This document shows positions 1-64,000 of a DNA stretch of 64,000 nucleotides, piece by piece. Position 1 is the first letter of the stretch. Each line of letters begins with the position of its first letter. The position numbers and the translations under genes are program-made. The notes under the pieces were generated by a model. That model saw only the letters and a program-made list of their open reading frames with translations, ran no database searches and was not told the DNA's origin. Origin of the DNA: Chrysophaeum taylorii (Eukaryota; Sar; Pelagophyceae; Pelagomonadales; Pelagomonadaceae); NCBI GenBank assembly GCA_029834535.1, contig JAQMWT010000379.1, forward strand, positions 248,001-312,000, read 5' to 3'.

Positions 1-2039
1 CACGCGCTTCACCAGTTTTGATCTTCTCCAACGCCGTTTCGACTCTGGCATCAGCGACGTCCGCCCTCGATGCTAAAATATCAGCGCGCGTGCGTGCAGC
101 ATCGACTTCCTTCAAAAGATCCGCTCTTTCTCTGGCTGCCGAACGTAGTTCGAAAGTATGTTGCTCACTTTTTGCGTGCTCTGCAGCGAGAGAGGCTTTC
201 AGCGACTCGATGGTGCTGGTGCATTTGAGAACCACCTCTTCGAGGTCACACGCCTTGGCGATCGCGTCGTCGCGGGCGCTTACGGCGACATTCGCGGAGA
301 TTGCGTCGGTGAGTTGTGCCGACAACGCAGCGGATTGCGCGTCAACATCTCGCTGATACTCCGCCATCTTGTCGGCTTGCTTGATATGCAGAGATGAAAC
401 CTCTTCCGCGAGCATCGCCGCTGCATCGCGAGATTGCTGGACGGATGCTTCGGCTGCGAGCAGCTGAGCGCGACCTTCCGAGGAGTCGCGTTCGCGTGCC
501 TGCTCTGCGGCCACGTTCCTTTCACACGCAGTAGCGAGGTCTCGCTCGAGGTTTTCGACGCGCGTGTTGAGGGTTTCAATAAGTTCCTCCTTGCTCTTTA
601 GCCGCTCCTGGACCTCGTGCCTTGCCGCGTCTGCGCCTTCAAGCGCTGCACGGGCGAACCTGTACGTGCTGTCATTCGGTGCGGCGCGTAACACAACGTA
701 CTCGAGTTCCTGGTGCAAGACCGCGGCGTCCTGGGTACCCTCCCTGGACACGATGGGCGTCAGTTGCTGCTTATGCGGTACGGATTCCTCTGCAATAGCT
801 TCCTTCTCGGCGACCCCAAGCGACGTGACTGCGGGCAGAATGTCCTGGACATCGTCGTCTTCGTCCGACATAATGTGCTCAAACGCGTCCGAAGGGGCGT
901 CACCTATGCGCATCGCATGAATTACAAAAGGCGGCAAAACAGAACCGACGCTCGGAGAACGAACCGTGTGCGAGAGCCGCCAAATGGGCATCCATTTTTG
1001 ACAGATGAGCCTCGAGGATCTTGACCTTGGCCTCGCTCGTTTCAAGCTCATCCAAAAGTTGCTTAACCCGAGCAGCACTGTCGTCGTTATGATCGCACCC
1101 AAAGTCATCCTGCTGATCTCCACTCGTCGAGACGGTCTCCGTTTGCACGCCGCTTTCAACACTTTTCCCGCCAGTGATCAGTGACTCCAGTTCAGCGTGC
1201 AAAGCTTTACCAACGGCTGTCGAGGCCTCGACGGTGTCGTGGAGGACCTCAAGCTCATCAGAATCCGACACACAGCTCCCCTCAGCATGCTTCAAGGCAG
1301 GAATAGCACGTTGCAGCGCCTCGGATTGTGCTTGGGCGGCCTCGCATCGCGCCTGCGATGTCGCTGCTCGGCACGATTCAGCGGCCAACGCGCTGCGCGA
1401 AGAATGCAGCTCGGCTCGCAGTCTCGAAATTGCGGCCACCTCGATGGCTTTCTCGACCATCCCGAGCGTGTCCGCCTCCCCGCGCGTCTGCGGGATAAAA
1501 TCTTCTTCGCGTTGTGACGGAAACAACACGTCGCGTTGGTTCGATTTGACCTCATTCGCGCCTATCGAACCAACCGTGTTCGACACCTCCAAGAGCCGAG
1601 CCTCGGCGGCTGCCGCGCGCGCGCAACTCCTATCCTCCGCATGCCGCAAGTTCTCGATTTCGGTACGTAGAGTAGAGACCTCGACATCGTAGGTAGCGCT
1701 TGAAGCCAGAGATTCTTGTAGCCGCTCGCACTCGGCCTCGGCTGCCATAGCTCTGGCCAACGCGGAGCCTCCCAATAACGCTGCGGCCGACTCCGATCGC
1801 TCTGTTAATGTCGGATCCTGGTCGCCAGCATGATCAAGATACTTTTTAAGCTCAAGCTCGGCTTTGGAGGCGCGCTCTTCAGCAACGTACAGCAATGAAC
1901 GCGTCTCGGCAATCCTCTTTACCAAAAAATCGATCTGCGACGTGCTCGGATTCGACTCGAGACTTTCTCCCGTGACGACTCGCCGTCGAAAGGCATCGCG
2001 ATGCTCTTCGCGCTTGCGCGCGAGCGCAGCCTCGTTCAT
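1..2039 (-). CDS. Coiled-coil protein, 5' part, runs off left edge
   Basis: Partial gene in two visible exons, 965-2039 and 1-903, which continues past the window edge. The 61-nt intron (904-964, GT...TAG) is inferred because the first-exon frame stops just beyond it. Joining after the first base of a Gly codon gives ...AHG|DAPSDAF... and restores a frame that stays open to base 1. The product is Ala/Glu/Arg/Leu-rich with long heptad-like stretches such as EELIETLNTRVENLERDLA and DLLKEVDAARTRADILAS, so it is predicted to be a rod-like coiled coil. The start is the first ATG, at 2037-2039 (MNEAALARKREEH); an upstream TTG is not a credible eukaryotic start. No enzymatic motif, signal peptide or membrane segment is visible. 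It is probably cytoskeletal, centrosomal or a scaffold, but it is not recognised as a named family. Confidence 0.72.
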
Positions 2040-3083
2040 TGCAACGAGCAAAGACAACTATGAGTAAAGCGTCGAGGATAGGAACCTCACATACTCCCGC
2101 CGGTTTTCAAACTAAAGTCCTACGGTTTCGCTTACCACCCCTGGATCCATTTCGCACCACCCCCTTTCAGCAGTCGACCTTCACTCCTGGATCCAATCCA
2201 CCTAACGGCCTGTGTCATCACGTTCGGGGCGGGGGACCAAACAACCTACGCGGCGGGGTGGGGTGGCTTCGAGCGAGGCGAGGGACTAGGAGAAGGGTCT
2301 AGGAGCAGGGTGGGGAGATGGGTTAGAGAGTCTTCGAGAGCGGTACCGACGACAGCAGGAGGGGCTTGCGATAGGGGGAAAGTAGAGCCAGCCATGCTAC
2401 TGAGGCGTAAATGGGAGTTTGGGTGGGGTGACGCAAGTTGGGTCGCTCTCACTCCCTCCTCTTGGCAGTCGACCTAAAAAGCCCCTTGATTCCGGAAGGT
2501 AGGCTCTCGTTTGCCGTTTCTGAAAGGAGGGGAAGACGAACGGAAGATATTCGGAAAGCCTCAGCCGCAGCACGCCTCACGGCCCTCCAACCTCTTGAGG
2601 CGACTGCAGGAGCTGTCTGTCGCAGCTAGATGGTAATAACCCGGAAGCGGAGTGCACCCGACAGCGCTGCCCTTCCCCCCGAGGCGCCAACTCCGGCGTT
2701 AACAACCTTAATAAGCTATGCGCCGAAGATAAACTTGAGACGGTACGAGTTTACAACTATAGCTTAGGCAAAGTTGTAGTTCCAAAGAACGCAAGTGAGG
2801 GGTGCTGAGTTGTTGTTCCACAAGAACGCAAGTGAGGAATAATGCAAGTGAGGGGTGCTGCTGGTGGACCGTGTCGTGGACACTTGGAGACTTAGGGACT
2901 TGAGCAAGGCACAGACGTGGCGCGCATGCCGTATACTGTGTTTTGCGAACTGGCATATCGGGCTAAACGACGTAAAGCCACGTCAAACAAGCACCAGCAG
3001 GAGGGAGGGGTTTCGTCGCGGTCATACAGGAGGTCTTTGTGCCATGGCCCGGAGTCTGTGCCATGTTCAAGGCGTCTTCGTGT
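2040..3083. other. Intergenic, no gene recognised; short direct repeats
   Basis: About 1 kb between two minus-strand genes. It should hold the promoter of the coiled-coil gene (right of 2039) and the 3' UTR of the PB1 gene (left of 3084). Only short unsupported frames are present. A partial direct repeat containing GCAAGTGAGG occurs three times between 2785 and 2860. I see no RNA gene or transposon remnant. Confidence 0.5.
2785..2860. repeat. Three imperfect copies of a 16-22 bp direct repeat
   Basis: Copies built on AGAACGCAAGTGAGG begin near 2785, 2822 and 2840 (the last as AATGCAAGTGAGG). The first and third also share GGTGCTG. The repeat lies in non-coding DNA upstream of the coiled-coil gene. 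Its function is unknown, and it could be a small decayed minisatellite. Confidence 0.6.
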
Positions 3084-4193
3084 CTAAAACGGCGGGGGGC
3101 CGAAATGCGCCGGCGGCGGATGCCCATGAGGCGGGAAGCCAAAAGGCGGCGGTGGGGGCGGATGATGGTGACCCGGATGATGGTGGCCGGGATGATGGTG
3201 ACCCGGATGATGGTGGCCGGGATGTTGGTGACCCGGATGATGGTGGCCCGGGCGATGGTGGTGGTGACGAGCCTTCTTGTTGAAGATGTACTGTTCAAAG
3301 GCCCAGCCAGCACCGCGGCCGGCACCGCGGCCCCCACAGAGGCCCCGGCCCCACTTTTTGTGACCAGCACCGCACTTGAGCTCCTTGGCCGCTGTGGCGC
3401 CGCCATCCTTGTAGGCCTTGCGCGCGTCTTGGACAGTCTTGACGAGCTTGAGCTTGACAAAGCGGTTGGGCGGGACGTCGAGGATGCGGAGCAGGGTGTG
3501 GATGACCGTGTCCGACATGGTGATGCCAAGAGCGCGGAGTGCCCCAACCACAACGTCCTCGTCCTCATCGACCTCTATCGGCATAGCCTCCGTCGCCTCG
3601 GCCTCCAGCGACAGCTTCGCGATCGGTTCGGAGATTGGTTCGGCAACAGGTTCCCAAGCATCTTCGTCCTTGTCATCGTCGCGGGTCGGCTCCTTTTTCT
3701 TTAGGGCATCGACGGGGGCCAGGCCATACTTGACGAGACGGCGGGGCTTGAGATCTAGAATCTCGAGCAGCAGCTTGATCTGGTCGGCCGGCGCCTCGAC
3801 CCCTTGGCGCGCGAGGGACCACTCCGCGTACGCAAACACGTCGTCCAACTCGGCGGGGAACTCCGGGCAGGGCGCGCGCGGCGTCCCAATGATCTTTAAC
3901 AGTTCTCCCCCGAAGCGCTGGGCGAGAGCGAGATCCCCGTCGGAACGAATGGAGATCTCGTCCGGGTCTCCCGGCAAAAAATACGTAAGCGCCACGTCTT
4001 TCGCGTCAAACAACTCCCCGAACTTTTCCGTTACCTTGTCCAGGCTCAGAGGTTCCTCCACCTCGGAGAGGCGGATCGACGGCCCGCACTCAAGCTTGAG
4101 CAGAACTTTGCCCGCCCCGGCATCGACCGCAGCTGTCGGGATGCGGGGCGACCACGACCCGCGGAAACGCACCTCCTCGTTCTTCGTCGACAT
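3084..4193 (-). CDS. PB1-domain protein with His/Pro-rich PGHHH repeat tail
   Basis: Single-exon gene of 369 residues. The first ATG in frame is at 4191-4193 (MSTKNEEV); frame upstream of it has only a TTG. Residues about 24-99 look like a PB1 domain: a Lys-bearing first strand (KVLLKLECG) and a later acidic OPCA-like segment (FLPGDPDEISIRSDGDLALA), so it may pair with other PB1 domains through both faces. Two related helical units follow, near residues 125-160 (LLLEILDLKPRRLVKYGL) and 225-255 (TLLRILDVPPNRFVKLKL), separated by an acidic linker. The C-terminus has a Gly/Arg-rich, Cys-containing stretch and then seven PGHHH-type pentapeptides and a Pro/Phe-rich end. Such His tails can bind metal or nucleic acid, but that is inference. 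A p62/NBR1-like scaffold role is possible, though no ZZ or UBA domain is seen. Confidence 0.8.
   Translation of the reverse strand: MSTKNEEVRFRGSWSPRIPTAAVDAGAGKVLLKLECGPSIRLSEVEEPLSLDKVTEKFGELFDAKDVALTYFLPGDPDEISIRSDGDLALAQRFGGELLKIIGTPRAPCPEFPAELDDVFAYAEWSLARQGVEAPADQIKLLLEILDLKPRRLVKYGLAPVDALKKKEPTRDDDKDEDAWEPVAEPISEPIAKLSLEAEATEAMPIEVDEDEDVVVGALRALGITMSDTVIHTLLRILDVPPNRFVKLKLVKTVQDARKAYKDGGATAAKELKCGAGHKKWGRGLCGGRGAGRGAGWAFEQYIFNKKARHHHHRPGHHHPGHQHPGHHHPGHHHPGHHHPGHHHPPPPPPFGFPPHGHPPPAHFGPPPF
3161..3270. repeat. 15-bp coding minisatellite (PGHHH), about 7 units
   Basis: Tandem 15-bp units of the form GATGATGGTGACCCG/GATGATGGTGGCCGG on the plus strand. They encode PGHHH, once PGHQH, in the minus-strand PB1 gene. 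The unit is a multiple of three, so copy-number change would alter tail length without shifting frame. Confidence 0.9.
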
Positions 4194-4410
4194 CTCCTCT
4201 TCTCGCTTCGTTTCGGTTATACCGTGGCCGAAGGATGCCTTGGGAGACACAACAACACCGACACTTACTCGGACTACTCGGTCAAGACGACTCTTGTCGA
4301 CTGATCGGGACTTGTTTTTTGGGCGCTGCACAAAAAACTTCAAGTCCCGCCGACAAATGAGTCATACAGAACGTCGCCGGACTGTTCTTACGATAGTTCC
4401 GTTGATGTTG

Positions 4411-7400
4411 TCATGTCATCGAGGATCGAGGGCGAGGATCGAGGGTCGACTCCCTGCTGGAGTGCCAGAATAGGAAAGCGAGGACGCACAGGAAGGCGAT
4501 GTTAATCAAGGTTGCCGCGTACACCCGGAATCGGAAGAGGCGCTGGAGAACGAGACTGACGACGCTCGCAGCGATGAAGGCTATCGTGTGTGGCACCGAC
4601 AACACGTTTGGTCGAATAGCAACGACGTCCTGCTTTGATGATGATGATTCTTGTTGATGATGTGTTTCTAGGTGGGGCGCAGCCTGGTGCAACTTGGTGA
4701 GGGCGTCGCGGACCTGCTTCCGCACGTCCGGTTCGGAGTCCGCGAGCACTGTCTCGGCGACCATGGGATCTGAGATGTGCTTGGCAAGGAAGAGGATCAT
4801 TTGCGCGGCGAGCGCGCGGGCTCCAACGGTGCGGGCCACTTGCAACGTCGTCAGTGCATCCTCGACCGATACGACGGCGGTCGCGAGCGCACTCTCGCAC
4901 GTGAGCTTGGTGCGAACAAGTTCGTAACGGTCTGCCGCCACGAGATCCTTGAGAAGCTGGTTGACGTCGCCTTCGGCGAGGACGTCTGTGTAGAGGTGGT
5001 TCAACAACCGAAGCATGCTGATGTAAGCGTCCGGGACCTCGACCTTAACTGGAGAGGCGACCCCCGAGGCTCGATTGTCAACTTCGCGCATCCCGCTCGA
5101 AAACATGGCGCGGAAATAGTCCGACCGTTTTGCCAGAACAAAGCGATGCACGTTGATGGGGCGACGTTCGGCTACGATCTTCACGTCAGAAAATGAGTCG
5201 TCGCCTATCATGCTCGCGAAATCGCTCGTGAACGTCGACGCCAGGGACACGTCTTCTTTGGCGGGGGTCTCTGCGAGCAGCGCGGTTCGGCCCGAGAGGC
5301 AGATTTGCCTGAGTCTTGTGACCCCATATCTCTTAGCCGCGTCGCCAAGCTCATTCAAGAAAGAGGGGTGAGTGATGCCGTTTCGGGATTCGAAGACGTC
5401 GTCGCAGTAGACATACTCGAGCAACGCGTGCGCCACAGCCGGGCTTAAGTCTGGTACCAGAAGCTGGAGGACGTCGTCGTCCGCGCCGTCTTCGCGCCGC
5501 TCGAGGAGAATGAGTTCCGCGAACAGCGGACTTCGCCGCGATAGCACCGCCAAATGCGCACAGAGCGGTGCGCCGCCGCCGGGGATGAGGATGCAGTCTA
5601 CACCGTAGAGTGAGACTAGAGTCGACACCAATTCGGGCGAGTCGACGGCGTCGTCCCGGCTGGTCAAGTATTTCGTGGCCGCGAGGATGTCTTCGTAGAG
5701 AGCGCGCCCGAGTGTTTGGGTGGCACGAGGGCCCGACAAGAGCATGACAGTGTGCTGACCGCCACACGCGACATCCCTCACTGTTGCCTGTATCTCTGGA
5801 AGCCAAAGCGCGTTTGGTTCCCTTGGAGTGTGGACCGTCGCCGACCCGCTCGCGGTGGCCAACATGCGCTCGATCGCCAAGTCCATCTCGTAGTTGCGCG
5901 ATGCGGTCTCGCTCGCTGCCTCAGTGCGCACCTGAGCTGTTGTCGTGTTACTCACTGTTGCCAACCCATCTCCACAAATAAGCACACCATCGTCGACCGT
6001 TCGGAAGACAGTATGGCGCTCGCCGCAGGCCGCGGCCTTGATGCGAGAGGTACACCTCAGACAGCGCGGCCATGTCCAACAGCTCTCGTTGTTCATAGAA
6101 TGAATTTGGTCGTCGATCCCACGTCGCTTGCTTTCGAGGACTCGCCTCGTCATAAGATCCGTGGTGCTCGCTAACGGTCGCTGTCTCACTGCATCGCCGT
6201 GTCCGAGCGGTGCTCCACCCCCAGCACCACCACCCCACGTCCACGCTTTTCCTTCAGAGTCAACGACCACAGAGTGCGTCGGTCCGCACGCGACGGCGGT
6301 CGCGATCACGCCCTCCGAAAGAAAGACGCGCACCGGGATCATCTCGTCGTCATATTCGCCGTTGGAACCTCGTGGACCCAATCCGAGTTGACCGCTCGTG
6401 TTTTGGCCCCACGCGTACACGCGGCCGCCTACGGTGACCGCGAGCGCGTGCGACTCGCCGCACGATACGCGGCTCCACCGCGGCGCCGCGCTCGTTTTGC
6501 GAACGGTCGGGTCGGTGATGTCATTTCGGGTGACATCTTTGGTGACCTTGGCAACGACTTTCATTCGTTTCGGGTACAATTGGTACAACGCCAGCCGCCT
6601 CCGATCTTCGTACGGCGAGCGGGCTACTTGCGTCATCAAGGGAATCGCGCCTAGGCCAAGCCGACCGCCTGCCCAGATACCCCAAGAGTATGCCGTCCCT
6701 TTGTAATCAAGTGCGACGCAGAAGCTCCCGCCAGCAGCGACGTTTGAAAATTTTGTTTCAGATGACTTATCGTCGTCATCGTCCCGTCGGAGGTGGATCC
6801 GTCGAGGCCGCGTGACCGGGACGGTCGTTCTGTGACCTGTCGCGACGCCAAACCCCCACGTGTAGAGCGCCCCGTCAACGCTGACAGCTGCAGAATGCGC
6901 GCCGAAAATATCGGCACCGGCGGCGACACGCAACATCTCGACGGGTTGGTTGTCTGGCCATGCCACCGGCGCCAACTGTGGCACCCGACCCCGCCCGTCG
7001 ACACCGCAAGCGCCGTCTTCGTTGTCGCCGCACGCAAACAGTCGCCGATGCCACGTGAGTACGAGCGTGTGGCGCGCGCTGCACGCGACCGTGCGCACAT
7101 TTTCGAATGGCATCTCGTGCATTAGAATATGCGCGGGTGTCGGAACGATGGCCCCCGTCTCCTCGGTGCCCAAGCAGCTCCGAGGGTTTTCGCCCCAGCC
7201 GTAGAGACTGGCCGTCGCAGCGCGCCGAGGAGGCTCCTCGTCGCCTGGAACAACGTTGTCGTCTGGTTCGTCCGACTCGAGCGCGTCCGTGGATCGAACC
7301 TTGAGCCAAGAAGGTGGCAGAGGCACCAAGGGGACCTTGATGCCGTTGGCTACCACCGGATTCAGAGCACATTTGGTGAACACCGAACAAATTAAGACAA

Positions 7401-7995
7401 TTTCGCCTCCTGTGACCCCGTCTGGCGGCACCGCGACCGTGAGATATCTCGTCGCGCACATTTCCATGCCCAGTAGCTGCCTGTCGTTCGCATCGGTCCA
7501 CCGCGCCACGCCTACGCGAACCACGACGCGCATCTCCGATGGCTTTCCTTTCTCAACACGGGCGCCAAGACGACTGTCGCGCATGAATTCGAAACGTCGC
7601 AACAGCGGTACAATCACTGCGGCGGGATCGTTCCGCCGTACCGCGCGAGCGAGGACGCGAGCGCATACCGTCGCGACGTCGCGCGCGGTTTCCCCGAGGC
7701 TATCGTCGGCGTCGTGCAGCGCGGCGGCCAAGTCATCCAGCAGGGAAGCGCCGTCATCGGGCGTCGTCGTCTCTCGAAACCGTCGACCCGCCAAGTCCTC
7801 GACTTGGACTTGGATGTCACCGCCGCCCAGAGCATGGTGAAAATCGTCGACAGCTGGAAGGGCATCATCATCATCATCATCATCATCATCCTGAGGTTTG
7901 ACGCGAACGCAGACTGGTGGCTCGCACGAAAAACTCCGTTTGAGCACTTGGAGCGGCGATGCTCCTGTCTCAAGAACGAGGTCGCGCGGAATCAT
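4411..7995 (-). CDS. RCC1-repeat protein with two BTB domains and C-terminal membrane segments
   Basis: Single exon, 1,194 residues, starting at the ATG at 7993-7995 (MIPRDLVLETG). A poly-Asp run lies near residue 40. From about 260 to 745 there is an RCC1-type propeller, recognised by repeated blade motifs such as LYGWGEN, LFACGDNEDGACG, LYTWGFG, YAWGQNTSGQLGLG and HTVMLLS. A degenerate BTB/POZ domain follows at about 795-885 (ILIPGGGAPLCAHLAVLSRR), then a canonical one at about 935-1050 (SFSDVKIVAERRPINVHRFVL, here the first 20 residues matter most). Two hydrophobic stretches near 1132-1148 and 1155-1176 end the protein (VYAATLINIAFLCVLAFLFW), suggesting a tail-anchored or hairpin membrane protein. 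BTB proteins often serve as CUL3 adaptors, and RCC1 propellers bind chromatin, GTPases or substrates; which applies here is unknown. The start is 38 bp from that of the divergent PSF1 gene. Confidence 0.9.
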   Translation of the reverse strand: MIPRDLVLETGASPLQVLKRSFSCEPPVCVRVKPQDDDDDDDDDALPAVDDFHHALGGGDIQVQVEDLAGRRFRETTTPDDGASLLDDLAAALHDADDSLGETARDVATVCARVLARAVRRNDPAAVIVPLLRRFEFMRDSRLGARVEKGKPSEMRVVVRVGVARWTDANDRQLLGMEMCATRYLTVAVPPDGVTGGEIVLICSVFTKCALNPVVANGIKVPLVPLPPSWLKVRSTDALESDEPDDNVVPGDEEPPRRAATASLYGWGENPRSCLGTEETGAIVPTPAHILMHEMPFENVRTVACSARHTLVLTWHRRLFACGDNEDGACGVDGRGRVPQLAPVAWPDNQPVEMLRVAAGADIFGAHSAAVSVDGALYTWGFGVATGHRTTVPVTRPRRIHLRRDDDDDKSSETKFSNVAAGGSFCVALDYKGTAYSWGIWAGGRLGLGAIPLMTQVARSPYEDRRRLALYQLYPKRMKVVAKVTKDVTRNDITDPTVRKTSAAPRWSRVSCGESHALAVTVGGRVYAWGQNTSGQLGLGPRGSNGEYDDEMIPVRVFLSEGVIATAVACGPTHSVVVDSEGKAWTWGGGAGGGAPLGHGDAVRQRPLASTTDLMTRRVLESKRRGIDDQIHSMNNESCWTWPRCLRCTSRIKAAACGERHTVFRTVDDGVLICGDGLATVSNTTTAQVRTEAASETASRNYEMDLAIERMLATASGSATVHTPREPNALWLPEIQATVRDVACGGQHTVMLLSGPRATQTLGRALYEDILAATKYLTSRDDAVDSPELVSTLVSLYGVDCILIPGGGAPLCAHLAVLSRRSPLFAELILLERREDGADDDVLQLLVPDLSPAVAHALLEYVYCDDVFESRNGITHPSFLNELGDAAKRYGVTRLRQICLSGRTALLAETPAKEDVSLASTFTSDFASMIGDDSFSDVKIVAERRPINVHRFVLAKRSDYFRAMFSSGMREVDNRASGVASPVKVEVPDAYISMLRLLNHLYTDVLAEGDVNQLLKDLVAADRYELVRTKLTCESALATAVVSVEDALTTLQVARTVGARALAAQMILFLAKHISDPMVAETVLADSEPDVRKQVRDALTKLHQAAPHLETHHQQESSSSKQDVVAIRPNVLSVPHTIAFIAASVVSLVLQRLFRFRVYAATLINIAFLCVLAFLFWHSSRESTLDPRPRSSMT
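7862..7890. repeat. (CAT)n / poly-Asp microsatellite
   Basis: Nine to ten consecutive CAT triplets on the plus strand encode the poly-Asp run near the N-terminus of the RCC1-BTB protein. Confidence 0.95.
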
Positions 7996-8033
7996 CAGAA
8001 TCGTCGTCGGCGTTAAGGCGGAGGAGGGCAAGG
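7996..8033. promoter_or_regulatory. 38-bp gap between divergent start codons
   Basis: Only 38 bp separate the ATG of the RCC1-BTB gene (minus) from the chosen ATG of PSF1 (plus). If both starts are right, transcription start sites must lie inside or across the opposite gene, so promoters overlap. No TATA box is visible. Confidence 0.45.
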
Positions 8034-8627
8034 ATGCGTAGCACAGGCACGAAGAAGCTGCTCGCGAGCATCAAGCGTGCCAAAGGTAATCCGTCGATCC
8101 CGCTCTCGCCGTACGATGACGAGACGATCCGCGCGATCGTGGCGGAGTGCAGGACGCTGCACGACGAGATTTTGGAGCTCATGAAGGGCGAGGACACCAA
8201 GCTCGACGAGCTGTCCGACGGCTTGAAGTCGACCCTCGTCATCCGGCATCAGACCATATTGCGGAACAAGCAGTGCACGTTGGCCTACCTCCAGCATCGG
8301 CTCGAGGCCCTGTGCGCGTTGCGACTGGAGGTCGGCCTGAACGTGCCCGAGAAGATTCGGGAGAACACGAGCCAGCTCGAGGCTGCGTTTCTAACCGACT
8401 ACGACAAAATCTTGAGCGATTACATGCGGGCCGTCGACCTCGACCTGACAGCATCGCAGAGGCCGCCCAAAGACCTCTTTGTCGAAGTTCGCGCCAACAC
8501 GGACTGCGGCGAGATCGTGACCGAACAGAGCGGCGTCGTCGACCTCGCCAAGGGCACTTCCCATTACCTCCGCGCCGCCGATGTCGAGGATCTGGTCAAG
8601 CAGGGCCTCCTCGAGCACGTCGGCTGA
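8034..8627 (+). CDS. PSF1: DNA replication complex GINS subunit PSF1
   Basis: Predicted 197-residue PSF1 (GINS1), a subunit of the GINS tetramer that joins MCM2-7 and CDC45 in the CMG replicative helicase in the nucleus. Family match is clear along the length. The alpha-helical domain has the block IRHQTILRNKQCTLAYLQHR, which parallels IKFRHCSLLRNRRCTVAYL of animal PSF1. The C-terminal B domain has PPKDLFVEVRANTDCGEIVT and ends DLVKQGLLEHVG, as in other eukaryotes. Length is close to the human 196 residues. The ATG at 8034 is chosen over one at 7959 because the latter lies inside the opposite gene and adds only a Ser/Arg-rich leader. The stop is 69 bp from the convergent OTU gene. Confidence 0.95.
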   Translation: MRSTGTKKLLASIKRAKGNPSIPLSPYDDETIRAIVAECRTLHDEILELMKGEDTKLDELSDGLKSTLVIRHQTILRNKQCTLAYLQHRLEALCALRLEVGLNVPEKIRENTSQLEAAFLTDYDKILSDYMRAVDLDLTASQRPPKDLFVEVRANTDCGEIVTEQSGVVDLAKGTSHYLRAADVEDLVKQGLLEHVG

Positions 8628-8678
8628 AAAATATCCTATCCTTTTTTTTTTTTTGTTCGTTAAATTGTAATAATAACC

Positions 8679-8697
8679 ATCATCATCATCATCATCC
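8679..8697. repeat. (CAT)n microsatellite between convergent genes
   Basis: About six CAT triplets lie directly beside the stop codon of the OTU gene. A run of about 15 T residues (8641-8655) lies nearby in the PSF1 3' UTR. Confidence 0.85.
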
Positions 8698-9770
8698 TAG
8701 ATCCGGAGTGCTCCGAGGGCTGCCGCGGTGACCGGAAGCGTTGTGGGCGCAGCGACTTGCCCCTGTTGTTGTTGTTCATCGCGACGCCGCTGCTGCTGGT
8801 GCTCTTGGCGGACCTTCTTGAGGTCGGCAGGTCGGCAGCATTTTTTATACGGACGGCCCGAGCCGCACTTGCATGGGCCGCCCCGAGTCTGCACCGAGGC
8901 CCTCGGATGCTGCGGCTGTCGCCTCGGCTCGTCGTTTCCAATTCGTCGTCTCGTGGACGGGTCCTCGTCGCTGTCGCTGCTCACGCCGAGGCGATCGAGC
9001 GTGCCGTTCGTTCGGTGTTCGACGAGAAGTTCGACGGAATCGTCGATGCTGGCGTCGGTCGCGGCCAGAGCCGCGCGCACGGCCGCCACGGGGGCCCAAG
9101 GCGCGGCTCGCGAGAGCGTCTCCTCCGGCGTAGGACCGTCGTCGTCCGTCTCGAGGTGGGGAAGGCCTTTCGGCGGGCGGCCGAGGCCGGGGTCGTCGAG
9201 AAGGCGCACGCTGTTGTAGTGGGACTCGCCGTGAAAAGACAGGTGCAGCGTCCTCGTCGCGCCGCGACAACGGATCTCGTAGCGCGGACTCGAAAGCTGG
9301 TGGACGACGACGTGCGATTTAAACAGCATCGACGCTGCGACCATCTCCAAATTGCCGCCCCACTCGCCGTCGGTGCGCATGCGCGCCACGTAGTCATCAA
9401 AAGGTTCGTCGTCTTCGACAAAGTGCTCGAAGTGCTCTCGTTCCTCCTCCTCGAACCGCGCGATTTTCGACCGCAGCTCGAAGTGACCTTTGCCCTCGTT
9501 TCCGTAAAGCTGGTCCTCCAGCGATCGGAAGAGGCAGTTTCCGTCGCCGTCCATCACCGCGATTCCAAGACCCAGCTCCGACAATTGCGACCGGAACAGC
9601 TTGTCCTCGTCGCTGCTGTGCCGCTTGCCGCGCTTCTTCTTCGCCTCCTTCTTCGCCTCGCGCCGAGCCAACCGCTGCTCGCGCACTTCGCGCGCCTCGC
9701 GATCCCTATTTCCCTCCTCCTCCTTCCGCACCCTCTTCTCATGCCGTCGCGATGCCTTTTGCTTCCCCAT
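8697..9770 (-). CDS. OTU-family deubiquitinase with UBA-like region and SEC-C zinc motif
   Basis: Single exon, 357 residues. After a highly basic, charged N-terminus (1-55), an OTU cysteine-protease domain spans about 65-190. It has the catalytic Asp-Gly-Asp-Gly-Asn-Cys loop (Asp76, Cys79, in VMDGDGNCLFRSL) and the catalytic His in HYNSVRLL (His184), so it should be active against ubiquitin chains. Residues about 218-252 form a short helical UBA-like segment, as in OTUD3-type enzymes. A SEC-C zinc motif follows: Cys300, Cys302, Cys311 and Cys312 in PCKCGSGRPYKKCC. The OTU-UBA-SEC-C order matches plant OTU7-type deubiquitinases. The last 45 residues are Gln/Arg-rich. The start is the ATG at 9768-9770 (MGKQKASRR). 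Confidence 0.93.
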   Translation of the reverse strand: MGKQKASRRHEKRVRKEEEGNRDREAREVREQRLARREAKKEAKKKRGKRHSSDEDKLFRSQLSELGLGIAVMDGDGNCLFRSLEDQLYGNEGKGHFELRSKIARFEEEEREHFEHFVEDDEPFDDYVARMRTDGEWGGNLEMVAASMLFKSHVVVHQLSSPRYEIRCRGATRTLHLSFHGESHYNSVRLLDDPGLGRPPKGLPHLETDDDGPTPEETLSRAAPWAPVAAVRAALAATDASIDDSVELLVEHRTNGTLDRLGVSSDSDEDPSTRRRIGNDEPRRQPQHPRASVQTRGGPCKCGSGRPYKKCCRPADLKKVRQEHQQQRRRDEQQQQGQVAAPTTLPVTAAALGALRI

Positions 9771-10314
9771 GATGAGGAGGAGGCCTCGCGACCATCAACA
9801 ACTTCTACGTTAGGGTAAGAATCATAATGGTATGGTGCGACCCTTCTTTCTTTCTTTTTTTTTTTTTTTAATCGCTCGGGCGCTCGCTCATCACTGTAAC
9901 AAAAGACTAAAAAGGAGGCGCATCTCGAACATGGGGCGGACGAATGAAAGACGTTTTGGCGTCGCCAGTCGAAGATTGTATGTAAACAATTTCTCTAAAA
10001 TTACACTCTTCTAAGACGTGGCCGCGCACGCATATGGTTCCATTGGCCGATCGCTCGACGTTGTGCGCATAGGAGGAGGAGGAGGAGGAGGATGAGGAGT
10101 CAGGTGGTTCCGAAATGAAAATAAACGAACCAGGTTGCGAACCGGGGAACGAACGAACGAACGGACGGACGGACGATCACGCTCGGAGAGCTCGGAGGAG
10201 CTCGGAGGAGCTGTCGTGTCGGGCAGGAAATGAAAAAAGGGCAGCCTGCGAATAGAAAGAAAGAAAGGAAGGGAGGAAGGAAGGAAGGAAGGAATTTTTT
10301 GTTGGTCCCTTGTT
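9771..10314. other. Intergenic between OTU and myosin genes; simple repeats
   Basis: 544 bp holding the OTU gene promoter and the myosin 3' UTR, since both genes are on the minus strand. It contains a T run (about 9849-9869), (AGG)n near 10074-10093 and tetranucleotide tracts (10141-10180 and 10254-10294). No further coding potential is seen. Confidence 0.6.
10254..10294. repeat. GAAA/GAAG purine microsatellite
   Basis: Imperfect tetranucleotide purine tract just downstream of the myosin stop codon on its coding strand, and therefore probably within the 3' UTR. Confidence 0.9.
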
Positions 10315-13300
10315 TTAATCGGCACCTTGCGCCGCCATGATCGCGTTGATGTAGTCGAGGATGATGCCGGCCATGTCGGCGGCCTGGGCCGTCGAGAGCT
10401 TGAGCTCGAAGGTGGACTCGGTTTCGGCGTTCCAAATGTAGAGCGAGAAGACGGAGGAAGAGCCGCCCCAACGATAGATATCGGCGTAGCCGTAGGAGTA
10501 GAGCTGTTCCATGTCGTCGTGCGTGTCGAAGACGAACATGCCCGCAGCCGAGAATGCGATGGCGACGTCGTGAGGCATGTCGGCGACAACGTCGGGCTGC
10601 GAGGGATACTCGATGCGGTGGCAGTAGAACAAGTGGCTCCCGTAGAGCTCGAGGTCGCAGACCTCCTCGACGAAAGTGCGCTGGAGCGCGTTGACGAACT
10701 CTGTCTGGGCGTCCTCGTCGGCACCGGCGACGTCGGCGACGCCGAGGGGTCCGCGGAGAGCGACGAGATTCTTGGCAACCTCGTCGGGGTCGAGGGAGCG
10801 GAATTTCGGCGGCAAGAAGTCGAGGACGCTCGGACCCTCGAGGGCGAGGAGGTCTTCGGGATCGTTGGTGAAGTCGTCGCCCATCGCCACCGATAAGGAA
10901 ATCGCGGCGAGCTTGAGAGCCTGTTCCTCGTCCTTGACCGCGATCGTGCCGTTGTTGATGACGTCGTCCTCGGCTTGGAGGTAGACGAGGCGCGAGAACA
11001 TCTCGTCATCCGACGGTCCGTTCTGGGAGGGGAGGAAGATCTTGCGCTTGTAGACAAACTTGAAGCTGCGCTTCTGGCGGGACTTTTGGACGATGATATC
11101 GCCCATGAAGTCGTCGCCGCGCATGGGCCGCGGGGTACGCTCGAGGTCGGCGAAGGGTTTGTCGGCGTCGGGGTCGGCGCCGAGAGCTTCGTCGCGCGGG
11201 AGGTCGTAGACAAAGATGCCGAAGGTGTCGACGTGGCGGGGGTCCGAAAGCTCGAGAAACTGCGCGCAGATCTCGCAGACTTTGGCGCAGTTGAGGTCGG
11301 GGGTTATGGGGAGGTCCTCGGTGAGGACCATGCCGTCGACGAGCGAGATAGTCGCGAGGATGGGCGGCCGGTCCTTGTAGGTGCCGATCTCGTCGACCGA
11401 GGGGGCAAAGCCCGAGGCGCCCGATTCGAGCATGCCCTCGAGGGTACGGAGGCAGTACTTGGCGTAGTTCCGCACGGCCCCACGTTTCTCGCGCTGGGCG
11501 AGGAGGAAGTTGACGACGTAATTTTCCAGATCGATCGACGGCGGGAAGGTGGCGACGCACATGCACATCATTTGCCAACCGCGGGCGATCGACTCGGCCG
11601 TGGGATTGGAGGTGAGCTGCTTCATAACTTGCATATATATCTCGTCGCGGATCGCGGGGGTTTTGGGGTCGAGGCCCTTCTGGAGGACGTCCTGGGCGAG
11701 CGTCGCGGGAAAGGCCATCGACTTGTCGCCCATGTAGCCCAACAAGCACTTGTGGATCTGGAGGGCGACGCGGTTGTTTTCGGGGTCGAGTTCGAGCAAC
11801 GACCTCGGGACGAGGCTGCCCGACCACTTGAGCATGCCGTCCTTGACCTGCCTCTTGCGCATGAGGATACCGCGAGCGAAATCGTCGACGCTCCGGAGGC
11901 CCGCAAAGTTTTGGAACCGGTACTTTGGGTTGCCGGCGCGCTTGACGCGCTCGTCCCGGGCCTTGGCGACCCCGTCGGCGTCCTTGTGAAGCGCCTCGGA
12001 CGTCGGCACGTCGTCTTCCATCGCCTTTTGCTGCGCGGCCCGGTAGTCGGCGTCGAGGGACTTCATCTTTTTCTTAACCTGGTCCATAAAGGTCAGCGAA
12101 AGCTCGAGGTCCTCGGCGGCGTCGAGGGCTGCCTTGAGGACTTTCCGGTCTTTTGATTTTAGGGCCGACGACAGTTGTTTCTGGACCTGGAGCTGCTTCC
12201 GGGCCTTGTCGACGGCCTTGGACGCGTCCTCCAGCGCTTTGTCGGCCATCCCTGCCGCCTTGGCGTCCTCGACAACCTTGGAGATAGGTTCGAGGTCCTC
12301 GGCGGTAATGCCCGACGGCGACTGCTGCTTGACCTCGAGAGTCTCGATGATGGCGAGCACCTGACGCTTGAGCTCGGCGAGAGCTGCGATCTCGTCGCGT
12401 TTCGCCGTCGTCTTCGCGATATCCTCTCGCGACAACCCGAGGGAGATGGCGTTTTCGAGGGCTTCGTTGAGGGATTTCTCGAGGTCGAGGGGATCTTCGG
12501 CCGCCTTGTTTTTGAAGTCGTCCTCGTCCATCTTCACGATCGCGTTCGTCTTCTGGACGAGCTCCTCGCGGTCCAACGCGATCTTGCATTGGTTGACCTT
12601 GTCGTGCGTCATGCTTCGGCCCGACGCGGCCTCGTACGCCGACCGTAGCTCGTCGAGGTCCTTGGTCTTGAGGGCGAGCTCAATCTGGGAGAGGATCGCC
12701 TCTTCGGCGTCCAGGTCCGCCAACAGCGCCTTGGCCTCGGCGAGATCCGTGACACCCTTGGATTCGGCCGACGCGACGGCCGCGCGAAGGGTTTGGGCGT
12801 CGCGGCTCTCTCGACACGCTTTCGTCGCGGCGTAGAGGGTGCTCGCGTTCTGGAGTTCTTCTTGGCGCTTTTTTGCTTTGGCGAACGACTCGGCGTACTT
12901 GTTCGCGATGCCCATTTTCGTACCCTCGGCGATGAGCGTCGAGATCTTGTCCAACGCGTCGCCCCCGCCCTCGCCCGAAGCCGTCGTCTTCTCGAGGACC
13001 TGGATGAACATCGCCTCCTCCTTGAGCCGGTCGATGCGCGCCTTGGCGGCGACCATCTCGGGAGACGCCGGCGATAACCCCGACGACAACCCCTCGTTCA
13101 CCGCCGCCTGGACTTCCTCCAGAGAGTCCGACGTCGCGGCGAGCTGGAGCTTCTCGGCGGCCGCTCCCTTGGCGCCCAAATCTTTCATCACCCGCTGCGC
13201 CTCCTCGACCTCGGCGCCCGAGATACCCAGCGACGACGCTTCGCCGAGCGCCTTGGACAACGCGGCGGGATCTTGAGCTGCCGACGCGTCGACGAGAGCC

Positions 13301-16300
13301 TTCCGAACCTCGGCCTCCTTTTTGAGCGCGTCGGTGACGGCCGCGGCCTCCTGGAAGACGGCCGCATACGCCGGGACTTCCTCGCCGATGCCTATCGACG
13401 CCGCGGCCGCGACGGCCGCTGCGATCGCCTCCAAGTTACGCTGCGAAGACGCCTGCTTGACGCGCTCGACGGCCGCCCTCTCCTTGGCGATCGAGTCCTT
13501 GATCGAGATCGCCTTGGCGAGCTCCTCGCAGCTCGAGGGATCGAGGCCCGTGCTCTGCGCCTTGCCGATCGCCGCCTCGAGAGCATCCATATCGCGCGCG
13601 TCCGACGCGGCCTGCATTGCCTTCTTCGCCTCGAACTGTGCTTGGAGCTTTTCTTGGAGCGCCTTGGCTTCGGCGAGCACGGGCGGCTCGAACCCGAGCT
13701 CGGACGCCTTGTTGATGAATGCCGTGAGGTGCGGAAGGTCGGCCTCGTGGACGGCCGCCTCGAGCGACAACGTCACCTCCTCTTCTTCGGCGAGGCGATG
13801 GAACAACGCGTGGGCTTGCGCGACGATCTCGTTGTCGTCGCCGAGCTCGAGGTCGTCGGCTTCGTGCAACAGCGAATCCAACGTTGCTTTGTCGCGCCGC
13901 GCCGTCGCGTCTTTGAGCGACTCGAGCAGCGCGGCTTCGCGTTCAATCTTCTTTAACATGGCGTTCGCATCGGCCAAGTTCGCCGGTTCGAACGGCGGCG
14001 ACATCTTGGCGGCGGCGTCGATGGCGGCCGTCAACGAACTCTTGTCGTGCTTCTCGATCGCCTTGGCCAACAAATCCTCGACGCGCTTTTCCTCTTGGAG
14101 CCGGATCAGGAGCTCTTCGGCGTCCTTGACTAACTTGAGATGCTTTCCCGACCCGGGCAACTCCGAGGTCGCGTGCAGCGCCTCGTCCAACTTTTCGAGC
14201 TCGCGCGTCGCGATCGCCTCCTTGAGCTTGTCGAGCTCGGCCCGCCACATCTTCATCTTCTTCTTCACGACGTAGCGCCGGCCGTACTTTTGCGTCACGA
14301 TCGCCGTGTCTACTAAGGACTCCTCGCGCGCTATTTCCAAGTCGACAGACTGCGGCGATTTCATGAACACCTTGGTCTTGCCCTTGGCCCACATCTTCTC
14401 CTTCAAAACATTTTTCTTTTCGAGTCCGTCCAACAGTTCGTCGATGTTCTTCGCGCTCCGGACGACAGTCTTGTACCGCTTGAAAAACTCGGTGAACTCC
14501 TTGCGGAGCGGGTACCCGAGCTTTCGGATGCGGCACACCTCGAGCAACCCCGAATACCTCATTTGCTCCAACATCATGGGCGACGTGAACACGTCGCCGA
14601 CCTTCTCCTTGTTTGGTTTCATGCACCGTACGAAGTGTGGCTCGGTCGTGTGCAGGGTGTCGATGAGCTCCTTGAGCGAATTCTTGAACTGGCCGCCGAG
14701 CGTCATCTGTTTTGACTTCTTCTTGCCGCCCCCTTTCTCGGGAATTGGGGGGATGCACTTCTTGAGCATGTCGGACGACGTCGAGTGGAGCATCGCGATC
14801 ACGTCGGGATGCAGCTGGTCCTTGTTTTTGTCGAGGAAATTGGTCGTGTCGTACATCACGAGGCCGGCGTAGTGGATGACGCCGAACGCGAGCCGACTAA
14901 ACTCGCGGGGACAGTTCTTCGAATTGGGCTTTTCGAACTGCTTGTGCTTGTCGTACGCCTTCAACACCTTGGACAGCAACGTGGCGTCGGAACCTCGGGG
15001 CACGCTCAGCTCCTCGTCGATCATCGATAAAATTCCTGTCCGCGGCTTCTCGAGCATCTCCAACGTCGGTCCGTTGTCCTCGAAGTCGCTCCGAGGGACG
15101 ACGACGCCCTCGGCGCCGTACTGCTCCTCCTCTAGCTTGAAGATGTGCTCGTTGAAGAAAAACTGCAGCTTCTCGTTACACAAATTGATGCACAGCTGCT
15201 CGAACCTGACAGAGAGAAGAAAACGAGTCGCACGATACCCAAAATATATCCACTCACGAGTTATGATAGAACGACTCGAACCCGAAGATGTCGAGCATCG
15301 CGGAAAAGAATTCGTGTTTCGCGCCCTGGTCCATCGAAGTGTTGCACTTGGCGACGCTCCACGTGAAGAGGCCGCCGTAAATCGCTTTGACCATCGCGTC
15401 TCTCGTGGCCAAGGCTTGGGGTGGCGTGTAGGACACGACTATCGAGGATTTGTTTCCCACGTTTTTCGTCGTGAGCGCCTTGACCAAGAGATCCATATCC
15501 AATCCAATCAAATCCGCGCACAGCTTGAGCGTCTCGGGGTTGCCGATTTTGCTCCCGTCCTCCTCCATTGCCTTGGGTTCGGGTTCGAACGCCACGTTCG
15601 AAAAGTGCAACACGGCAGCGAATATTTGAAACGCGGCCATGTGTTCTTCTTCCGAATAATTCAAAATCCCGTAGCTCCTCACCATGTCTTCGTACTCGAA
15701 GTCGTCGTTGAACCCGGGGGTCTCCGTCACGCCGGACTGGTCGAGGTAGTGGTAATCGACTGCCTCGGTCAAATGGAGCCGTTCCTTCAGCGCGGCGTCT
15801 TTTTTGCACCCCGCCTGCAGAGCAGCGAGAGAAATTTTATAAAACGTGTCGAGCGGAGAAAACCAACCCGAGGAGGAGACAGACAGACAGACAGACGAAC
15901 TCACGATGATCATGTAGAAGACGTGGTAATTCCGCTCGCCCTGGGCCTGGAAGGTCACGCGCGACTTCTCCAAGAGGTAGTCGATGATGTTCGCGCCGAC
16001 GACCCCGCCGTTTTTGTCGAACTTGACGGTGATGAGCTTGCCAAAGCGGGACGAGTTATTGTTCCGGAGCGTCTTGGCATTTCCCTGAGATTCCAAAATC
16101 GGATTCGTCTGCAGGACCTGCTCCTCGATGCCGACTTCCCCCTCCTTCTTGTTGGACTTTCCCGAGGCGCGCGCGGAGGCGTCGGCGATGAACTGCAGAC
16201 AGAGCTTGGTCGCGACCGACTTTCCGGCGCCCGACTCGCCGCTAATGACGACCGACTGGTCCTTCCGCTCCTGCATCATCGCCTGGTAGGTCTCGATCCC

Positions 16301-16705
16301 GATCCCAAAGATGTGCGGCGGCTTGCCGCGCGAGCCGTCGCGGTACAACTCCATCATCTCCGGCGTGTACAAAGGCAACCGCTTGAACGGGTTTATCGCG
16401 ACCAATATCGACGCGACGTTCGAGTATACCAAGTTCTGCTTGAACCGCGCCCGCAGCAGGTGCAAAATCGAGCTCTCGTTCAAGTCGTTCACCATGATCA
16501 GGTTCTCGATGCTGGCGTCGAGACACTGCGGGTCGCACACCTCCATCTCCTTGGACATCTTTCCGTCGATCTTGTGTGTCTCCCCGTCCTCGGTCTGCAC
16601 CTTGGCCTCCTCCCCCGGCTTGAACGCCTCGAGAACCTTGGCCGGCACGAACAAATCGGCCTCGTCGGGCATCCACACCCAGCTCCCCGGGGCACGCGTC
16701 GCCAT
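10315..16705 (-). CDS. Unconventional myosin heavy chain, helical-repeat neck/tail and MyTH4-FERM
   Basis: Three exons: 15905-16705, 15258-15814 and 10315-15205, about 2,082 residues. Introns are 15815-15904 (90 nt, GTGAGT...CTGCAG) and 15206-15257 (52 nt, GTGAGT...GTCAG). The first is in frame and open, but its translation breaks the conserved VFYMI|AGCK junction. The second joins FESFYHNS|FEQLCIN, exactly as in other myosins. The motor (about 60-740) has the P-loop GESGAGKS, switch I NNNSSRFGK and switch II DIFGFESF, so it should be an active actin-based ATPase. One IQ-like segment follows near 750-785. Residues about 770-1500 contain some 14 two-helix repeats of 45-52 residues. A MyTH4 domain lies at about 1550-1710 and a FERM-like region to the end, which typically bind microtubules or membrane cargo. 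The start ATG is at 16703-16705 (MATRAPGSWVWMPD). Confidence 0.93.
15876..15899. repeat. (AGAC)n tract inside a myosin intron
   Basis: Short GACA/CTGT tetranucleotide array (TCTG on the transcribed strand) just inside the donor of the 90-nt myosin intron. The same motif recurs at 17841-17862. Confidence 0.85.
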
Positions 16706-16830
16706 CTCTCACACCCTTCAGCGTCGTCGCCGGCCACTCCTTTTTTCGAATATCAACAACGTCCTGCCGCCGCACTGTGGCGAAAAAGTACCAACAAGGT
16801 CCGTTACATTATCATACCAAGTCGCCAGTC

Positions 16831-16862
<32 letters not shown>
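16706..16862. promoter_or_regulatory. Divergent promoter region, myosin / small helical gene
   Basis: 157 bp between the start codon of myosin (minus) and that of the small eight-exon gene (plus). The right part is a (GAC)n microsatellite (16831-16862) ending directly at the plus-strand ATG, so this tract would be 5' UTR. A shared promoter is inferred from spacing only. Confidence 0.45.
16831..16862. repeat. (GAC)n microsatellite
   Basis: About ten GAC triplets abut the ATG at 16863. Confidence 0.95.
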
Positions 16863-16863
<1 letters not shown>

Positions 16864-17689
16864 TGATCGGGCCCCCGACGATGCCCTCCCACGACGAGGA
16901 CGAGGTATCATCTTACGAGTCCTCCTTGTCGTCGTTGTGAAAACTACCGACCGCCGCAGGCGGCGATCAAAGCCGAAGCACAAGCGATTGTCGCGCGCGC
17001 GCTCAAGGACCTCGACGAGCGCCGGTGCGTTGTTGTTGAACCTCAACCAACCATCGGACCCTGCCGCAGGCGCGGGCAACGCGCGGCGAAAGAGGTCGGT
17101 CTCACCGGGGGTGTTGCTGGACGGATGTCGCAGGCGACGTCGCGCGAGGATATTCAGGCACTCATCGACCAACGGTTGAAACAAAGTGAGTAGTAGTACC
17201 ACGTGTCTCGAGCGCAAGAGTAGGCATGCAAGGCCGGGCGGTACTGTTTTCCATCAATCCCGTGACGTCTTCTTCCCAGCCCCTCCAGCCGTCGACGTGG
17301 ACGTCTCGCGCGGAACCGCAGCGTCGGATTCCCGCGCTTATTTCGCGTTCTTTTTTTTTGGGCGCGATACCCTTCCCGCAGATCGCGAAGCGCGCGCTGA
17401 CGAAAAGGTGCGCCTCTTGCAACGGTGGACGACGACGACGACGACGATAACATAGGCCGAGGCAGCTGCGATCGTGCGCGAACTCCGTTGCCGCCGTTGT
17501 TGGCTAGCGTTCTTTTTTCAGGTCGCGGCCGCGCAGAAGAGCCTCGAAGACCGCCGCCAAGCGCAAAAACAGGTGTGTGTTTGTCGGTCTTCAAAACCGC
17601 GTGGAGGATGCGCTCAGGCCAAGACGGCGTCGCCCGAGGAACTCCAAGCCATGATCAACTCGCGACTCGTAGCGAGACAGGGGCAGTGA
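16863..17689 (+). CDS. Small intron-rich helical protein (eight inferred exons)
   Basis: No long frame exists, but a chain of short open segments joins through consensus GT...CAG signals. Exons: 16863-16904, 16960-17024, 17070-17094, 17134-17185, 17382-17407, 17456-17473, 17522-17572, 17618-17689, giving 116 residues and a TGA stop. Phases agree at every junction. Segments include MIGPPTMPSHDEDE, AEAQAIVARALKDLDERRR, EDIQALIDQRLKQ, REARADEK, AAAQKSLEDRRQAQKQ and EELQAMINSRLVARQGQ. The whole is Ala/Gln/Arg/Glu-rich and predicted helical. Introns are 39-55 nt apart from one of 196 nt. The 39-nt intron (17095-17133) is itself open in frame and could be retained, adding 13 residues. The 18-nt exon is the weakest call. 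The family is not recognised. It lies head to head with myosin, but a functional link is unproven. Confidence 0.6.
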
Positions 17690-18428
17690 TCGTGCCTTTT
17701 TATGTAGACCCCCTCCAGCCGCCCAACCTCATGAGACATCTCGTGGCCGGCGATCCACATCATTTGCTTTTTATTCCTTTTTGGCATCGCTTCGCCGCAC
17801 GACCGACCTACCTTTTGGTGTTGTTCCCATCAAACGCGTGGTCTGTCTGTCTGTCTGTCTGTCCCTCCTGCACTCCAAGTACACGGACCGGTATAGAAGG
17901 TCCGATAATACGTCACAAGAATTTTTTTAAGACGGTGTGTGACACGTTCCAATCGTTTGTGTGTCTGTATCCGCACGAAGATAGCGACGACAACAAAGTC
18001 CCCCCTTCCCCGAGAAAAAAACAACAAATAACCATAAGTCGCGACGGAGACTTACTTTACTTCGCAGCCCCTCGTGGAGAAGAGTGGTCTGGACTTCGCA
18101 GTCCTTCGTTTTTTTCCCTTCTGCCGTCGCGACTCCTGATGAGCCCGACGCCCGTAGAAAATAGAATAGGAAGGTGAGAGCGAGATCTAGATACAACAGC
18201 AGAGCACCAGACTAAGTTTGCCGCTACCAAAATATCTATCTCCCACGGCTCAGCGCACGTGCAGCCGTCGACGTCGTTGCCTGCGACTTTCCGTCTGTCG
18301 AAGGCCTGTGGCCCGTATTTTTAGCGTGCGGTGCGGTGCGACCGCCTGCCTCCAGGCCGGCTGCACTAAATGGGAACGACGTGGTGGTAAGTGTTGGGGT
18401 GGGTAGATCGCCAACAGAATCGCGAACG
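17690..18428. other. Intergenic upstream of RPS18
   Basis: 739 bp containing the 3' UTR of the small helical gene and the RPS18 promoter and leader. It has a (TCTG)n array at 17841-17862 and a pyrimidine-rich stretch before 18360 that could end a 5' UTR intron (CCTGCCTCCAG), which is not proven. No other gene is visible. Confidence 0.5.
17841..17862. repeat. (TCTG)n microsatellite
   Basis: Five to six uninterrupted TCTG units in intergenic DNA. Confidence 0.95.
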
Positions 18429-18893
18429 ATGTCGTCTGGGTCCCTCGTGATTAGCCCTGACTTTCAGCACATTCTTCGCGTCTTGAACACGAATATCGAT
18501 GGGCGGCGCAAGGTCATGTTCGCGCTGACGTCTATTCCTGGCGTCGGGCGGCGGTTCTCGAACGTGGTGTGCAAGAAGGCCGCCGTCGACATGAACAAGC
18601 GGGCCGGTGAGCTGACGCCGGACGAGGTCGAAAAGCTCGTGGCGATCATCCAGAACCCAAAGCAGTTCAAGATCCCCACGTGGTTCTTGAATCGACAGAA
18701 GGATTACAAGACGGGCAAGTTCAGCCAAGCTTTCGCCAACACGCTCCAGCAAAAGCTTCGCGAGGACCTCGAACGCCTGAAGAAGATCCGTGCGCACCGC
18801 GGTCTTCGCCACTACTGGGGTATCCGCGTGCGCGGCCAGCACACCAAGTCCACCGGTCGTCGCGGCAAGACAATGGCCGCCACCAAGAAGTAA
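18429..18893 (+). CDS. RPS18: 40S ribosomal protein S18 (uS13)
   Basis: Single-exon 154-residue protein, essentially collinear with eukaryotic cytosolic uS13/RPS18 (152 residues in human). It sits in the head of the small subunit, contacts the P-site tRNA region and forms inter-subunit bridges. Diagnostic blocks are [20 protein letters not shown], the helix-two-turn-helix around [29 protein letters not shown] and the basic C-terminus [20 protein letters not shown] ending in [10 protein letters not shown]. The start is the ATG at 18429 ([13 protein letters not shown]); in-frame sequence upstream is not conserved. It is expected to be highly expressed. Confidence 0.98.
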
Positions 18894-19216
18894 ATGTTGC
18901 CACCTTGGATCGCGGGGTAGGTCACTCGCCACCGACTATTATACGGAGAGAGTTTCTCATCGGACGCTCGAAGCAGTTTCGTACGATGGAGGTTGGAGTG
19001 ATTGGGAACGCCTACGAGCCGCGACTCGAAGTATTATCTATCTTCGGTCCAGCAGTTATATATTGTGACGAGTTACGTTCAAGCCACTCCTCTTCCAGGT
19101 GGAAGAGACGACATACCACGAGAAACGTCGCTATGATCGATCCTAAGACTCTCATTATCCGGCAAATTATCGCTGCTCCTCGTCGTCGCAACGGGAGCGA
19201 GTGCCCCACAATGGGG
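18894..19216. other. Convergent intergenic region, nothing recognised
   Basis: 323 bp between the stops of RPS18 (plus) and the RsmE-type gene (minus). It should hold both 3' UTRs. Small frames here lack support. Confidence 0.5.
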
Positions 19217-20122
19217 TCAAGACGTGTCCATATCTAAGGAGGGACAAATGAAGTCGAAGAACGAGGGGTTGTGTTGCGAAGAAGGGCCCCGGTGCTGCAT
19301 GTGGCGAAGAACGTCCGAGACTAAGGCGATCGCCGCGATACTCGCGACGTCTGTTCGGAGAACGCGTTTCCCCATCGAAACAGCAACGAAACCCGCCGCA
19401 GAAAAGCAGCGCACCTCGTTGTCAGTCCAGCCTCGCTCCGGACCAACCGCCAGAATCGTTCGAGCGGGTATGCTGTCGATCGTGTCGCGCACACTGGGCG
19501 CGTCGCCGAGGTCGAAGAGCAGGCGCGCGTCGTCGGCCGAACCGGGTAGCATCGCTAACACGTCTTCCAACTTGCGGTCGTGCCACGAATCGACAACGGG
19601 GCGTCGCGTGTCGAGGCTCTGCGCGAGGCCCTCGAGGACGAGCGGCTCGTAGACCTCAGACGTGAGGGCGCTCGTCATGCCGTATTCTGGATCCGAGAGC
19701 TCTGCCGAGAAAACGCAAACCCTAGAGACCCCCATCGACGCCCACACCGCCCACATGCGCTTGAGGACGCCGGGGTATGGCATGCCGAGGAGCACTTCGA
19801 TGTGTGGCCGAGGCGGGGGGGGACGCAACGTCGTTCGATCGAGCTGCAGCGCGACGACGTCGCCGCTCGTCTCGGACACCGTCGCCTCGCCGATCGGTCC
19901 GTCGACGATTCCGACGCGCAACGAGTCCCCGACCTTCTTGCGCAAGTGCCGTACGATGTGTTTAGCGCGCGAATCCTTTGCCTCGAGTCTCGCCGCGTCG
20001 CCATCCACTTCGTGCGCGAAGACAAGCACGAGATTCATTTGTTGGTATGGTTGATGTCCGTTGCCACGGACGGTTGATGCTCTCTCGATGCTTCGCAGCA
20101 AAGATGAGCGATGCCAGCGCAT
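19217..20122 (-). CDS. RsmE-family rRNA (uracil-N3)-methyltransferase
   Basis: Single exon, 301 residues. Bacterial-type RsmE enzymes methylate N3 of U1498 in 16S rRNA using S-adenosylmethionine through a trefoil-knot SPOUT fold. The PUA-like N-terminal part is seen from residue 29 (MNLVLVFAHEVDG ... AKHIVRHLRKKVGDSLRVGI). The SAM-binding knot is LAVGPERGWTDNEVRCFSAA followed by GFVAVSMGKRVLRTDVA, which closely parallels the GPEGG...LRTETA signature. Arg replaces the usual second Gly-adjacent residue in GPEGG, a mild deviation. Residues 1-28 are basic and Ser/Arg-rich before the conserved start, consistent with a mitochondrial or plastid transit peptide acting on organellar ribosomes. An internal start at Met29 is the alternative. 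It lies 70 bp downstream of the LRR-IQ gene, on the same strand. Confidence 0.92.
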   Translation of the reverse strand: MRWHRSSLLRSIERASTVRGNGHQPYQQMNLVLVFAHEVDGDAARLEAKDSRAKHIVRHLRKKVGDSLRVGIVDGPIGEATVSETSGDVVALQLDRTTLRPPPPRPHIEVLLGMPYPGVLKRMWAVWASMGVSRVCVFSAELSDPEYGMTSALTSEVYEPLVLEGLAQSLDTRRPVVDSWHDRKLEDVLAMLPGSADDARLLFDLGDAPSVRDTIDSIPARTILAVGPERGWTDNEVRCFSAAGFVAVSMGKRVLRTDVASIAAIALVSDVLRHMQHRGPSSQHNPSFFDFICPSLDMDTS

Positions 20123-20192
20123 GGCGGCGATGGCATTGTGCAGCTTGGCATCGAACCTTCAAAATCAACCCAAAATGATCGCCGGTTGGTTT

Positions 20193-23100
20193 TCATGTAC
20201 TCATGCCTACGCGCTCGACGCCCATCTTATCTCGTGCTTCCACAAACTCGAGCTTCTTCTTGAACCAGAACTGCTTGCCGCAATTGGTCTTCATGACGAC
20301 GTCCTGGAATCGCAGGATCATGAACAACAAAACCGGCAGCTTCTCAGCAATGGCCACAAAATCCTCGAAGAATATGTCCGAGTGACCGCGACTATATTCC
20401 TTAAAGAGCCGATCGAACACATTTCTTTGGAACGGCAGCGGATTGTGCTTTAGGAGACCATCGACGAGCTTGTCGTAATCCCCCTTGGAGAGATAGGCGT
20501 TCTGTCGACCTGCGACGCCGGATTCGACGACGCGGCAACCAGCAAGAGAAAGACGTACCAGTGATGGACTTGAAAATCCAGCGGAGGAGCTCGAGCTTGT
20601 CGAACATGCACAGCGTGGTGACGAGGGCCAAGTATTCGCCAAAATCCATGTGGGAAAGCGTGGGGCTCTGGAGGTCAACGAGGTCGATGAGCCAGCCGAC
20701 GTAGGCGCCGGGATCGTCCTTAGGCTCGCCGATCGATTCAAGCCAGTCTTGAACCTGGATATGATCGCCTTTGGCAAAGTTGAGAGCGTCAAAGGCGGCG
20801 CGGATGGAGAGGACGGCGTCGAGCGGTAGGGCATAGGTCGCGATCAGGCTTCGGACTCGCTCGTCGTCGCCGTTCCACCAGTGCTGGCGTCGCAGCATTC
20901 CGACCATGAGGGTGTTGAGCACGGGCTTCTGGTGGATTTTGCGCGTGTGGATCCACACGTTGTACTTCGCGAGGAGGCTGCCGCCGCCGCCGACGTTGAG
21001 GGCGGGCGTGATCCTCGCAAAGTTCTGTGCTTTGAGCGCGGCCTCTTCCTTGGCGTTACGCGAGACAGCAACCTTATCAATGGGTGGTGCAGCCTTGCCT
21101 TGGTAAACGCCGGCGTCACCATGGAGCTCGACGGCCAACTTTTTGTGACCGCGAATGACGGTGCCACCCACGAATGCGCCGTAGAGCCGCGATTCGTTCG
21201 CTGTCTTGTTGAGGTGGCTCGCTGGCGCGCGGCGCACGCGGATTTCCGTCAAGACGCGCGGCCCGTGCCCCATCGAGTACCAAAGGAAGACCTTGAGCTT
21301 TTCATGGCCAGAGAGGTCCTTCTTGACGCGCTCAAAGACGGGCTGATTGACACGAGCATTGTACGCGTTTTTCTCCTCCAGCGCCACAAGCTCCTCCTTT
21401 CCCACAGTAAGGGCGAGGTCAATCACACCCCTCGCCAGCACGCTTCGAGTCTGAAGATTAAGGATCGAGTTGCTGAGCTGCTCCTCGCGCTCTTTATCTT
21501 CTTGTGCCGACCTGCGATCAAGGACAAAGTTGACGATGCGCTCGGCCATTTTTGGTTTGGGGAGCTCGGGAAGGTCGTAGCCTTTCCTGACTATGTCGGC
21601 CGGCGTAGGCTCGGCGGGACTTCCGAGTGCCTGGACCGCGATCTTGGCTGTCGTCGCCAAGAACTTTGCCCCAGCCTGCGCGGTCGCAATTGCCAGCGCC
21701 TTGGTTTGGTTCGCGAGCTGTCGCGTCGCTTTCTTGGCCTCGGCCGCCTTTTCGCTCATCGCAAAGTCAAGACGCGCGTCTCGAAGCCGGGCCTCGCTCT
21801 CAGCGACCCGGCGGGCTCGTTGCATCGCGGCTTCACGGTGCGCCCGCCACGACGCCTGAAGCTTTGCCGCCGATTTTTCGCGTCCGCGCACGAAACATTG
21901 CTGCAAGAGCCGCTCTTGCCGGCGCCGGATCAAGTCCTGCTTGACTCCTTGGGCCTCCTCCTCCTTGCGAATGGCCAGTTGCCGTTGAAGATTGCGGAAT
22001 TTCTGCCGTGCGTAGCATCGCGACAAAAAGTGCGTGATTGTGAACGCGGCGATGTTTTGGCCACGCAACACCTCGGCGTCGTCAATCCGTTGCCTGTATG
22101 CCTGATAGGCACTCTGGATGGCGATCGCGGCGCAGTCCTGCCGATACATACGCCATTGCTTCGTTGCCTTCCACCGTCGGATGCGCGACCGCAGTGACTG
22201 CTGAATGAGCCGCACGGCGCGTTGTCGGCAGATGGCGAGCCTCGTCGCCTCCATGCCAGCCGCGACGAGCTGCTCGTGCCGACGCTCGATTAAGAAGTTT
22301 ACAGCGTCGGGATGCGCAAACCGCCCAAAAGCACTGACTAGACGATCTCGACGACGACGGACTTCGCGTTCCCGCCGATGTTGTTGATACCGGCGCCAGC
22401 CACGCATCACAACGTACCCGGCCCGGCGCTCGCGCTCGCGGCGTAGTTTGATCCTAAATCGCCAGGCAGTTTGAAACTTGAACGCAGCTCTCACTCTTTC
22501 TGATGCCTCCTGCATCAAGCGGATCTCGTGTCTACTCCGCGCACCGTGTGCATCGTCCTCTGCTGCTTCGCATTCATCTTCGCTTTCGGGGAGTTCCGGT
22601 GACTGTGGGGCGTCTTCTTGAATCCCCTGATCGGCGAAGGTTTCAAGATGTTGCTGTTGTTGACGACAGAGTCTGGCGCGATAACATCTCTGAGCGGTTA
22701 TGGCAGCGGCGTAGAGAAGAGCAACCGCTTGGTCGACTTTGGCACTTGAGACTACGGCCACCGTGCACTCCTTATTGAAGCGAGCGACCATCTGGCGGCG
22801 AAACCAGCCACCTATCGCGCGGGACGCGGTGTCGCGGGTCGCCTTGAACTTGACCGCAGCGACCAGGTGCTGCCAGGATTCGCGCAAAATAGAATGTCTG
22901 TACTGATCGAAGGCGGTGCACATAAACTTCATGATGAGACTGGCGCGATGTGCCCTGCGTTCTTCCATCTGGCGACGCAGTTCGGCTTCCAGGAGCTGCT
23001 CTTGACGTAGTTTGGCAGCCCGCAATTGGGCAAGCAGCAAGCGACCGGCTTGGCGATTGGCCCAACGACGAGTGCATTTCTGAACTACCTTGATGGCAAA

Positions 23101-25554
23101 TATCATTCGACGATGCTCGAAGACGCGCTCTCTGAGATCAAAGAAACGTTGCTTCTCGAGGACCCTGCGGACAAGCGTTTGAATCACCATCGCCGCTCGA
23201 TGCTGTCGTCTCCGTTCGAGCTGAAACACCACGAACTTTCGAACTGGCGCTGCCAATGCTTTCAACCCACACCGCTCGGAGTTTCTCCTTGCATGCGGAA
23301 ACTGTTTCTTGACGGCACGCACAAGCGCGTCAGGTGGAACACCGCGGCCTAGCGACGACCGGTGGAGGTCGCACACTTCGAGGCGGTTCTCAGCGTCGCC
23401 CGTTAAACTGGCGGGGCCCTCGCGGATCGCATCGCATCCCGCGAGGTTCAGCACCCGAAGTTTTGGACAACCCCCGAGAATGGCGCACACGTCCGAATCG
23501 TCAACCTGATCGCAGTCGTTCAGCTTGAGCGTCTCAAGTTTGGGACATCCGCTGGCAATCTTGCGACAGCCCTTGCCGGAAATGCGGCTCCGACTCAAGT
23601 CAAGCACGCGCATCTCTGGACAGTGGGCGGCGATTGCGAAGGCTACGGCATCGGTCAGCGGGGATTGGTATCCCCCGCATCCGCCCACACGCAGCCTCTC
23701 GAGGTGACAACACTGCGTGGACAATGGAACGACGCTCGCGGTCGTCACGTGCGCGCACTTTTCCAGGCCAACGTATCGGAGGAGCGGACAGCAGCGCCCA
23801 ACATTAAGAACAGCGGTGTCGTCGATCCTCGGGGCGCCATCCAGGTCGAGGCGCATCAACTGTTCGCCAAACGCTTGGACATATGCCAAGATGCCAGCGC
23901 TGCCGTACCTGGGTACGCGACACCGTGTTGAGTTGTCGACCATACCAGTGAGCGCGGCTGCCGCGTCGAACTCGATCAAACCGAAGGGTCGATCTTGCTG
24001 TTTCGTCGGTTTTCTCTGCCGCTGATGTTGTCGTTGATGCGCAGCCGCCACGAGATTCGCGAAACCCTCGTCTGAAAAGAGGGGCGTGTCCACCATGCGC
24101 ATTCGCCGCAGATTGTTCAGCACACCTAGATGATTACCGAAAGAGTCGTCTATTCGTGGGCACCAGCTTACATCGAGATCTGTCAAGGTCGCGGCCACGG
24201 CTGTCAGGAAGGGTCCTAGCGCAGATGCAGTGATCTTCGAGCACCCGCTTAGCGTGACGATTTCCAGCGGCGGTGCTCCGTATTGCGAGCCTTCGATGGC
24301 GCTTGTGAACGCCTGCAAGGCCGCGTCGTCGACAGCCGCGCCGAGCCCCGCGAGCCGCAGGTCGACCAAATGGCGACAGCTTGCCGAGATAATGCCCAGT
24401 AGCGTCGTGCCCTGCCGCACACGAGGCAAGTTACTAAGGTCGAGTCGCCGTACTTCGAGCGTCCCGACGTCGCGTCGCAAGCCGAGTAGCCCGAGTAGGT
24501 CGACTTGGGAACAACCGGCGAGCAGGAGTTCGTGCAGCTGGCCTCCACCATCAGCCATCAAAGCCAAGAGACTGTCGTTGGAGAAGCCGGTAGACTCGCG
24601 CAAATCGAGGGTTCGAAGCGTCTTGCGCAGTTTCATGTAGTCCGAGAGCTCGAGCAGCCCTTTGTCACTCACGGCAGGGCAGCCGCGCAACAGCAGGCTC
24701 GCGAGCTTGCGGATGCCGGCGAACACGTGACCCAAGCCAACGTCGCTAACGGCCGTCTGGGACAAGTCCAGCCATGTCAGCTTGATAAAGTGCTTGCGCA
24801 GATGTTCTGCCGCACCATCATCAACTAAGGAGCAGCCCGAAAGATTGAGCTTCGTACAATGTGTAAAGTCCTTGAGTCGCCGCAGCCCGACGTGAGTTAT
24901 TTCTCCGAGGTTTGCCATCTCGAGCACCAATATATGGCGACACGTACGTCCCACGACGCCCAAGTCGTCGTCCACGACGCGCCAATTGCTAAGCTCAAGC
25001 GTTCCCTCGACAGGGCGTGTCCGGCAAAAATCTAGCCACAATTTCTCGATCGGAAACCATACCGCGCTCACGTCTTTGTACATGAACGAGTGTGTCGCCA
25101 CATCTCGCTCCAAGCAGAGAGCGTCGTCGTCCGTCGTTGTCTTATTCTTCCGAGATGCGGGTGATTCGTCATTTTTTCCCGCGCCTGGTGCAGGCGCAGG
25201 TTCTAATTCTTCTTTAGTCACTGGTTCGCTCGGCGACGGATCGCGCTCGGTGATCGACTCGGCGCGCAACTGTAGGATCTTTTTCGCTTTTTTCTGCTGC
25301 CCCTTCTTTTTTGTTGTTGTTGTTGTTGCTGCTGCTACTCCTCTTGGTTTCGGGGCGTACCTGAGATCATCCTACTTTTACGGGGATATCCAGACGACGA
25401 CTCACGGTGTTCCGGCCTCTGGACAGGCGAACCGCGACGCTTTACTCGAAGACTTTGGTGCTCCCTTCTTGAAAACGAGGAGGTTGACCGAGGACCGCGC
25501 GCGCCGCTCCTCACCAGGCTTGGCCGGAACGGTGAAGGCGGCGACCGTTTTCAT
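20193..25554 (-). CDS. LRR (AMN1-type) protein with IQ motifs and EF-hand-like C-terminus
   Basis: Three exons: 25406-25554, 20559-25360 and 20193-20509, 1,755 residues. The 45-nt intron 25361-25405 (GTGAGT...CTCAG) joins EAGTP|YAPKP in phase. The 49-nt intron 20510-20558 (GTACGT...GCAG) joins FKSITG|RQNAYLS. Both flanking frames otherwise stop nearby, and the large exon has no usable ATG of its own near its 5' end, which supports exon 1 (MKTVAAFTVPAK). Residues about 130-710 are cysteine-containing leucine-rich repeats (LTWLDLSQTAVSDVGLGHVF, RVLDLSRSRISGKGCRKIA). About 750-1270 is an Arg/Gln-rich helix with roughly eight IQ-like motifs (AAMVIQTLVRRVL, AIAIQSAYQAYRQRI, AAKLQASWRAHRE), predicted to bind calmodulin. 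The last 220 residues resemble paired EF-hand modules with weak loops. Probably a cytoskeletal, ciliary or Ca-regulated scaffold. Confidence 0.88.
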
Positions 25555-25832
25555 GGCGGCTACATTTTGTTCAGGGTGTGCCAAGGCAATAAAAATGTGG
25601 ATTGCGCGCCATCGTGCCCCTCGGACACGTCAGAGATACACATCTTCGAAAGATATTTGTATCATCCTGCGGTTTCAAAAATTGAGCGATTTCTTCAAGA
25701 TGCTGTGCATCTCACCACGTAGCGATCGAACAAGAAGCGACAAGGGCCTCAGAAAATGAGTGTGGCAAGAGAAGTTCATTCGACCGAAGCGAGATCGAGG
25801 GTGGTATTTTTACGTTGCTTGCGCCCGCTGGC
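25555..25832. promoter_or_regulatory. Divergent intergenic region, LRR-IQ / membrane protein
   Basis: 278 bp between the start codons of the LRR-IQ gene (minus) and the two-pass membrane protein (plus). A shared or back-to-back promoter is expected from geometry. No specific motif was recognised. Confidence 0.4.
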
Positions 25833-26747
25833 ATGGGATTCAACAAGCGAGATGTCCTCGCCATCGTGGGCATTCTCGCCGCCGCTCCGCTGACGGTGTT
25901 CACCATCACCACAGGTCTTAAGTCGACGTCCGAGGCGCTACGGTTTTTGCGCGTTGATATCTCGGCACCATTGGGCGAGCTCACAGCGATGGGCACATAC
26001 TGGAACATCTACAGTGATCTGCTCTTAGCCCAGCAAGGCTACGGCGAGGCCATGTTTAAGAATCTTCCGTGCAACTGGGGCCCGTTGGCCGGATATGGGA
26101 CGTTGCCCGTAAACCCCAACCCCGAGGTCCCGCTCTACCTCATTCCGACGGAATTTCTCCAATATTTCGGCTACGCTTCGCAGTACGCAACGCTCTCGTC
26201 GATGGGCTTGGCGAGCAAGATGCTGTGCCTAGAGCAAACCAACGGCACGTGGTGCGATTGCAATCTCGAAGTCTCTTATCCGAATCCCGCCGAGTTCGTC
26301 CACAAAGGCATATACCAAGGAAATGTGTTCAAATTTAACGAGCGCACCATATTCAGGAGCGTGTGGATCGACTCCGACGACTACGTTGTCGATTCCGAAG
26401 GAAACTACAAGGATCCAAAGTGCAAGACGTCAAAGAACAAACGGGCATCGCTAAGCAAGAGCTACACCATCCACTTCATCGACCACTACATGGAAATCCA
26501 TGTGTGCACTGGCACAGATTACGATCCGCCGGATCGCTTTTTCTTCCAGCTGAAGGCATTCATCACTTGTGCCGTCTTTCTCGGGGTCGTTAGTATCTCG
26601 CTCGCCATGATCCTTCTCATCCAACCCAAAATCTGTGGCAAAATCATCCCAAAAGACACGGGAGGAGCACAGAGCGCGTACGAAACTGTCTCAGTCAGCT
26701 CGCCTGGGGGGAAGCAAGATTTGTCTTCTCCTTCTTCTTCGAACTAA
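25833..26747 (+). CDS. Two-pass membrane protein with Cys-containing ectodomain, family unknown
   Basis: Single exon, 304 residues, starting at the ATG at 25833 (MGFNKRDVLAIVG). A hydrophobic segment at about 8-28 (DVLAIVGILAAAPLTVFTIT) could be a signal anchor. A second at about 240-266 (AFITCAVFLGVVSISLAMIL) is a clear membrane helix. Between them lies a ~210-residue region with Cys at NLPCNWG, KMLCLEQ, TWCDCN, DPKCKTS and IHVCTGT, and a possible N-glycosylation site (NGT near residue 137). This suggests a disulfide-bonded luminal or extracellular domain with both ends in the cytosol, a topology shared by CDC50, CD36 and P2X proteins, though no signature of those families is seen. The C-terminal 30 residues are Ser/Gly-rich. 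Function unknown. Confidence 0.8.
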   Translation: MGFNKRDVLAIVGILAAAPLTVFTITTGLKSTSEALRFLRVDISAPLGELTAMGTYWNIYSDLLLAQQGYGEAMFKNLPCNWGPLAGYGTLPVNPNPEVPLYLIPTEFLQYFGYASQYATLSSMGLASKMLCLEQTNGTWCDCNLEVSYPNPAEFVHKGIYQGNVFKFNERTIFRSVWIDSDDYVVDSEGNYKDPKCKTSKNKRASLSKSYTIHFIDHYMEIHVCTGTDYDPPDRFFFQLKAFITCAVFLGVVSISLAMILLIQPKICGKIIPKDTGGAQSAYETVSVSSPGGKQDLSSPSSSN

Positions 26748-27001
26748 CGTCACGCATCAAATGCAGCACGGCGGTGTTCTCTTCTCATTTCCTTCACACA
26801 CCGCGAGTGCATTTCGACACATGGGTCGCTCGCTCCTTTTTTTTCTCTAGTCGCGCCGTCGGGAGCACTCGTAAATGTTTCTCCTCGAGCGTCTTGAAGC
26901 TGCCCCACCAGGCCCCACTCCCCCATCTTCAAAAGCGCGCAGACCAGATCCATATCTCGCACGCAACGTCGCCAGAACCGCTACAGCGCGCGCCTCCTTC
27001 A

Positions 27002-27024
27002 CTCCCTCCCTCCCTCCCTCCCTC
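27002..27024. repeat. (TCCC)n microsatellite
   Basis: Five TCCC units that directly precede the ATG at 27025. Confidence 0.9.
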
Positions 27025-27342
27025 ATGATTCGCGCGCTTAATCATACAACAACATGCTTGCTGGTCGCGTCTTTTGCGACTCAACTACGCTCTGCGTGCG
27101 CAGCCCTAGAGCTCAATCTTCTTGCAACAGGTGTGTGGACGCCACGTACAAAAAGAATGAAAGAAAGAAAGAAAGAAAGTTTCTCTATGTGGACGCTCCA
27201 CTGTCCCGCCGTGAAGAGGGGACTAGTTGTGCCTCACCACAACAAGCAGAATCGGCCTCGAGCGGAGGGAGCGAGACTAAGCGGAGGGAGCGAGACTAAC
27301 ACCAATGTGGCTTCGGGGGGTTCAGTTTCGGGCGGAGGTTGA
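27025..27342 (+). CDS. Candidate secreted small protein, uncertain
   Basis: 105-residue frame whose first 26 residues look like a signal peptide: MIRALNHTTTCLLVASFATQ followed by LRSACA as a plausible cleavage region. After LELNLLATG the sequence becomes Lys/Ser and Gly-rich and includes the translation of a GAAA microsatellite, so the true gene probably splices at the GTGTGT donor at 27131 or does not exist. The downstream exon could not be identified. It has no recognised family and is listed only because the signal peptide is coherent. Confidence 0.22.
   Translation: MIRALNHTTTCLLVASFATQLRSACAALELNLLATGVWTPRTKRMKERKKESFSMWTLHCPAVKRGLVVPHHNKQNRPRAEGARLSGGSETNTNVASGGSVSGGG
27261..27299. repeat. 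19-bp tandem duplication
   Basis: Two adjacent perfect copies of AGCGGAGGGAGCGAGACTA (the second begins after one shared A). Confidence 0.85.
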
Positions 27343-27992
27343 GGCAGTGACGTACGCGGTTTCGCTCGTTGAAGACCGACAGTTGGTCTGGCGTTGGGTT
27401 CGTCGTTGCCGTCGACCAAAGCCAGGACAAGCAAGGGTCGCGAGACGCGGCATTCGCGGCGGCCATCTTTTCGATGCTTCTGATGGTCGCGCGAGGTACT
27501 ACGCTGGCACAGGACGAGCATGATGCTCCTTCGAGCTCTTGCTTGGCGTCGTCGCCAATATGATCCAGCTGATGCTTGAACCCTTCGCCGTGTTTGCCAG
27601 CTTGGCCTGAGAGAACAGAGGCCGAAGGGAAAATAATCGCGCCACGGCGGCCTTTTGCTTATTCCTATTTCTTGGCACTCTCGGCGATCCTATGTTACGA
27701 CCGAAAGTTTGCCAAATTTCGGCTCGCCGCCAGAGGTCGCCGAGGTCGCTGCGCCGGACACCCCTCCATCCCAGTTTACGACTCGGCCGTAATCGGCGAG
27801 CCCGTCAAGCTCTCGGGGGCCGCGCCAGGACTCCGATGGTGCCTCTGATGACCGCCATGCACGCGTGTGGTACGTGGGCCTCTCGGTGAGCAGTATTAGC
27901 GCGCTTGGTCAGTCGGTTATAATTAGGAGCCCATTATTATTATTACGAGCAAAGGCGCAGCCTACCGACGGAGGTAGTCCTAAACACGAAGA

Positions 27993-28657
27993 TTACCCGT
28001 ACCTCTTCAACGCCGACGGCGCATCCTGCTTGAAGTAGGGCTTGGTTGCGAGGCAGGTCGGGATTCCCTCTGGCTGCTCGATCCAGAGATGGTGGACAAT
28101 ACCTTCCTTTGTCTGCGGTAAATAAATCAGTCAGAAGCAAAAAGACGAAATGGGACCGAGAGGTCGTCGTACTAGCTTGGCCGCAATCTTCTCGAGTTGA
28201 GCTTGGTCATTGACCTCAAGAACGACCTTGTGCATGCGCTCGAGCGCTCCTGGAGGCGCCTTTCTTCAGCCGCGAGCACGCAACCCACCAACCTACGTTC
28301 GGATCGAACTTCTGACTGACGGTAGTTCGCACATATTCGGCAGTCAGCGGATCGTCCATGGTCGCAAAAAGCGCTGCCACCTTCGAGGGAAGTGCTGCCA
28401 GGACTTACTAGAACGCACCGACGCGTGACACCTGTCGGGAGCGTGGTCAAACAAACACGTCGTACTACTATTGCACGCACGCTTGCGCGACGACCTGCGC
28501 ATCATAATCGCACCAAAATCGTGCGAGTCCTCACCGAGCCCATCGGCCACATGCTCGCGAGATCTTTCCGCAATACGACCCACTGTCGCGGGAGTTCCTT
28601 CACCTCGACTTGCGTCTCGCTGCTGCTCGACGGTGAAGAAGAAGAGCTCGTACTCAT
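27993..28657 (-). CDS. PTRHD1: PTRHD1-type putative peptidyl-tRNA hydrolase (six exons, two micro-exons)
   Basis: 146-residue model assembled from short frames by family similarity. Exons: 28535-28657, 28481-28494 (14 nt), 28419-28431 (13 nt), 28297-28380, 28173-28259, 27993-28112. Introns are 40, 49, 38, 37 and 60 nt, all GT...AG with matching phases. The result tracks animal PTRHD1 (140 residues): QWVVLRKDLASMWPMGS, then VVAQACHAS, AALFATMDDPLTAEYVR, LERMHKVVLEVNDQAQLEKI, GIVHHLWIEQPEGIPTCLAT and KPYFKQD. The PTH2-like fold is implicated in recycling peptidyl-tRNA, and human PTRHD1 is linked to neurodevelopmental disease, but catalytic competence here is inferred. The start is the ATG at 28655-28657 (MSTSSSSSP). 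The frame is open upstream to 28891, so an N-terminal extension starting at other Met codons is possible. Confidence 0.87.
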
Positions 28658-29152
28658 CGTGCGTCCAACAGATCTTGCAATCAAGTAGAACGCCGACGCA
28701 GTCGCGAGCTCCTCGGTCATCAATAGACCAAGAAACAATGATCTGCGGAGGTGGATCACGCGCATCCCTCCGTCGAGTAGCTCATTTTTGACGAGGGTAA
28801 GAATAAGATCAAGGGGTATTGACAATAACCCCTTGGCAAGATCTGCCAAAAAAAAATAGGGGGCAGTCAGGGTCTCCACCCACAGCACCAACGGCGTCAG
28901 GATCTCCGCGGCACCACCGGCGTCAATGCTACTTGTGATCTAGGTTCTACGTAAATAATAATCAATAAGAACGAAAGAAAGACGTGGGTAGCTCCAAGGA
29001 ATTGAAATGCACGCAGAACCGGGAGCAGCGCGTCGCGCGTCGACGCCGTGCGGCTATATGCTGCAGCCGCAGGCAGGCGTCGTCGCCGGTGCAACAAAAA
29101 TAGCAACAACGACAACACCACCACCTAAAGGTTACTTCTTCCGCATGGAGGA
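28658..29152. other. Intergenic between PTRHD1 and the giant gene
   Basis: 495 bp with the PTRHD1 promoter and the giant gene's 3' UTR. It contains an imperfect ~29-bp direct repeat near 28865-28925 (GTCAGGGTCTCC / GTCAGGATCTCC). No separate gene is recognised; an upstream open stretch may be a PTRHD1 N-terminal extension. Confidence 0.5.
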
Positions 29153-29167
29153 TCAAACCTCTTCATG

Positions 29168-29206
<39 letters not shown>

Positions 29207-32200
29207 TTTTGGCTGCTGAGCCGAGGACAATTGTTGTTGTTGTTCTTCTTCGACGCCGCCCTTGGTGGCGACGTCGTCGTCGTATACTTTTTCGTCATCG
29301 TCGTCATCGTCGTCGTCATCGACGGCGGGTTCCGGGGCGGTCGCTTTCTGGCGTCGTCTGACAGCGCAGGCGCGAACCATAGCCTGGATGAGGGTGCAGC
29401 AGGTGGATATTTCGGGGTTGTCTCGGGCGCAGTCGAGGGCGAGGTCGCTAGCCTCGGCCGCGTTAAGCTTCCGGGTCAGGAGGATAACACGTCGGCAGCC
29501 GCCACCTCTCGCGTGGGCGAGCTTGTCGCCGCAGAAAAGGGCGAGGTCGCGGCCGAGTTTGAGGTCGTCGAGGCCGGCGAGCGAGAGCGCGGGCTTGCCG
29601 TGGACGTAGGCGTCGAGGGTATTATTGTCGAGGGCGTCGACGACGAGGGTCACAACGCACCAGCGCTTAAAGAGAAGGCGGGCTCCGTGATGGGCGCGGC
29701 CGTCGGCGGCGAGGAGGCGGCCGTCGGAATCGACGTAGAGGGTCGCGGGGCGGGGTGTCGTCGCGTGGGAAACGCGGACGAGGGCGGAGACCGAATCGCG
29801 CGGAGGCGGGCGGTCGAGCTTGATCTCGAGCGTGAGGGAGTAGGCGGCGAGCGCGGGTCTCGCGATGTTTTTTTTTTCCCTCGAGAAAGTCTTGGCGGGA
29901 AGCTGGAGGAGGAGACCGGTGCCGGGGTCGCACCGCAGGTAGGTGGGCTTGTTGGCGGGATCGGCGCGGTCGGCGAGGACGGCGCGGTCGTGCGCGAGGA
30001 CGCAGCGCTCGCAGACGCGCGAGTAGCAGCTCCAGCAGATTCTCGTGCAGCCGCGGGCGTCGCGGGGCTTGCACCGCGAGCAGCGTTCCCAGGAACATTC
30101 AAAGGGCTTGAGGGGTGATCCGCAGACGCAGTCGAGGGGGGGGACGGGGCGGCGCGAGACGCGGTCCAAGTCGAGGGGAGCAAAGGCGCAGGTCGGCTTG
30201 AGGCGCCCGGGGAGGGTGGTCGTCGCGGTCGCCCGCGAGTCTCCGCCGAAGGCATCTGTCGCGCGGCACCGGAGGGGCTTGCGCTCGGCGCCGAAAGAGA
30301 ACGTCGTCTCGACAGCGTCGGGTCTTTCGAGGACGCGTGGGTTGAGGCCGTGGTCGCCGTGCTTTCGCTCGGCTTCGGCGAGCTCCTCGTCGTAGAGCTG
30401 GCGGTCGAGGACCTCGGCGCGGGCCTCGGCGCGCGCGCGTTCGGCGGCGGCGTCCTCGATCGCCGCGCGTCGGCGCCGGAGCATCGCGTCGCGGATCTCG
30501 TCGGCGCCGTAGGGCTCGACCTTGAGCGAGGCCTGGTGGTCGCCCCTAATACCGTCGTCGTCGTCGTCGTCGGCGTCGACGCGGAGAGCGTCGACGAACT
30601 CGGCGAAGGTGAGGGATCGCGGGAGGTCGGGGGTCTCGGGCGGGGATCCCGAACCGGCATCAACGAGGCGCGCCTCGGGGTTTGCGGCGAGCGCCATGAA
30701 GTCGAGGACGTCTTCGGCGTCGATGAAGTCTCCGGCGCCGAGGTAGCGAAGGGCGCCGTAGACCTCGGCGGGCAAGAGGGAGCCCGTGTTAGCGTCGTCG
30801 AAGGCAGCGAAGGCCGCCCACCACGATAAACCGCGCTTCTCGATGGCCGCGCGCATGAACACGGCCGTCGCGCGGCGCGCGACGAGGGCGTACTCGTCGT
30901 CAATCGCAAAGGCGCGGCCGAGGGGAGCACGGCGCGGGGCGCGCTCGAGGCGGCGACGCGCGCCAACGTTTGCGGCAAAGTAGCGCTCCCGGCGGCGCGG
31001 CGGGGCCTTGCGGAGCGCGCGGACGAGGGCGTGGAGCGCGGGCTCGGAAAAGTGGACGTCTCCGTCGAAGAAGCGGAACGCGTTGTGCGCCAGCGCAGCC
31101 TCCGACGCGGTCGCGCCCGTCGAGGCCGCGGCCGACCACCACGCGCGCGACGCGTCGAGGACGACGCCGCCGTCGCCCGCGCCGCGAGCCTGACTCTTTT
31201 GGTGGCGCACCGCCTCGGACGCGCCGGCGTCGGTCGTCGACGCGTGCGTTGCGAGAGGCGAATAGCGGAGCGCAATCTCGGGCGGGTCGGCGCGGCCGGC
31301 GGGCGTCGCGAGGGCGCGGTCGCGGCGCACGTGGAGAGCGCGCCGGAGGGTCTCGGCCTCGGCGAGCGACACCGCGACCCAGTACCGGTTCTCGTGCTCG
31401 GGTTGGAGCGCGCCGCACGAGACGAGGGCCGTGAAGCCCTCGACGTCGATCGCGCCGTCGGGCCCGGCGAAGGCGCGCGCGAGGGCCTCGAGCTCGTCGT
31501 CCGTCCGCAGGCGGCCGACGTCCTCGACGACGTCGACGGCATTCCGGAGCGCCTCGCGCGACAGCGCCGCCCCGCCAGCGCTGAAGAGCGCGTGCGCCTT
31601 GGCGAGCGACGCGCGCTGCGTCGACGAGAGGTCGTCGTCGCGCGCCTCGCGCAGCGCGTCGTGCTTCCCCAGAGGGGCCCATTCGAGCAATACGACGACG
31701 TTCTTGAGGCGCCGCAGGCCCATCCACGATCGCCGGAAATAGTTGCGCGACAGCAAGAGCTGCCTCGGAAAGGCGAGGGGCTCGTGGTGCCGGAGCGCAA
31801 AGTCGGCGAGCGGATAGAAGGCGTGCGGCCCGTCGTCGCGGTCGCCGAGCTGGCCGGGTTCCGGCGGGAGTTGGGCGAGCATCGAGAGCGGCCACGGCTT
31901 GGGGGCCTCCTCGTTCCGTGAATACTCGCGCTCCACGAATTTTTCCACCTCGATCTGCTGGTCCTTGCGCGCGCGGACCTCCTTCTGCTGCTCCTGCTCC
32001 TGCTCGCGCTCCTGCTCGGTGTCGAGTCGCTTCGCGCCCGATCTCGAGTCGGCCAGCACGTATCGCCCTACCTCGGCGAGCACCTTGGTCGCCGTCGCCT
32101 GCTGCTCGGGCTTGGCCGCGAACTCGGCGTGCTCCTCCAGCAGCGTCCGCAGCCGCTCCTCGAAGGGCACCGGGTCGGGCACCGCCGCCTCGAGAGAGAA

Positions 32201-35200
32201 GTCGATCGGCTCCTCGAACACGCGAAGCGCGCGGCCCGTAACCCCCGAGGCATTGGCAAAAGCCACCGGGCGTCGGAGCTCCTCCTCGGGCTCCCCCGTC
32301 GCGAGGTGAAAGAAAGCCTCCTTCCGGTACACGTTGCTTATGTTCTGCGCGCACAGCATCGACCACTGCAGCTGCTCGGCGCGCAGCGAGTTGACGACGA
32401 GCCACGCCACGATCTCGGCGAGCGGCGAGATGTGGGGACCACCATTATTTCGAGCAGTCGTCAGGCTCAAGATGCCCCCCCCTCCGCCGTTGTTGTCAGT
32501 CGCGGACGGCTCCAAGGCGCGGCAAGAACCGAGCTCGTGCGCGACGAGGCGACGCACCTCGGGGATGACGACGACGCGGACACGCTGGCCTGTCCCGATG
32601 CCGCGCATGCGGAAGACACCCTGCGCAAAGTCACGCCAGACCATGTCCTTGCCGAGCGTGACGAGGGCCATCGCGTTAGCGACGTGGCGGACGTCGATGC
32701 CCGTCGTGTGGACCTGGTCGTAAAAGGCGAAGCGGCGCTCGAGGGGCACGCCGCACTGTTCCTCGGGCATGGCGCGCATCGTCGCGCGCACGAGGACCTG
32801 CTTCTTATCGTCATCGTCGAGGTAGACGACGCCGTCGCACCACGCGAGGCCGCGCTTGAGGAGATCGGTCGCAACCTGGCGGTTGGTGCGTCCCGTGACG
32901 AGGGCGCCCGTGTCGATGAGCGCGTGGATGCGCGGCGCCGTCGCCGTCGCCGCGAGCTCGAGGAGGTCCTCGACACTCCAGCCCGCCGGCAGCTCTTCGC
33001 TCGAGCACACGTCGCGATCCAACACCGTCGCGAGCATCTTGCCGTCGTCGCCCTCTTGGTACTCGCACGCGCCGAGCTCGAGAGGGAGGAGGTCGGACGG
33101 CGTCCCTGAGAACCCGACGCGCCGCGCAAACAGCATGTCCCCGCCGATCGCTTGGCCCGACGCCGATATCTTGCGCCGCTGCGACCGCATGTGCGTCGGA
33201 AACACCGCCGTCTCGAGGTAGTGGTGCAGCGCGAGCGGCTCTCGCCGCCACAGCTCGAACAACTTGTCCATCTGCTCCTCGTTCGACTTCTGGAGGAACT
33301 TGAGCTGAACCACAGTCCGATCATCGTCCGCCTTGGTGATCGTCGCGGCGCTGCCGGACTTTTTGTTTTCCGGGCGCGTCTCGACGCCGGCGGCCGAGCG
33401 CGCGAGGTCATCAAGACCGCGGATGCGGCCGCCCGACGCGCGGACCCACGCCTCGTGCCGGCGACTCGACGGACGGTCGCATGCCGGACCAATCTCGCGC
33501 GCAAAGTCGGCCGTCAGTGCGTCGGCGAGCTCGTCGAAGTCCTCGCGCCGCAACCCCGAGTATCGGTACGCGAGGCACGTCATGCCGATGGTCACGTCGG
33601 GGTGTGCGAATTCGGACGCCGACGACGGCACATCCTTGCCGACAAACGGCACGGCGAGCTTGAGGCGGGACCGCGGCATCCGCGGGTCGTACGCAAGCGC
33701 GCGCTCGATGTCCCGCTCGTCGAGCAGGCCAAACGAGACGCGGTTGACCTTGGCGAGGCAGTGCGGCAAGTACGTTTTGAGCCAGTCGCGAGCTAGGTTG
33801 AGCAGCTTCTTGTGAGAAGGCGACGATACCTTGGCCATCACCTTGGCAGCGAGCGCAAGCTTTCGGAGGAATCGCTCCTGCGCACGCACGGCCCTCGCCT
33901 CGACGGCCGAGAGCGGGCCGTCATCCTCCTTGGCGAATGCGAGCGCGAGCGCGAGCGCGGCGTCGCGAGACGACCCGACGGCGTAGTCGTCCAGCTCGTC
34001 CTCGCTCGCACCGTTCGTCGGCACCTCGATAGCGAGCGCTCCGAGCCGGCTTTTGATGACAGCCTCCATCTCGGCGTGGACGGTCGCGGCCCGCGACCGC
34101 AGCTCGCGCCGCCGCTGCTCGTCGGCGTCGAGCAGACGGCTCCGCTCGTGCTCGAGGGCCTCAACGCGCGCGCGCACACTCTCGAGCCGCGCCGCCGCGA
34201 CCTCCGCCGAGCTCCGAGGCTTCTTCCCGGTGGTGACGGCCGCGCTCTCGTCGTCTCCTCCGCCGCCAAGGTCGTCGTTAAGGTCGTCGTCGTCGTCGTC
34301 GTCAAGCGAGCCTGCACGCGCGGACTTCTTCGAGGGCCACTGCGGCCGCGACTGCACCCACGACACGAGCGTATCAGCCGTGTCGACGGCGACGACGCCG
34401 CGGCGCCACAGCGCGAGGCGCTGCTTCTCCGATGTCGCCGCGTGGCCGACGTAGACGCACACGCGCGATGGGTCGATCTTGGGATCCGCTGCCACCGGCA
34501 CCACCTTGTCCTGACGCTCCGCCGCGTCTGCTTTGATGCCTTTCGTAGATGCCGACGCCGCGACGAGATCACCAAGGAAGGCGTCGAGGTCGATCTTCGA
34601 GTCGACACCCAGCGCACGGCCGCGGGCGTCCGAGTCGCCGTCGTCGTCGCTGTTGATGCGCCCGCCACGGCCAGCAAGCGGCCAGGCGCCGCGGCCGCCC
34701 GACTGGCACATGTGGCCGTTGTGACTGCCCCACTCGCGACCGCAGCGCACGCAGGGGCCGTCCTTGAAGTGGTTGCGGGTGCAGGTGGGCCCGCAGACGG
34801 GGCGCTGCTCGCCGCCGCCCGCGAGAACGCAGCGAAGACGGCCCGCGGCGGCCAGCTCACGCGAGCGGCCCACGGCCTCGATCGCCTCGTCGCAGCGGCG
34901 CACGGTCACTCCCAGCGACTCCTCGAGGCGCGTGCACATCGACGCCACCGACATGGACGCGTCGAGCGAGCCCGCGTCATCCGAGGCCGTCTGGGTGAGC
35001 GCGCCGCCGGCCCCAGCGGCGCCAGCGCCGAATGCCGACGAGAGCCACACGACGACCGAGTTGTCGAGGGACGCGTCGGGCGGGCACTCGAGCTCGGCAA
35101 CGCGCCGTCTCGCGGCTGCGAGCCGCGCGTCGACCTTGGCCGTCGCCTCGGCCGCCACCGCCGCCGAGTCCTCGATCTCGCCCTCTATTTCGAAGATGTC

Positions 35201-38200
35201 AGAGATGAGGCGGCGCTGCGCCTCAGCAGACGCGTGAGCCTCGACGAGCGCGGCGACGGCCGCGGCGTCGCCCGCGACGCGCCGCTTATCAAGTTCGGCT
35301 TTGACGAGGCGGCACTCGACGGCGACGGCCGACCGCGACGTGACGCCGCCGAGGAGGTAGCTCACGACGTCGTCCTTGTCGACACCGTGGAGGTGCTGCG
35401 AGGTGAGCCACGCCCAAGCGATCTCGGCGAGGAGCGGTTTGAGGTGCTCGTGGTAGTACGCCGAGTCGAGAAGCGTGAGGTGCGGGAGCCTCTGGAGGGC
35501 CATGCGGTCGTAGCCGGCGTCGATCGCGTCGGCGAGGCGCTCGAGCGTGTCGAGCGTCGCGCCGCGGGCCTCGAGCACACTCGAACGCCGCGTCGACGCG
35601 TAGAAGACGGCGTCGACCAGCGCGATCGGCAGGAGCCACCGCTCGCCGTGTTCGGCGCCGTCGAGGGCGAACTTTTCTCCGCACGGAAAGTTGAGCTCCG
35701 ACTTGAGCGGGTGCAAGATGAGGTCCACTTCGTCAACGAGCATCGCGCCTTCGCGAAACAGCGCGAGGATGCCACGGAGGACGCGCGCCTGGCCCTCGGG
35801 CGTCTCGTGCTGGGACTCGAGCAAACTCGAACCGGCGGCAGCGGCGGCGTCCGAGGGCCTGGTCGACGGTGCTCGGGGGGCGGCCAACGCGGAATCATGA
35901 AGAAGCCGCCCGGAGGGTCCCCAGCCAGACGCGGTGTCGTCGCGGGCGCGCTGGAGCGCCTCGATGTACGACAACATGAGTGATTTGATGGTCGTGGGCG
36001 TGGCCACGACGACCGCCCTCGCGTCGCGCGCCGCGCGGAGTGACAACTCGAGCTGCGGGCTCACGACGCTCGATCGATCGAGATGGAGCGTGTAGACGCG
36101 CTTGGAGATGATCGTCGAGAAGGTGGAGCGCATCTGGGCGCGCGTCATCTCCAAGAGCGCCTTGGGCACGACGCAGGCAACGAGACGGTGGCCGTCGGCG
36201 AGCATGAGCGCGAGCAGGGGCGCCACGACTGTCGTCTTGCCGGCACCCATGATCATCTGCTTGACGCGAGAGACGCCCGCTTCGGCGTCGGCGACGAGCT
36301 TGGACACGACGTGGACCTGTTCTTCGCGGACGGCGATGTTCTTAACGAACTCGAAGATGAGGAAGCGCGGATCCAAGGTGACGCAGTCGGTCGCGCGCGC
36401 GTAGGCTCGCGGCGCCGCGAGCTGCGCCGCGAGGAGCGAAGCAAACTGTCGGATGTGGGGTGCCGTGACAGCCTCGGAAGCTCGGCGCTCGTCGGCGCCG
36501 AGCGCGCGGAGCGCCTCGAGCGCCGACCGGAGCTCGACGGCGTCGCCCGCGCACCTCGAGAGCGTTCCGACGCGGTTGGCCCGCAGCATCGTGACGGCCA
36601 CGAGGCGGAGCGTGAGCGCCGTTCGGTCGGCGGGCGCGAATGGGTTGAGGCGCCGTAGGTCGGCCGCGCCCGCCGACGATATGAGCGCGCTAAACGCGAA
36701 CTCGGGCCACACCTCGGGCACCCGGCCGGCGAGGCGTCGCAGCACGAACGCCGACGAGTCTCTGTCGTCGTCGTCGTCCACGGCGTTGGCGGCCGCCGTC
36801 ACGAGCGGCACGGCAAGGGCGACGGCGTCGGCATCGGCCTCGCGCGCCCGGCGGAGCTCGGTCTCGAGTTCGACGACGGTGGCGAGCGCGGCGTCGAGCG
36901 CAGCGTCGGCCTCGGTCGCGTCGGCGGCGTAAAACTTCTCGACATCGGTGCAGTCGCGGATGCCGGGGACTCTTGCCGCGCGCTTGGCGTCGGCGTGCGC
37001 TTTGGCGTCGTCGCGCATGCGCGCGAGCATCGCCTGGGCCACGGGCGTCTTGGCCGCATCGTGCCGGCTCACGACGTCGAACGGAAAGCGCCGCGGGACC
37101 TCCGAGGCGGCCGTGTCGCCGGCGACCGTCGAGACCACAAACTTGTCGGCGATTGCGTGCGTTGGGAAGGCGCCGAGGTCTTTGAGTTCGGCGTCGGCGA
37201 CAGCGAGCCGCCGGCACGCGCTACGCGCGGCCGCCTTTTCGGCCGACGTGAGCGTGCGCTTGGCCGCGTCGCGGAGCGCGCGCAGCTGGTCGAGGCCCGA
37301 GGTCGTCGCGTCGCCGCCGCCGTTGGGCGCGTCGGCCGCCGTCTTGAAGGCTCTGGAGAACGTGTCGGCGAGCGTCGCGCGCTCCGCCGGCGTCGACGCC
37401 TCGAAGAGCGCCTCGACCGCGCGCTTGGCGAAGTCATCGTTCGCGCGGCTTCGCGCCGCCGAGGCGGAAGACGCGTCATCGGCACCCCCGCCATTTGAAG
37501 ACGACAACGCGCTGTCGAGGGACCCGACGACGTTGTCGGCGCGTCCGCGCACGAACCGAAGCGCGGGCGTGGATGTCACGCCCATCGCGTCGGCGACATC
37601 GTCGCAGTCGTCGACGTCGAGACGCGCGAACCGCGCCGTCGGCGTCGAGAGCGCGAGCGCGCGGAGCGCGGGCTCGACGGAGCGGCTCGCCGGACACCAG
37701 GCCGCGTCGAAGCAGGCAACGACGAGGAGCTTGTCGTGCTGGCGCTTCTCGGCGCGACGGACCTCGGCGTCGACCCACGCGCGCCAGTGCTGCGCATCGT
37801 AGATATCGGCGGGCGCGCACGCAGCCGCGTGCGCGAGGTCGTCGTCTCGCAGCGCGAGCGGGTGGCCGATTTGCTCGGCGAGTTCGAGCATCTTGGGCGC
37901 TTCGACGGGTCCGATCTCGAACTCGCGGCGCGCCGAGTCGGAGAGTTCGACCCCCGGGACGCCGCCGTCGAGGTAGCGCGCCGGGTTCGCGTCGGGAATG
38001 CGGCAGGTCGAAGGCGGCGCAGGGAGCGCCTGGTGCGGGGGCTTGGGGGGAAAGAGGATAGCGCCGCGCTTGCGGCGGAGCCGCTGCATAACGGGGACGA
38101 CCTGCTCGAACAACTCGGCGAGCGGGCTCTTGGGCTCGCTCTCGTCGACCCACCCGTTGTAGCAGTTGCCCCGTCGCTTGCGACGCGTGTCGCGGAATTT

Positions 38201-41200
38201 GGGGAGCCGCACGCAGAGCTGGCGGTTGCGGCCGAGGACGTTGACGAGCGATGCCCACACCGACTTGACGCGGCGGTCCGAGTAGAGCTGCGTCAGGAGG
38301 AGCGCGAGGCGGTGCGAGTCGTTGGCCGTGCGTTGCTTCTTCTTGGAGAACTTGGCCGCCGCGCCAAAGCCGCCCGAACCCCACCCCCAGAGCCCGCAGT
38401 TCGTCCACGAGCTCCCGCAGATGTGCGCGCGCAGGTCGCCCTGGAAGAGCGCGTACAGCAGGAGGAAGCCGTAGCCGTGGCGCTCGCCCCGGAAGGTTTC
38501 GCCGTTCGCCCAGACCTTCTCGAGCAACGTCAGCGTCGCGACCCCGTAGAGGCTCGCGGGCGGCGCATAGCGCAGCGACAGCATCTCCCAGCTCCCGCGC
38601 AGGCCCTCCCCGACGAAGTGCCGCCGCAGCTTGGTCGCCTCGCCACCGCCGTCGGGGATCTGCATCGGTTCCTCCGACGAGCCGTCGGCCGACGGCGCCA
38701 GTTTGAACGTAAACGGCGCTCCGTCCACCACCAGCGACACCTCGAGGCGCCCGGCGCGCTTCGCCGTCTCGAGCGCTGCCGACACCTTGGCGTCGTGTGC
38801 GATCCACCCGTTGGGCGTCTCGCGCATCCACCTGATCTTCTCGATCGGCACGTCGTCCGCCGCCGTCGCCGCGGCGGCCGCCTTGTCGTCGTCATCGTCC
38901 TCCTCCGCCTCGTCATCGCCGCCGCCCTCCTCCGCCGCCTTCACCTTGGTCGTCGCCGCCGCCGCCGCGGCACTCTTGACGTGTCGAGGAGGACCCTTGG
39001 TCCTGCTTTCTTTGGACGGGGGTGTCGACGGCGGCGGCGCCGCCGCCGCCGCTGCCATCTCGGGGGCCCCACCTCGATCGGTCGACGCCGTCCGCTGCGT
39101 CGACGGAACGTCGTCGACGATGGCCACCGAGCAAATGGGAGGTTTCGCAATCTTCTCGAGCTCCTGGCGTTGCTTGGCATTCATTTTCACGATCTTCTCC
39201 GGCGATACGCGCGTCAACTGCGCGAGCTCCAGGATGGCCAGCTGCTCCTGCGGCTCGGCAGCCATGATCGACGCGAGGACATCGCCCTCGTCTTCGGGCT
39301 CGGCCTCTTCGTCGCCCTGGTCATTGCCGTCGTCCTTGGGAGACGCCACCGCCGCCGCCACCGCCGCCGCAGATTTGTCGCCGGAGGCCGCCTCTGCAGC
39401 GTCCGCGTCCCCTTTGCCCTCCGACGAGTCGCCGCCTCCTCCGCCGCCTCCTGGTGTTGTCGTCGCCGGCTCTTCCGCGGCGGCATTCGTAGCGACAATC
39501 GCCTGAAGCGGGTCGCGCGCCGCGTCGGTGGGCTGTGCGTCGAGCGGGCACACCGCGACAGCCGGGTAACACTCGGTGCAGCCGAGGCGCTCGAAGATGC
39601 GATCGACAGTCGCGACGGGGGCCGGGTCGTCGTCGAGAATAAACACGATCGTCGAGGCCGAGGTGTCGAGGACAACCGTGATCCGCGCGCCCTCGCCCCA
39701 AAGCGGCTCGTCGGTCGCCGCGCGGACCTTGTGTCCCGCAACCCAGAGCTCGCCGTTGGCGTGGAGGCCGAGAGATCCTCCGTCGCAGTCGGGTCCGCCG
39801 AGGCAAGGGTGCACCGTCGGGCCGAGGGCCTCGGATCCCTCGGCGATGATGCCGACGCCGTCGGCCGCGCCGCGCGAGCCCGGCGCGTGGCCCCACCGGA
39901 GACTCCAGCGGTGTGTGCCGGAGTCGCGCTGGAGCGGGGCGGTCCCGCGAGCGGCGACGGCGTCGCGACCGCGCCGCGCCTCGCGCTGGCGCGCGAGGTA
40001 AGAGTAGTACTGCTGCTTCCACTCGTCGTTTCGACGGTCGATCGCCTCCTGGCGCTTGGAGAGGAAGCCCTCCTCGCCGGGGACCTTGACGCGCGGCCCG
40101 CGACGCCGGATGCGGATATCCTCGTAATCGCTTGTCATGTAGCCCTTGAGGCCAGAGATGCCGTAGCTGTCGATATCGAGATCTTCCTCGGAGAAGTAGA
40201 CGTGGAGCCCGCCGACCTCCGAGTCGTCGGTCACCGACATCTCGCGGTACAGCTTACCCGAGAGGTACGCGATCTCCAGGAACGTCTGGATCGCCGGCGG
40301 AAACGGCTCCCACTTGGTGCGCCACTCGGGCCGGCCGTCGTCGCGGCTACTCTCCCACACGGGGCGTTCCTCGTCGAAGTCGTCCGTCAACGGCAGAGCG
40401 ACTACCTTACCGAGGCCCTCGATGCGGAGGCCTTCCGCCGAAGCCTCCGGATCCCAGGTCCACAAGTTTTCGTCGTCGTCGTCTTCGTCGTCGTCGTCGT
40501 CGCGGTCGTCGTCGTCGTCGTCGTGGCGCGCCGCGAGGGCGGCCAACGCCTCGGTGCCGCCACCGCGCTCGAGGACCCGTTCGCGGCGGCGCCACGCCGA
40601 ATACGCGTGGTGGTCGTGGGACGAGACGTGCTGCTCGAGGTGCTTGATGAGGGTCGCGAGCGATCGGCCCTCGTCCTTGTCGTTTGTGGCCACGAGCGCG
40701 AGGTGGTCGTCGCCGCGGTCGAGCGTGAAGGTCGGGAAGGCCTCGACGCCGCGCGAGACGGCGAGGTCGTGAAGCGCGGGATCGGCGTCGACCTTGACCT
40801 CGACGAAGATGGCCGACGCATAGGTAGGCGCGAGGGCCGCGATCGACTGTTGGAGCGTCTGGCAGCTCGACGACCACGAGGCCGTGTAGGCCGTGCACAC
40901 GAGCCAGCCTCCAGGCGGCCGCGGCGTCGTGCTCCGCAAATCGGCGGGCGCAGAAGCGTCGGGATCGCGGCACTTGCAGGCCGCCTCGTATTCAGCGATC
41001 GTGTGCGCGGGGTGGACCTCGGCATAGGTCATGCCGAAGCAAGTCTCGTCCGTGTAGAGGGTCCAGGATTCGGTCGCGACGTCGCGCGGCGGGACGACGC
41101 ACTCGGCCTCGACGTCGCCGCGGAGCGCGGCGCGGAGCGTGTTGCGGCGGTTCTTGCACGTGGCGAGCGCGTAGGCCGTGTGGCCGGCGCGAGGGTCATA

Positions 41201-44200
41201 CGCGGGCGAATCCTCGTCGAGCGCGATCGCCTCCGACTCCAGCAGCCGGAGCTCGTCGGTCGCTGGGAGTCGGCACTCTGCAGAGACGTGGTCGATCTTG
41301 GCGACGTACCGGGCCATCTCCAGCGAGAGATCCCAAGGGGCCGCGTGGCCCGACTGTGCCGTCACCAACGCGACGCGCAGGCGTACGGCGTGCGCGTTGG
41401 GGTGCCGGTCGTCGTTGGCCTCGCGGAGCGCGCGGAAGATGGCGAGCTCGTCGGCCGACAGCGTGACGTCCGAGGCGACCGAGTCGCACAACCGGGATGC
41501 CGCGGCATAGTCGCGCTTGAGGAGCCGCAACAGCAAGAGGTAAAGCGCCGAAGCCAGCCCGCGCGGCAGCACGAAGGCCATCGAGACGTGCACGTTGTAG
41601 AGGAAGAAGCGCGTCGAGAGCGAGACGGCGTCGACGGCGTCGTAGACGCCCTCGTAGGTCCCCTGGCGGTCCAGTACGAGGTCCGTCGAGAACGGCTGCG
41701 ACCGGACCGGCGGCCTCTTGGGGATGATGACGGGCACGCAGCAGAAAGTGTCTCCGCGCGCGTTGGCCAGCAGGAGCGAGTGCTCAATGTCGCGAACAAG
41801 CGCGGCTGCCACGTCGTTCCTCTGATCGGGCAGCACGAACAGATCGACGTGATCGACCGAGAACAGCCGGACCTGGCCGTAGTGGTCGAGGCGCGTCGTG
41901 AAGGAGAGCTTGAGTCGAGGGAGTTCGACGAGCGTGAGCTCGGGACAACCACACGGCATTGCCTCGTGCTGCCCAACAGCCTCCTTTGTCCACGCGAGAA
42001 TGTGAGCGAGGTTCTCGATTCTTACGAGTGTCGACGCCAGCGAGTAAAGCCTCGACCCACGGCGCGCGTGGAGGAGATCCAGCAAATACAGAGTGCCGTC
42101 GTCGTCGTCGTCGTCCTCCTTTTTTTTTTGCGGATTTGGGTGGCGTTGCCTTCGCATCGCTTCCGAGGCGAGGTCGAAGACCGTCGCCAGCGGTTTAACG
42201 AGGGTCGAGTCGCGCGCGACCGCGTCGAACGCCGCTTCGCACAACTCGACGTTGTGGCCGGAAGCTTCGAAAAACTCGCCGATGACGCAGCGCTGGGCAT
42301 AAGAGAGCGAGCGGGTTGGTGGCCGGATCGAGAGCGGCTCGTCAGCCACTGAAGACTTGGCCTCGGAGACACCCGCCGATGTTGTTGTCCCCGGGGGTTT
42401 CCCGTCAAGGAGGTCCTCCTCGTCGTCCTCGTCGTCGTCCTCGTCCTCGTCATCGCGCCACGCCTCGTCCTCCGAGTCGGTGAGGCCCGAAAACTTCCAC
42501 TTGCCCTCGCCCTCGGCTTTGGCGGCGTCGTTGGCGCCCCGCGGCGCGACGTCCTCGGGGGGCACGGCGCGCTGGACTCCCAAATACGAAAACGCGTTGG
42601 AGAATTCGAGGTCGTAGGTACGCTTTTCGTAGTCGACCTTGACGACCTCGCACGGGATCCACTTGTCGTCGTCGCTCTCGGTCGCACGCGAGCGGAACTC
42701 GACGTCGGCACCCTCGCGGAATTCGATCTCGGCTTCCTTTTTGCGGGCCATTGCCTGCTTCTTCCGCGCCGAGCCTTTATTGGTGGCGCTCCTCTTGATA
42801 CCCGATGGGGGTGTCCTCTCTTCGTCCTCGGCGTCGTCGTCGGCAGCGACGAGGCCGAGGCGCTCGACGGCCGCGACGAGGCGCTGGAGGTCGTGGAAGC
42901 GGCGCTTCTCGCCGGCGAGCGAGCGGCGCGAGACGCGGACCGTTCGCTCCTGGCGGCCTGTGCACGCGAGGGGGGCGATGCCCGTCGACGCCATCTCGAC
43001 GAAAACGATGATATCGTCCTTGCCGCCGCCGAGGTCATCTTCATCGTCATTGTTGGACGTTCTTGTTCCCCCCGAGGGGACCGCGTCTTCGCGGAGCGGG
43101 TAACCGCGGAGGCGCGTGTCGGGGGGGGCGGCAAGTCGCGACTCGTCGCGCCAGAAGCGAAAGACGTCGAGGAGGGCCTCCGGGACGAGGCCGGCGAGGA
43201 GGCGGGGCGGGATGTAGGTCTCGACACCGCCCGAGAGGTTTGCCGGATGCGACGCGTCGCGGCGCACGACAACGCTCTCGCCCTGGCCGGTGTCGAGGTC
43301 CGCTGGCAGGTGCTCGAGGACGCCGACGGGGTAGGGTAAGCCCGCGCCGTGCTTCCACCACTGGGGAAAGGGCGTCGCGCGCCGAGTCACGACAGGCTGG
43401 AGCTCGGCGAGGCAGAAGCGCGCGTCGGTCGTGAGGTGGAGGCTCCACCACCACTCGCGGCCGCGCGAGACGAGCTCGTAGACGTGGACGCAGCGCCTGC
43501 GCCGGAACGCAACAATTCGCTTCGACGGTCCGCCAAGGCGCTGGTGTAGCCCAAATAGCACGGCGACTTCGGCATCGGCGGGGAGCGCGCCGTCGTGCAT
43601 GACGAACTGCATCGACGGCGGCACGGGCCCGTCGAAGAACGCGCGCCGAACAGGCTCAAAGACACGCGGGAGCCACAGCTCCGAGTCGAAGAGCTCGGCC
43701 GGGTCGTACTCGCGGTCGTAATTTTCCGGCATGGGCACACACTCCGCATGGGCCGAGTGCCACCACTCGACGGTGTGCTCGAGTCCAACAAGCCGAAATA
43801 TTTGGCGGTGGACGCTCCGCTCCGCCAAGCTCGCCTGGAGCGTCGCGTCCCCCAACACCGACCGCACGTCACGGTTCGTCGCCACGATCGGGTCGAGGGC
43901 CGCGAGGTGCTTCGACCGGAGCGTCAGCTGTCCGATCCCGATGTCGATCTCCACGTCCAGCTCTGCCGAGTCCGCCACCTCGCCTACAATCGCCGACATC
44001 GAACCGCTTCGACTCCGCGGCCCGACCGCTTCACGCGCGGCTGCTGCCGCGCCGGACGCGAGCGTTCGCGTGCTCGCGACCGTGTACCGCGCGCGATTCC
44101 GGTCGCCTTTAATGCGCGACCATCGGTTCACCTGGGGCTCGAGAGCGCCGCCGGCGAGGATGCCGCCGAGCGATGAGAACGCCGAAGGGGGGGAATCCGA

Positions 44201-47200
44201 CGACGACGACGACGACTCGCTAACGACCGCCCCCGTGCACGACGTCGCCGCGGCGAGTGCCGCTTGCATGACCTGCGCGCGCGCGTTGCTTGGTTGCGAA
44301 TCTTCTTGGAACAAAAGAGTCGCATACCATGTCGAGCTCGTATTGCGTCATGGCATGGATTTGGGAGACCAGGCCACGGCTAACATGCTGGAGGAGCTCG
44401 TAGAGCTCGAATTCGGGGAGCACGAGGCGGCCTTCCTCGCGCGTGGCCTTGTTAAAGGTGTGCCGGGTTGTGAGAAAGAGGAAGGAGCCCAGGAGCGACG
44501 CGCACGCGGCCCGCCGTCCGTCGTCGCTGCCTTGGGCGAGCGCGTTCCGGTGGATGAGGAGGCGGTGCGCGTGGAGGTCGCAGGCAAGGCGCGAATTGCG
44601 GTCTACGAGGGTCTCGTCCCCCGGCGACGCACGGGTCTGCGCATCAAGCTTGGCGAGGTAATCGTCGAAGAGCGTGGACACGCGCGCCAAAACGGCCGCG
44701 AGGCGCGAGGCGCCGTCGTCGATCGCGGCGATCGCGGCAGGGTCGCGGACGTCGAGGTCGCGGAGCGGGACGCCGCCAATAGCCGTCGAGTTGGCGTTGG
44801 CGCAGTCGGCGCGACCGCGCGCGGCGGCACGGGCGAAGGCGACGAAGGATTCGAGCCGTGCTCCGAGCCGCGCGGTGTAGAGGATGATCTGCACGCTCGC
44901 GTTGAAGTCGGTCGCATCGGCGTCGCACACGGCACCCGTGTCGAGAGCGAGCGCGCCGCGCAGCAGCGTGACCACGTTGTTGATGACGTTCGAGGGCGCC
45001 TCGCGGAGCTCGGCGAGGAGGTGGCCGTTGGCGGTCGCGAGGAGGGAGGGGTGGGGCGTTGGGACGGTAGCCGGCTCAACGTCTGTCGAGCCGAGCGCGA
45101 GGTGGCGACCGGGTTCGAATAGGACAGCGTCCAGGACGCCACGGAGCATTGGGCTCTCCAGCTTGTGGACACGGTCGTCCGAGGCGAAAAACGTCAGCAC
45201 GAGCGGGATGCGCAGGTACGGGACGGTCAAGTATGATAGCAGAAGCTCGGCGTCGCGCTGGCCAAGCGCCGGTACCTCAGGCCGACGCCTCGTCGCGTGA
45301 GGCGACGCCGAGGCCTTGGGGTCGCGATGGCCCGTCGCGGCCGTGGTCACCGTCACCGACGGGACCGCCGTCACTGCGCGTGAAAATCCGGGGAGCTGCG
45401 GGCGGTAGAGGATGTCGTCCTCGGTCTGCGCGGGCGGCGGCGTCGCGAGGTACGACGCGGGGTCGGCTCGCGACGGGAAGCGGTGCTGGGGGGCGCGCTC
45501 GGGCGGCAGCTTGCGGCCAGTGACCTCGTCGACGACGTCCGGATCGGGTCGGCACCGGAGCTGCTTGCCGCCCATGGAGACGCTGAAGCCGCCCTCGTCA
45601 GCGCTCCAGCCCCACGTCAGCTGCGCCTGGAGGCAATCGAGGCGGCCGACCTGTCCGCTGCCGCGATCGACGCGCCGGAGCGCCGCGCGGCTCGCGCGAC
45701 CGCGCGCCTCGTAGTGGCGGTAGTGGTTGTGGCCGTCGAGGGCCGTACGCGACGCGCGGAGCGGCGAGGGCGCGCCGTCGCCCGCGGCCGCGGGCACGTA
45801 GTTGCTGAAGCTCGTGCGGTCGGGGTTGAGAAAAAATTTCCAAAAGAAGGCGAGATCGCGGTACGGTCCGAGCTCTGGAAAATTCTTGAGCAGGTTGGAC
45901 GTGCACGGCAGCGCGTCGCACAGCTCGAGGTGGGGGTTGGGCGTGGCGAGCGTGATCTCGCGGCAGAGGCTGCGGAGGAGGGCAATGAGAGGCTTGCCGG
46001 GTCGCAGCTCAAAGCGGTCCTCGAACGCGAAAATTTTCTCGAGTCCGCGCTGTTCGGGGCTCGAAAAGTAGTCGAGCACCGCTGCGCGGGCGACGGCAAG
46101 CTCTGGGACGTGGCACTCGATCGAGGTCGTCTGCGTCGCGAAGGTCCCCGCTGAGAGCCCATACCCGCGGAGCCCGAGCTGTCGCCCGCTCGCCGTCTGG
46201 CCACCGAGCTGGGCCGTGAACGGCGACGGATGGTCGGTCGCGCGGCGTCGCAGCATTGCGTCTGCGATCGCGCACGCGACCCCCGGGATGACGACGCACA
46301 CGGCGTCGAGCGCGCGGTCCTGCTGCGTTGAGAGGACGGCCGCCGTGAAGTGCTCAATCACGCGCCGCAGCGTCAGCATCACCTCCACCTGCTCGGCGTA
46401 CTCGATCGGCTCATCCCAGATGCAAGGCGCCGACGACAGCCGCGCCTCGGCGTCCGTGCCGACGTCCCAGTTCGTCCCGTCATCCTCGACGATCTGGGGC
46501 GATGTCTCCCCCGTCGTCGCTCTCACTTTTTCTTCGGCGACGCCGGCGCGCCGCTTAGCCGGCATCGCTTTGCTCGCGCTCCGCGAGGCCTTGAGCACCT
46601 CGGCAGCGCGCTTCTTCTTGCGGGCGACGCGCTCGCGCCGACGCTCGGCGCGCCCTGCGCGCGCCTCGTCGGCCACCGAGACGTGGCGCCTCGCGCGTGG
46701 CCGCGGCGTCGGGATGACACACGTCAACGTGTGCTGGACCAGTGCGATGATGAGGAGCTTGTCGTTCTTGACGGCGTGCGGCTGGTTGTCGAGGAGCGAG
46801 CAGATGCGGTCGCAATGCCGCAGCGCCGCGATTGCCTCCGTCCGCGTCTTGGCAACGACAGGCACTTGGAGAGTGTCGATCGCGACATATTTACGCAGCA
46901 GTACTGCTTGGCCCGGGTCCGGCTCGGATGGGTCCACGCGCCACGCGAGCGCATCGCGCCACTGCGTCGGGATCGTGGAGGCGAGGTCCAGCGCCCCCGC
47001 CGCCGCGGCGTCACGGCTCGGCGGCACGTCGTCGAGCTCCGACAACAGCCGTTCTGCAAGCCGACGCGCTGCCTCGGGCGCAACCTCGTCGAACCGCGCC
47101 TCCTCATCCTTGCCTTTCGCCGCCGCCGCCGCCGCCGCCTCTTGCTGTAGTCCTCCTCGTCGTCGCTTCGCCCTCTCGGCGAGCTTTTCGGTCGTGTAGC

Positions 47201-49604
47201 TGAGCTGCTTGGCGACGAGTGCGACGACGCGACGGCCGTTCTCGTCCGGCGCGACCGCGGCGACGTCGCGCGCGCAGAACGTCGCCAGCTGCGCGCGGAG
47301 TGCGAGGCGGACCTGCTTGGAGTGGAGGTCGGTGCAGCCACGGCGGAGCATGAGGTAGTGGAGGGCCTCCGAGATGCATCGGACGTAGGCGGTGAGTGAG
47401 CGCTGAGGACTGCGCCAGGCGCCGCACTTGGATGCAGCAGCGGCACGCCGGTCGAACGCGGCTTCGTCGTCGCCCGCGTCCCAATCCAAGTCCTCAGACG
47501 AGGACGACGAAAAAAAGGCTTGGCGCGCCTCAGCGTCGAAGCGGTCGGCCTCGTAGAGCGAGGTCTCGAGGGGCTTGCCGGTGAGAAAGGGGAGGAGGAG
47601 CTCGTAGAAGCGCTTGGTGTCCCCCTCGTGGTGGTGGATGGCAAGGTTGTAGACGGCGGCCCAGAAGACGTCGTCAAGGGCGTTCTTCTTGGCGACGTTG
47701 GTCATGACGAGCGCGGTGCGGAATTTAATTTTTGGGGGTGTTTCGGCGGAGACAGCGTGGTGGCGGAGGGCCTTGGTGGGGTTGGTGGCGATGACGACGA
47801 AGGTGAAGTTTCTCTCGGTGAGGCGCTCAACGATCGCGAGGAGTTCCGAGTTTTCGACGATGAGCGGCAGCAAGATGGACTCACCCATGTCGAGGTCCTC
47901 AAGACGTTTTTTGAGGGCGCGGAGCCACGACGCGAGCTGGGGGGCGCCCGGGTTGCGCAGGAGGCGGACGATGCCCTTCATGAGGGGGGCGGACCTCGCG
48001 ATGACGTGTGATGCGTCCGACGCGGCGGCCTTGGCCTGGAGCGGCATACCGGCGAGAAAAACGCGCTGGTCCTTGAGCGCGGCGCGGAGCGCGAGATCGA
48101 GGACAGCGTGGGACCAGGCGAGGATCGAGGCGGCCTCGAGGGTAGTGCCTTCGACGTAGGCGTCGCCAAAGGCGCCGACGAGGGCGGGGGCCTCCCAGCA
48201 GGGTCGAGGTTTGGCGAAGAGCTTGGCGAGCGAGAGGCCTTTCCTCAGGTCGTCGACTTTGCGGGCGTTGTCGGCCTCGAAGGTCGAGAAGAGCTTGTCG
48301 CGAGCGCGGTTGCGGCGGACTGCGGCGTCGTCGAGGGCCTTGGCGTCGACGCGGCAGGTGCGGACCAAAATGTTGCCGGGCATCATGCGGTCCGAGCGGC
48401 TCGAGAAGAGGAAGAGGCCGTCCGACCTGAGCGCGAAGCGCTCGTTGGCGGCGATGCGCTCGTGGCGCACGACGGCGGCGGGCTCGGCGCCCACGTAGGT
48501 CCGGAGCTCGCCTTTTTTGACGCGCGCTCCCTGGGACGCGCACTTGACGGCGACGACCACGCGCTCCCAGACGCCAACCTCGACGCGGCACTTGGCCACG
48601 TCGCCGTACGTTCCCAGGACGCCGACGCCGCCGGCCGCATTGACGAGCGCCTCGCCGTCCGACTCGCGCGCCCGTCGCCGTCCGCCGCGGCTCTCCTCGG
48701 AATGTACAAGCGCCGTCTGGAACAGCGACAACCCGCCCGGCGGCGGCTCGTCGTCGAGCTTGACGTCGAGCGTGACCGTGTACTCGTTGAGCAGTTCGCG
48801 CGGAGGCGCGACGCGGTAGTACGACGTCGTAGCGTACGAGGTCGAATACCCCCGTCGACCGGGGTCCCCGGTGCGACGCGCCTCGTCGTCGCGCGCGCCC
48901 GTCGGCGAAACGAGCGACGCCAGGTCGAGCTTGAGCCTCGCACCTGGCGCGACCTCGAGCGCCCACGAGCCGTCCTTGAGGCGCCGGTACTTTGCGCCGC
49001 TCGGCGCGCTCCGCGCCTTCTTCCTCGCGGTGGTGCTGGGACGGTGCGCCCCGTCGTCGTCGTCGTCGGCGTCGTCGTCCAGCGCGAAGGATTCGCCCCC
49101 CGGGGGACGATTCGCCGGACCCGCGTAGGTCGGCTCGTCGAAGAAGTCCTTGAGGTCGTTGACGTCGTCGTCGCGCGAGAGGTCGTACCCTACGTCATCG
49201 TCCTTCTCCTTTTCCGCGGCCTTCTCGGCCTCGGCGCGCGCCGCATCGATGAGTGCCTGCGCCTCGCGCGGCCCGATGAGCTCGACCCCCTCGGGCCACG
49301 TCGTCGGCCCGCGACGCCAGTCGAAAAGCTTGGACGCCGCGTCGCCGTCGCCAAGGCTCGACCGCCGCTTGCCGCCTTTTTGCGGCCGGCTCGTCTCGGC
49401 GGTCTCGGAGGGCTCATCCCCCAACACGTCGGCGGCGAGCCCCGAATACGCCGTCGCGTAGTCGCCGACCTGCACCTCGCCGACGTCCCCGAGCCCCTCG
49501 TCCTCGGCGACCGCCGCGCCCTGCGATGGATTCGCTGGTTCCCGACCAAAGTTGTACAAATCGTCGTTGTCATCCTCCTCCTCCGAGGGCGTGTCGGAGA
49601 ACAT
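29153..49604 (-). CDS. Giant DUF3638/DUF3645 multidomain protein with SF2-like ATPase core
   Basis: Two exons, 44328-49604 and 29153-44272, about 6,798 residues. A 55-nt intron (44273-44327, GTATGC...GCGCAG) joins QYELDM|VMQAALAA in phase, and each exon frame stops shortly beyond it. The start is the first ATG (49602-49604). Regions, approximate: acidic N-terminus; ConA/LamG-like 270-425; family-typical block LLSYLTVPYLRIPLVLTFFA near 1470; Tudor-like 2275-2330; thioredoxin-like 2880-2970; SPRY-like 3205-3330; second thioredoxin-like 3930-4010; DUF3638 with Walker A MGAGKTT near 4435; DUF3645 with VDEVDLILHPLKSELNFP near 4605; Cys/His cluster 4915-4955; SGTPSD near 5480; TTGIDV and QGVFRMRG near 5612-5641; Glu/Gln coiled coil near 5850; EF-hand-like 6205-6290; Cys-rich zinc-like 6473-6515; second ConA-like 6563-6720; IQ-like; acidic tail. 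Family function is unestablished; databases sometimes label relatives ubiquitinyl hydrolases, and I see no evidence for that. Confidence 0.9.
29171..29206. repeat. (GTC)n microsatellite encoding poly-Asp tail
   Basis: Twelve GTC triplets on the plus strand, read as a poly-Asp run at the C-terminus of the giant protein. Confidence 0.95.
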
Positions 49605-49774
49605 GTGGCGCAATGGACGCTGCGGAAGAAATGACGCTGCGCTTCTTGTCGGCGCGTCTTTCTTCCTCGCGAAGCACCTTATTAATATAAGAGGGCTCCC
49701 CTCGTCGGGCTCTTCCTTTTTTTTTTACCGTTGACCTCTAGAAAAGATATACCTACGCACTATTTCCACCAGAG
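49605..49774. promoter_or_regulatory. Divergent promoter region between two giant genes
   Basis: 170 bp between the start codons of the ~6,800-codon minus-strand gene and the 2,757-codon plus-strand gene. It includes a short AT-rich part (TTATTAATATAAGAGG near 49680) and a T run. The AT-rich patch could act as a core promoter element; this is inference. Confidence 0.45.
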
Positions 49775-52700
49775 ATGATGCTGCAGGGTCGTCCGCAGCA
49801 GCGCAAGCGCCACCTCCAGCCTCTCGGCGGTCGCCGCCACGGGGAAATGCCGCTTCGCAGCGGCAAGCACACCGACGAGGCCCCGAGACGCCAGACTCCT
49901 CCAACTACGACTGCGAGTGCTTCTCCTTCGGCAGGAGGAGGAGGAGGATACACCGACCTGACAGAGCTCGAGCGGAGGTACCATCTCCGCCAGGACCTCG
50001 CCTCGTCGACCTCGCGGATCGATGCAATTTTGGCGTCGATGGTGTCGCGGGACACAGACAATTTCGACCAGGACAGAGCGCGGCTGGCCCAGCTTCTGGA
50101 AGGGCACGCCTTCCAAAGTCGCCAGGTGAGCGAATCGCTGAGCGAGATAAGCTCGTGGCAGCGAGCAGTCGCCGAATCTCGAATGGTCGAGATAGCTGAG
50201 AAGGAGGCTACGACGTCTGATATCGCGACCTCGACGAGAGAAGGCTACAAGCTGATGGCGGAGATCGACGACTCGAATCGCAAGCGCCTCAATTTCGTGC
50301 GCTCGGCGTGCGAGCGCGCCGCGACCGCCGAGGCACGGCTGCGAGATAGCACCAAAAAGCAAAACAACAAGCAACGTTCCGTCGGGCATTTGTCAAACTC
50401 ATCGTCGTCGTCAAAAGCCGCGATCGACGACGACGATCCCGAGCTGCTGGCGGAACAAGGCGAGATTGCCAAACTTCGCGAACAGGCGACCAAGGCGCAG
50501 GAGGGCGTGGCACAGGCCGAGCTCGAGGCTCAGACGATGGCCCACCAGATGCGCGAGGCACAGGAGACGGTGGCGGCGGTGCGCGACGAGTATGACCAGG
50601 AGATGGACAAACTATCGCGAGTGGTGGCAAACCTCGAACAAAAGGACCGGATCGTACACCTCAAATGGCGCGACGGCGCCGTGCTCGCGAGCCAGGACAT
50701 GAGCACCTTTCGGTCGGCCTCCAAGTCGTTGCCGGAGGCGACAAAAATGAAAAAGGAGATAGAGACGCTCAAGGAATCCCTGGCGCAGGAGCGTCAAAAG
50801 GCGCACGATGCATCATCACAGCTCCGCACGAGCCGGGGTCTGATTGCCGAACTCGAGGACGACCTCAAGCGAACGCAAGACGAACTCCAACGCCGTATTG
50901 GCGGAAAGGACGACAGCAAGGCCGACGAGCACCCGGATGAGAAAACGCAGCGGTTGTTGGCCTCGACCTCGCCCGATCTCGGTGACCTCATCCATGCCGC
51001 TGTCCGACAAGCGCGGCGGCCCGCGCCGTCGTGGGAGGTCATGAAGGCCATCGTGAGACACCTAGAGCCGGCCTACCATGCGCGCCAAGCTGCCGAAGAA
51101 ACAACCGAGAAACGCGTCAAGCAACTCGAGGCCGAGCTCCGTAAAATCACCGCTAGCGAGCGGGCGAAGTCGTCACCTTCGGTCGGGACTTCCAGCAGCG
51201 AAGAGGCCGCCGCCGCGGGGGAAGCTTTGCGCATCGCGACCGAGCGAACCGAATCCGCCGAGCAGGACGTTAAGACTGCGGAGGAGCGCGCCTCAGCTGC
51301 GGAAGAACGCGCGATGGACGCCATGACCAAGCTCGTGGCTGCTCAGGCCGAGGCCACCAGGGTTGGTGATGAATTGGCAAAGTTGCACAAGGTGCACGCG
51401 GAGGAGCGCGAGCGTGCGGACCGCGCCGTCAAAGAGGCGCAGCTTGAACTGCGCCAGCTCCGCGAGCAGAAAACTAAGGATGCACCCAAGCAGCAGCGCA
51501 AAGATCGTCGCATGTCGAAAGCAAGCAAGCCGAAGGCGCTACCACCCGAAAGGAGCGAGCAGTCCTCGGGCCCGCGAAACGTAGACGAGGCCGTGGCATT
51601 AGAAGAGCGAATCGATCAATTGCAAATCGAAGAGGAAGGCTTACGGGGCGAAATCGAACGCAAGAACAAGATACTGGCCCTTGTGAAATCGCAGTGTGCT
51701 AGCACTGACGAGTCATTAAAACGACGCAAGCGCGAGCTGGCGTCACTCGATGAGCAGCACGAAAAATTTCAGGCGGAGATTGTGCAGCTGACTGCGCGAC
51801 GCGACAGTGTAAGGATGGAACTCGCGTCGGCGCGACGGGATCAGCTGGAACAACAGCGCCTTTTGGGCCACGTCAACGTTGAGGTCGAGACTGAGGAGAC
51901 ATTCGATTGTCAAGTGCAGACTAAGTGGACGCTTGATGCCACCGCATGGCAAACCCAATCGGAACGTGCGCCGCAAATCGAATCGAAACATGAGTTGCCA
52001 ACGGTCTTGACCAGTGCGGCGTCTGTGTCTCAAACCAAAGCGGGGGTTGACCAGCAGCGCACCCACACAACGTCCGTGCTTCAAATCAAAGCCGGGGTTG
52101 ACCCGAAGCAAACCAACTCGACGCTCTCGCCTCGAATCAACGTGCGGGTCAACGAGCCGCAGCAAATTGACACAGCGTCGTCGACACCACAGACTGAAAT
52201 GGTCCCCAATCCTGTTTTGGCAAACGAACCCAACGAAGAAAAGTCCGAGCGTGCCCCCCCTCCTCCAAAGGCAAGTCTTCCAGGTGCTGCTCGAAAGCAT
52301 CACTCGTGGACGAAACCTCGCAACACCGAGATCTCGCCCACAATTAGCCAACCTCCGGAATTGGCGATCGAGCAAGAAGCCGGTCGGGAGGCGGAGGATG
52401 TCGCGCACCTGACAATCACACCACCTATGGTCCTCCGTGAAGTGGATGTTGATCGTCTCATTGCAGAGCGCCTGGCAGTTCATTCAGATGTTCCTTCGAC
52501 ACCATCGACTGGTTTTGCCTGCTTGTCACGATCGGTAGTCCTCTTGCGAGGTGAGATACCTGCGTCGAGACAAGCGACACCGCCGGCGATGCAAAGAGAG
52601 ATCTCAGTGCCAGAGCTGGCGGGAGAACCTCTGTTGAATGGAAACAGCCGGCCGCTTGCTTCAGACGACCAAGTTCGAAACTACGTCGATGTTCGTCTCC

Positions 52701-55700
52701 GCGATCTCATTCCGCCAGGGGGGTTCCAGTCTAAGAATGAGGTCTGCGAGTACATCGACAGTCGCTTAAATGCCCTTCGTTCAAAGCGCGAGGCAACCTA
52801 CCTCCACGAAGCAATCCCGCCACATCAGGACACACCACACGATGACGCGCGGGTTCACGAAGAGCTTGCTAACACAGACGTTCGAAAACTCGAAGCCCAT
52901 GTGCGCAAGGTCCAGGAAGAGCTAGAGGCGACAAAGGCGGAGAAAATGACCTTGGCGTTGAAAACGTCTGAGCAGCGCCAAGAACTCGCCGAGCTTAATG
53001 CCTTCCTTAACAAGGCACAGAAGGTCCTGACCGGCGTAAAGCGTGACACGCTGGATGGCATCCCTCGCGGTTCGCAAGATAGCTCGCGGTCGCTCATCGA
53101 TGAGGAAGAACGAATCGGGGAGCTGACATCGATCCTCAATTTTGCAGACAATCTTAAAGCGGGAAAGAACGAAAAGCAAGGCCGAAACGCGAAGCTCAAA
53201 TCCGTTCAGGGCACGCCTCCCTCGCCAAAGGCGCAGCATACAAGAGATCTTCGACGAAAGAGCGATGTGCTCGCACGTGTCCTCGCAAAGCAGGCAAGGT
53301 CCAAGGCCCCCGCAGAAAGCGAGCAATCCCCCTGGAGTCTTCAAGTTGCCGAACAGCCCGAACTTACTGCTTCTCCTGAGACGTCGTCTGCGCTCGACGA
53401 GCCAGAAATTAGTCTTGAGCACGCAGCGATCGATCCTATCGTGGACGAGGCAACATCGCCTGAAGCGTTGTGGGATGATAATGCCGTCTCATCTATCGAA
53501 CCACGTGCGAATGCAACGATGGAGGACAGTTCCTCTGAACAAGGAGAGATCCCTGACCTGGTCGGACAAATGAACGACGAGGTCCACGCCACAGGAGATG
53601 ACGACACTCCGATCTATGTTCGTTTGAGTCGACGCAGCAAAAGCGCCTTCACGAAGCGAAAAAACGTAAAACAGGTGACGCTTCGGCGCGCAGCAACAAC
53701 TCGAGAGCGCGGAGATGACGACAATCCAGGACTGAAACTGGCTGGTCGACAGCTCGCAGCCGACCCTGTAGACGACGACCTCAACGCTATAGCTGCAATG
53801 CGACGTTCACACGGCAAATCGCAGCGTGCAACGCGCCTCCCCGAACGGCGCGCTATCATGCGTGTCCCCGATGCTTCGGACGTCTTGCCAAAGCGACGGC
53901 CGCATCAATCGCCTAAGGCTTCGACAGCCAGGACGCGTGTACCGTCGTCAGGACGAAAGGGAGTGCCGCAGAATGATGATGTCCTTATAAAGCATCAGCC
54001 ATCAACAGCGGTGTCACATCCTGACGGTAATCCAGAGCGCAAATTTGACCCAGTTTGTGCCGCAAAAGCCAAGCTGCGAGCTACGTTTATCACGATGCTT
54101 GGCCGAGGCAAGCGGGGTGTTGCAAAGACGGACTCCATTCCGACCGTCGGGGGAACCCAACACAAAACAAGCCCGCCTCCGTCCGTCACGATTACGGAAC
54201 GGCAAATGTGCTCTCCTCCAGCCACCACGATACATGACCGAGAATCTTTCTCGGCTTATTACAATGCTCGGGCACCAGCCACCAATGTGAGCATTCCCTG
54301 TGACAGCGAGGCTCCGTCTTCGCAAAATCCACTGTGCGACAACACTCAATCATCGACTCTCCAACATGCGCGACCCGAAGAGGTACCATTTTCTCACATT
54401 GCGGACAACCACGAAGCCTTGCCATCACAAGAGATGCGAGAAGGCGAAGTGCCAACTTCGCAGACTTCGTTTCCAAAAAGCGAGGCTTCTTCGAAAGCGA
54501 TCGAAGAGGCATCTTCTCATTCACTTCCTATACTTCCTATTGTCAGCGATGAAACTCCGACTTCTCAAAGTGCGTCATGTCATGAGATCCGGGCTATGAT
54601 CTACGAGTTTCAAACCGAAATGGGCAACGCACCACCACTCGGACTTGGCCCTGTCCCAGCTGCGATCGACACACAAAAGGGAACGTGCGAAGCCACGGTG
54701 GTCATTGATGCGCATCTGACCAACTTGTGGCACACAGTAGAAAGCCTCGAAGAAGAATTTCAAGAAGAGGACGTGATTGAAGGTCACTCGACAGTCCAAG
54801 AAGTGGCCATCGACCTCGCTCGCGAGCATGTAGTAGAGCTGCGCGATGCTGCGAGAGCAAACGACTGGGGGCGTGTCGCCGAGCTTGTTGGTGAGTTGAC
54901 GCGATCACCTGAACGAACAGCAGCCGATGCAAAAGATAATGAGTCCGTCGGATCCGCTGCCTGGCACCCGCATGCAAAGGGCATCCTTGCCAATCTGCTT
55001 CACAAGGTCCAGGAGGAGTCTGGGCAGCCCCTTGCAGACGCCGATAATATCGATGCGGCTCTTGAAATGGCGGCAAGCGAACTCGCAGGGTGGCTGAATC
55101 AAGGACAAGAACATCAGTTTGAAATTCCGTGTGGCTTTGACAAAACATCTATTGAGCTCGACAAACGACTCAGTGAGCTCATGGAGCAAAACCGCGAACT
55201 CGAGCAGGCATTGGCGGACGTCAAGCACGAAATTCAGTCCGAGACGGCCGCGGTAGCGAAGAAAATTGTTGTCTCGGCACCACCACAAAGAAACGAGACG
55301 GACAGCAGCCCGCAAGTGAAGGGCCTTAAATTCACGGCACTGGATTCGGTTGCCATGGTATCGTCAAGTCAGAAGCCTGCCACCGTGCAGGTACTGACCA
55401 AGCAGAACGCGCGGGACTCGTCCGTGGGCCAAGAGGCGGCCGCGTGTAGTAAGCTCAATGAGCTGGAAAGAATTTTTCAACGGCACAAGTTGGCGATCAA
55501 CGCAGTCCTTCGACTCAGGCGTGCCGCCGCCGAGAATCTTCGCGATTCGAAAGGAGGCTCGATTGATGGCTACGATAATAACAGCTACGAGAATTGCTCA
55601 ACGAGGAGTTTTCAAGAGGGAAACGGCAGCGAGTCCCCACGAAGCACAGAAACAGCCGACGAAGAATCGTTCGTTGAAGTGGAAAATACGTCGTCTTTCG

Positions 55701-58048
55701 TAGACGTCGACCGCATGGACTCAGAGCACGGAATTTCGGTATCTGGAGACAGCGCAGCAAGTGAAAGTGCTCGTGAGCAACTCCTGCCCGATGTCCCGTC
55801 TCACCAGGAGTTTGAAGAGGAGCTGACCGCAGCTCTCGAGAAGGTCGACGACGACGCATCCGTGGCTGTGGTGGCTGAGGCGCTGGGAAAGCTGGTGGTA
55901 ATAGAACGGTCCCTTCGCCAGCTTGGAAAGACCCTGGACGACGCAGCAGCAACACCTTACACACGAGAGCGAGACAAAGAGGGGTATAACGTGGTGAATG
56001 AGCGGTTTTCAACCGTTGCGGAGTGCCGCGAAGAAATGATCGTTGCGCTTAAGGAATTCCAGATGGACGTTGTCGTACAAGCGCGCCACGAGATGAAAAC
56101 TCTAGCGAGACAGGCCAAGGTAATGGCGGGCTGGACTTCGCTGATAGGGCACGTCTCGAACCAGCACGAAGTGTACGAGGCAGGGGCGCAGGCGCTAGCT
56201 CAGGAGATTGAGTCGCGAGGAGGTTGGCGCGCTTTCATTTGGCTACGCGACGGTGACTTCAACGAAGAGATCGATCCGACACTCTGGCCGCAATCGGAGG
56301 CCCTGCTGATCTGGGAACAGCTTGTTCACCACTATGTGCAGGAGCTGGCCGCCGAGCGCAAGGGGACGTTGGATCTGCGCAAGAGGATCTCAGCGCTTGA
56401 GCGGGACCTCGAGAAATGCGTAATTAGTCTCGCAAAGCGGCCCGTGGCGGTCGACGCGCTCGACGAACAGTCAGAACGTGGTGGCGAGGAGTACATCAAC
56501 GAACCACCAAATGACGTCCCAGCCGAAAGCCACAACTCCGTTGCCCACGCTTGGCAACAAGAGCGCGTGGCTGCTGCCAAGGTGCACGTCGACCTTGTCA
56601 GTACGCTGCAGCTTGCTCTTCGATCAACTATTGCGACGGGCGTTACTCCGCCGCCGCCGAAAATAGCCGAGCCTACAAAGATACGACCGAAAGAGGAGTG
56701 CGCCGAGGACGCGAGCCTTTTTGCGGACAAGTGTTTTAAACAAGCGTGGAACGATCTCGGTCAGATTCGCGCGGAAGCAGAAATGTCGTTGCAGCTTCTA
56801 CCCGGTGATCGGTCGACGCCAGCTGACGAACAGACGACGCCGTTGCCACCAGTAGTTCGAAAGGAGCCGCCCGCCAATATTCCGAAAGAACCTCAGCCAA
56901 AGCGGGTGCTCCCGAAGGAGCCAACAACGGCGGTACGCTCGGCGATGCAGTTACTGAGGCGCGTCGAACGGGCTGGTGCTGAGCTCAACTCGAATAACGA
57001 AGACCAAGAGGAGCGGCTCCGCGAGTTGCACGAGGTCATGATTGGAGGGCTGCGAAACGACGTCGCGGACGTGAGGCTCCTCAACAAGTTTGTGAAGCTC
57101 GCCATTGACCAAAGCGAGAAGCAACGAGCACGTATTGAGCTTCTCGAACGCGAGATCGAGATTCTCGTGAGGGCCCAGATTGCAGCGCAGAAGAGCGTGC
57201 AGGCACTACGGATAGCCTGCGACTCTAAGGAGACCGCTGCCGTGGTCGAGAACCTTCGGTGCGAGCTCGAGGCAACCAAAGACAAGAATGCGCGTTTGGA
57301 GTCGGCAATTCTTGTTTTACAAAGGACGCGACAAGAGACACGCGATGGCCCAGGACAGCTCGAGCTTCTTGAAGCCATGATGCGGCGACATCATCAGGTT
57401 TCGGCTATCCATGCCGCGCTGTTACCGAGGTACGACGAGGTGGAGGCTGAGCTCTACGTAGTTCTCGCCAAACTCAGAGGCAATAAGGGCACCAAACCAG
57501 ACTTGCACCGCCAATCGATCCAGCTCACAAAGCAGAAAGACGAGCTCGAGCTGAGGCTCTATGCCGCGTTCTGTGAGGTCGAGGAGGTCGAAAAGCTCAT
57601 GACGCACCTCTACGAACGGGTTGAAGCCGCAACGCAATATGTGTTGAGCGGCGAGAGCTATCGTGGCATGTTGATATGGGCCGCCGATAAAGAGGCACAC
57701 TTCAACCAACCACCATCCCCGCGCCTTGCCGCAGCGGCAAGGACCGTGGCTCCTCCAGTGCGAAGCTTGCTCCAGGCGGCAGGATCGCGGCCCGCTACAG
57801 TCGGCAGCAGCGTCTACAACACCGATGCGCTCAAGCGTCAGGAAGTTCGCAAGTTCGCACCGCCACACTCGCGTCAGACGCCAAGCTACGAGCTACCCAA
57901 GGACAGCGCCTTCCCGAGCAAGGCGAGTCTCAGGGATCGATATCGCGATCTCGTCTTGTCAGCGGAATTTCGTGTCAAGCCCAGGCTGCGGCCCGTGCGG
58001 ACCAACTTCCTGTCTCACAGGGCTCGCAACTCGTATGCAGACGCCTAG
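49775..58048 (+). CDS. 2,757-residue coiled-coil protein, family unknown
   Basis: Single uninterrupted exon starting at the ATG at 49775 (MMLQGRPQQRKRH). Residues about 60-720 are dense heptad coiled coil (LREQATKAQEGVAQAELEAQ, AEERASAAEERAMDAMTKLV). A Ser/Thr/Pro-rich region follows, with degenerate short repeats near 745-800 (TSVSQTKAGVDQQ / TSVLQIKAGVDPK). Further coiled coils lie near 1030-1110, 1790-1830, 2100-2250 and 2400-2620, separated by disordered stretches including recurring P-[TS]-SQ motifs near 1510-1610. The C-terminus is basic (RVKPRLRPVRTNFLSHRARN). No motor, kinase or membrane segment is seen. The architecture is like centrosomal, basal-body or Golgi tethers, but this is inference from composition alone. 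Frame continuity over 8.3 kb makes it a confident gene. Confidence 0.9.
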   Translation: MMLQGRPQQRKRHLQPLGGRRHGEMPLRSGKHTDEAPRRQTPPTTTASASPSAGGGGGYTDLTELERRYHLRQDLASSTSRIDAILASMVSRDTDNFDQDRARLAQLLEGHAFQSRQVSESLSEISSWQRAVAESRMVEIAEKEATTSDIATSTREGYKLMAEIDDSNRKRLNFVRSACERAATAEARLRDSTKKQNNKQRSVGHLSNSSSSSKAAIDDDDPELLAEQGEIAKLREQATKAQEGVAQAELEAQTMAHQMREAQETVAAVRDEYDQEMDKLSRVVANLEQKDRIVHLKWRDGAVLASQDMSTFRSASKSLPEATKMKKEIETLKESLAQERQKAHDASSQLRTSRGLIAELEDDLKRTQDELQRRIGGKDDSKADEHPDEKTQRLLASTSPDLGDLIHAAVRQARRPAPSWEVMKAIVRHLEPAYHARQAAEETTEKRVKQLEAELRKITASERAKSSPSVGTSSSEEAAAAGEALRIATERTESAEQDVKTAEERASAAEERAMDAMTKLVAAQAEATRVGDELAKLHKVHAEERERADRAVKEAQLELRQLREQKTKDAPKQQRKDRRMSKASKPKALPPERSEQSSGPRNVDEAVALEERIDQLQIEEEGLRGEIERKNKILALVKSQCASTDESLKRRKRELASLDEQHEKFQAEIVQLTARRDSVRMELASARRDQLEQQRLLGHVNVEVETEETFDCQVQTKWTLDATAWQTQSERAPQIESKHELPTVLTSAASVSQTKAGVDQQRTHTTSVLQIKAGVDPKQTNSTLSPRINVRVNEPQQIDTASSTPQTEMVPNPVLANEPNEEKSERAPPPPKASLPGAARKHHSWTKPRNTEISPTISQPPELAIEQEAGREAEDVAHLTITPPMVLREVDVDRLIAERLAVHSDVPSTPSTGFACLSRSVVLLRGEIPASRQATPPAMQREISVPELAGEPLLNGNSRPLASDDQVRNYVDVRLRDLIPPGGFQSKNEVCEYIDSRLNALRSKREATYLHEAIPPHQDTPHDDARVHEELANTDVRKLEAHVRKVQEELEATKAEKMTLALKTSEQRQELAELNAFLNKAQKVLTGVKRDTLDGIPRGSQDSSRSLIDEEERIGELTSILNFADNLKAGKNEKQGRNAKLKSVQGTPPSPKAQHTRDLRRKSDVLARVLAKQARSKAPAESEQSPWSLQVAEQPELTASPETSSALDEPEISLEHAAIDPIVDEATSPEALWDDNAVSSIEPRANATMEDSSSEQGEIPDLVGQMNDEVHATGDDDTPIYVRLSRRSKSAFTKRKNVKQVTLRRAATTRERGDDDNPGLKLAGRQLAADPVDDDLNAIAAMRRSHGKSQRATRLPERRAIMRVPDASDVLPKRRPHQSPKASTARTRVPSSGRKGVPQNDDVLIKHQPSTAVSHPDGNPERKFDPVCAAKAKLRATFITMLGRGKRGVAKTDSIPTVGGTQHKTSPPPSVTITERQMCSPPATTIHDRESFSAYYNARAPATNVSIPCDSEAPSSQNPLCDNTQSSTLQHARPEEVPFSHIADNHEALPSQEMREGEVPTSQTSFPKSEASSKAIEEASSHSLPILPIVSDETPTSQSASCHEIRAMIYEFQTEMGNAPPLGLGPVPAAIDTQKGTCEATVVIDAHLTNLWHTVESLEEEFQEEDVIEGHSTVQEVAIDLAREHVVELRDAARANDWGRVAELVGELTRSPERTAADAKDNESVGSAAWHPHAKGILANLLHKVQEESGQPLADADNIDAALEMAASELAGWLNQGQEHQFEIPCGFDKTSIELDKRLSELMEQNRELEQALADVKHEIQSETAAVAKKIVVSAPPQRNETDSSPQVKGLKFTALDSVAMVSSSQKPATVQVLTKQNARDSSVGQEAAACSKLNELERIFQRHKLAINAVLRLRRAAAENLRDSKGGSIDGYDNNSYENCSTRSFQEGNGSESPRSTETADEESFVEVENTSSFVDVDRMDSEHGISVSGDSAASESAREQLLPDVPSHQEFEEELTAALEKVDDDASVAVVAEALGKLVVIERSLRQLGKTLDDAAATPYTRERDKEGYNVVNERFSTVAECREEMIVALKEFQMDVVVQARHEMKTLARQAKVMAGWTSLIGHVSNQHEVYEAGAQALAQEIESRGGWRAFIWLRDGDFNEEIDPTLWPQSEALLIWEQLVHHYVQELAAERKGTLDLRKRISALERDLEKCVISLAKRPVAVDALDEQSERGGEEYINEPPNDVPAESHNSVAHAWQQERVAAAKVHVDLVSTLQLALRSTIATGVTPPPPKIAEPTKIRPKEECAEDASLFADKCFKQAWNDLGQIRAEAEMSLQLLPGDRSTPADEQTTPLPPVVRKEPPANIPKEPQPKRVLPKEPTTAVRSAMQLLRRVERAGAELNSNNEDQEERLRELHEVMIGGLRNDVADVRLLNKFVKLAIDQSEKQRARIELLEREIEILVRAQIAAQKSVQALRIACDSKETAAVVENLRCELEATKDKNARLESAILVLQRTRQETRDGPGQLELLEAMMRRHHQVSAIHAALLPRYDEVEAELYVVLAKLRGNKGTKPDLHRQSIQLTKQKDELELRLYAAFCEVEEVEKLMTHLYERVEAATQYVLSGESYRGMLIWAADKEAHFNQPPSPRLAAAARTVAPPVRSLLQAAGSRPATVGSSVYNTDALKRQEVRKFAPPHSRQTPSYELPKDSAFPSKASLRDRYRDLVLSAEFRVKPRLRPVRTNFLSHRARNSYADA
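52014..52200 (+). repeat. Degenerate 17-18 residue coding repeats
   Basis: Three to four diverged units in the 2,757-residue protein: TSVSQTKAGVDQQRTHT, TSVLQIKAGVDPKQTNS, TLSPRINVRVNEPQQIDT and a partial fourth. The first two are clearly homologous at the DNA level. This is a small in-frame tandem duplication. Confidence 0.7.
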
Positions 58049-59930
58049 TGAACTAGATTCTTGGGGAGTGCCCAAAAAGAGAGTCGGTACAAGAGTGCAA
58101 ATACACAACAGTAAGCTTTCTGCGACCCCACTCGCTTCGCGTCTGCCAGAGAGGGGCGACCACACACCCGAAGCCCAGTTTCCTGTCCGGGCGAAGAGCC
58201 GTTGGTCTTGAGTAAAACGAAGTTGAGGGCGCGGCTTTACGCGCGAATGTTGCCGAGAAAGTTGCGCGACCGCTGCCCGGATCGTCAAAGATGGCCTCAG
58301 TCTTCTCCGGAGGGCCCGAGATCAGCTGTAGCACCACCGCTTCCTTTGTATGCACACCCTTTGTCCCGACCTTGTCGTCCCTGTCCACGGCGTTGCAGAA
58401 ACTTGCAGGCCCTTTTCGCAGACCACAGTCCCATAAATCGACGTAATTCTCGTCGAATGTGTCGATAGGTGCTGGCCAGTGATACAGAAGTCATTTCAAT
58501 GTCGAGCGTTTACGATCGCCACATGCGCATGTCCTGGAGCACTATGTCATGAGCCAGCCGCGCGTCTTGGGCGTCTTCTCGCCTGTCGCTGGCCCGCTCT
58601 GTCTTGAGCTAGCCGCGCGTCTCAGCAGCTTTCTCGAATCTGGTTGGCGAGAGCGAGTCTCGAGGGCGGAGAGCGGCGGTGGTTAGAGATGCGGCGATCG
58701 TGACAGCCGGCGAAGCATCAGCGCTCGGAGCGATGGTTGCGGTGATGCCGTCGCCCTTCTGCTCTTCACAGCCGCCATCGTGGCGTGGACCTCGAAATTG
58801 GCCATCGGTGACGGTGGCGGTGGTGGGGGGATCGCAGCCCTCGAGCATTCGCGGCGATCGCATCGGCCGGTGTGTCGTCGTCCTCGTCAGCGTACTCATC
58901 GTCGTCTATGCCTGAGCGCTGCCTCGGTGCGGAGTGCGGCGTCGTTGGCGAGTGCTCGGCCGAGCTTGCGGAACAGTCGTGGCGATTATCTGCCACCATG
59001 ATCGCGGGAAGTCAAACTAATAACCATTACCCTACAAGTGCCTACAATCACGGGGCAGTACATACCGTGCTACCCAAAACTCCTAGGTTTCGCCGATAAT
59101 CATTAGGGTTTTCAAAGGCCGACGACTGCTAAGAGGGGGGATATGCGTGTGGGGGCTTGAGGAAGTGAGGGGATGTGCTGCAAGGCGGAATTGGGAAAAC
59201 CGTTCAGGTGTTAGGGGTAAAGACGTGGGGGCTGCAAAGGCGGGGCCGAGTCGGGGTCATCTTCGAGCCGCGGGGCAGACGAAGAGAGGGCGGCCGGCCC
59301 CGCCCGTAGGTCGTATGCATGCTGCCGCCATTATAGGTAAAGGCCTACCAATGCTTTCCAGGAGCTTGTGAGAATTCCAGAATGATTCTGACACTGATGG
59401 CGTTTTAGGGGGATAAGGGGGACCACGACGTGTCGATCCGAGACCCATGGTATCAGCATTCGCGGCGCGGGGGAGCTCCTTCGGCCAATGCAAGCTCTAC
59501 GTACACGTCTAGAAATCCGCTTCCGACGTTTCGTACGCCCCTGGTGATTCCCATCAACGCCCCTGGAACGCAGAGCACCTACTGGGAGTTACAAACTACA
59601 ACAACAATAACATTAAGTTGAGTCAAATTGGCACAAAACGCCCATCGAACTTTTTTGCAGCTCGATTCCTCGGGTTCATGGTCGACTTTGCTCGTGGTCT
59701 ACGTGCGGCCAAACTAACTTCGTCGGTAATCCATACTCGTCGGACGGGGGTACTTGCTTCAACCTCGGAAAGGCGACCGTCGGCTCCAATTCCCGCGACA
59801 CTGCAGTTACCTCCCTAATGGAGAGTGACACGCACGCGCGCACACACACACGCCCCCCCCCTTTCTCCTCAACTTACTTCATTTGATCAGTACAACCGAG
59901 AGGAAACGATGAACCGGAAGGTGCGCTCTT
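58049..59930. other. 1.9-kb convergent intergenic region, no gene recognised
   Basis: Lies between the stops of the coiled-coil gene (plus) and the aminopeptidase (minus). Only short frames of 60-110 codons exist on either strand, with no family resemblance and no coherent splice chain found. A sequence with CAGCCGCGCGTCT occurs near 58552 and again (TAGCCGCGCGTCT) near 58609. A (CA)n-like and poly-C patch is near 59830-59870. It could hold a non-coding RNA or an unrecognised small gene. Confidence 0.4.
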
Positions 59931-61734
59931 TCACGACGCCTTTACAGCAGCAGCAGCAGCTCTTGTCCGGACCCACTCGACGAGAGTTTTGACGCCATAG
60001 CCCGTCGCTTCCCCGTCTTTTCCGTTCCAAACTGGCCCGGCAATGTCGAGGTGCGCCTGTGCCCACGCTGAGTGAGGTGAGAACAAAAGGAAACAGCATA
60101 CCCATGGAATATCCTTAGGCACAAAGTGCTGGAGGAAAAGGGCGGCGGTAATTGAGCTACCAGCGCGGCCGCCGACCTGCTTTCCTTGTCATAACGCGAG
60201 ACAACACCAACAACAACAAAAACAGCAACAACAGAGAGCCACTCGCGTTTTTGAGGTCGGCTATTTTGCTCTTGAGGGCTTCGTTGTATTCGGCCACGAG
60301 CGGCATGCGCCACATCTTTTCGTCAACAGCCTTGGCTGCGTCGTCGAGCTCTCGCGCGAGGGCATCATCGGACGAAAATAGGCCGGCCACGTCGTCCCCG
60401 AGCGCCACGATGCAGGCGCCGGTAAGCGTGGCAACGTCGATGATGGCCTGCGGGTTGCACTCCTTTTCGGCGTAGACGAGCGCGTCGGCCAGCGTGAGGC
60501 GGCCCTCGGCATCCGTGTTGATCACCTCGATGGTCTTGCCGTTGGAGGCGGTGAGGATGTCGCCGGGGCGCATCGAGTCGGCACTGACCATGTTCTCGCA
60601 AGCGGCGACGATGACGTGGACTGTCACGTCCGGGATCTCGAGCGCGGCGATCGCGGAGGCGGTGCCGAGGACGGCCGCGGCGCCGCCCATGTCGAACTTC
60701 ATGAGCTCGATCATGCCACCCTGCGAGGGCTTGAGGTTATAGCCGCCGCTATCGTAGGTCAGGCCCTTTCCGATGAGGACAAGGCTCGCGCGGGGGGTCG
60801 AGCCCTCGTCCGGGCTGCTTGCCGGGCCTTCGTAGGTGAGGTGGATGAACTGCGCGCCTCGCTCGTCGGCGGCGCCGTTCGCGACGCCCAAGTAACTGCC
60901 CATGTTGCGCTCCTCGCATGCGGCGCGGTCGAGGACCTCGCAGGAGACGAAAGGGGATGAGTCGCGCAATTCATACGCGACGTCGGCGAGGGCCCGCGGC
61001 GTGACGACGTTGGCTGGCGCCCCGACGAGGTCGCGCGCGAGCGCGACGCCGCGGGCGATCTTGCGTCCCGCGTCGGCGGCAGCCTGCGGCGACTCGGCGG
61101 CGCCGATAAGCGCGATCGACTCGAGGGCGGGCGGATCGGCGACGTTGTCCCCGGTGCGAAAGCGGTTGTCGACGTAGCACGCCTCCAAGGCCCCGCGAGC
61201 GACGCCGTCGACGGCCGAGTCGTCCCAGCCCCTATCCGGCAACGGCGCGATCCCGACGACCTTGGTCGTCTTGTCGGATTTCGAGAGACCGGCCGCGAAC
61301 GCGCCCAGCTTGGCGAGGTTCGTCGCGCTTTCGTCCGCCTTGCCCAACCCGAACAGCGCGACCTTGCGTACGGGCGAATTGGTCGAGAGCCGCACGACGG
61401 AGCTCTTCCCCGCGCCGCCCTTGAAGTCGGCCGCAAGCTCGCTCACCGCGCCGTCGAGGGCCGCGTCCGCATCCGCTACCGCGCCCTCGACCTTGACGCC
61501 CGTCTCGCCCTCGTCGACTCCGTACACCGGCAGCACGAGAGCGTCGCCACGAAACGAGCCCACATCCCCGCAAGAGATAATGTTCACGTTGTCGCTCACC
61601 GGAGACGTCAACGGCACGTTTGCGACAGCAGCACTCATCGTCACGGTGCGCGACCGGGTCGCTCCCTGCGAACGCAGCGCGAACGCCGCGGCCGAGACGA
61701 GCACCCTGCTCGCACACACGTTCCGCAAAAGCAT
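59931..61734 (-). CDS. Leucyl aminopeptidase, M17 (cytosol aminopeptidase) family
   Basis: Three exons: 60247-61734, 60102-60176 and 59931-60056, 562 residues. The enzyme removes N-terminal residues from peptides using two metal ions and is normally a hexamer. Metal and catalytic motifs are present: [15 protein letters not shown] near residue 323, [13 protein letters not shown], and the family signature [16 protein letters not shown] near 408. The C-terminal conserved block is rebuilt across introns: [22 protein letters not shown], then [18 protein letters not shown] and [11 protein letters not shown]. Intron 60057-60101 is GT-AG (45 nt). Intron 60177-60246 (70 nt) appears to use a GC donor (AAC|GCGAGT). 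The start at 61732-61734 gives [20 protein letters not shown], a probable organelle transit peptide; Met at [10 protein letters not shown] is the cytosolic alternative. The frame upstream of this ATG overlaps the opposite gene and is discarded. Confidence 0.92.
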
Positions 61735-61812
61735 CACAGAAGGTCGCGACTGAGTCAGTTCAAGGTCTTCGAACACACCACACCCCAACGGCTCTGCAGG
61801 GGGAACGCACCC
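61735..61812. promoter_or_regulatory. 78-bp divergent promoter gap
   Basis: Separates the aminopeptidase start (minus) from the Ubl-membrane gene start (plus). The spacing implies overlapping promoters and short 5' UTRs. No TATA element is visible. Confidence 0.45.
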
Positions 61813-63022
61813 ATGAAGACCACCAGCACGGACGCGAAATACACACAGGTCGATGATGACGAGGAGTCCGGGGACATCGAGCTCCAGGACATCGATCCGA
61901 CGTGCGAAATCAAGGTGCTGAATGTGGGAACGCAGACGAGCAAGACCGTCGAGGTCAAGGCGGGCGGCGTCGTGCGCGATCTTATGGAGGCTATCGAGCA
62001 GGCCTTCGAGGAGGCCCCGGTGCAGCGGCAGCGGCTGATCGCGTCGGGACGGGTGCTCCAGGCGGATGACACCCTCGCTTCGCACAAGCTCGAGGGGTCG
62101 GAGGTGCGGACGGTTCACCTATCGATGCGGCCCGACGACGCCGCGGCTTCGTCGTCGCCCGCCGCTTCGTCTGCCGAGACGACCGTGGTCAACCCGCTGG
62201 CGAGCGTCGACGCCTTGTCGGCGGCCCTGGCCTTGGACCCCGTGCCACCAGGGGAAGCGCGGGCGCGCGCCGACTCGACGGTGAGAGCCGCAGCTCGCGT
62301 GAGGCTCCTCTCGAGCCTCCTCGCGCTCTACTGCGCGCTCAACAGCCTCACCGCGCTCCTCGACGCGACGACGGTCGACCCCTCGGCGAATGCGCCCGAC
62401 CAGCACGCCGTCGTGGAGCTCGCGCTCAACGTCGGTGGTCTCTGGGTTGGGGGGGCGGGTCTCCGAGCCTCTCGCCACCTCGACCTCCCCAGCGCCGAGC
62501 GCTACGACCGCTCGCTCCGCATCTTCGCCGTCACCTTCCTCTCGTACGAGGCGTATTATCGCATTGTCTTTTTGCCCAACACGGTGAACGACGACGACGA
62601 CGAGGACCCGGACCTCGACGACGACCCGGACAGCGACAACCCTGGCGTACTAGGACCGGCCAACACGACCGAACACCAATCTCACCCTGTACACGACGAC
62701 TACCGCGCCGTCGCCTCCTTCGGCGACGACGACCTCGGCGCCGGGACGGGAGCCTCGAGCGACACCGACGACATTACCTTGAGCCACGACTCCCAGATGC
62801 TCTCAGGATTCGTCACCCTCATGCTCATGTCGGCCATCTGGCTCGTCTGCGTCAACAACTCCGCCAGACTCAGAGCCGAGCTCCGCGGCCTCCCGGCCCC
62901 ATCCGATGACGCCGCGTTGCCCTCCTTCGCTCCAGCCACAACAACCCTGGTGCGTTCTCTTCTCTTTTTATACCACGACGATTACCACCGTCATAATAAG
63001 CCTCTCGTCGCCGCAGGATTGA
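61813..63022 (+). CDS. Ubiquitin-like domain protein with several membrane segments
   Basis: Two exons, 61813-62949 and 63017-63022, 380 residues. The 67-nt intron (GTGCGT...GCCGCAG) matches other introns in this window; without it the frame would run to 63156 with a low-complexity basic tail. Residues about 30-108 form a ubiquitin-like domain (CEIKVLNVG...KTVEVKAGGVVRDLMEAIEQ...QRLIASGRVLQADDTLASHK...VRTVHLSMRP). It lacks a C-terminal Gly-Gly, so it is an integral Ubl rather than a conjugated modifier. Hydrophobic segments lie near 163-185, 198-216, 236-254 and 330-348, with an acidic Asp-rich loop near 258-275. This layout recalls Ubl membrane proteins of ER quality control (HERP, TMUB, Dsc3 types), but assignment to one of them is not justified. 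Confidence 0.8.
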
Positions 63023-63376
63023 GTCTTCGTCCGTCACCGTCTCCGCGAGGGCGACGCGACTGCTTTCGTTCCCGACGCCTGCCTCCTCCGCGTTTCGGTC
63101 TCTCCCCCTCGTCACTCGTCACTTGTTTCTCGCTCGCTCCCTCCCCCATTAATTAAAAAATTAGTCCGTTTATAAAGATATGCACATGAAACTTCTTCGT
63201 GAAACTAACTTCTTTCTTTGGTAAAAGATCTTCGTGCGTAACCGACGACGGCGGCGACGACGTACCGTTGGGTGCGTGCGCGGGTCGGCCGCTGTCGGTG
63301 ACCTGTACGGCGATGACGCTTTTTGAAGCAGTACCGTCGGTCGAAGAGGAAGGTGCACCAGTTGATCGAAAGGAGC
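63023..63376. other. Intergenic or upstream exon/intron of the WW gene
   Basis: 354 bp. The frame of the WW gene stays open upstream to about 63320 (…KRKVHQLIERS|MDD…) with coding-like composition and a plausible 3' splice site (TTTTTGAAGCAG) near 63324. An upstream exon of the WW gene is therefore possible. Confidence 0.4.
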
Positions 63377-64000
63377 ATGGATGATATCGTCAGTAGTAGT
63401 CTCGCAGTGGAAGAAGAAGAGGATGTCGGTCTCGAGATTGAGCGAGCGGCTGCGCGGGCGCGGACGTCGACACTTGTCGTCATGGAGCAGCTCGCCGCGG
63501 CGTCGGTCCCCGAGGCGGAATGGGTCGAATACTTCACCGAGCGGGGAAATGCCTACTACTACAACGAGGCGACGGGGGAGTCCCGTTGGGAGCTGCCAAC
63601 ACCCGAAACCCTCGGCCTGCGCCTGCGCCTCAGGGCTGAGCTCGCCGACGACGCCAATTTTGCGATCGTGCCGGTCACCGACGACGCTGACGACGCGTTA
63701 GGCGTGGAAGCGACTGTTGACGAGGACGCGGCTGCCGCCGAGGTTGAGCCGTTGCGTATTGAAGAAGAAACGCAGCAGCACAGCAGCAACACCCACAAAT
63801 CGCGAGCGGTCGTGCGGCGCGAGTCGGCGGACGATGCGGAGCGCGAACTCGCAGCGAGAGAGGGTCGCGAGGCATGCGTGAGCCTCACGGCGCGGGGGTT
63901 CGTGCACCAAATGCTCGAGGAGTTCGTCGACTCGCACGTGGCCAAGTGGGTTCTCATGCGGCGCGAGAAGGCGCGCGAGACGCAGCGTGCGTTACGGATT
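63377..64000 (+). CDS. WW-domain protein, 5' part, runs off right edge
   Basis: 208 codons open from the ATG at 63377 (MDDIVSSSLAVEEEEDVG) to the window end. A WW domain occupies about residues 54-80: EWVEYFTERGNAYYYNEATG followed by ESRWELP. Both signature Trp residues and the central Tyr triplet are present, so binding of proline-rich partners is expected. An acidic Ala/Asp linker, a short Gln/His stretch (EEETQQHSSN) and a charged helical region (HQMLEEFVDSHVAKWVLMRR) follow. The true start may lie upstream in another exon. The partner and overall function cannot be judged from this fragment. Confidence 0.8.
   Translation, partial: MDDIVSSSLAVEEEEDVGLEIERAAARARTSTLVVMEQLAAASVPEAEWVEYFTERGNAYYYNEATGESRWELPTPETLGLRLRLRAELADDANFAIVPVTDDADDALGVEATVDEDAAAAEVEPLRIEEETQQHSSNTHKSRAVVRRESADDAERELAAREGREACVSLTARGFVHQMLEEFVDSHVAKWVLMRREKARETQRALRI

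Follow-up and report, generated by a model that had tools for sequence, protein, structure and literature searches.

A giant DUF3638/DUF3645 protein of the alga Chrysophaeum taylorii with a predicted SF2 ATPase core

Two very long open reading frames in the marine alga Chrysophaeum taylorii raise the question of whether they encode one giant DUF3638/DUF3645 protein and, if so, what such a protein may do. The window that we analysed comprises 64,000 nucleotides of contig JAQMWT010000379.1. A sequence-only reading of it had joined two minus-strand frames through a 55-nt intron into a single product of about 6,798 residues:

49604-44328, minus strand: exon 1, 5,277 nt, residues 1-1759
44327-44273, minus strand: intron, 55 nt, GT-AG, beginning with GTATGC and finishing with GCGCAG
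44272-29153, minus strand: exon 2, 15,120 nt, residues 1760-6798 and the stop codon

These coordinates proved exact, and the reading frame, the alignment of relatives and the deposited gene model support the join. Both exon lengths are divisible by 3, and the joined frame of 6,798 residues contains a single, terminal stop; for independent bases of the local composition, the absence of a stop over 5,064 codons would have a log10 probability of -43. The exon join (between YELDM and VMQAAL) is gapless in 12 out of the 12 giants shown, from a set of 14 other proteins of at least 5,600 residues, and in 4 out of the 4 shorter relatives shown. P0002 (6,247 residues) aligns with the window protein from residue 204 to 3337 in a single stretch at 56% identity. 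The deposited counterpart, P0001 (C. taylorii CTAYLR_001253, 6,682 residues), is identical throughout its length and has the same start and exon join. Since the open frame extends 116 residues beyond the end of the deposited record and relatives align past that point, the sequence-only reading has stronger support at the 3' end than the record does. The intron was inferred from the sequence without reads, as would suit two separate genes or an assembly or gene-model artefact. However, the relatives are gapless across the join, the deposited model shares it, and the genome annotation drew on RNA-seq and protein homology according to section 6 of PMC10366177 (a section with no statement on reads over CTAYLR_001253), so that we consider this alternative exceedingly improbable.

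A Pfam HMM search placed both family domains above their gathering cut-offs: DUF3638 (PF12340) matched residues 4393-4538 with an E-value of 1.8e-27 (96.5 bits, cut-off 31) and DUF3645 (PF12359) residues 5292-5324 with 1.6e-14 (53.3 bits, cut-off 25). The observation of one giant DUF3638/DUF3645 protein is thereby confirmed; the interpretation placed upon it is, as a whole, partly supported. DUF6606, which sits N-terminally in fungal DUF3638/DUF3645 members, had no Pfam match in the window protein at E<=1, and neither had any other Pfam family within exon 1 (residues 1-1759). The core of the window protein is 31-56% identical to those of 64 other family proteins. Its length, set earlier against roughly half as much in fungal and oomycete members, is not peculiar to this gene: 15 of the 65 family proteins found, the window protein included, reach at least 5,600 residues, and sizes in two protein lists range from 2,127 to 7,997 residues. 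Four members identified by name, of genera that we take to be oomycetes, have 3,888-4,407 residues, compared with 6,798 here. The named members as a whole come from Babesia, Theileria, Leishmania and Bodo and, as we assign the groups, from oomycetes, a haptophyte, a dinoflagellate and a diatom. DUF3638 genes are also reported for Tetrahymena thermophila (PMC12615304). Within the family the window protein represents a long form that has thioredoxins, a C/H-rich insert and modules of WWE-like and LamG-like type, and a set of giants combining the thioredoxin with the inserted C/H-rich module exists.

That the locus encodes one protein with a predicted SF2 ATPase is well supported. Equally well supported, by motifs and by a fold prediction, is the assignment, new here, of the DUF3638 and DUF3645 stretches to a single predicted SF2 ATPase core of two lobes, in which a large insertion separates motif II from motif III:

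35936-36373, minus strand: DUF3638 match (Pfam), within the first RecA-like lobe, residues 4393-4538
36230-36250, minus strand: motif I/Walker A, MGAGKTT, residues 4434-4440; M, G, G, K and T invariant in 61/61
35723-35734, minus strand: motif II/Walker B, DEVD, residues 4606-4609; DE invariant in 61/61
33578-33676, minus strand: DUF3645 match (Pfam), inside the II-III insertion, residues 5292-5324
33095-33115, minus strand: motif III, GFSGTPS, residues 5479-5485; F, S, G, T and P invariant in 61/61
32585-32725, minus strand: motifs V (HTTGID) and VI (QGVFRMRGIGTGQ), second RecA-like lobe, residues 5609-5655

All five motifs occur in order in the window protein, and neither the GKT of Walker A, nor the DE of motif II, nor SGTP varies in any of the 61 aligned family sequences. 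Simple patterns recovered the full set in 137 of 162 proteins fetched and missed it in 25. The core model, built from the relative P0024, whose short core of the order of 1,000 residues is 50% identical to that of the window protein, was predicted to contain two RecA-like lobes, and its PDB matches were SF2 ATPases, SecA first. Sequence profiles tied lobe 1 to DEAD-box proteins and not to SecA (known SF2 pairs, as a control, scored 90-98 for lobe 1), and lobe 2 had no profile link to any SF2 family tested. The sequence-only reading had passed over this main functional clue, namely that the two DUFs jointly form part of an ATPase core of SF2 type in which the main motifs are preserved.

Two RecA lobes and motifs I, II, III, V and VI are common to DEAD-box, SNF2 and RIG-I-like SF2 ATPases, and the profile-level match of lobe 1 is to the DEAD-box group. 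The protein could be a nucleic-acid motor or sensor, an RNA or DNA helicase working in a RIG-I-like or SNF2 manner and equipped with regulatory modules. Against this stands the spacing between motifs II and III, which is 873 residues in P0001 and only 27-35 in the DEAD-box and SNF2-type proteins measured. Moreover, the Pfam names checked in relatives are ubiquitin-, lipid- or protein-linked, and we recognised no Pfam accession listed for the 65 proteins as RNA- or DNA-binding. We therefore regard a nucleic-acid role as rather unlikely.

The predicted layout of the core appears SecA-like, with moderate support. Besides being the best fold match of the P0024 core model, SecA shares with the family a DEVD motif II, GT in motif III, a long II-III insertion and a helical region after lobe 2, and 22 SecA rows align with the model over 414-568 residues. 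The likeness has limits, however. The best Z of SecA lies only 1.1 above that of Dengue NS3 (16.1) and 1.5 above that of INO80 (15.7), and cut-down SecA (3bxz, 5k9t) aligns over only 345-347 residues, so that any correspondence of the insertion to the SecA clamp stays hypothetical. The insertion comprises at least 334 residues in the family versus 166-183 in SecA, and the family core, unlike SecA, is fused to a giant N-half. Comparison with SecA profiles gave no link (probability 1.0 for the whole core, 9.6 for lobe 1 and 0.0 for lobe 2). SecA_DEAD (PF07517) had no match in the window protein at E<=1, and its search of the C. taylorii genome at E<=10 returned three other loci and not this one. 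Giant SecA_DEAD proteins from Legionellales-type bacteria (L044, L045, L046 and L048) and from C. taylorii itself (L074) resemble the window protein in their very long frames and SF2/SecA-type motor, but match PF07517 rather than DUF3638; profile comparison did not connect the four bacterial proteins with the DUF3638 core.

The insertion carries a further module:

34706-34795, minus strand: C/H-rich insert CxxxCxxxH-CxxC-H-HxC, between motifs II and III, residues 4919-4948

It is present in 22 of the 65 family proteins and has no Pfam match at E<=5. A second copy was found in contig C393: the C. taylorii genome also encodes the module in a RING-like protein that contains UBA. Of the zinc module proposed earlier, the cysteine and histidine pattern proved to be conserved; from this pattern we infer that the module probably binds zinc.

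Upstream of the core, the following regions were placed:

48285-49007, minus strand: conserved N-terminal region, previously read as ConA-like, residues 200-440; conserved in seven other giants
43070-46967 (intron included), minus strand: family-wide N-half, a helical then a beta-rich part, residues about 880-2160; conservation
41000-42070, minus strand: family-wide conserved block, residues 2494-2850; conservation
40634-40894, minus strand: first thioredoxin-like domain, residues 2886-2972; NCBIfam, Pfam and alignment
39515-39967, minus strand: SPRY-like region, residues 3195-3345; Pfam, below cut-off
38702-38830, minus strand: WWE-like, residues 3574-3616; 20.1 bits, cut-off 21.1
37523-37732, minus strand: second thioredoxin, residues 3940-4009; Pfam and alignment

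The thioredoxin-like assignment was borne out (Pfam thioredoxin, E 1.1e-15). In the first domain, whose piece contains two stretches matched by Pfam thioredoxin, the first active-site cysteine is missing (SWSSSC) and the NCBIfam model pdi_dom scored below its cut-off (E 1.4e-5, 25.3 bits, cut-off 107.2); the second domain has the active site WCPAS, in contrast to WCxxC in every one of the 13 further long-form relatives displayed. The SPRY-like region gained E-values of 0.0076 here and 2.4e-5 in the P0002 piece, but both are below cut-off and the P0009 piece gave nothing. WWE exceeded its cut-off in the relative P0028. Two other suggestions went unsupported: the N-terminal ConA-like domain had no Pfam match in the window protein and nothing above cut-off in the piece of P0009, the one relative tested, and a Tudor-like domain found no support in either protein. 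For the equivalent of residues about 880-2160 in P0024, AlphaFold2 gave a mean pLDDT of 84.3, and the model of the P0024 N-half had no PDB match at E<=0.001.

Downstream of the core lie four smaller features:

30581-30814, minus strand: EF-hand-like pair, degenerate here, residues about 6246-6323
30002-30130, minus strand: cysteine-rich, zinc-finger-like stretch, residues 6474-6516; C/H columns conserved in 7 other giants
29450-29881, minus strand: Laminin_G_3/ConA-like domain, residues about 6557-6700; placed via the alignment of relatives
29351-29389, minus strand: IQ-motif-like IQAMVRACAVRRR, residues 6721-6733; sequence and alignment

Neither the EF-hand-like pair nor the C-terminal ConA-like domain had a match in the window protein at E<=1, but both suggestions hold in relatives, with EF-hand_7 over its cut-off in P0004 and Laminin_G_3 (cut-off 27.6 bits) at 30.7 bits in the P0010 piece and 29.7 bits in that of P0002. 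RING and B-box scored below cut-off in the relatives' pieces for the cysteine-rich stretch.

So large an extra part, with its helical stretch and many optional modules, would also suit a regulatory or scaffold ATPase, in which the SF2 core switches shape on ATP without moving along or pulling anything and the giant as a whole is a hub where ubiquitin, redox and Ca2+ signals meet. The motifs are nevertheless retained, and the conserved arginines of motif VI, among others, suggest a complete ATPase cycle; we consider this reading unlikely.

The UniRef name attached to the window protein and many relatives, 'ubiquitinyl hydrolase 1', implies a thiol deubiquitinase, and P0134 has N-terminal ubiquitin and OTU1_UBXL matches. 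We take OTU1_UBXL not to be the catalytic domain, however, which counts against this reading. No deubiquitinase domain, the catalytic domains of OTU, USP and UCH type included, matched in Pfam at E<=1 in any of three pieces of the window protein, and this search alone addressed metal-dependent types. No cysteine was invariant in any alignment column occupied by 80% or more of the rows, the best reaching 54/61, 53/61 and 39/42, counts that alignment errors may have lowered, in comparison with 61/61 for the ATPase residues. The label is therefore unsupported, and a deubiquitinase is very unlikely.

Our preferred reading, held tentatively and at not quite an even chance, is that the ATP-driven SF2 motor in the C-terminal half serves ubiquitin-linked protein remodelling and is not a deubiquitinase. 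ATP binding between the two lobes would drive a cycle of opening and closing. A client polypeptide would be gripped, by analogy with the extra domains of SecA, by the helical region that follows lobe 2 and by the II-III insertion, which is enlarged here by the probable zinc module. Selection of clients, for the most part proteins from complexes marked by ubiquitin or ADP-ribose, would fall to the long N-half with its helical scaffold and its thioredoxin-, SPRY- and WWE-like modules, and modules of Ca2+ type would tune the motor. A protein client and the ubiquitin link are weakly suggested by modules fused in relatives; against the link, 42 of the 65 family proteins, P0001 among them, have no listed ubiquitin-linked module, and the WWE of the window protein is below cut-off. 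A bolder version, which we think improbable, is that the family is a eukaryotic polypeptide-threading motor of SecA-like layout acting on ubiquitin-marked proteins, an unfoldase other than an AAA+ ring, in which the zinc module and thioredoxins of the algal giants would hold or reduce the pulled client.

The DUF3638/DUF3645 family is large and widespread, yet it is named so as to steer experiments toward deubiquitination. The SF2 ATPase reading, with its mapped catalytic residues, makes the function of the family directly testable. If true, a motor of SecA-like design that acts on proteins marked by ubiquitin would add a new class to the protein remodellers.

The giant DUF3638/DUF3645 protein of the window is encoded by two long reverse-strand frames, which a 55-nt GT-AG intron joins into one product of 6,798 residues with a single stop at its end.

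Features of the giant gene
49604-44328, reverse strand: frame 1, 5,277 nt
44272-29153, reverse strand: frame 2, 15,120 nt
37523-37732, reverse strand: thioredoxin 2, with WCPAS here and WCxxC in the 13/13 other long-form relatives shown
29153-29506, reverse strand: C-terminal stretch absent from the deposited record; the frame runs 116 residues to the stop and relatives align there

The sequence-only reading had proposed this single product, and the proposal holds: the join is ungapped in alignments of 12/12 giants and 4/4 shorter relatives (those printed), and the deposited C. taylorii protein CTAYLR_001253 (P0001), 100% identical to the giant over residues 1-6682, has the same join. Because the frame continues for 116 residues past the end of P0001 and relatives keep aligning there, up to what we take to be an IQ-like motif, the 3' end of the deposited record looks too short. 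The genome analysed (70.8 Mb, 697 contigs) agrees with the size and contig number quoted from its publication (71 Mb, 702 contigs; PMC10366177). GC content was 64-71% across the giant gene (window 28001-52000, in 4-kb steps) versus 55-61% for most of the remaining window, and was also 64% at 60-64 kb. The giant's start and the first ATG of a divergent 2,768-aa open frame (49742-58048, forward strand) lie 170 bases apart; a Pfam search of this frame gave nothing at E<=0.01.

The unusual length remarked on earlier is real, but not singular. A first homologue search, covering proteins of ~2,770-8,820 aa and scoring the 1,151 candidates with the most shared words, gave 65 proteins, of which 15, the window protein included, have at least 5,600 residues; the corresponding count is 18/162 in the union with a second search (best 120 of 151 matches). 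Since, in addition, seven giants aligned together without the window protein show a mean column identity of 50%, the latter belongs to a subfamily of giants that is conserved. Five loci in the C. taylorii genome have DUF3638 and DUF3645 matches, and named sources of members include Babesia, Theileria, Leishmania, Bodo, Diplonema, Prymnesium, Effrenium, Ditylum, Vitrella, Chromera, Achlya and Aphanomyces, among others. Distant DUF3638-family relatives are present in Legionella-type bacteria: loci L029-L035 encode Legionella and gammaproteobacterial giants with frames of 2,968-4,290 aa, and the row shown, that of L029, has GGGKS as its motif I. Viral contigs, scanned twice by pattern, yielded no family member. 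A contig titled as an Anaerolineaceae MAG (PABI01000099.1) encodes a relative 54-56% identical and is probably eukaryotic sequence inside a bacterial bin.

The core was aligned in 61 rows, namely the window protein and 60 relatives, leaving out the duplicate P0001 and four proteins with one core side missing (P0028, P0063, P0064 and P0065). Motif I (MGxGKT) has M, G, G, K and T each in 61/61 rows; motif II has DE in all 61, mostly as full DEVD, and motif III (FSGTP) is likewise 61/61. Each of the motif V residues H, T, T, G and D is present in 59 or 60 of the 61 rows, and the first arginine of motif VI (QGxxRMRG) in all 58 ungapped rows. In the window protein, the DUF3638 match spans motifs I to II and DUF3645 lies inside the II-III insertion, while motifs III to VI fall beyond both Pfam matches. 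The lobe 1 profile matched DEAD-box lobe 1 with a probability of 85.7 (P 5.4e-6; known SF2 pairs 90.1-97.6, lobe-swapped controls 0.1-0.4). The lobe 2 profile matched none of the families tested (0.0-0.7; SecA versus DEAD-box lobe 2, 85.4). The assignment of the DUF3638-DUF3645 core as an SF2 ATPase is well supported.

Among the other modules named from the sequence, thioredoxin was recovered. Its second copy is a single-cysteine site in this species; in thioredoxin 1, each of the 14 rows shown is without the first cysteine. SPRY, scored in two sequences, stayed under the cut-off in both; EF-hands exceeded it in P0004 and P0024, not in the window protein, and LamG_3 at the C terminus of the relatives P0010 and P0002. 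The proposed Tudor-like and N-terminal ConA-like modules received no support in the window protein and the one relative tested. The N half, modelled for P0024 residues 716-1715 (pLDDT 84.3), consists of a helical part followed by a beta-rich part, and a clear PDB relative of this model was not found.

The II-III insertion of the giant carries a C/H-rich module, CGPTCTRNHFKDGPCVRCGREWGSHNGHMC (residues 4919-4948). Its pattern, C-x3-C-x3-H...C-x2-C...H...H-x-C, occurs in 22/65 proteins, all with PF00085 in the precomputed list, and a slightly different pattern in 25/162 of the union (second search, best 120 of 151 matches). Eight C/H positions are invariant in 14 aligned copies of 23 known, which is partly built in, as the pattern requires them. 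Pfam gave nothing at E<=5, and the best PDB profile match, RNF31, was marginal (E 0.01). We infer that the module binds zinc. The second and only other genomic copy found in C. taylorii ends another frame:

L073:1614-6143 (contig C393), reverse strand: 1,510-aa frame with the C/H-rich module at its end; UBA over the cut-off, RING and Mind-bomb SH3 matches sub-threshold

The module is a mobile one and has no Pfam model.

The UniRef name 'ubiquitinyl hydrolase 1' is unsupported in the sequence, because a Pfam search of the window protein found no such domain and no cysteine is invariant, in columns filled to at least 80%, in the 61-row core or the 43-row full-length alignment (window protein and 42 relatives >3,800 aa). 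Ubiquitin-linked modules, namely WWE (10), UBA, UBA_7, RanBP zinc ribbon, RING, ubiquitin and Mib_herc2, occur in 23/65 proteins, and 42/65 have none of these; WWE is slightly under the cut-off in the window protein and over it in P0028. FYVE, PX and Vps62 matches were also found, and the Pfam list of the 65 proteins presumably holds no nucleic-acid-binding accession, as we recognised none. The fused modules of the family nevertheless point towards ubiquitin.

The distance between motifs II and III is 873 residues in the window protein and 334-1065 in the family (median 401; 137/162 members with all five motifs found), whereas it is 166-183 in SecA (7/7 proteins) and, in C. taylorii proteins with both motifs found by pattern, 29-34 in DEAD-box (7/9) and 27-35 in SNF2 (7/10). 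Very long frames with SecA_DEAD over the cut-off, besides normal SecA genes, were also seen in C. taylorii (L074, contig C330; 1,756 aa) and in bacteria (L044, L045, L046 and L048; 2,926-3,856 aa), and encode giant SecA-like proteins. The hhalign probability of the whole core was 1.8 for DEAD-box and 16.1 for SNF2; for SecA, whose profiles were shallow (5 to 7 sequences), the whole core gave 1.0 and lobe 1 gave 9.6. Because of these low SecA values, we say, with caution, that the core 'works like' SecA, not that it 'is a SecA'. The best reading is an ATP-driven motor that would act on proteins near ubiquitin signals, proteins being its presumed client.
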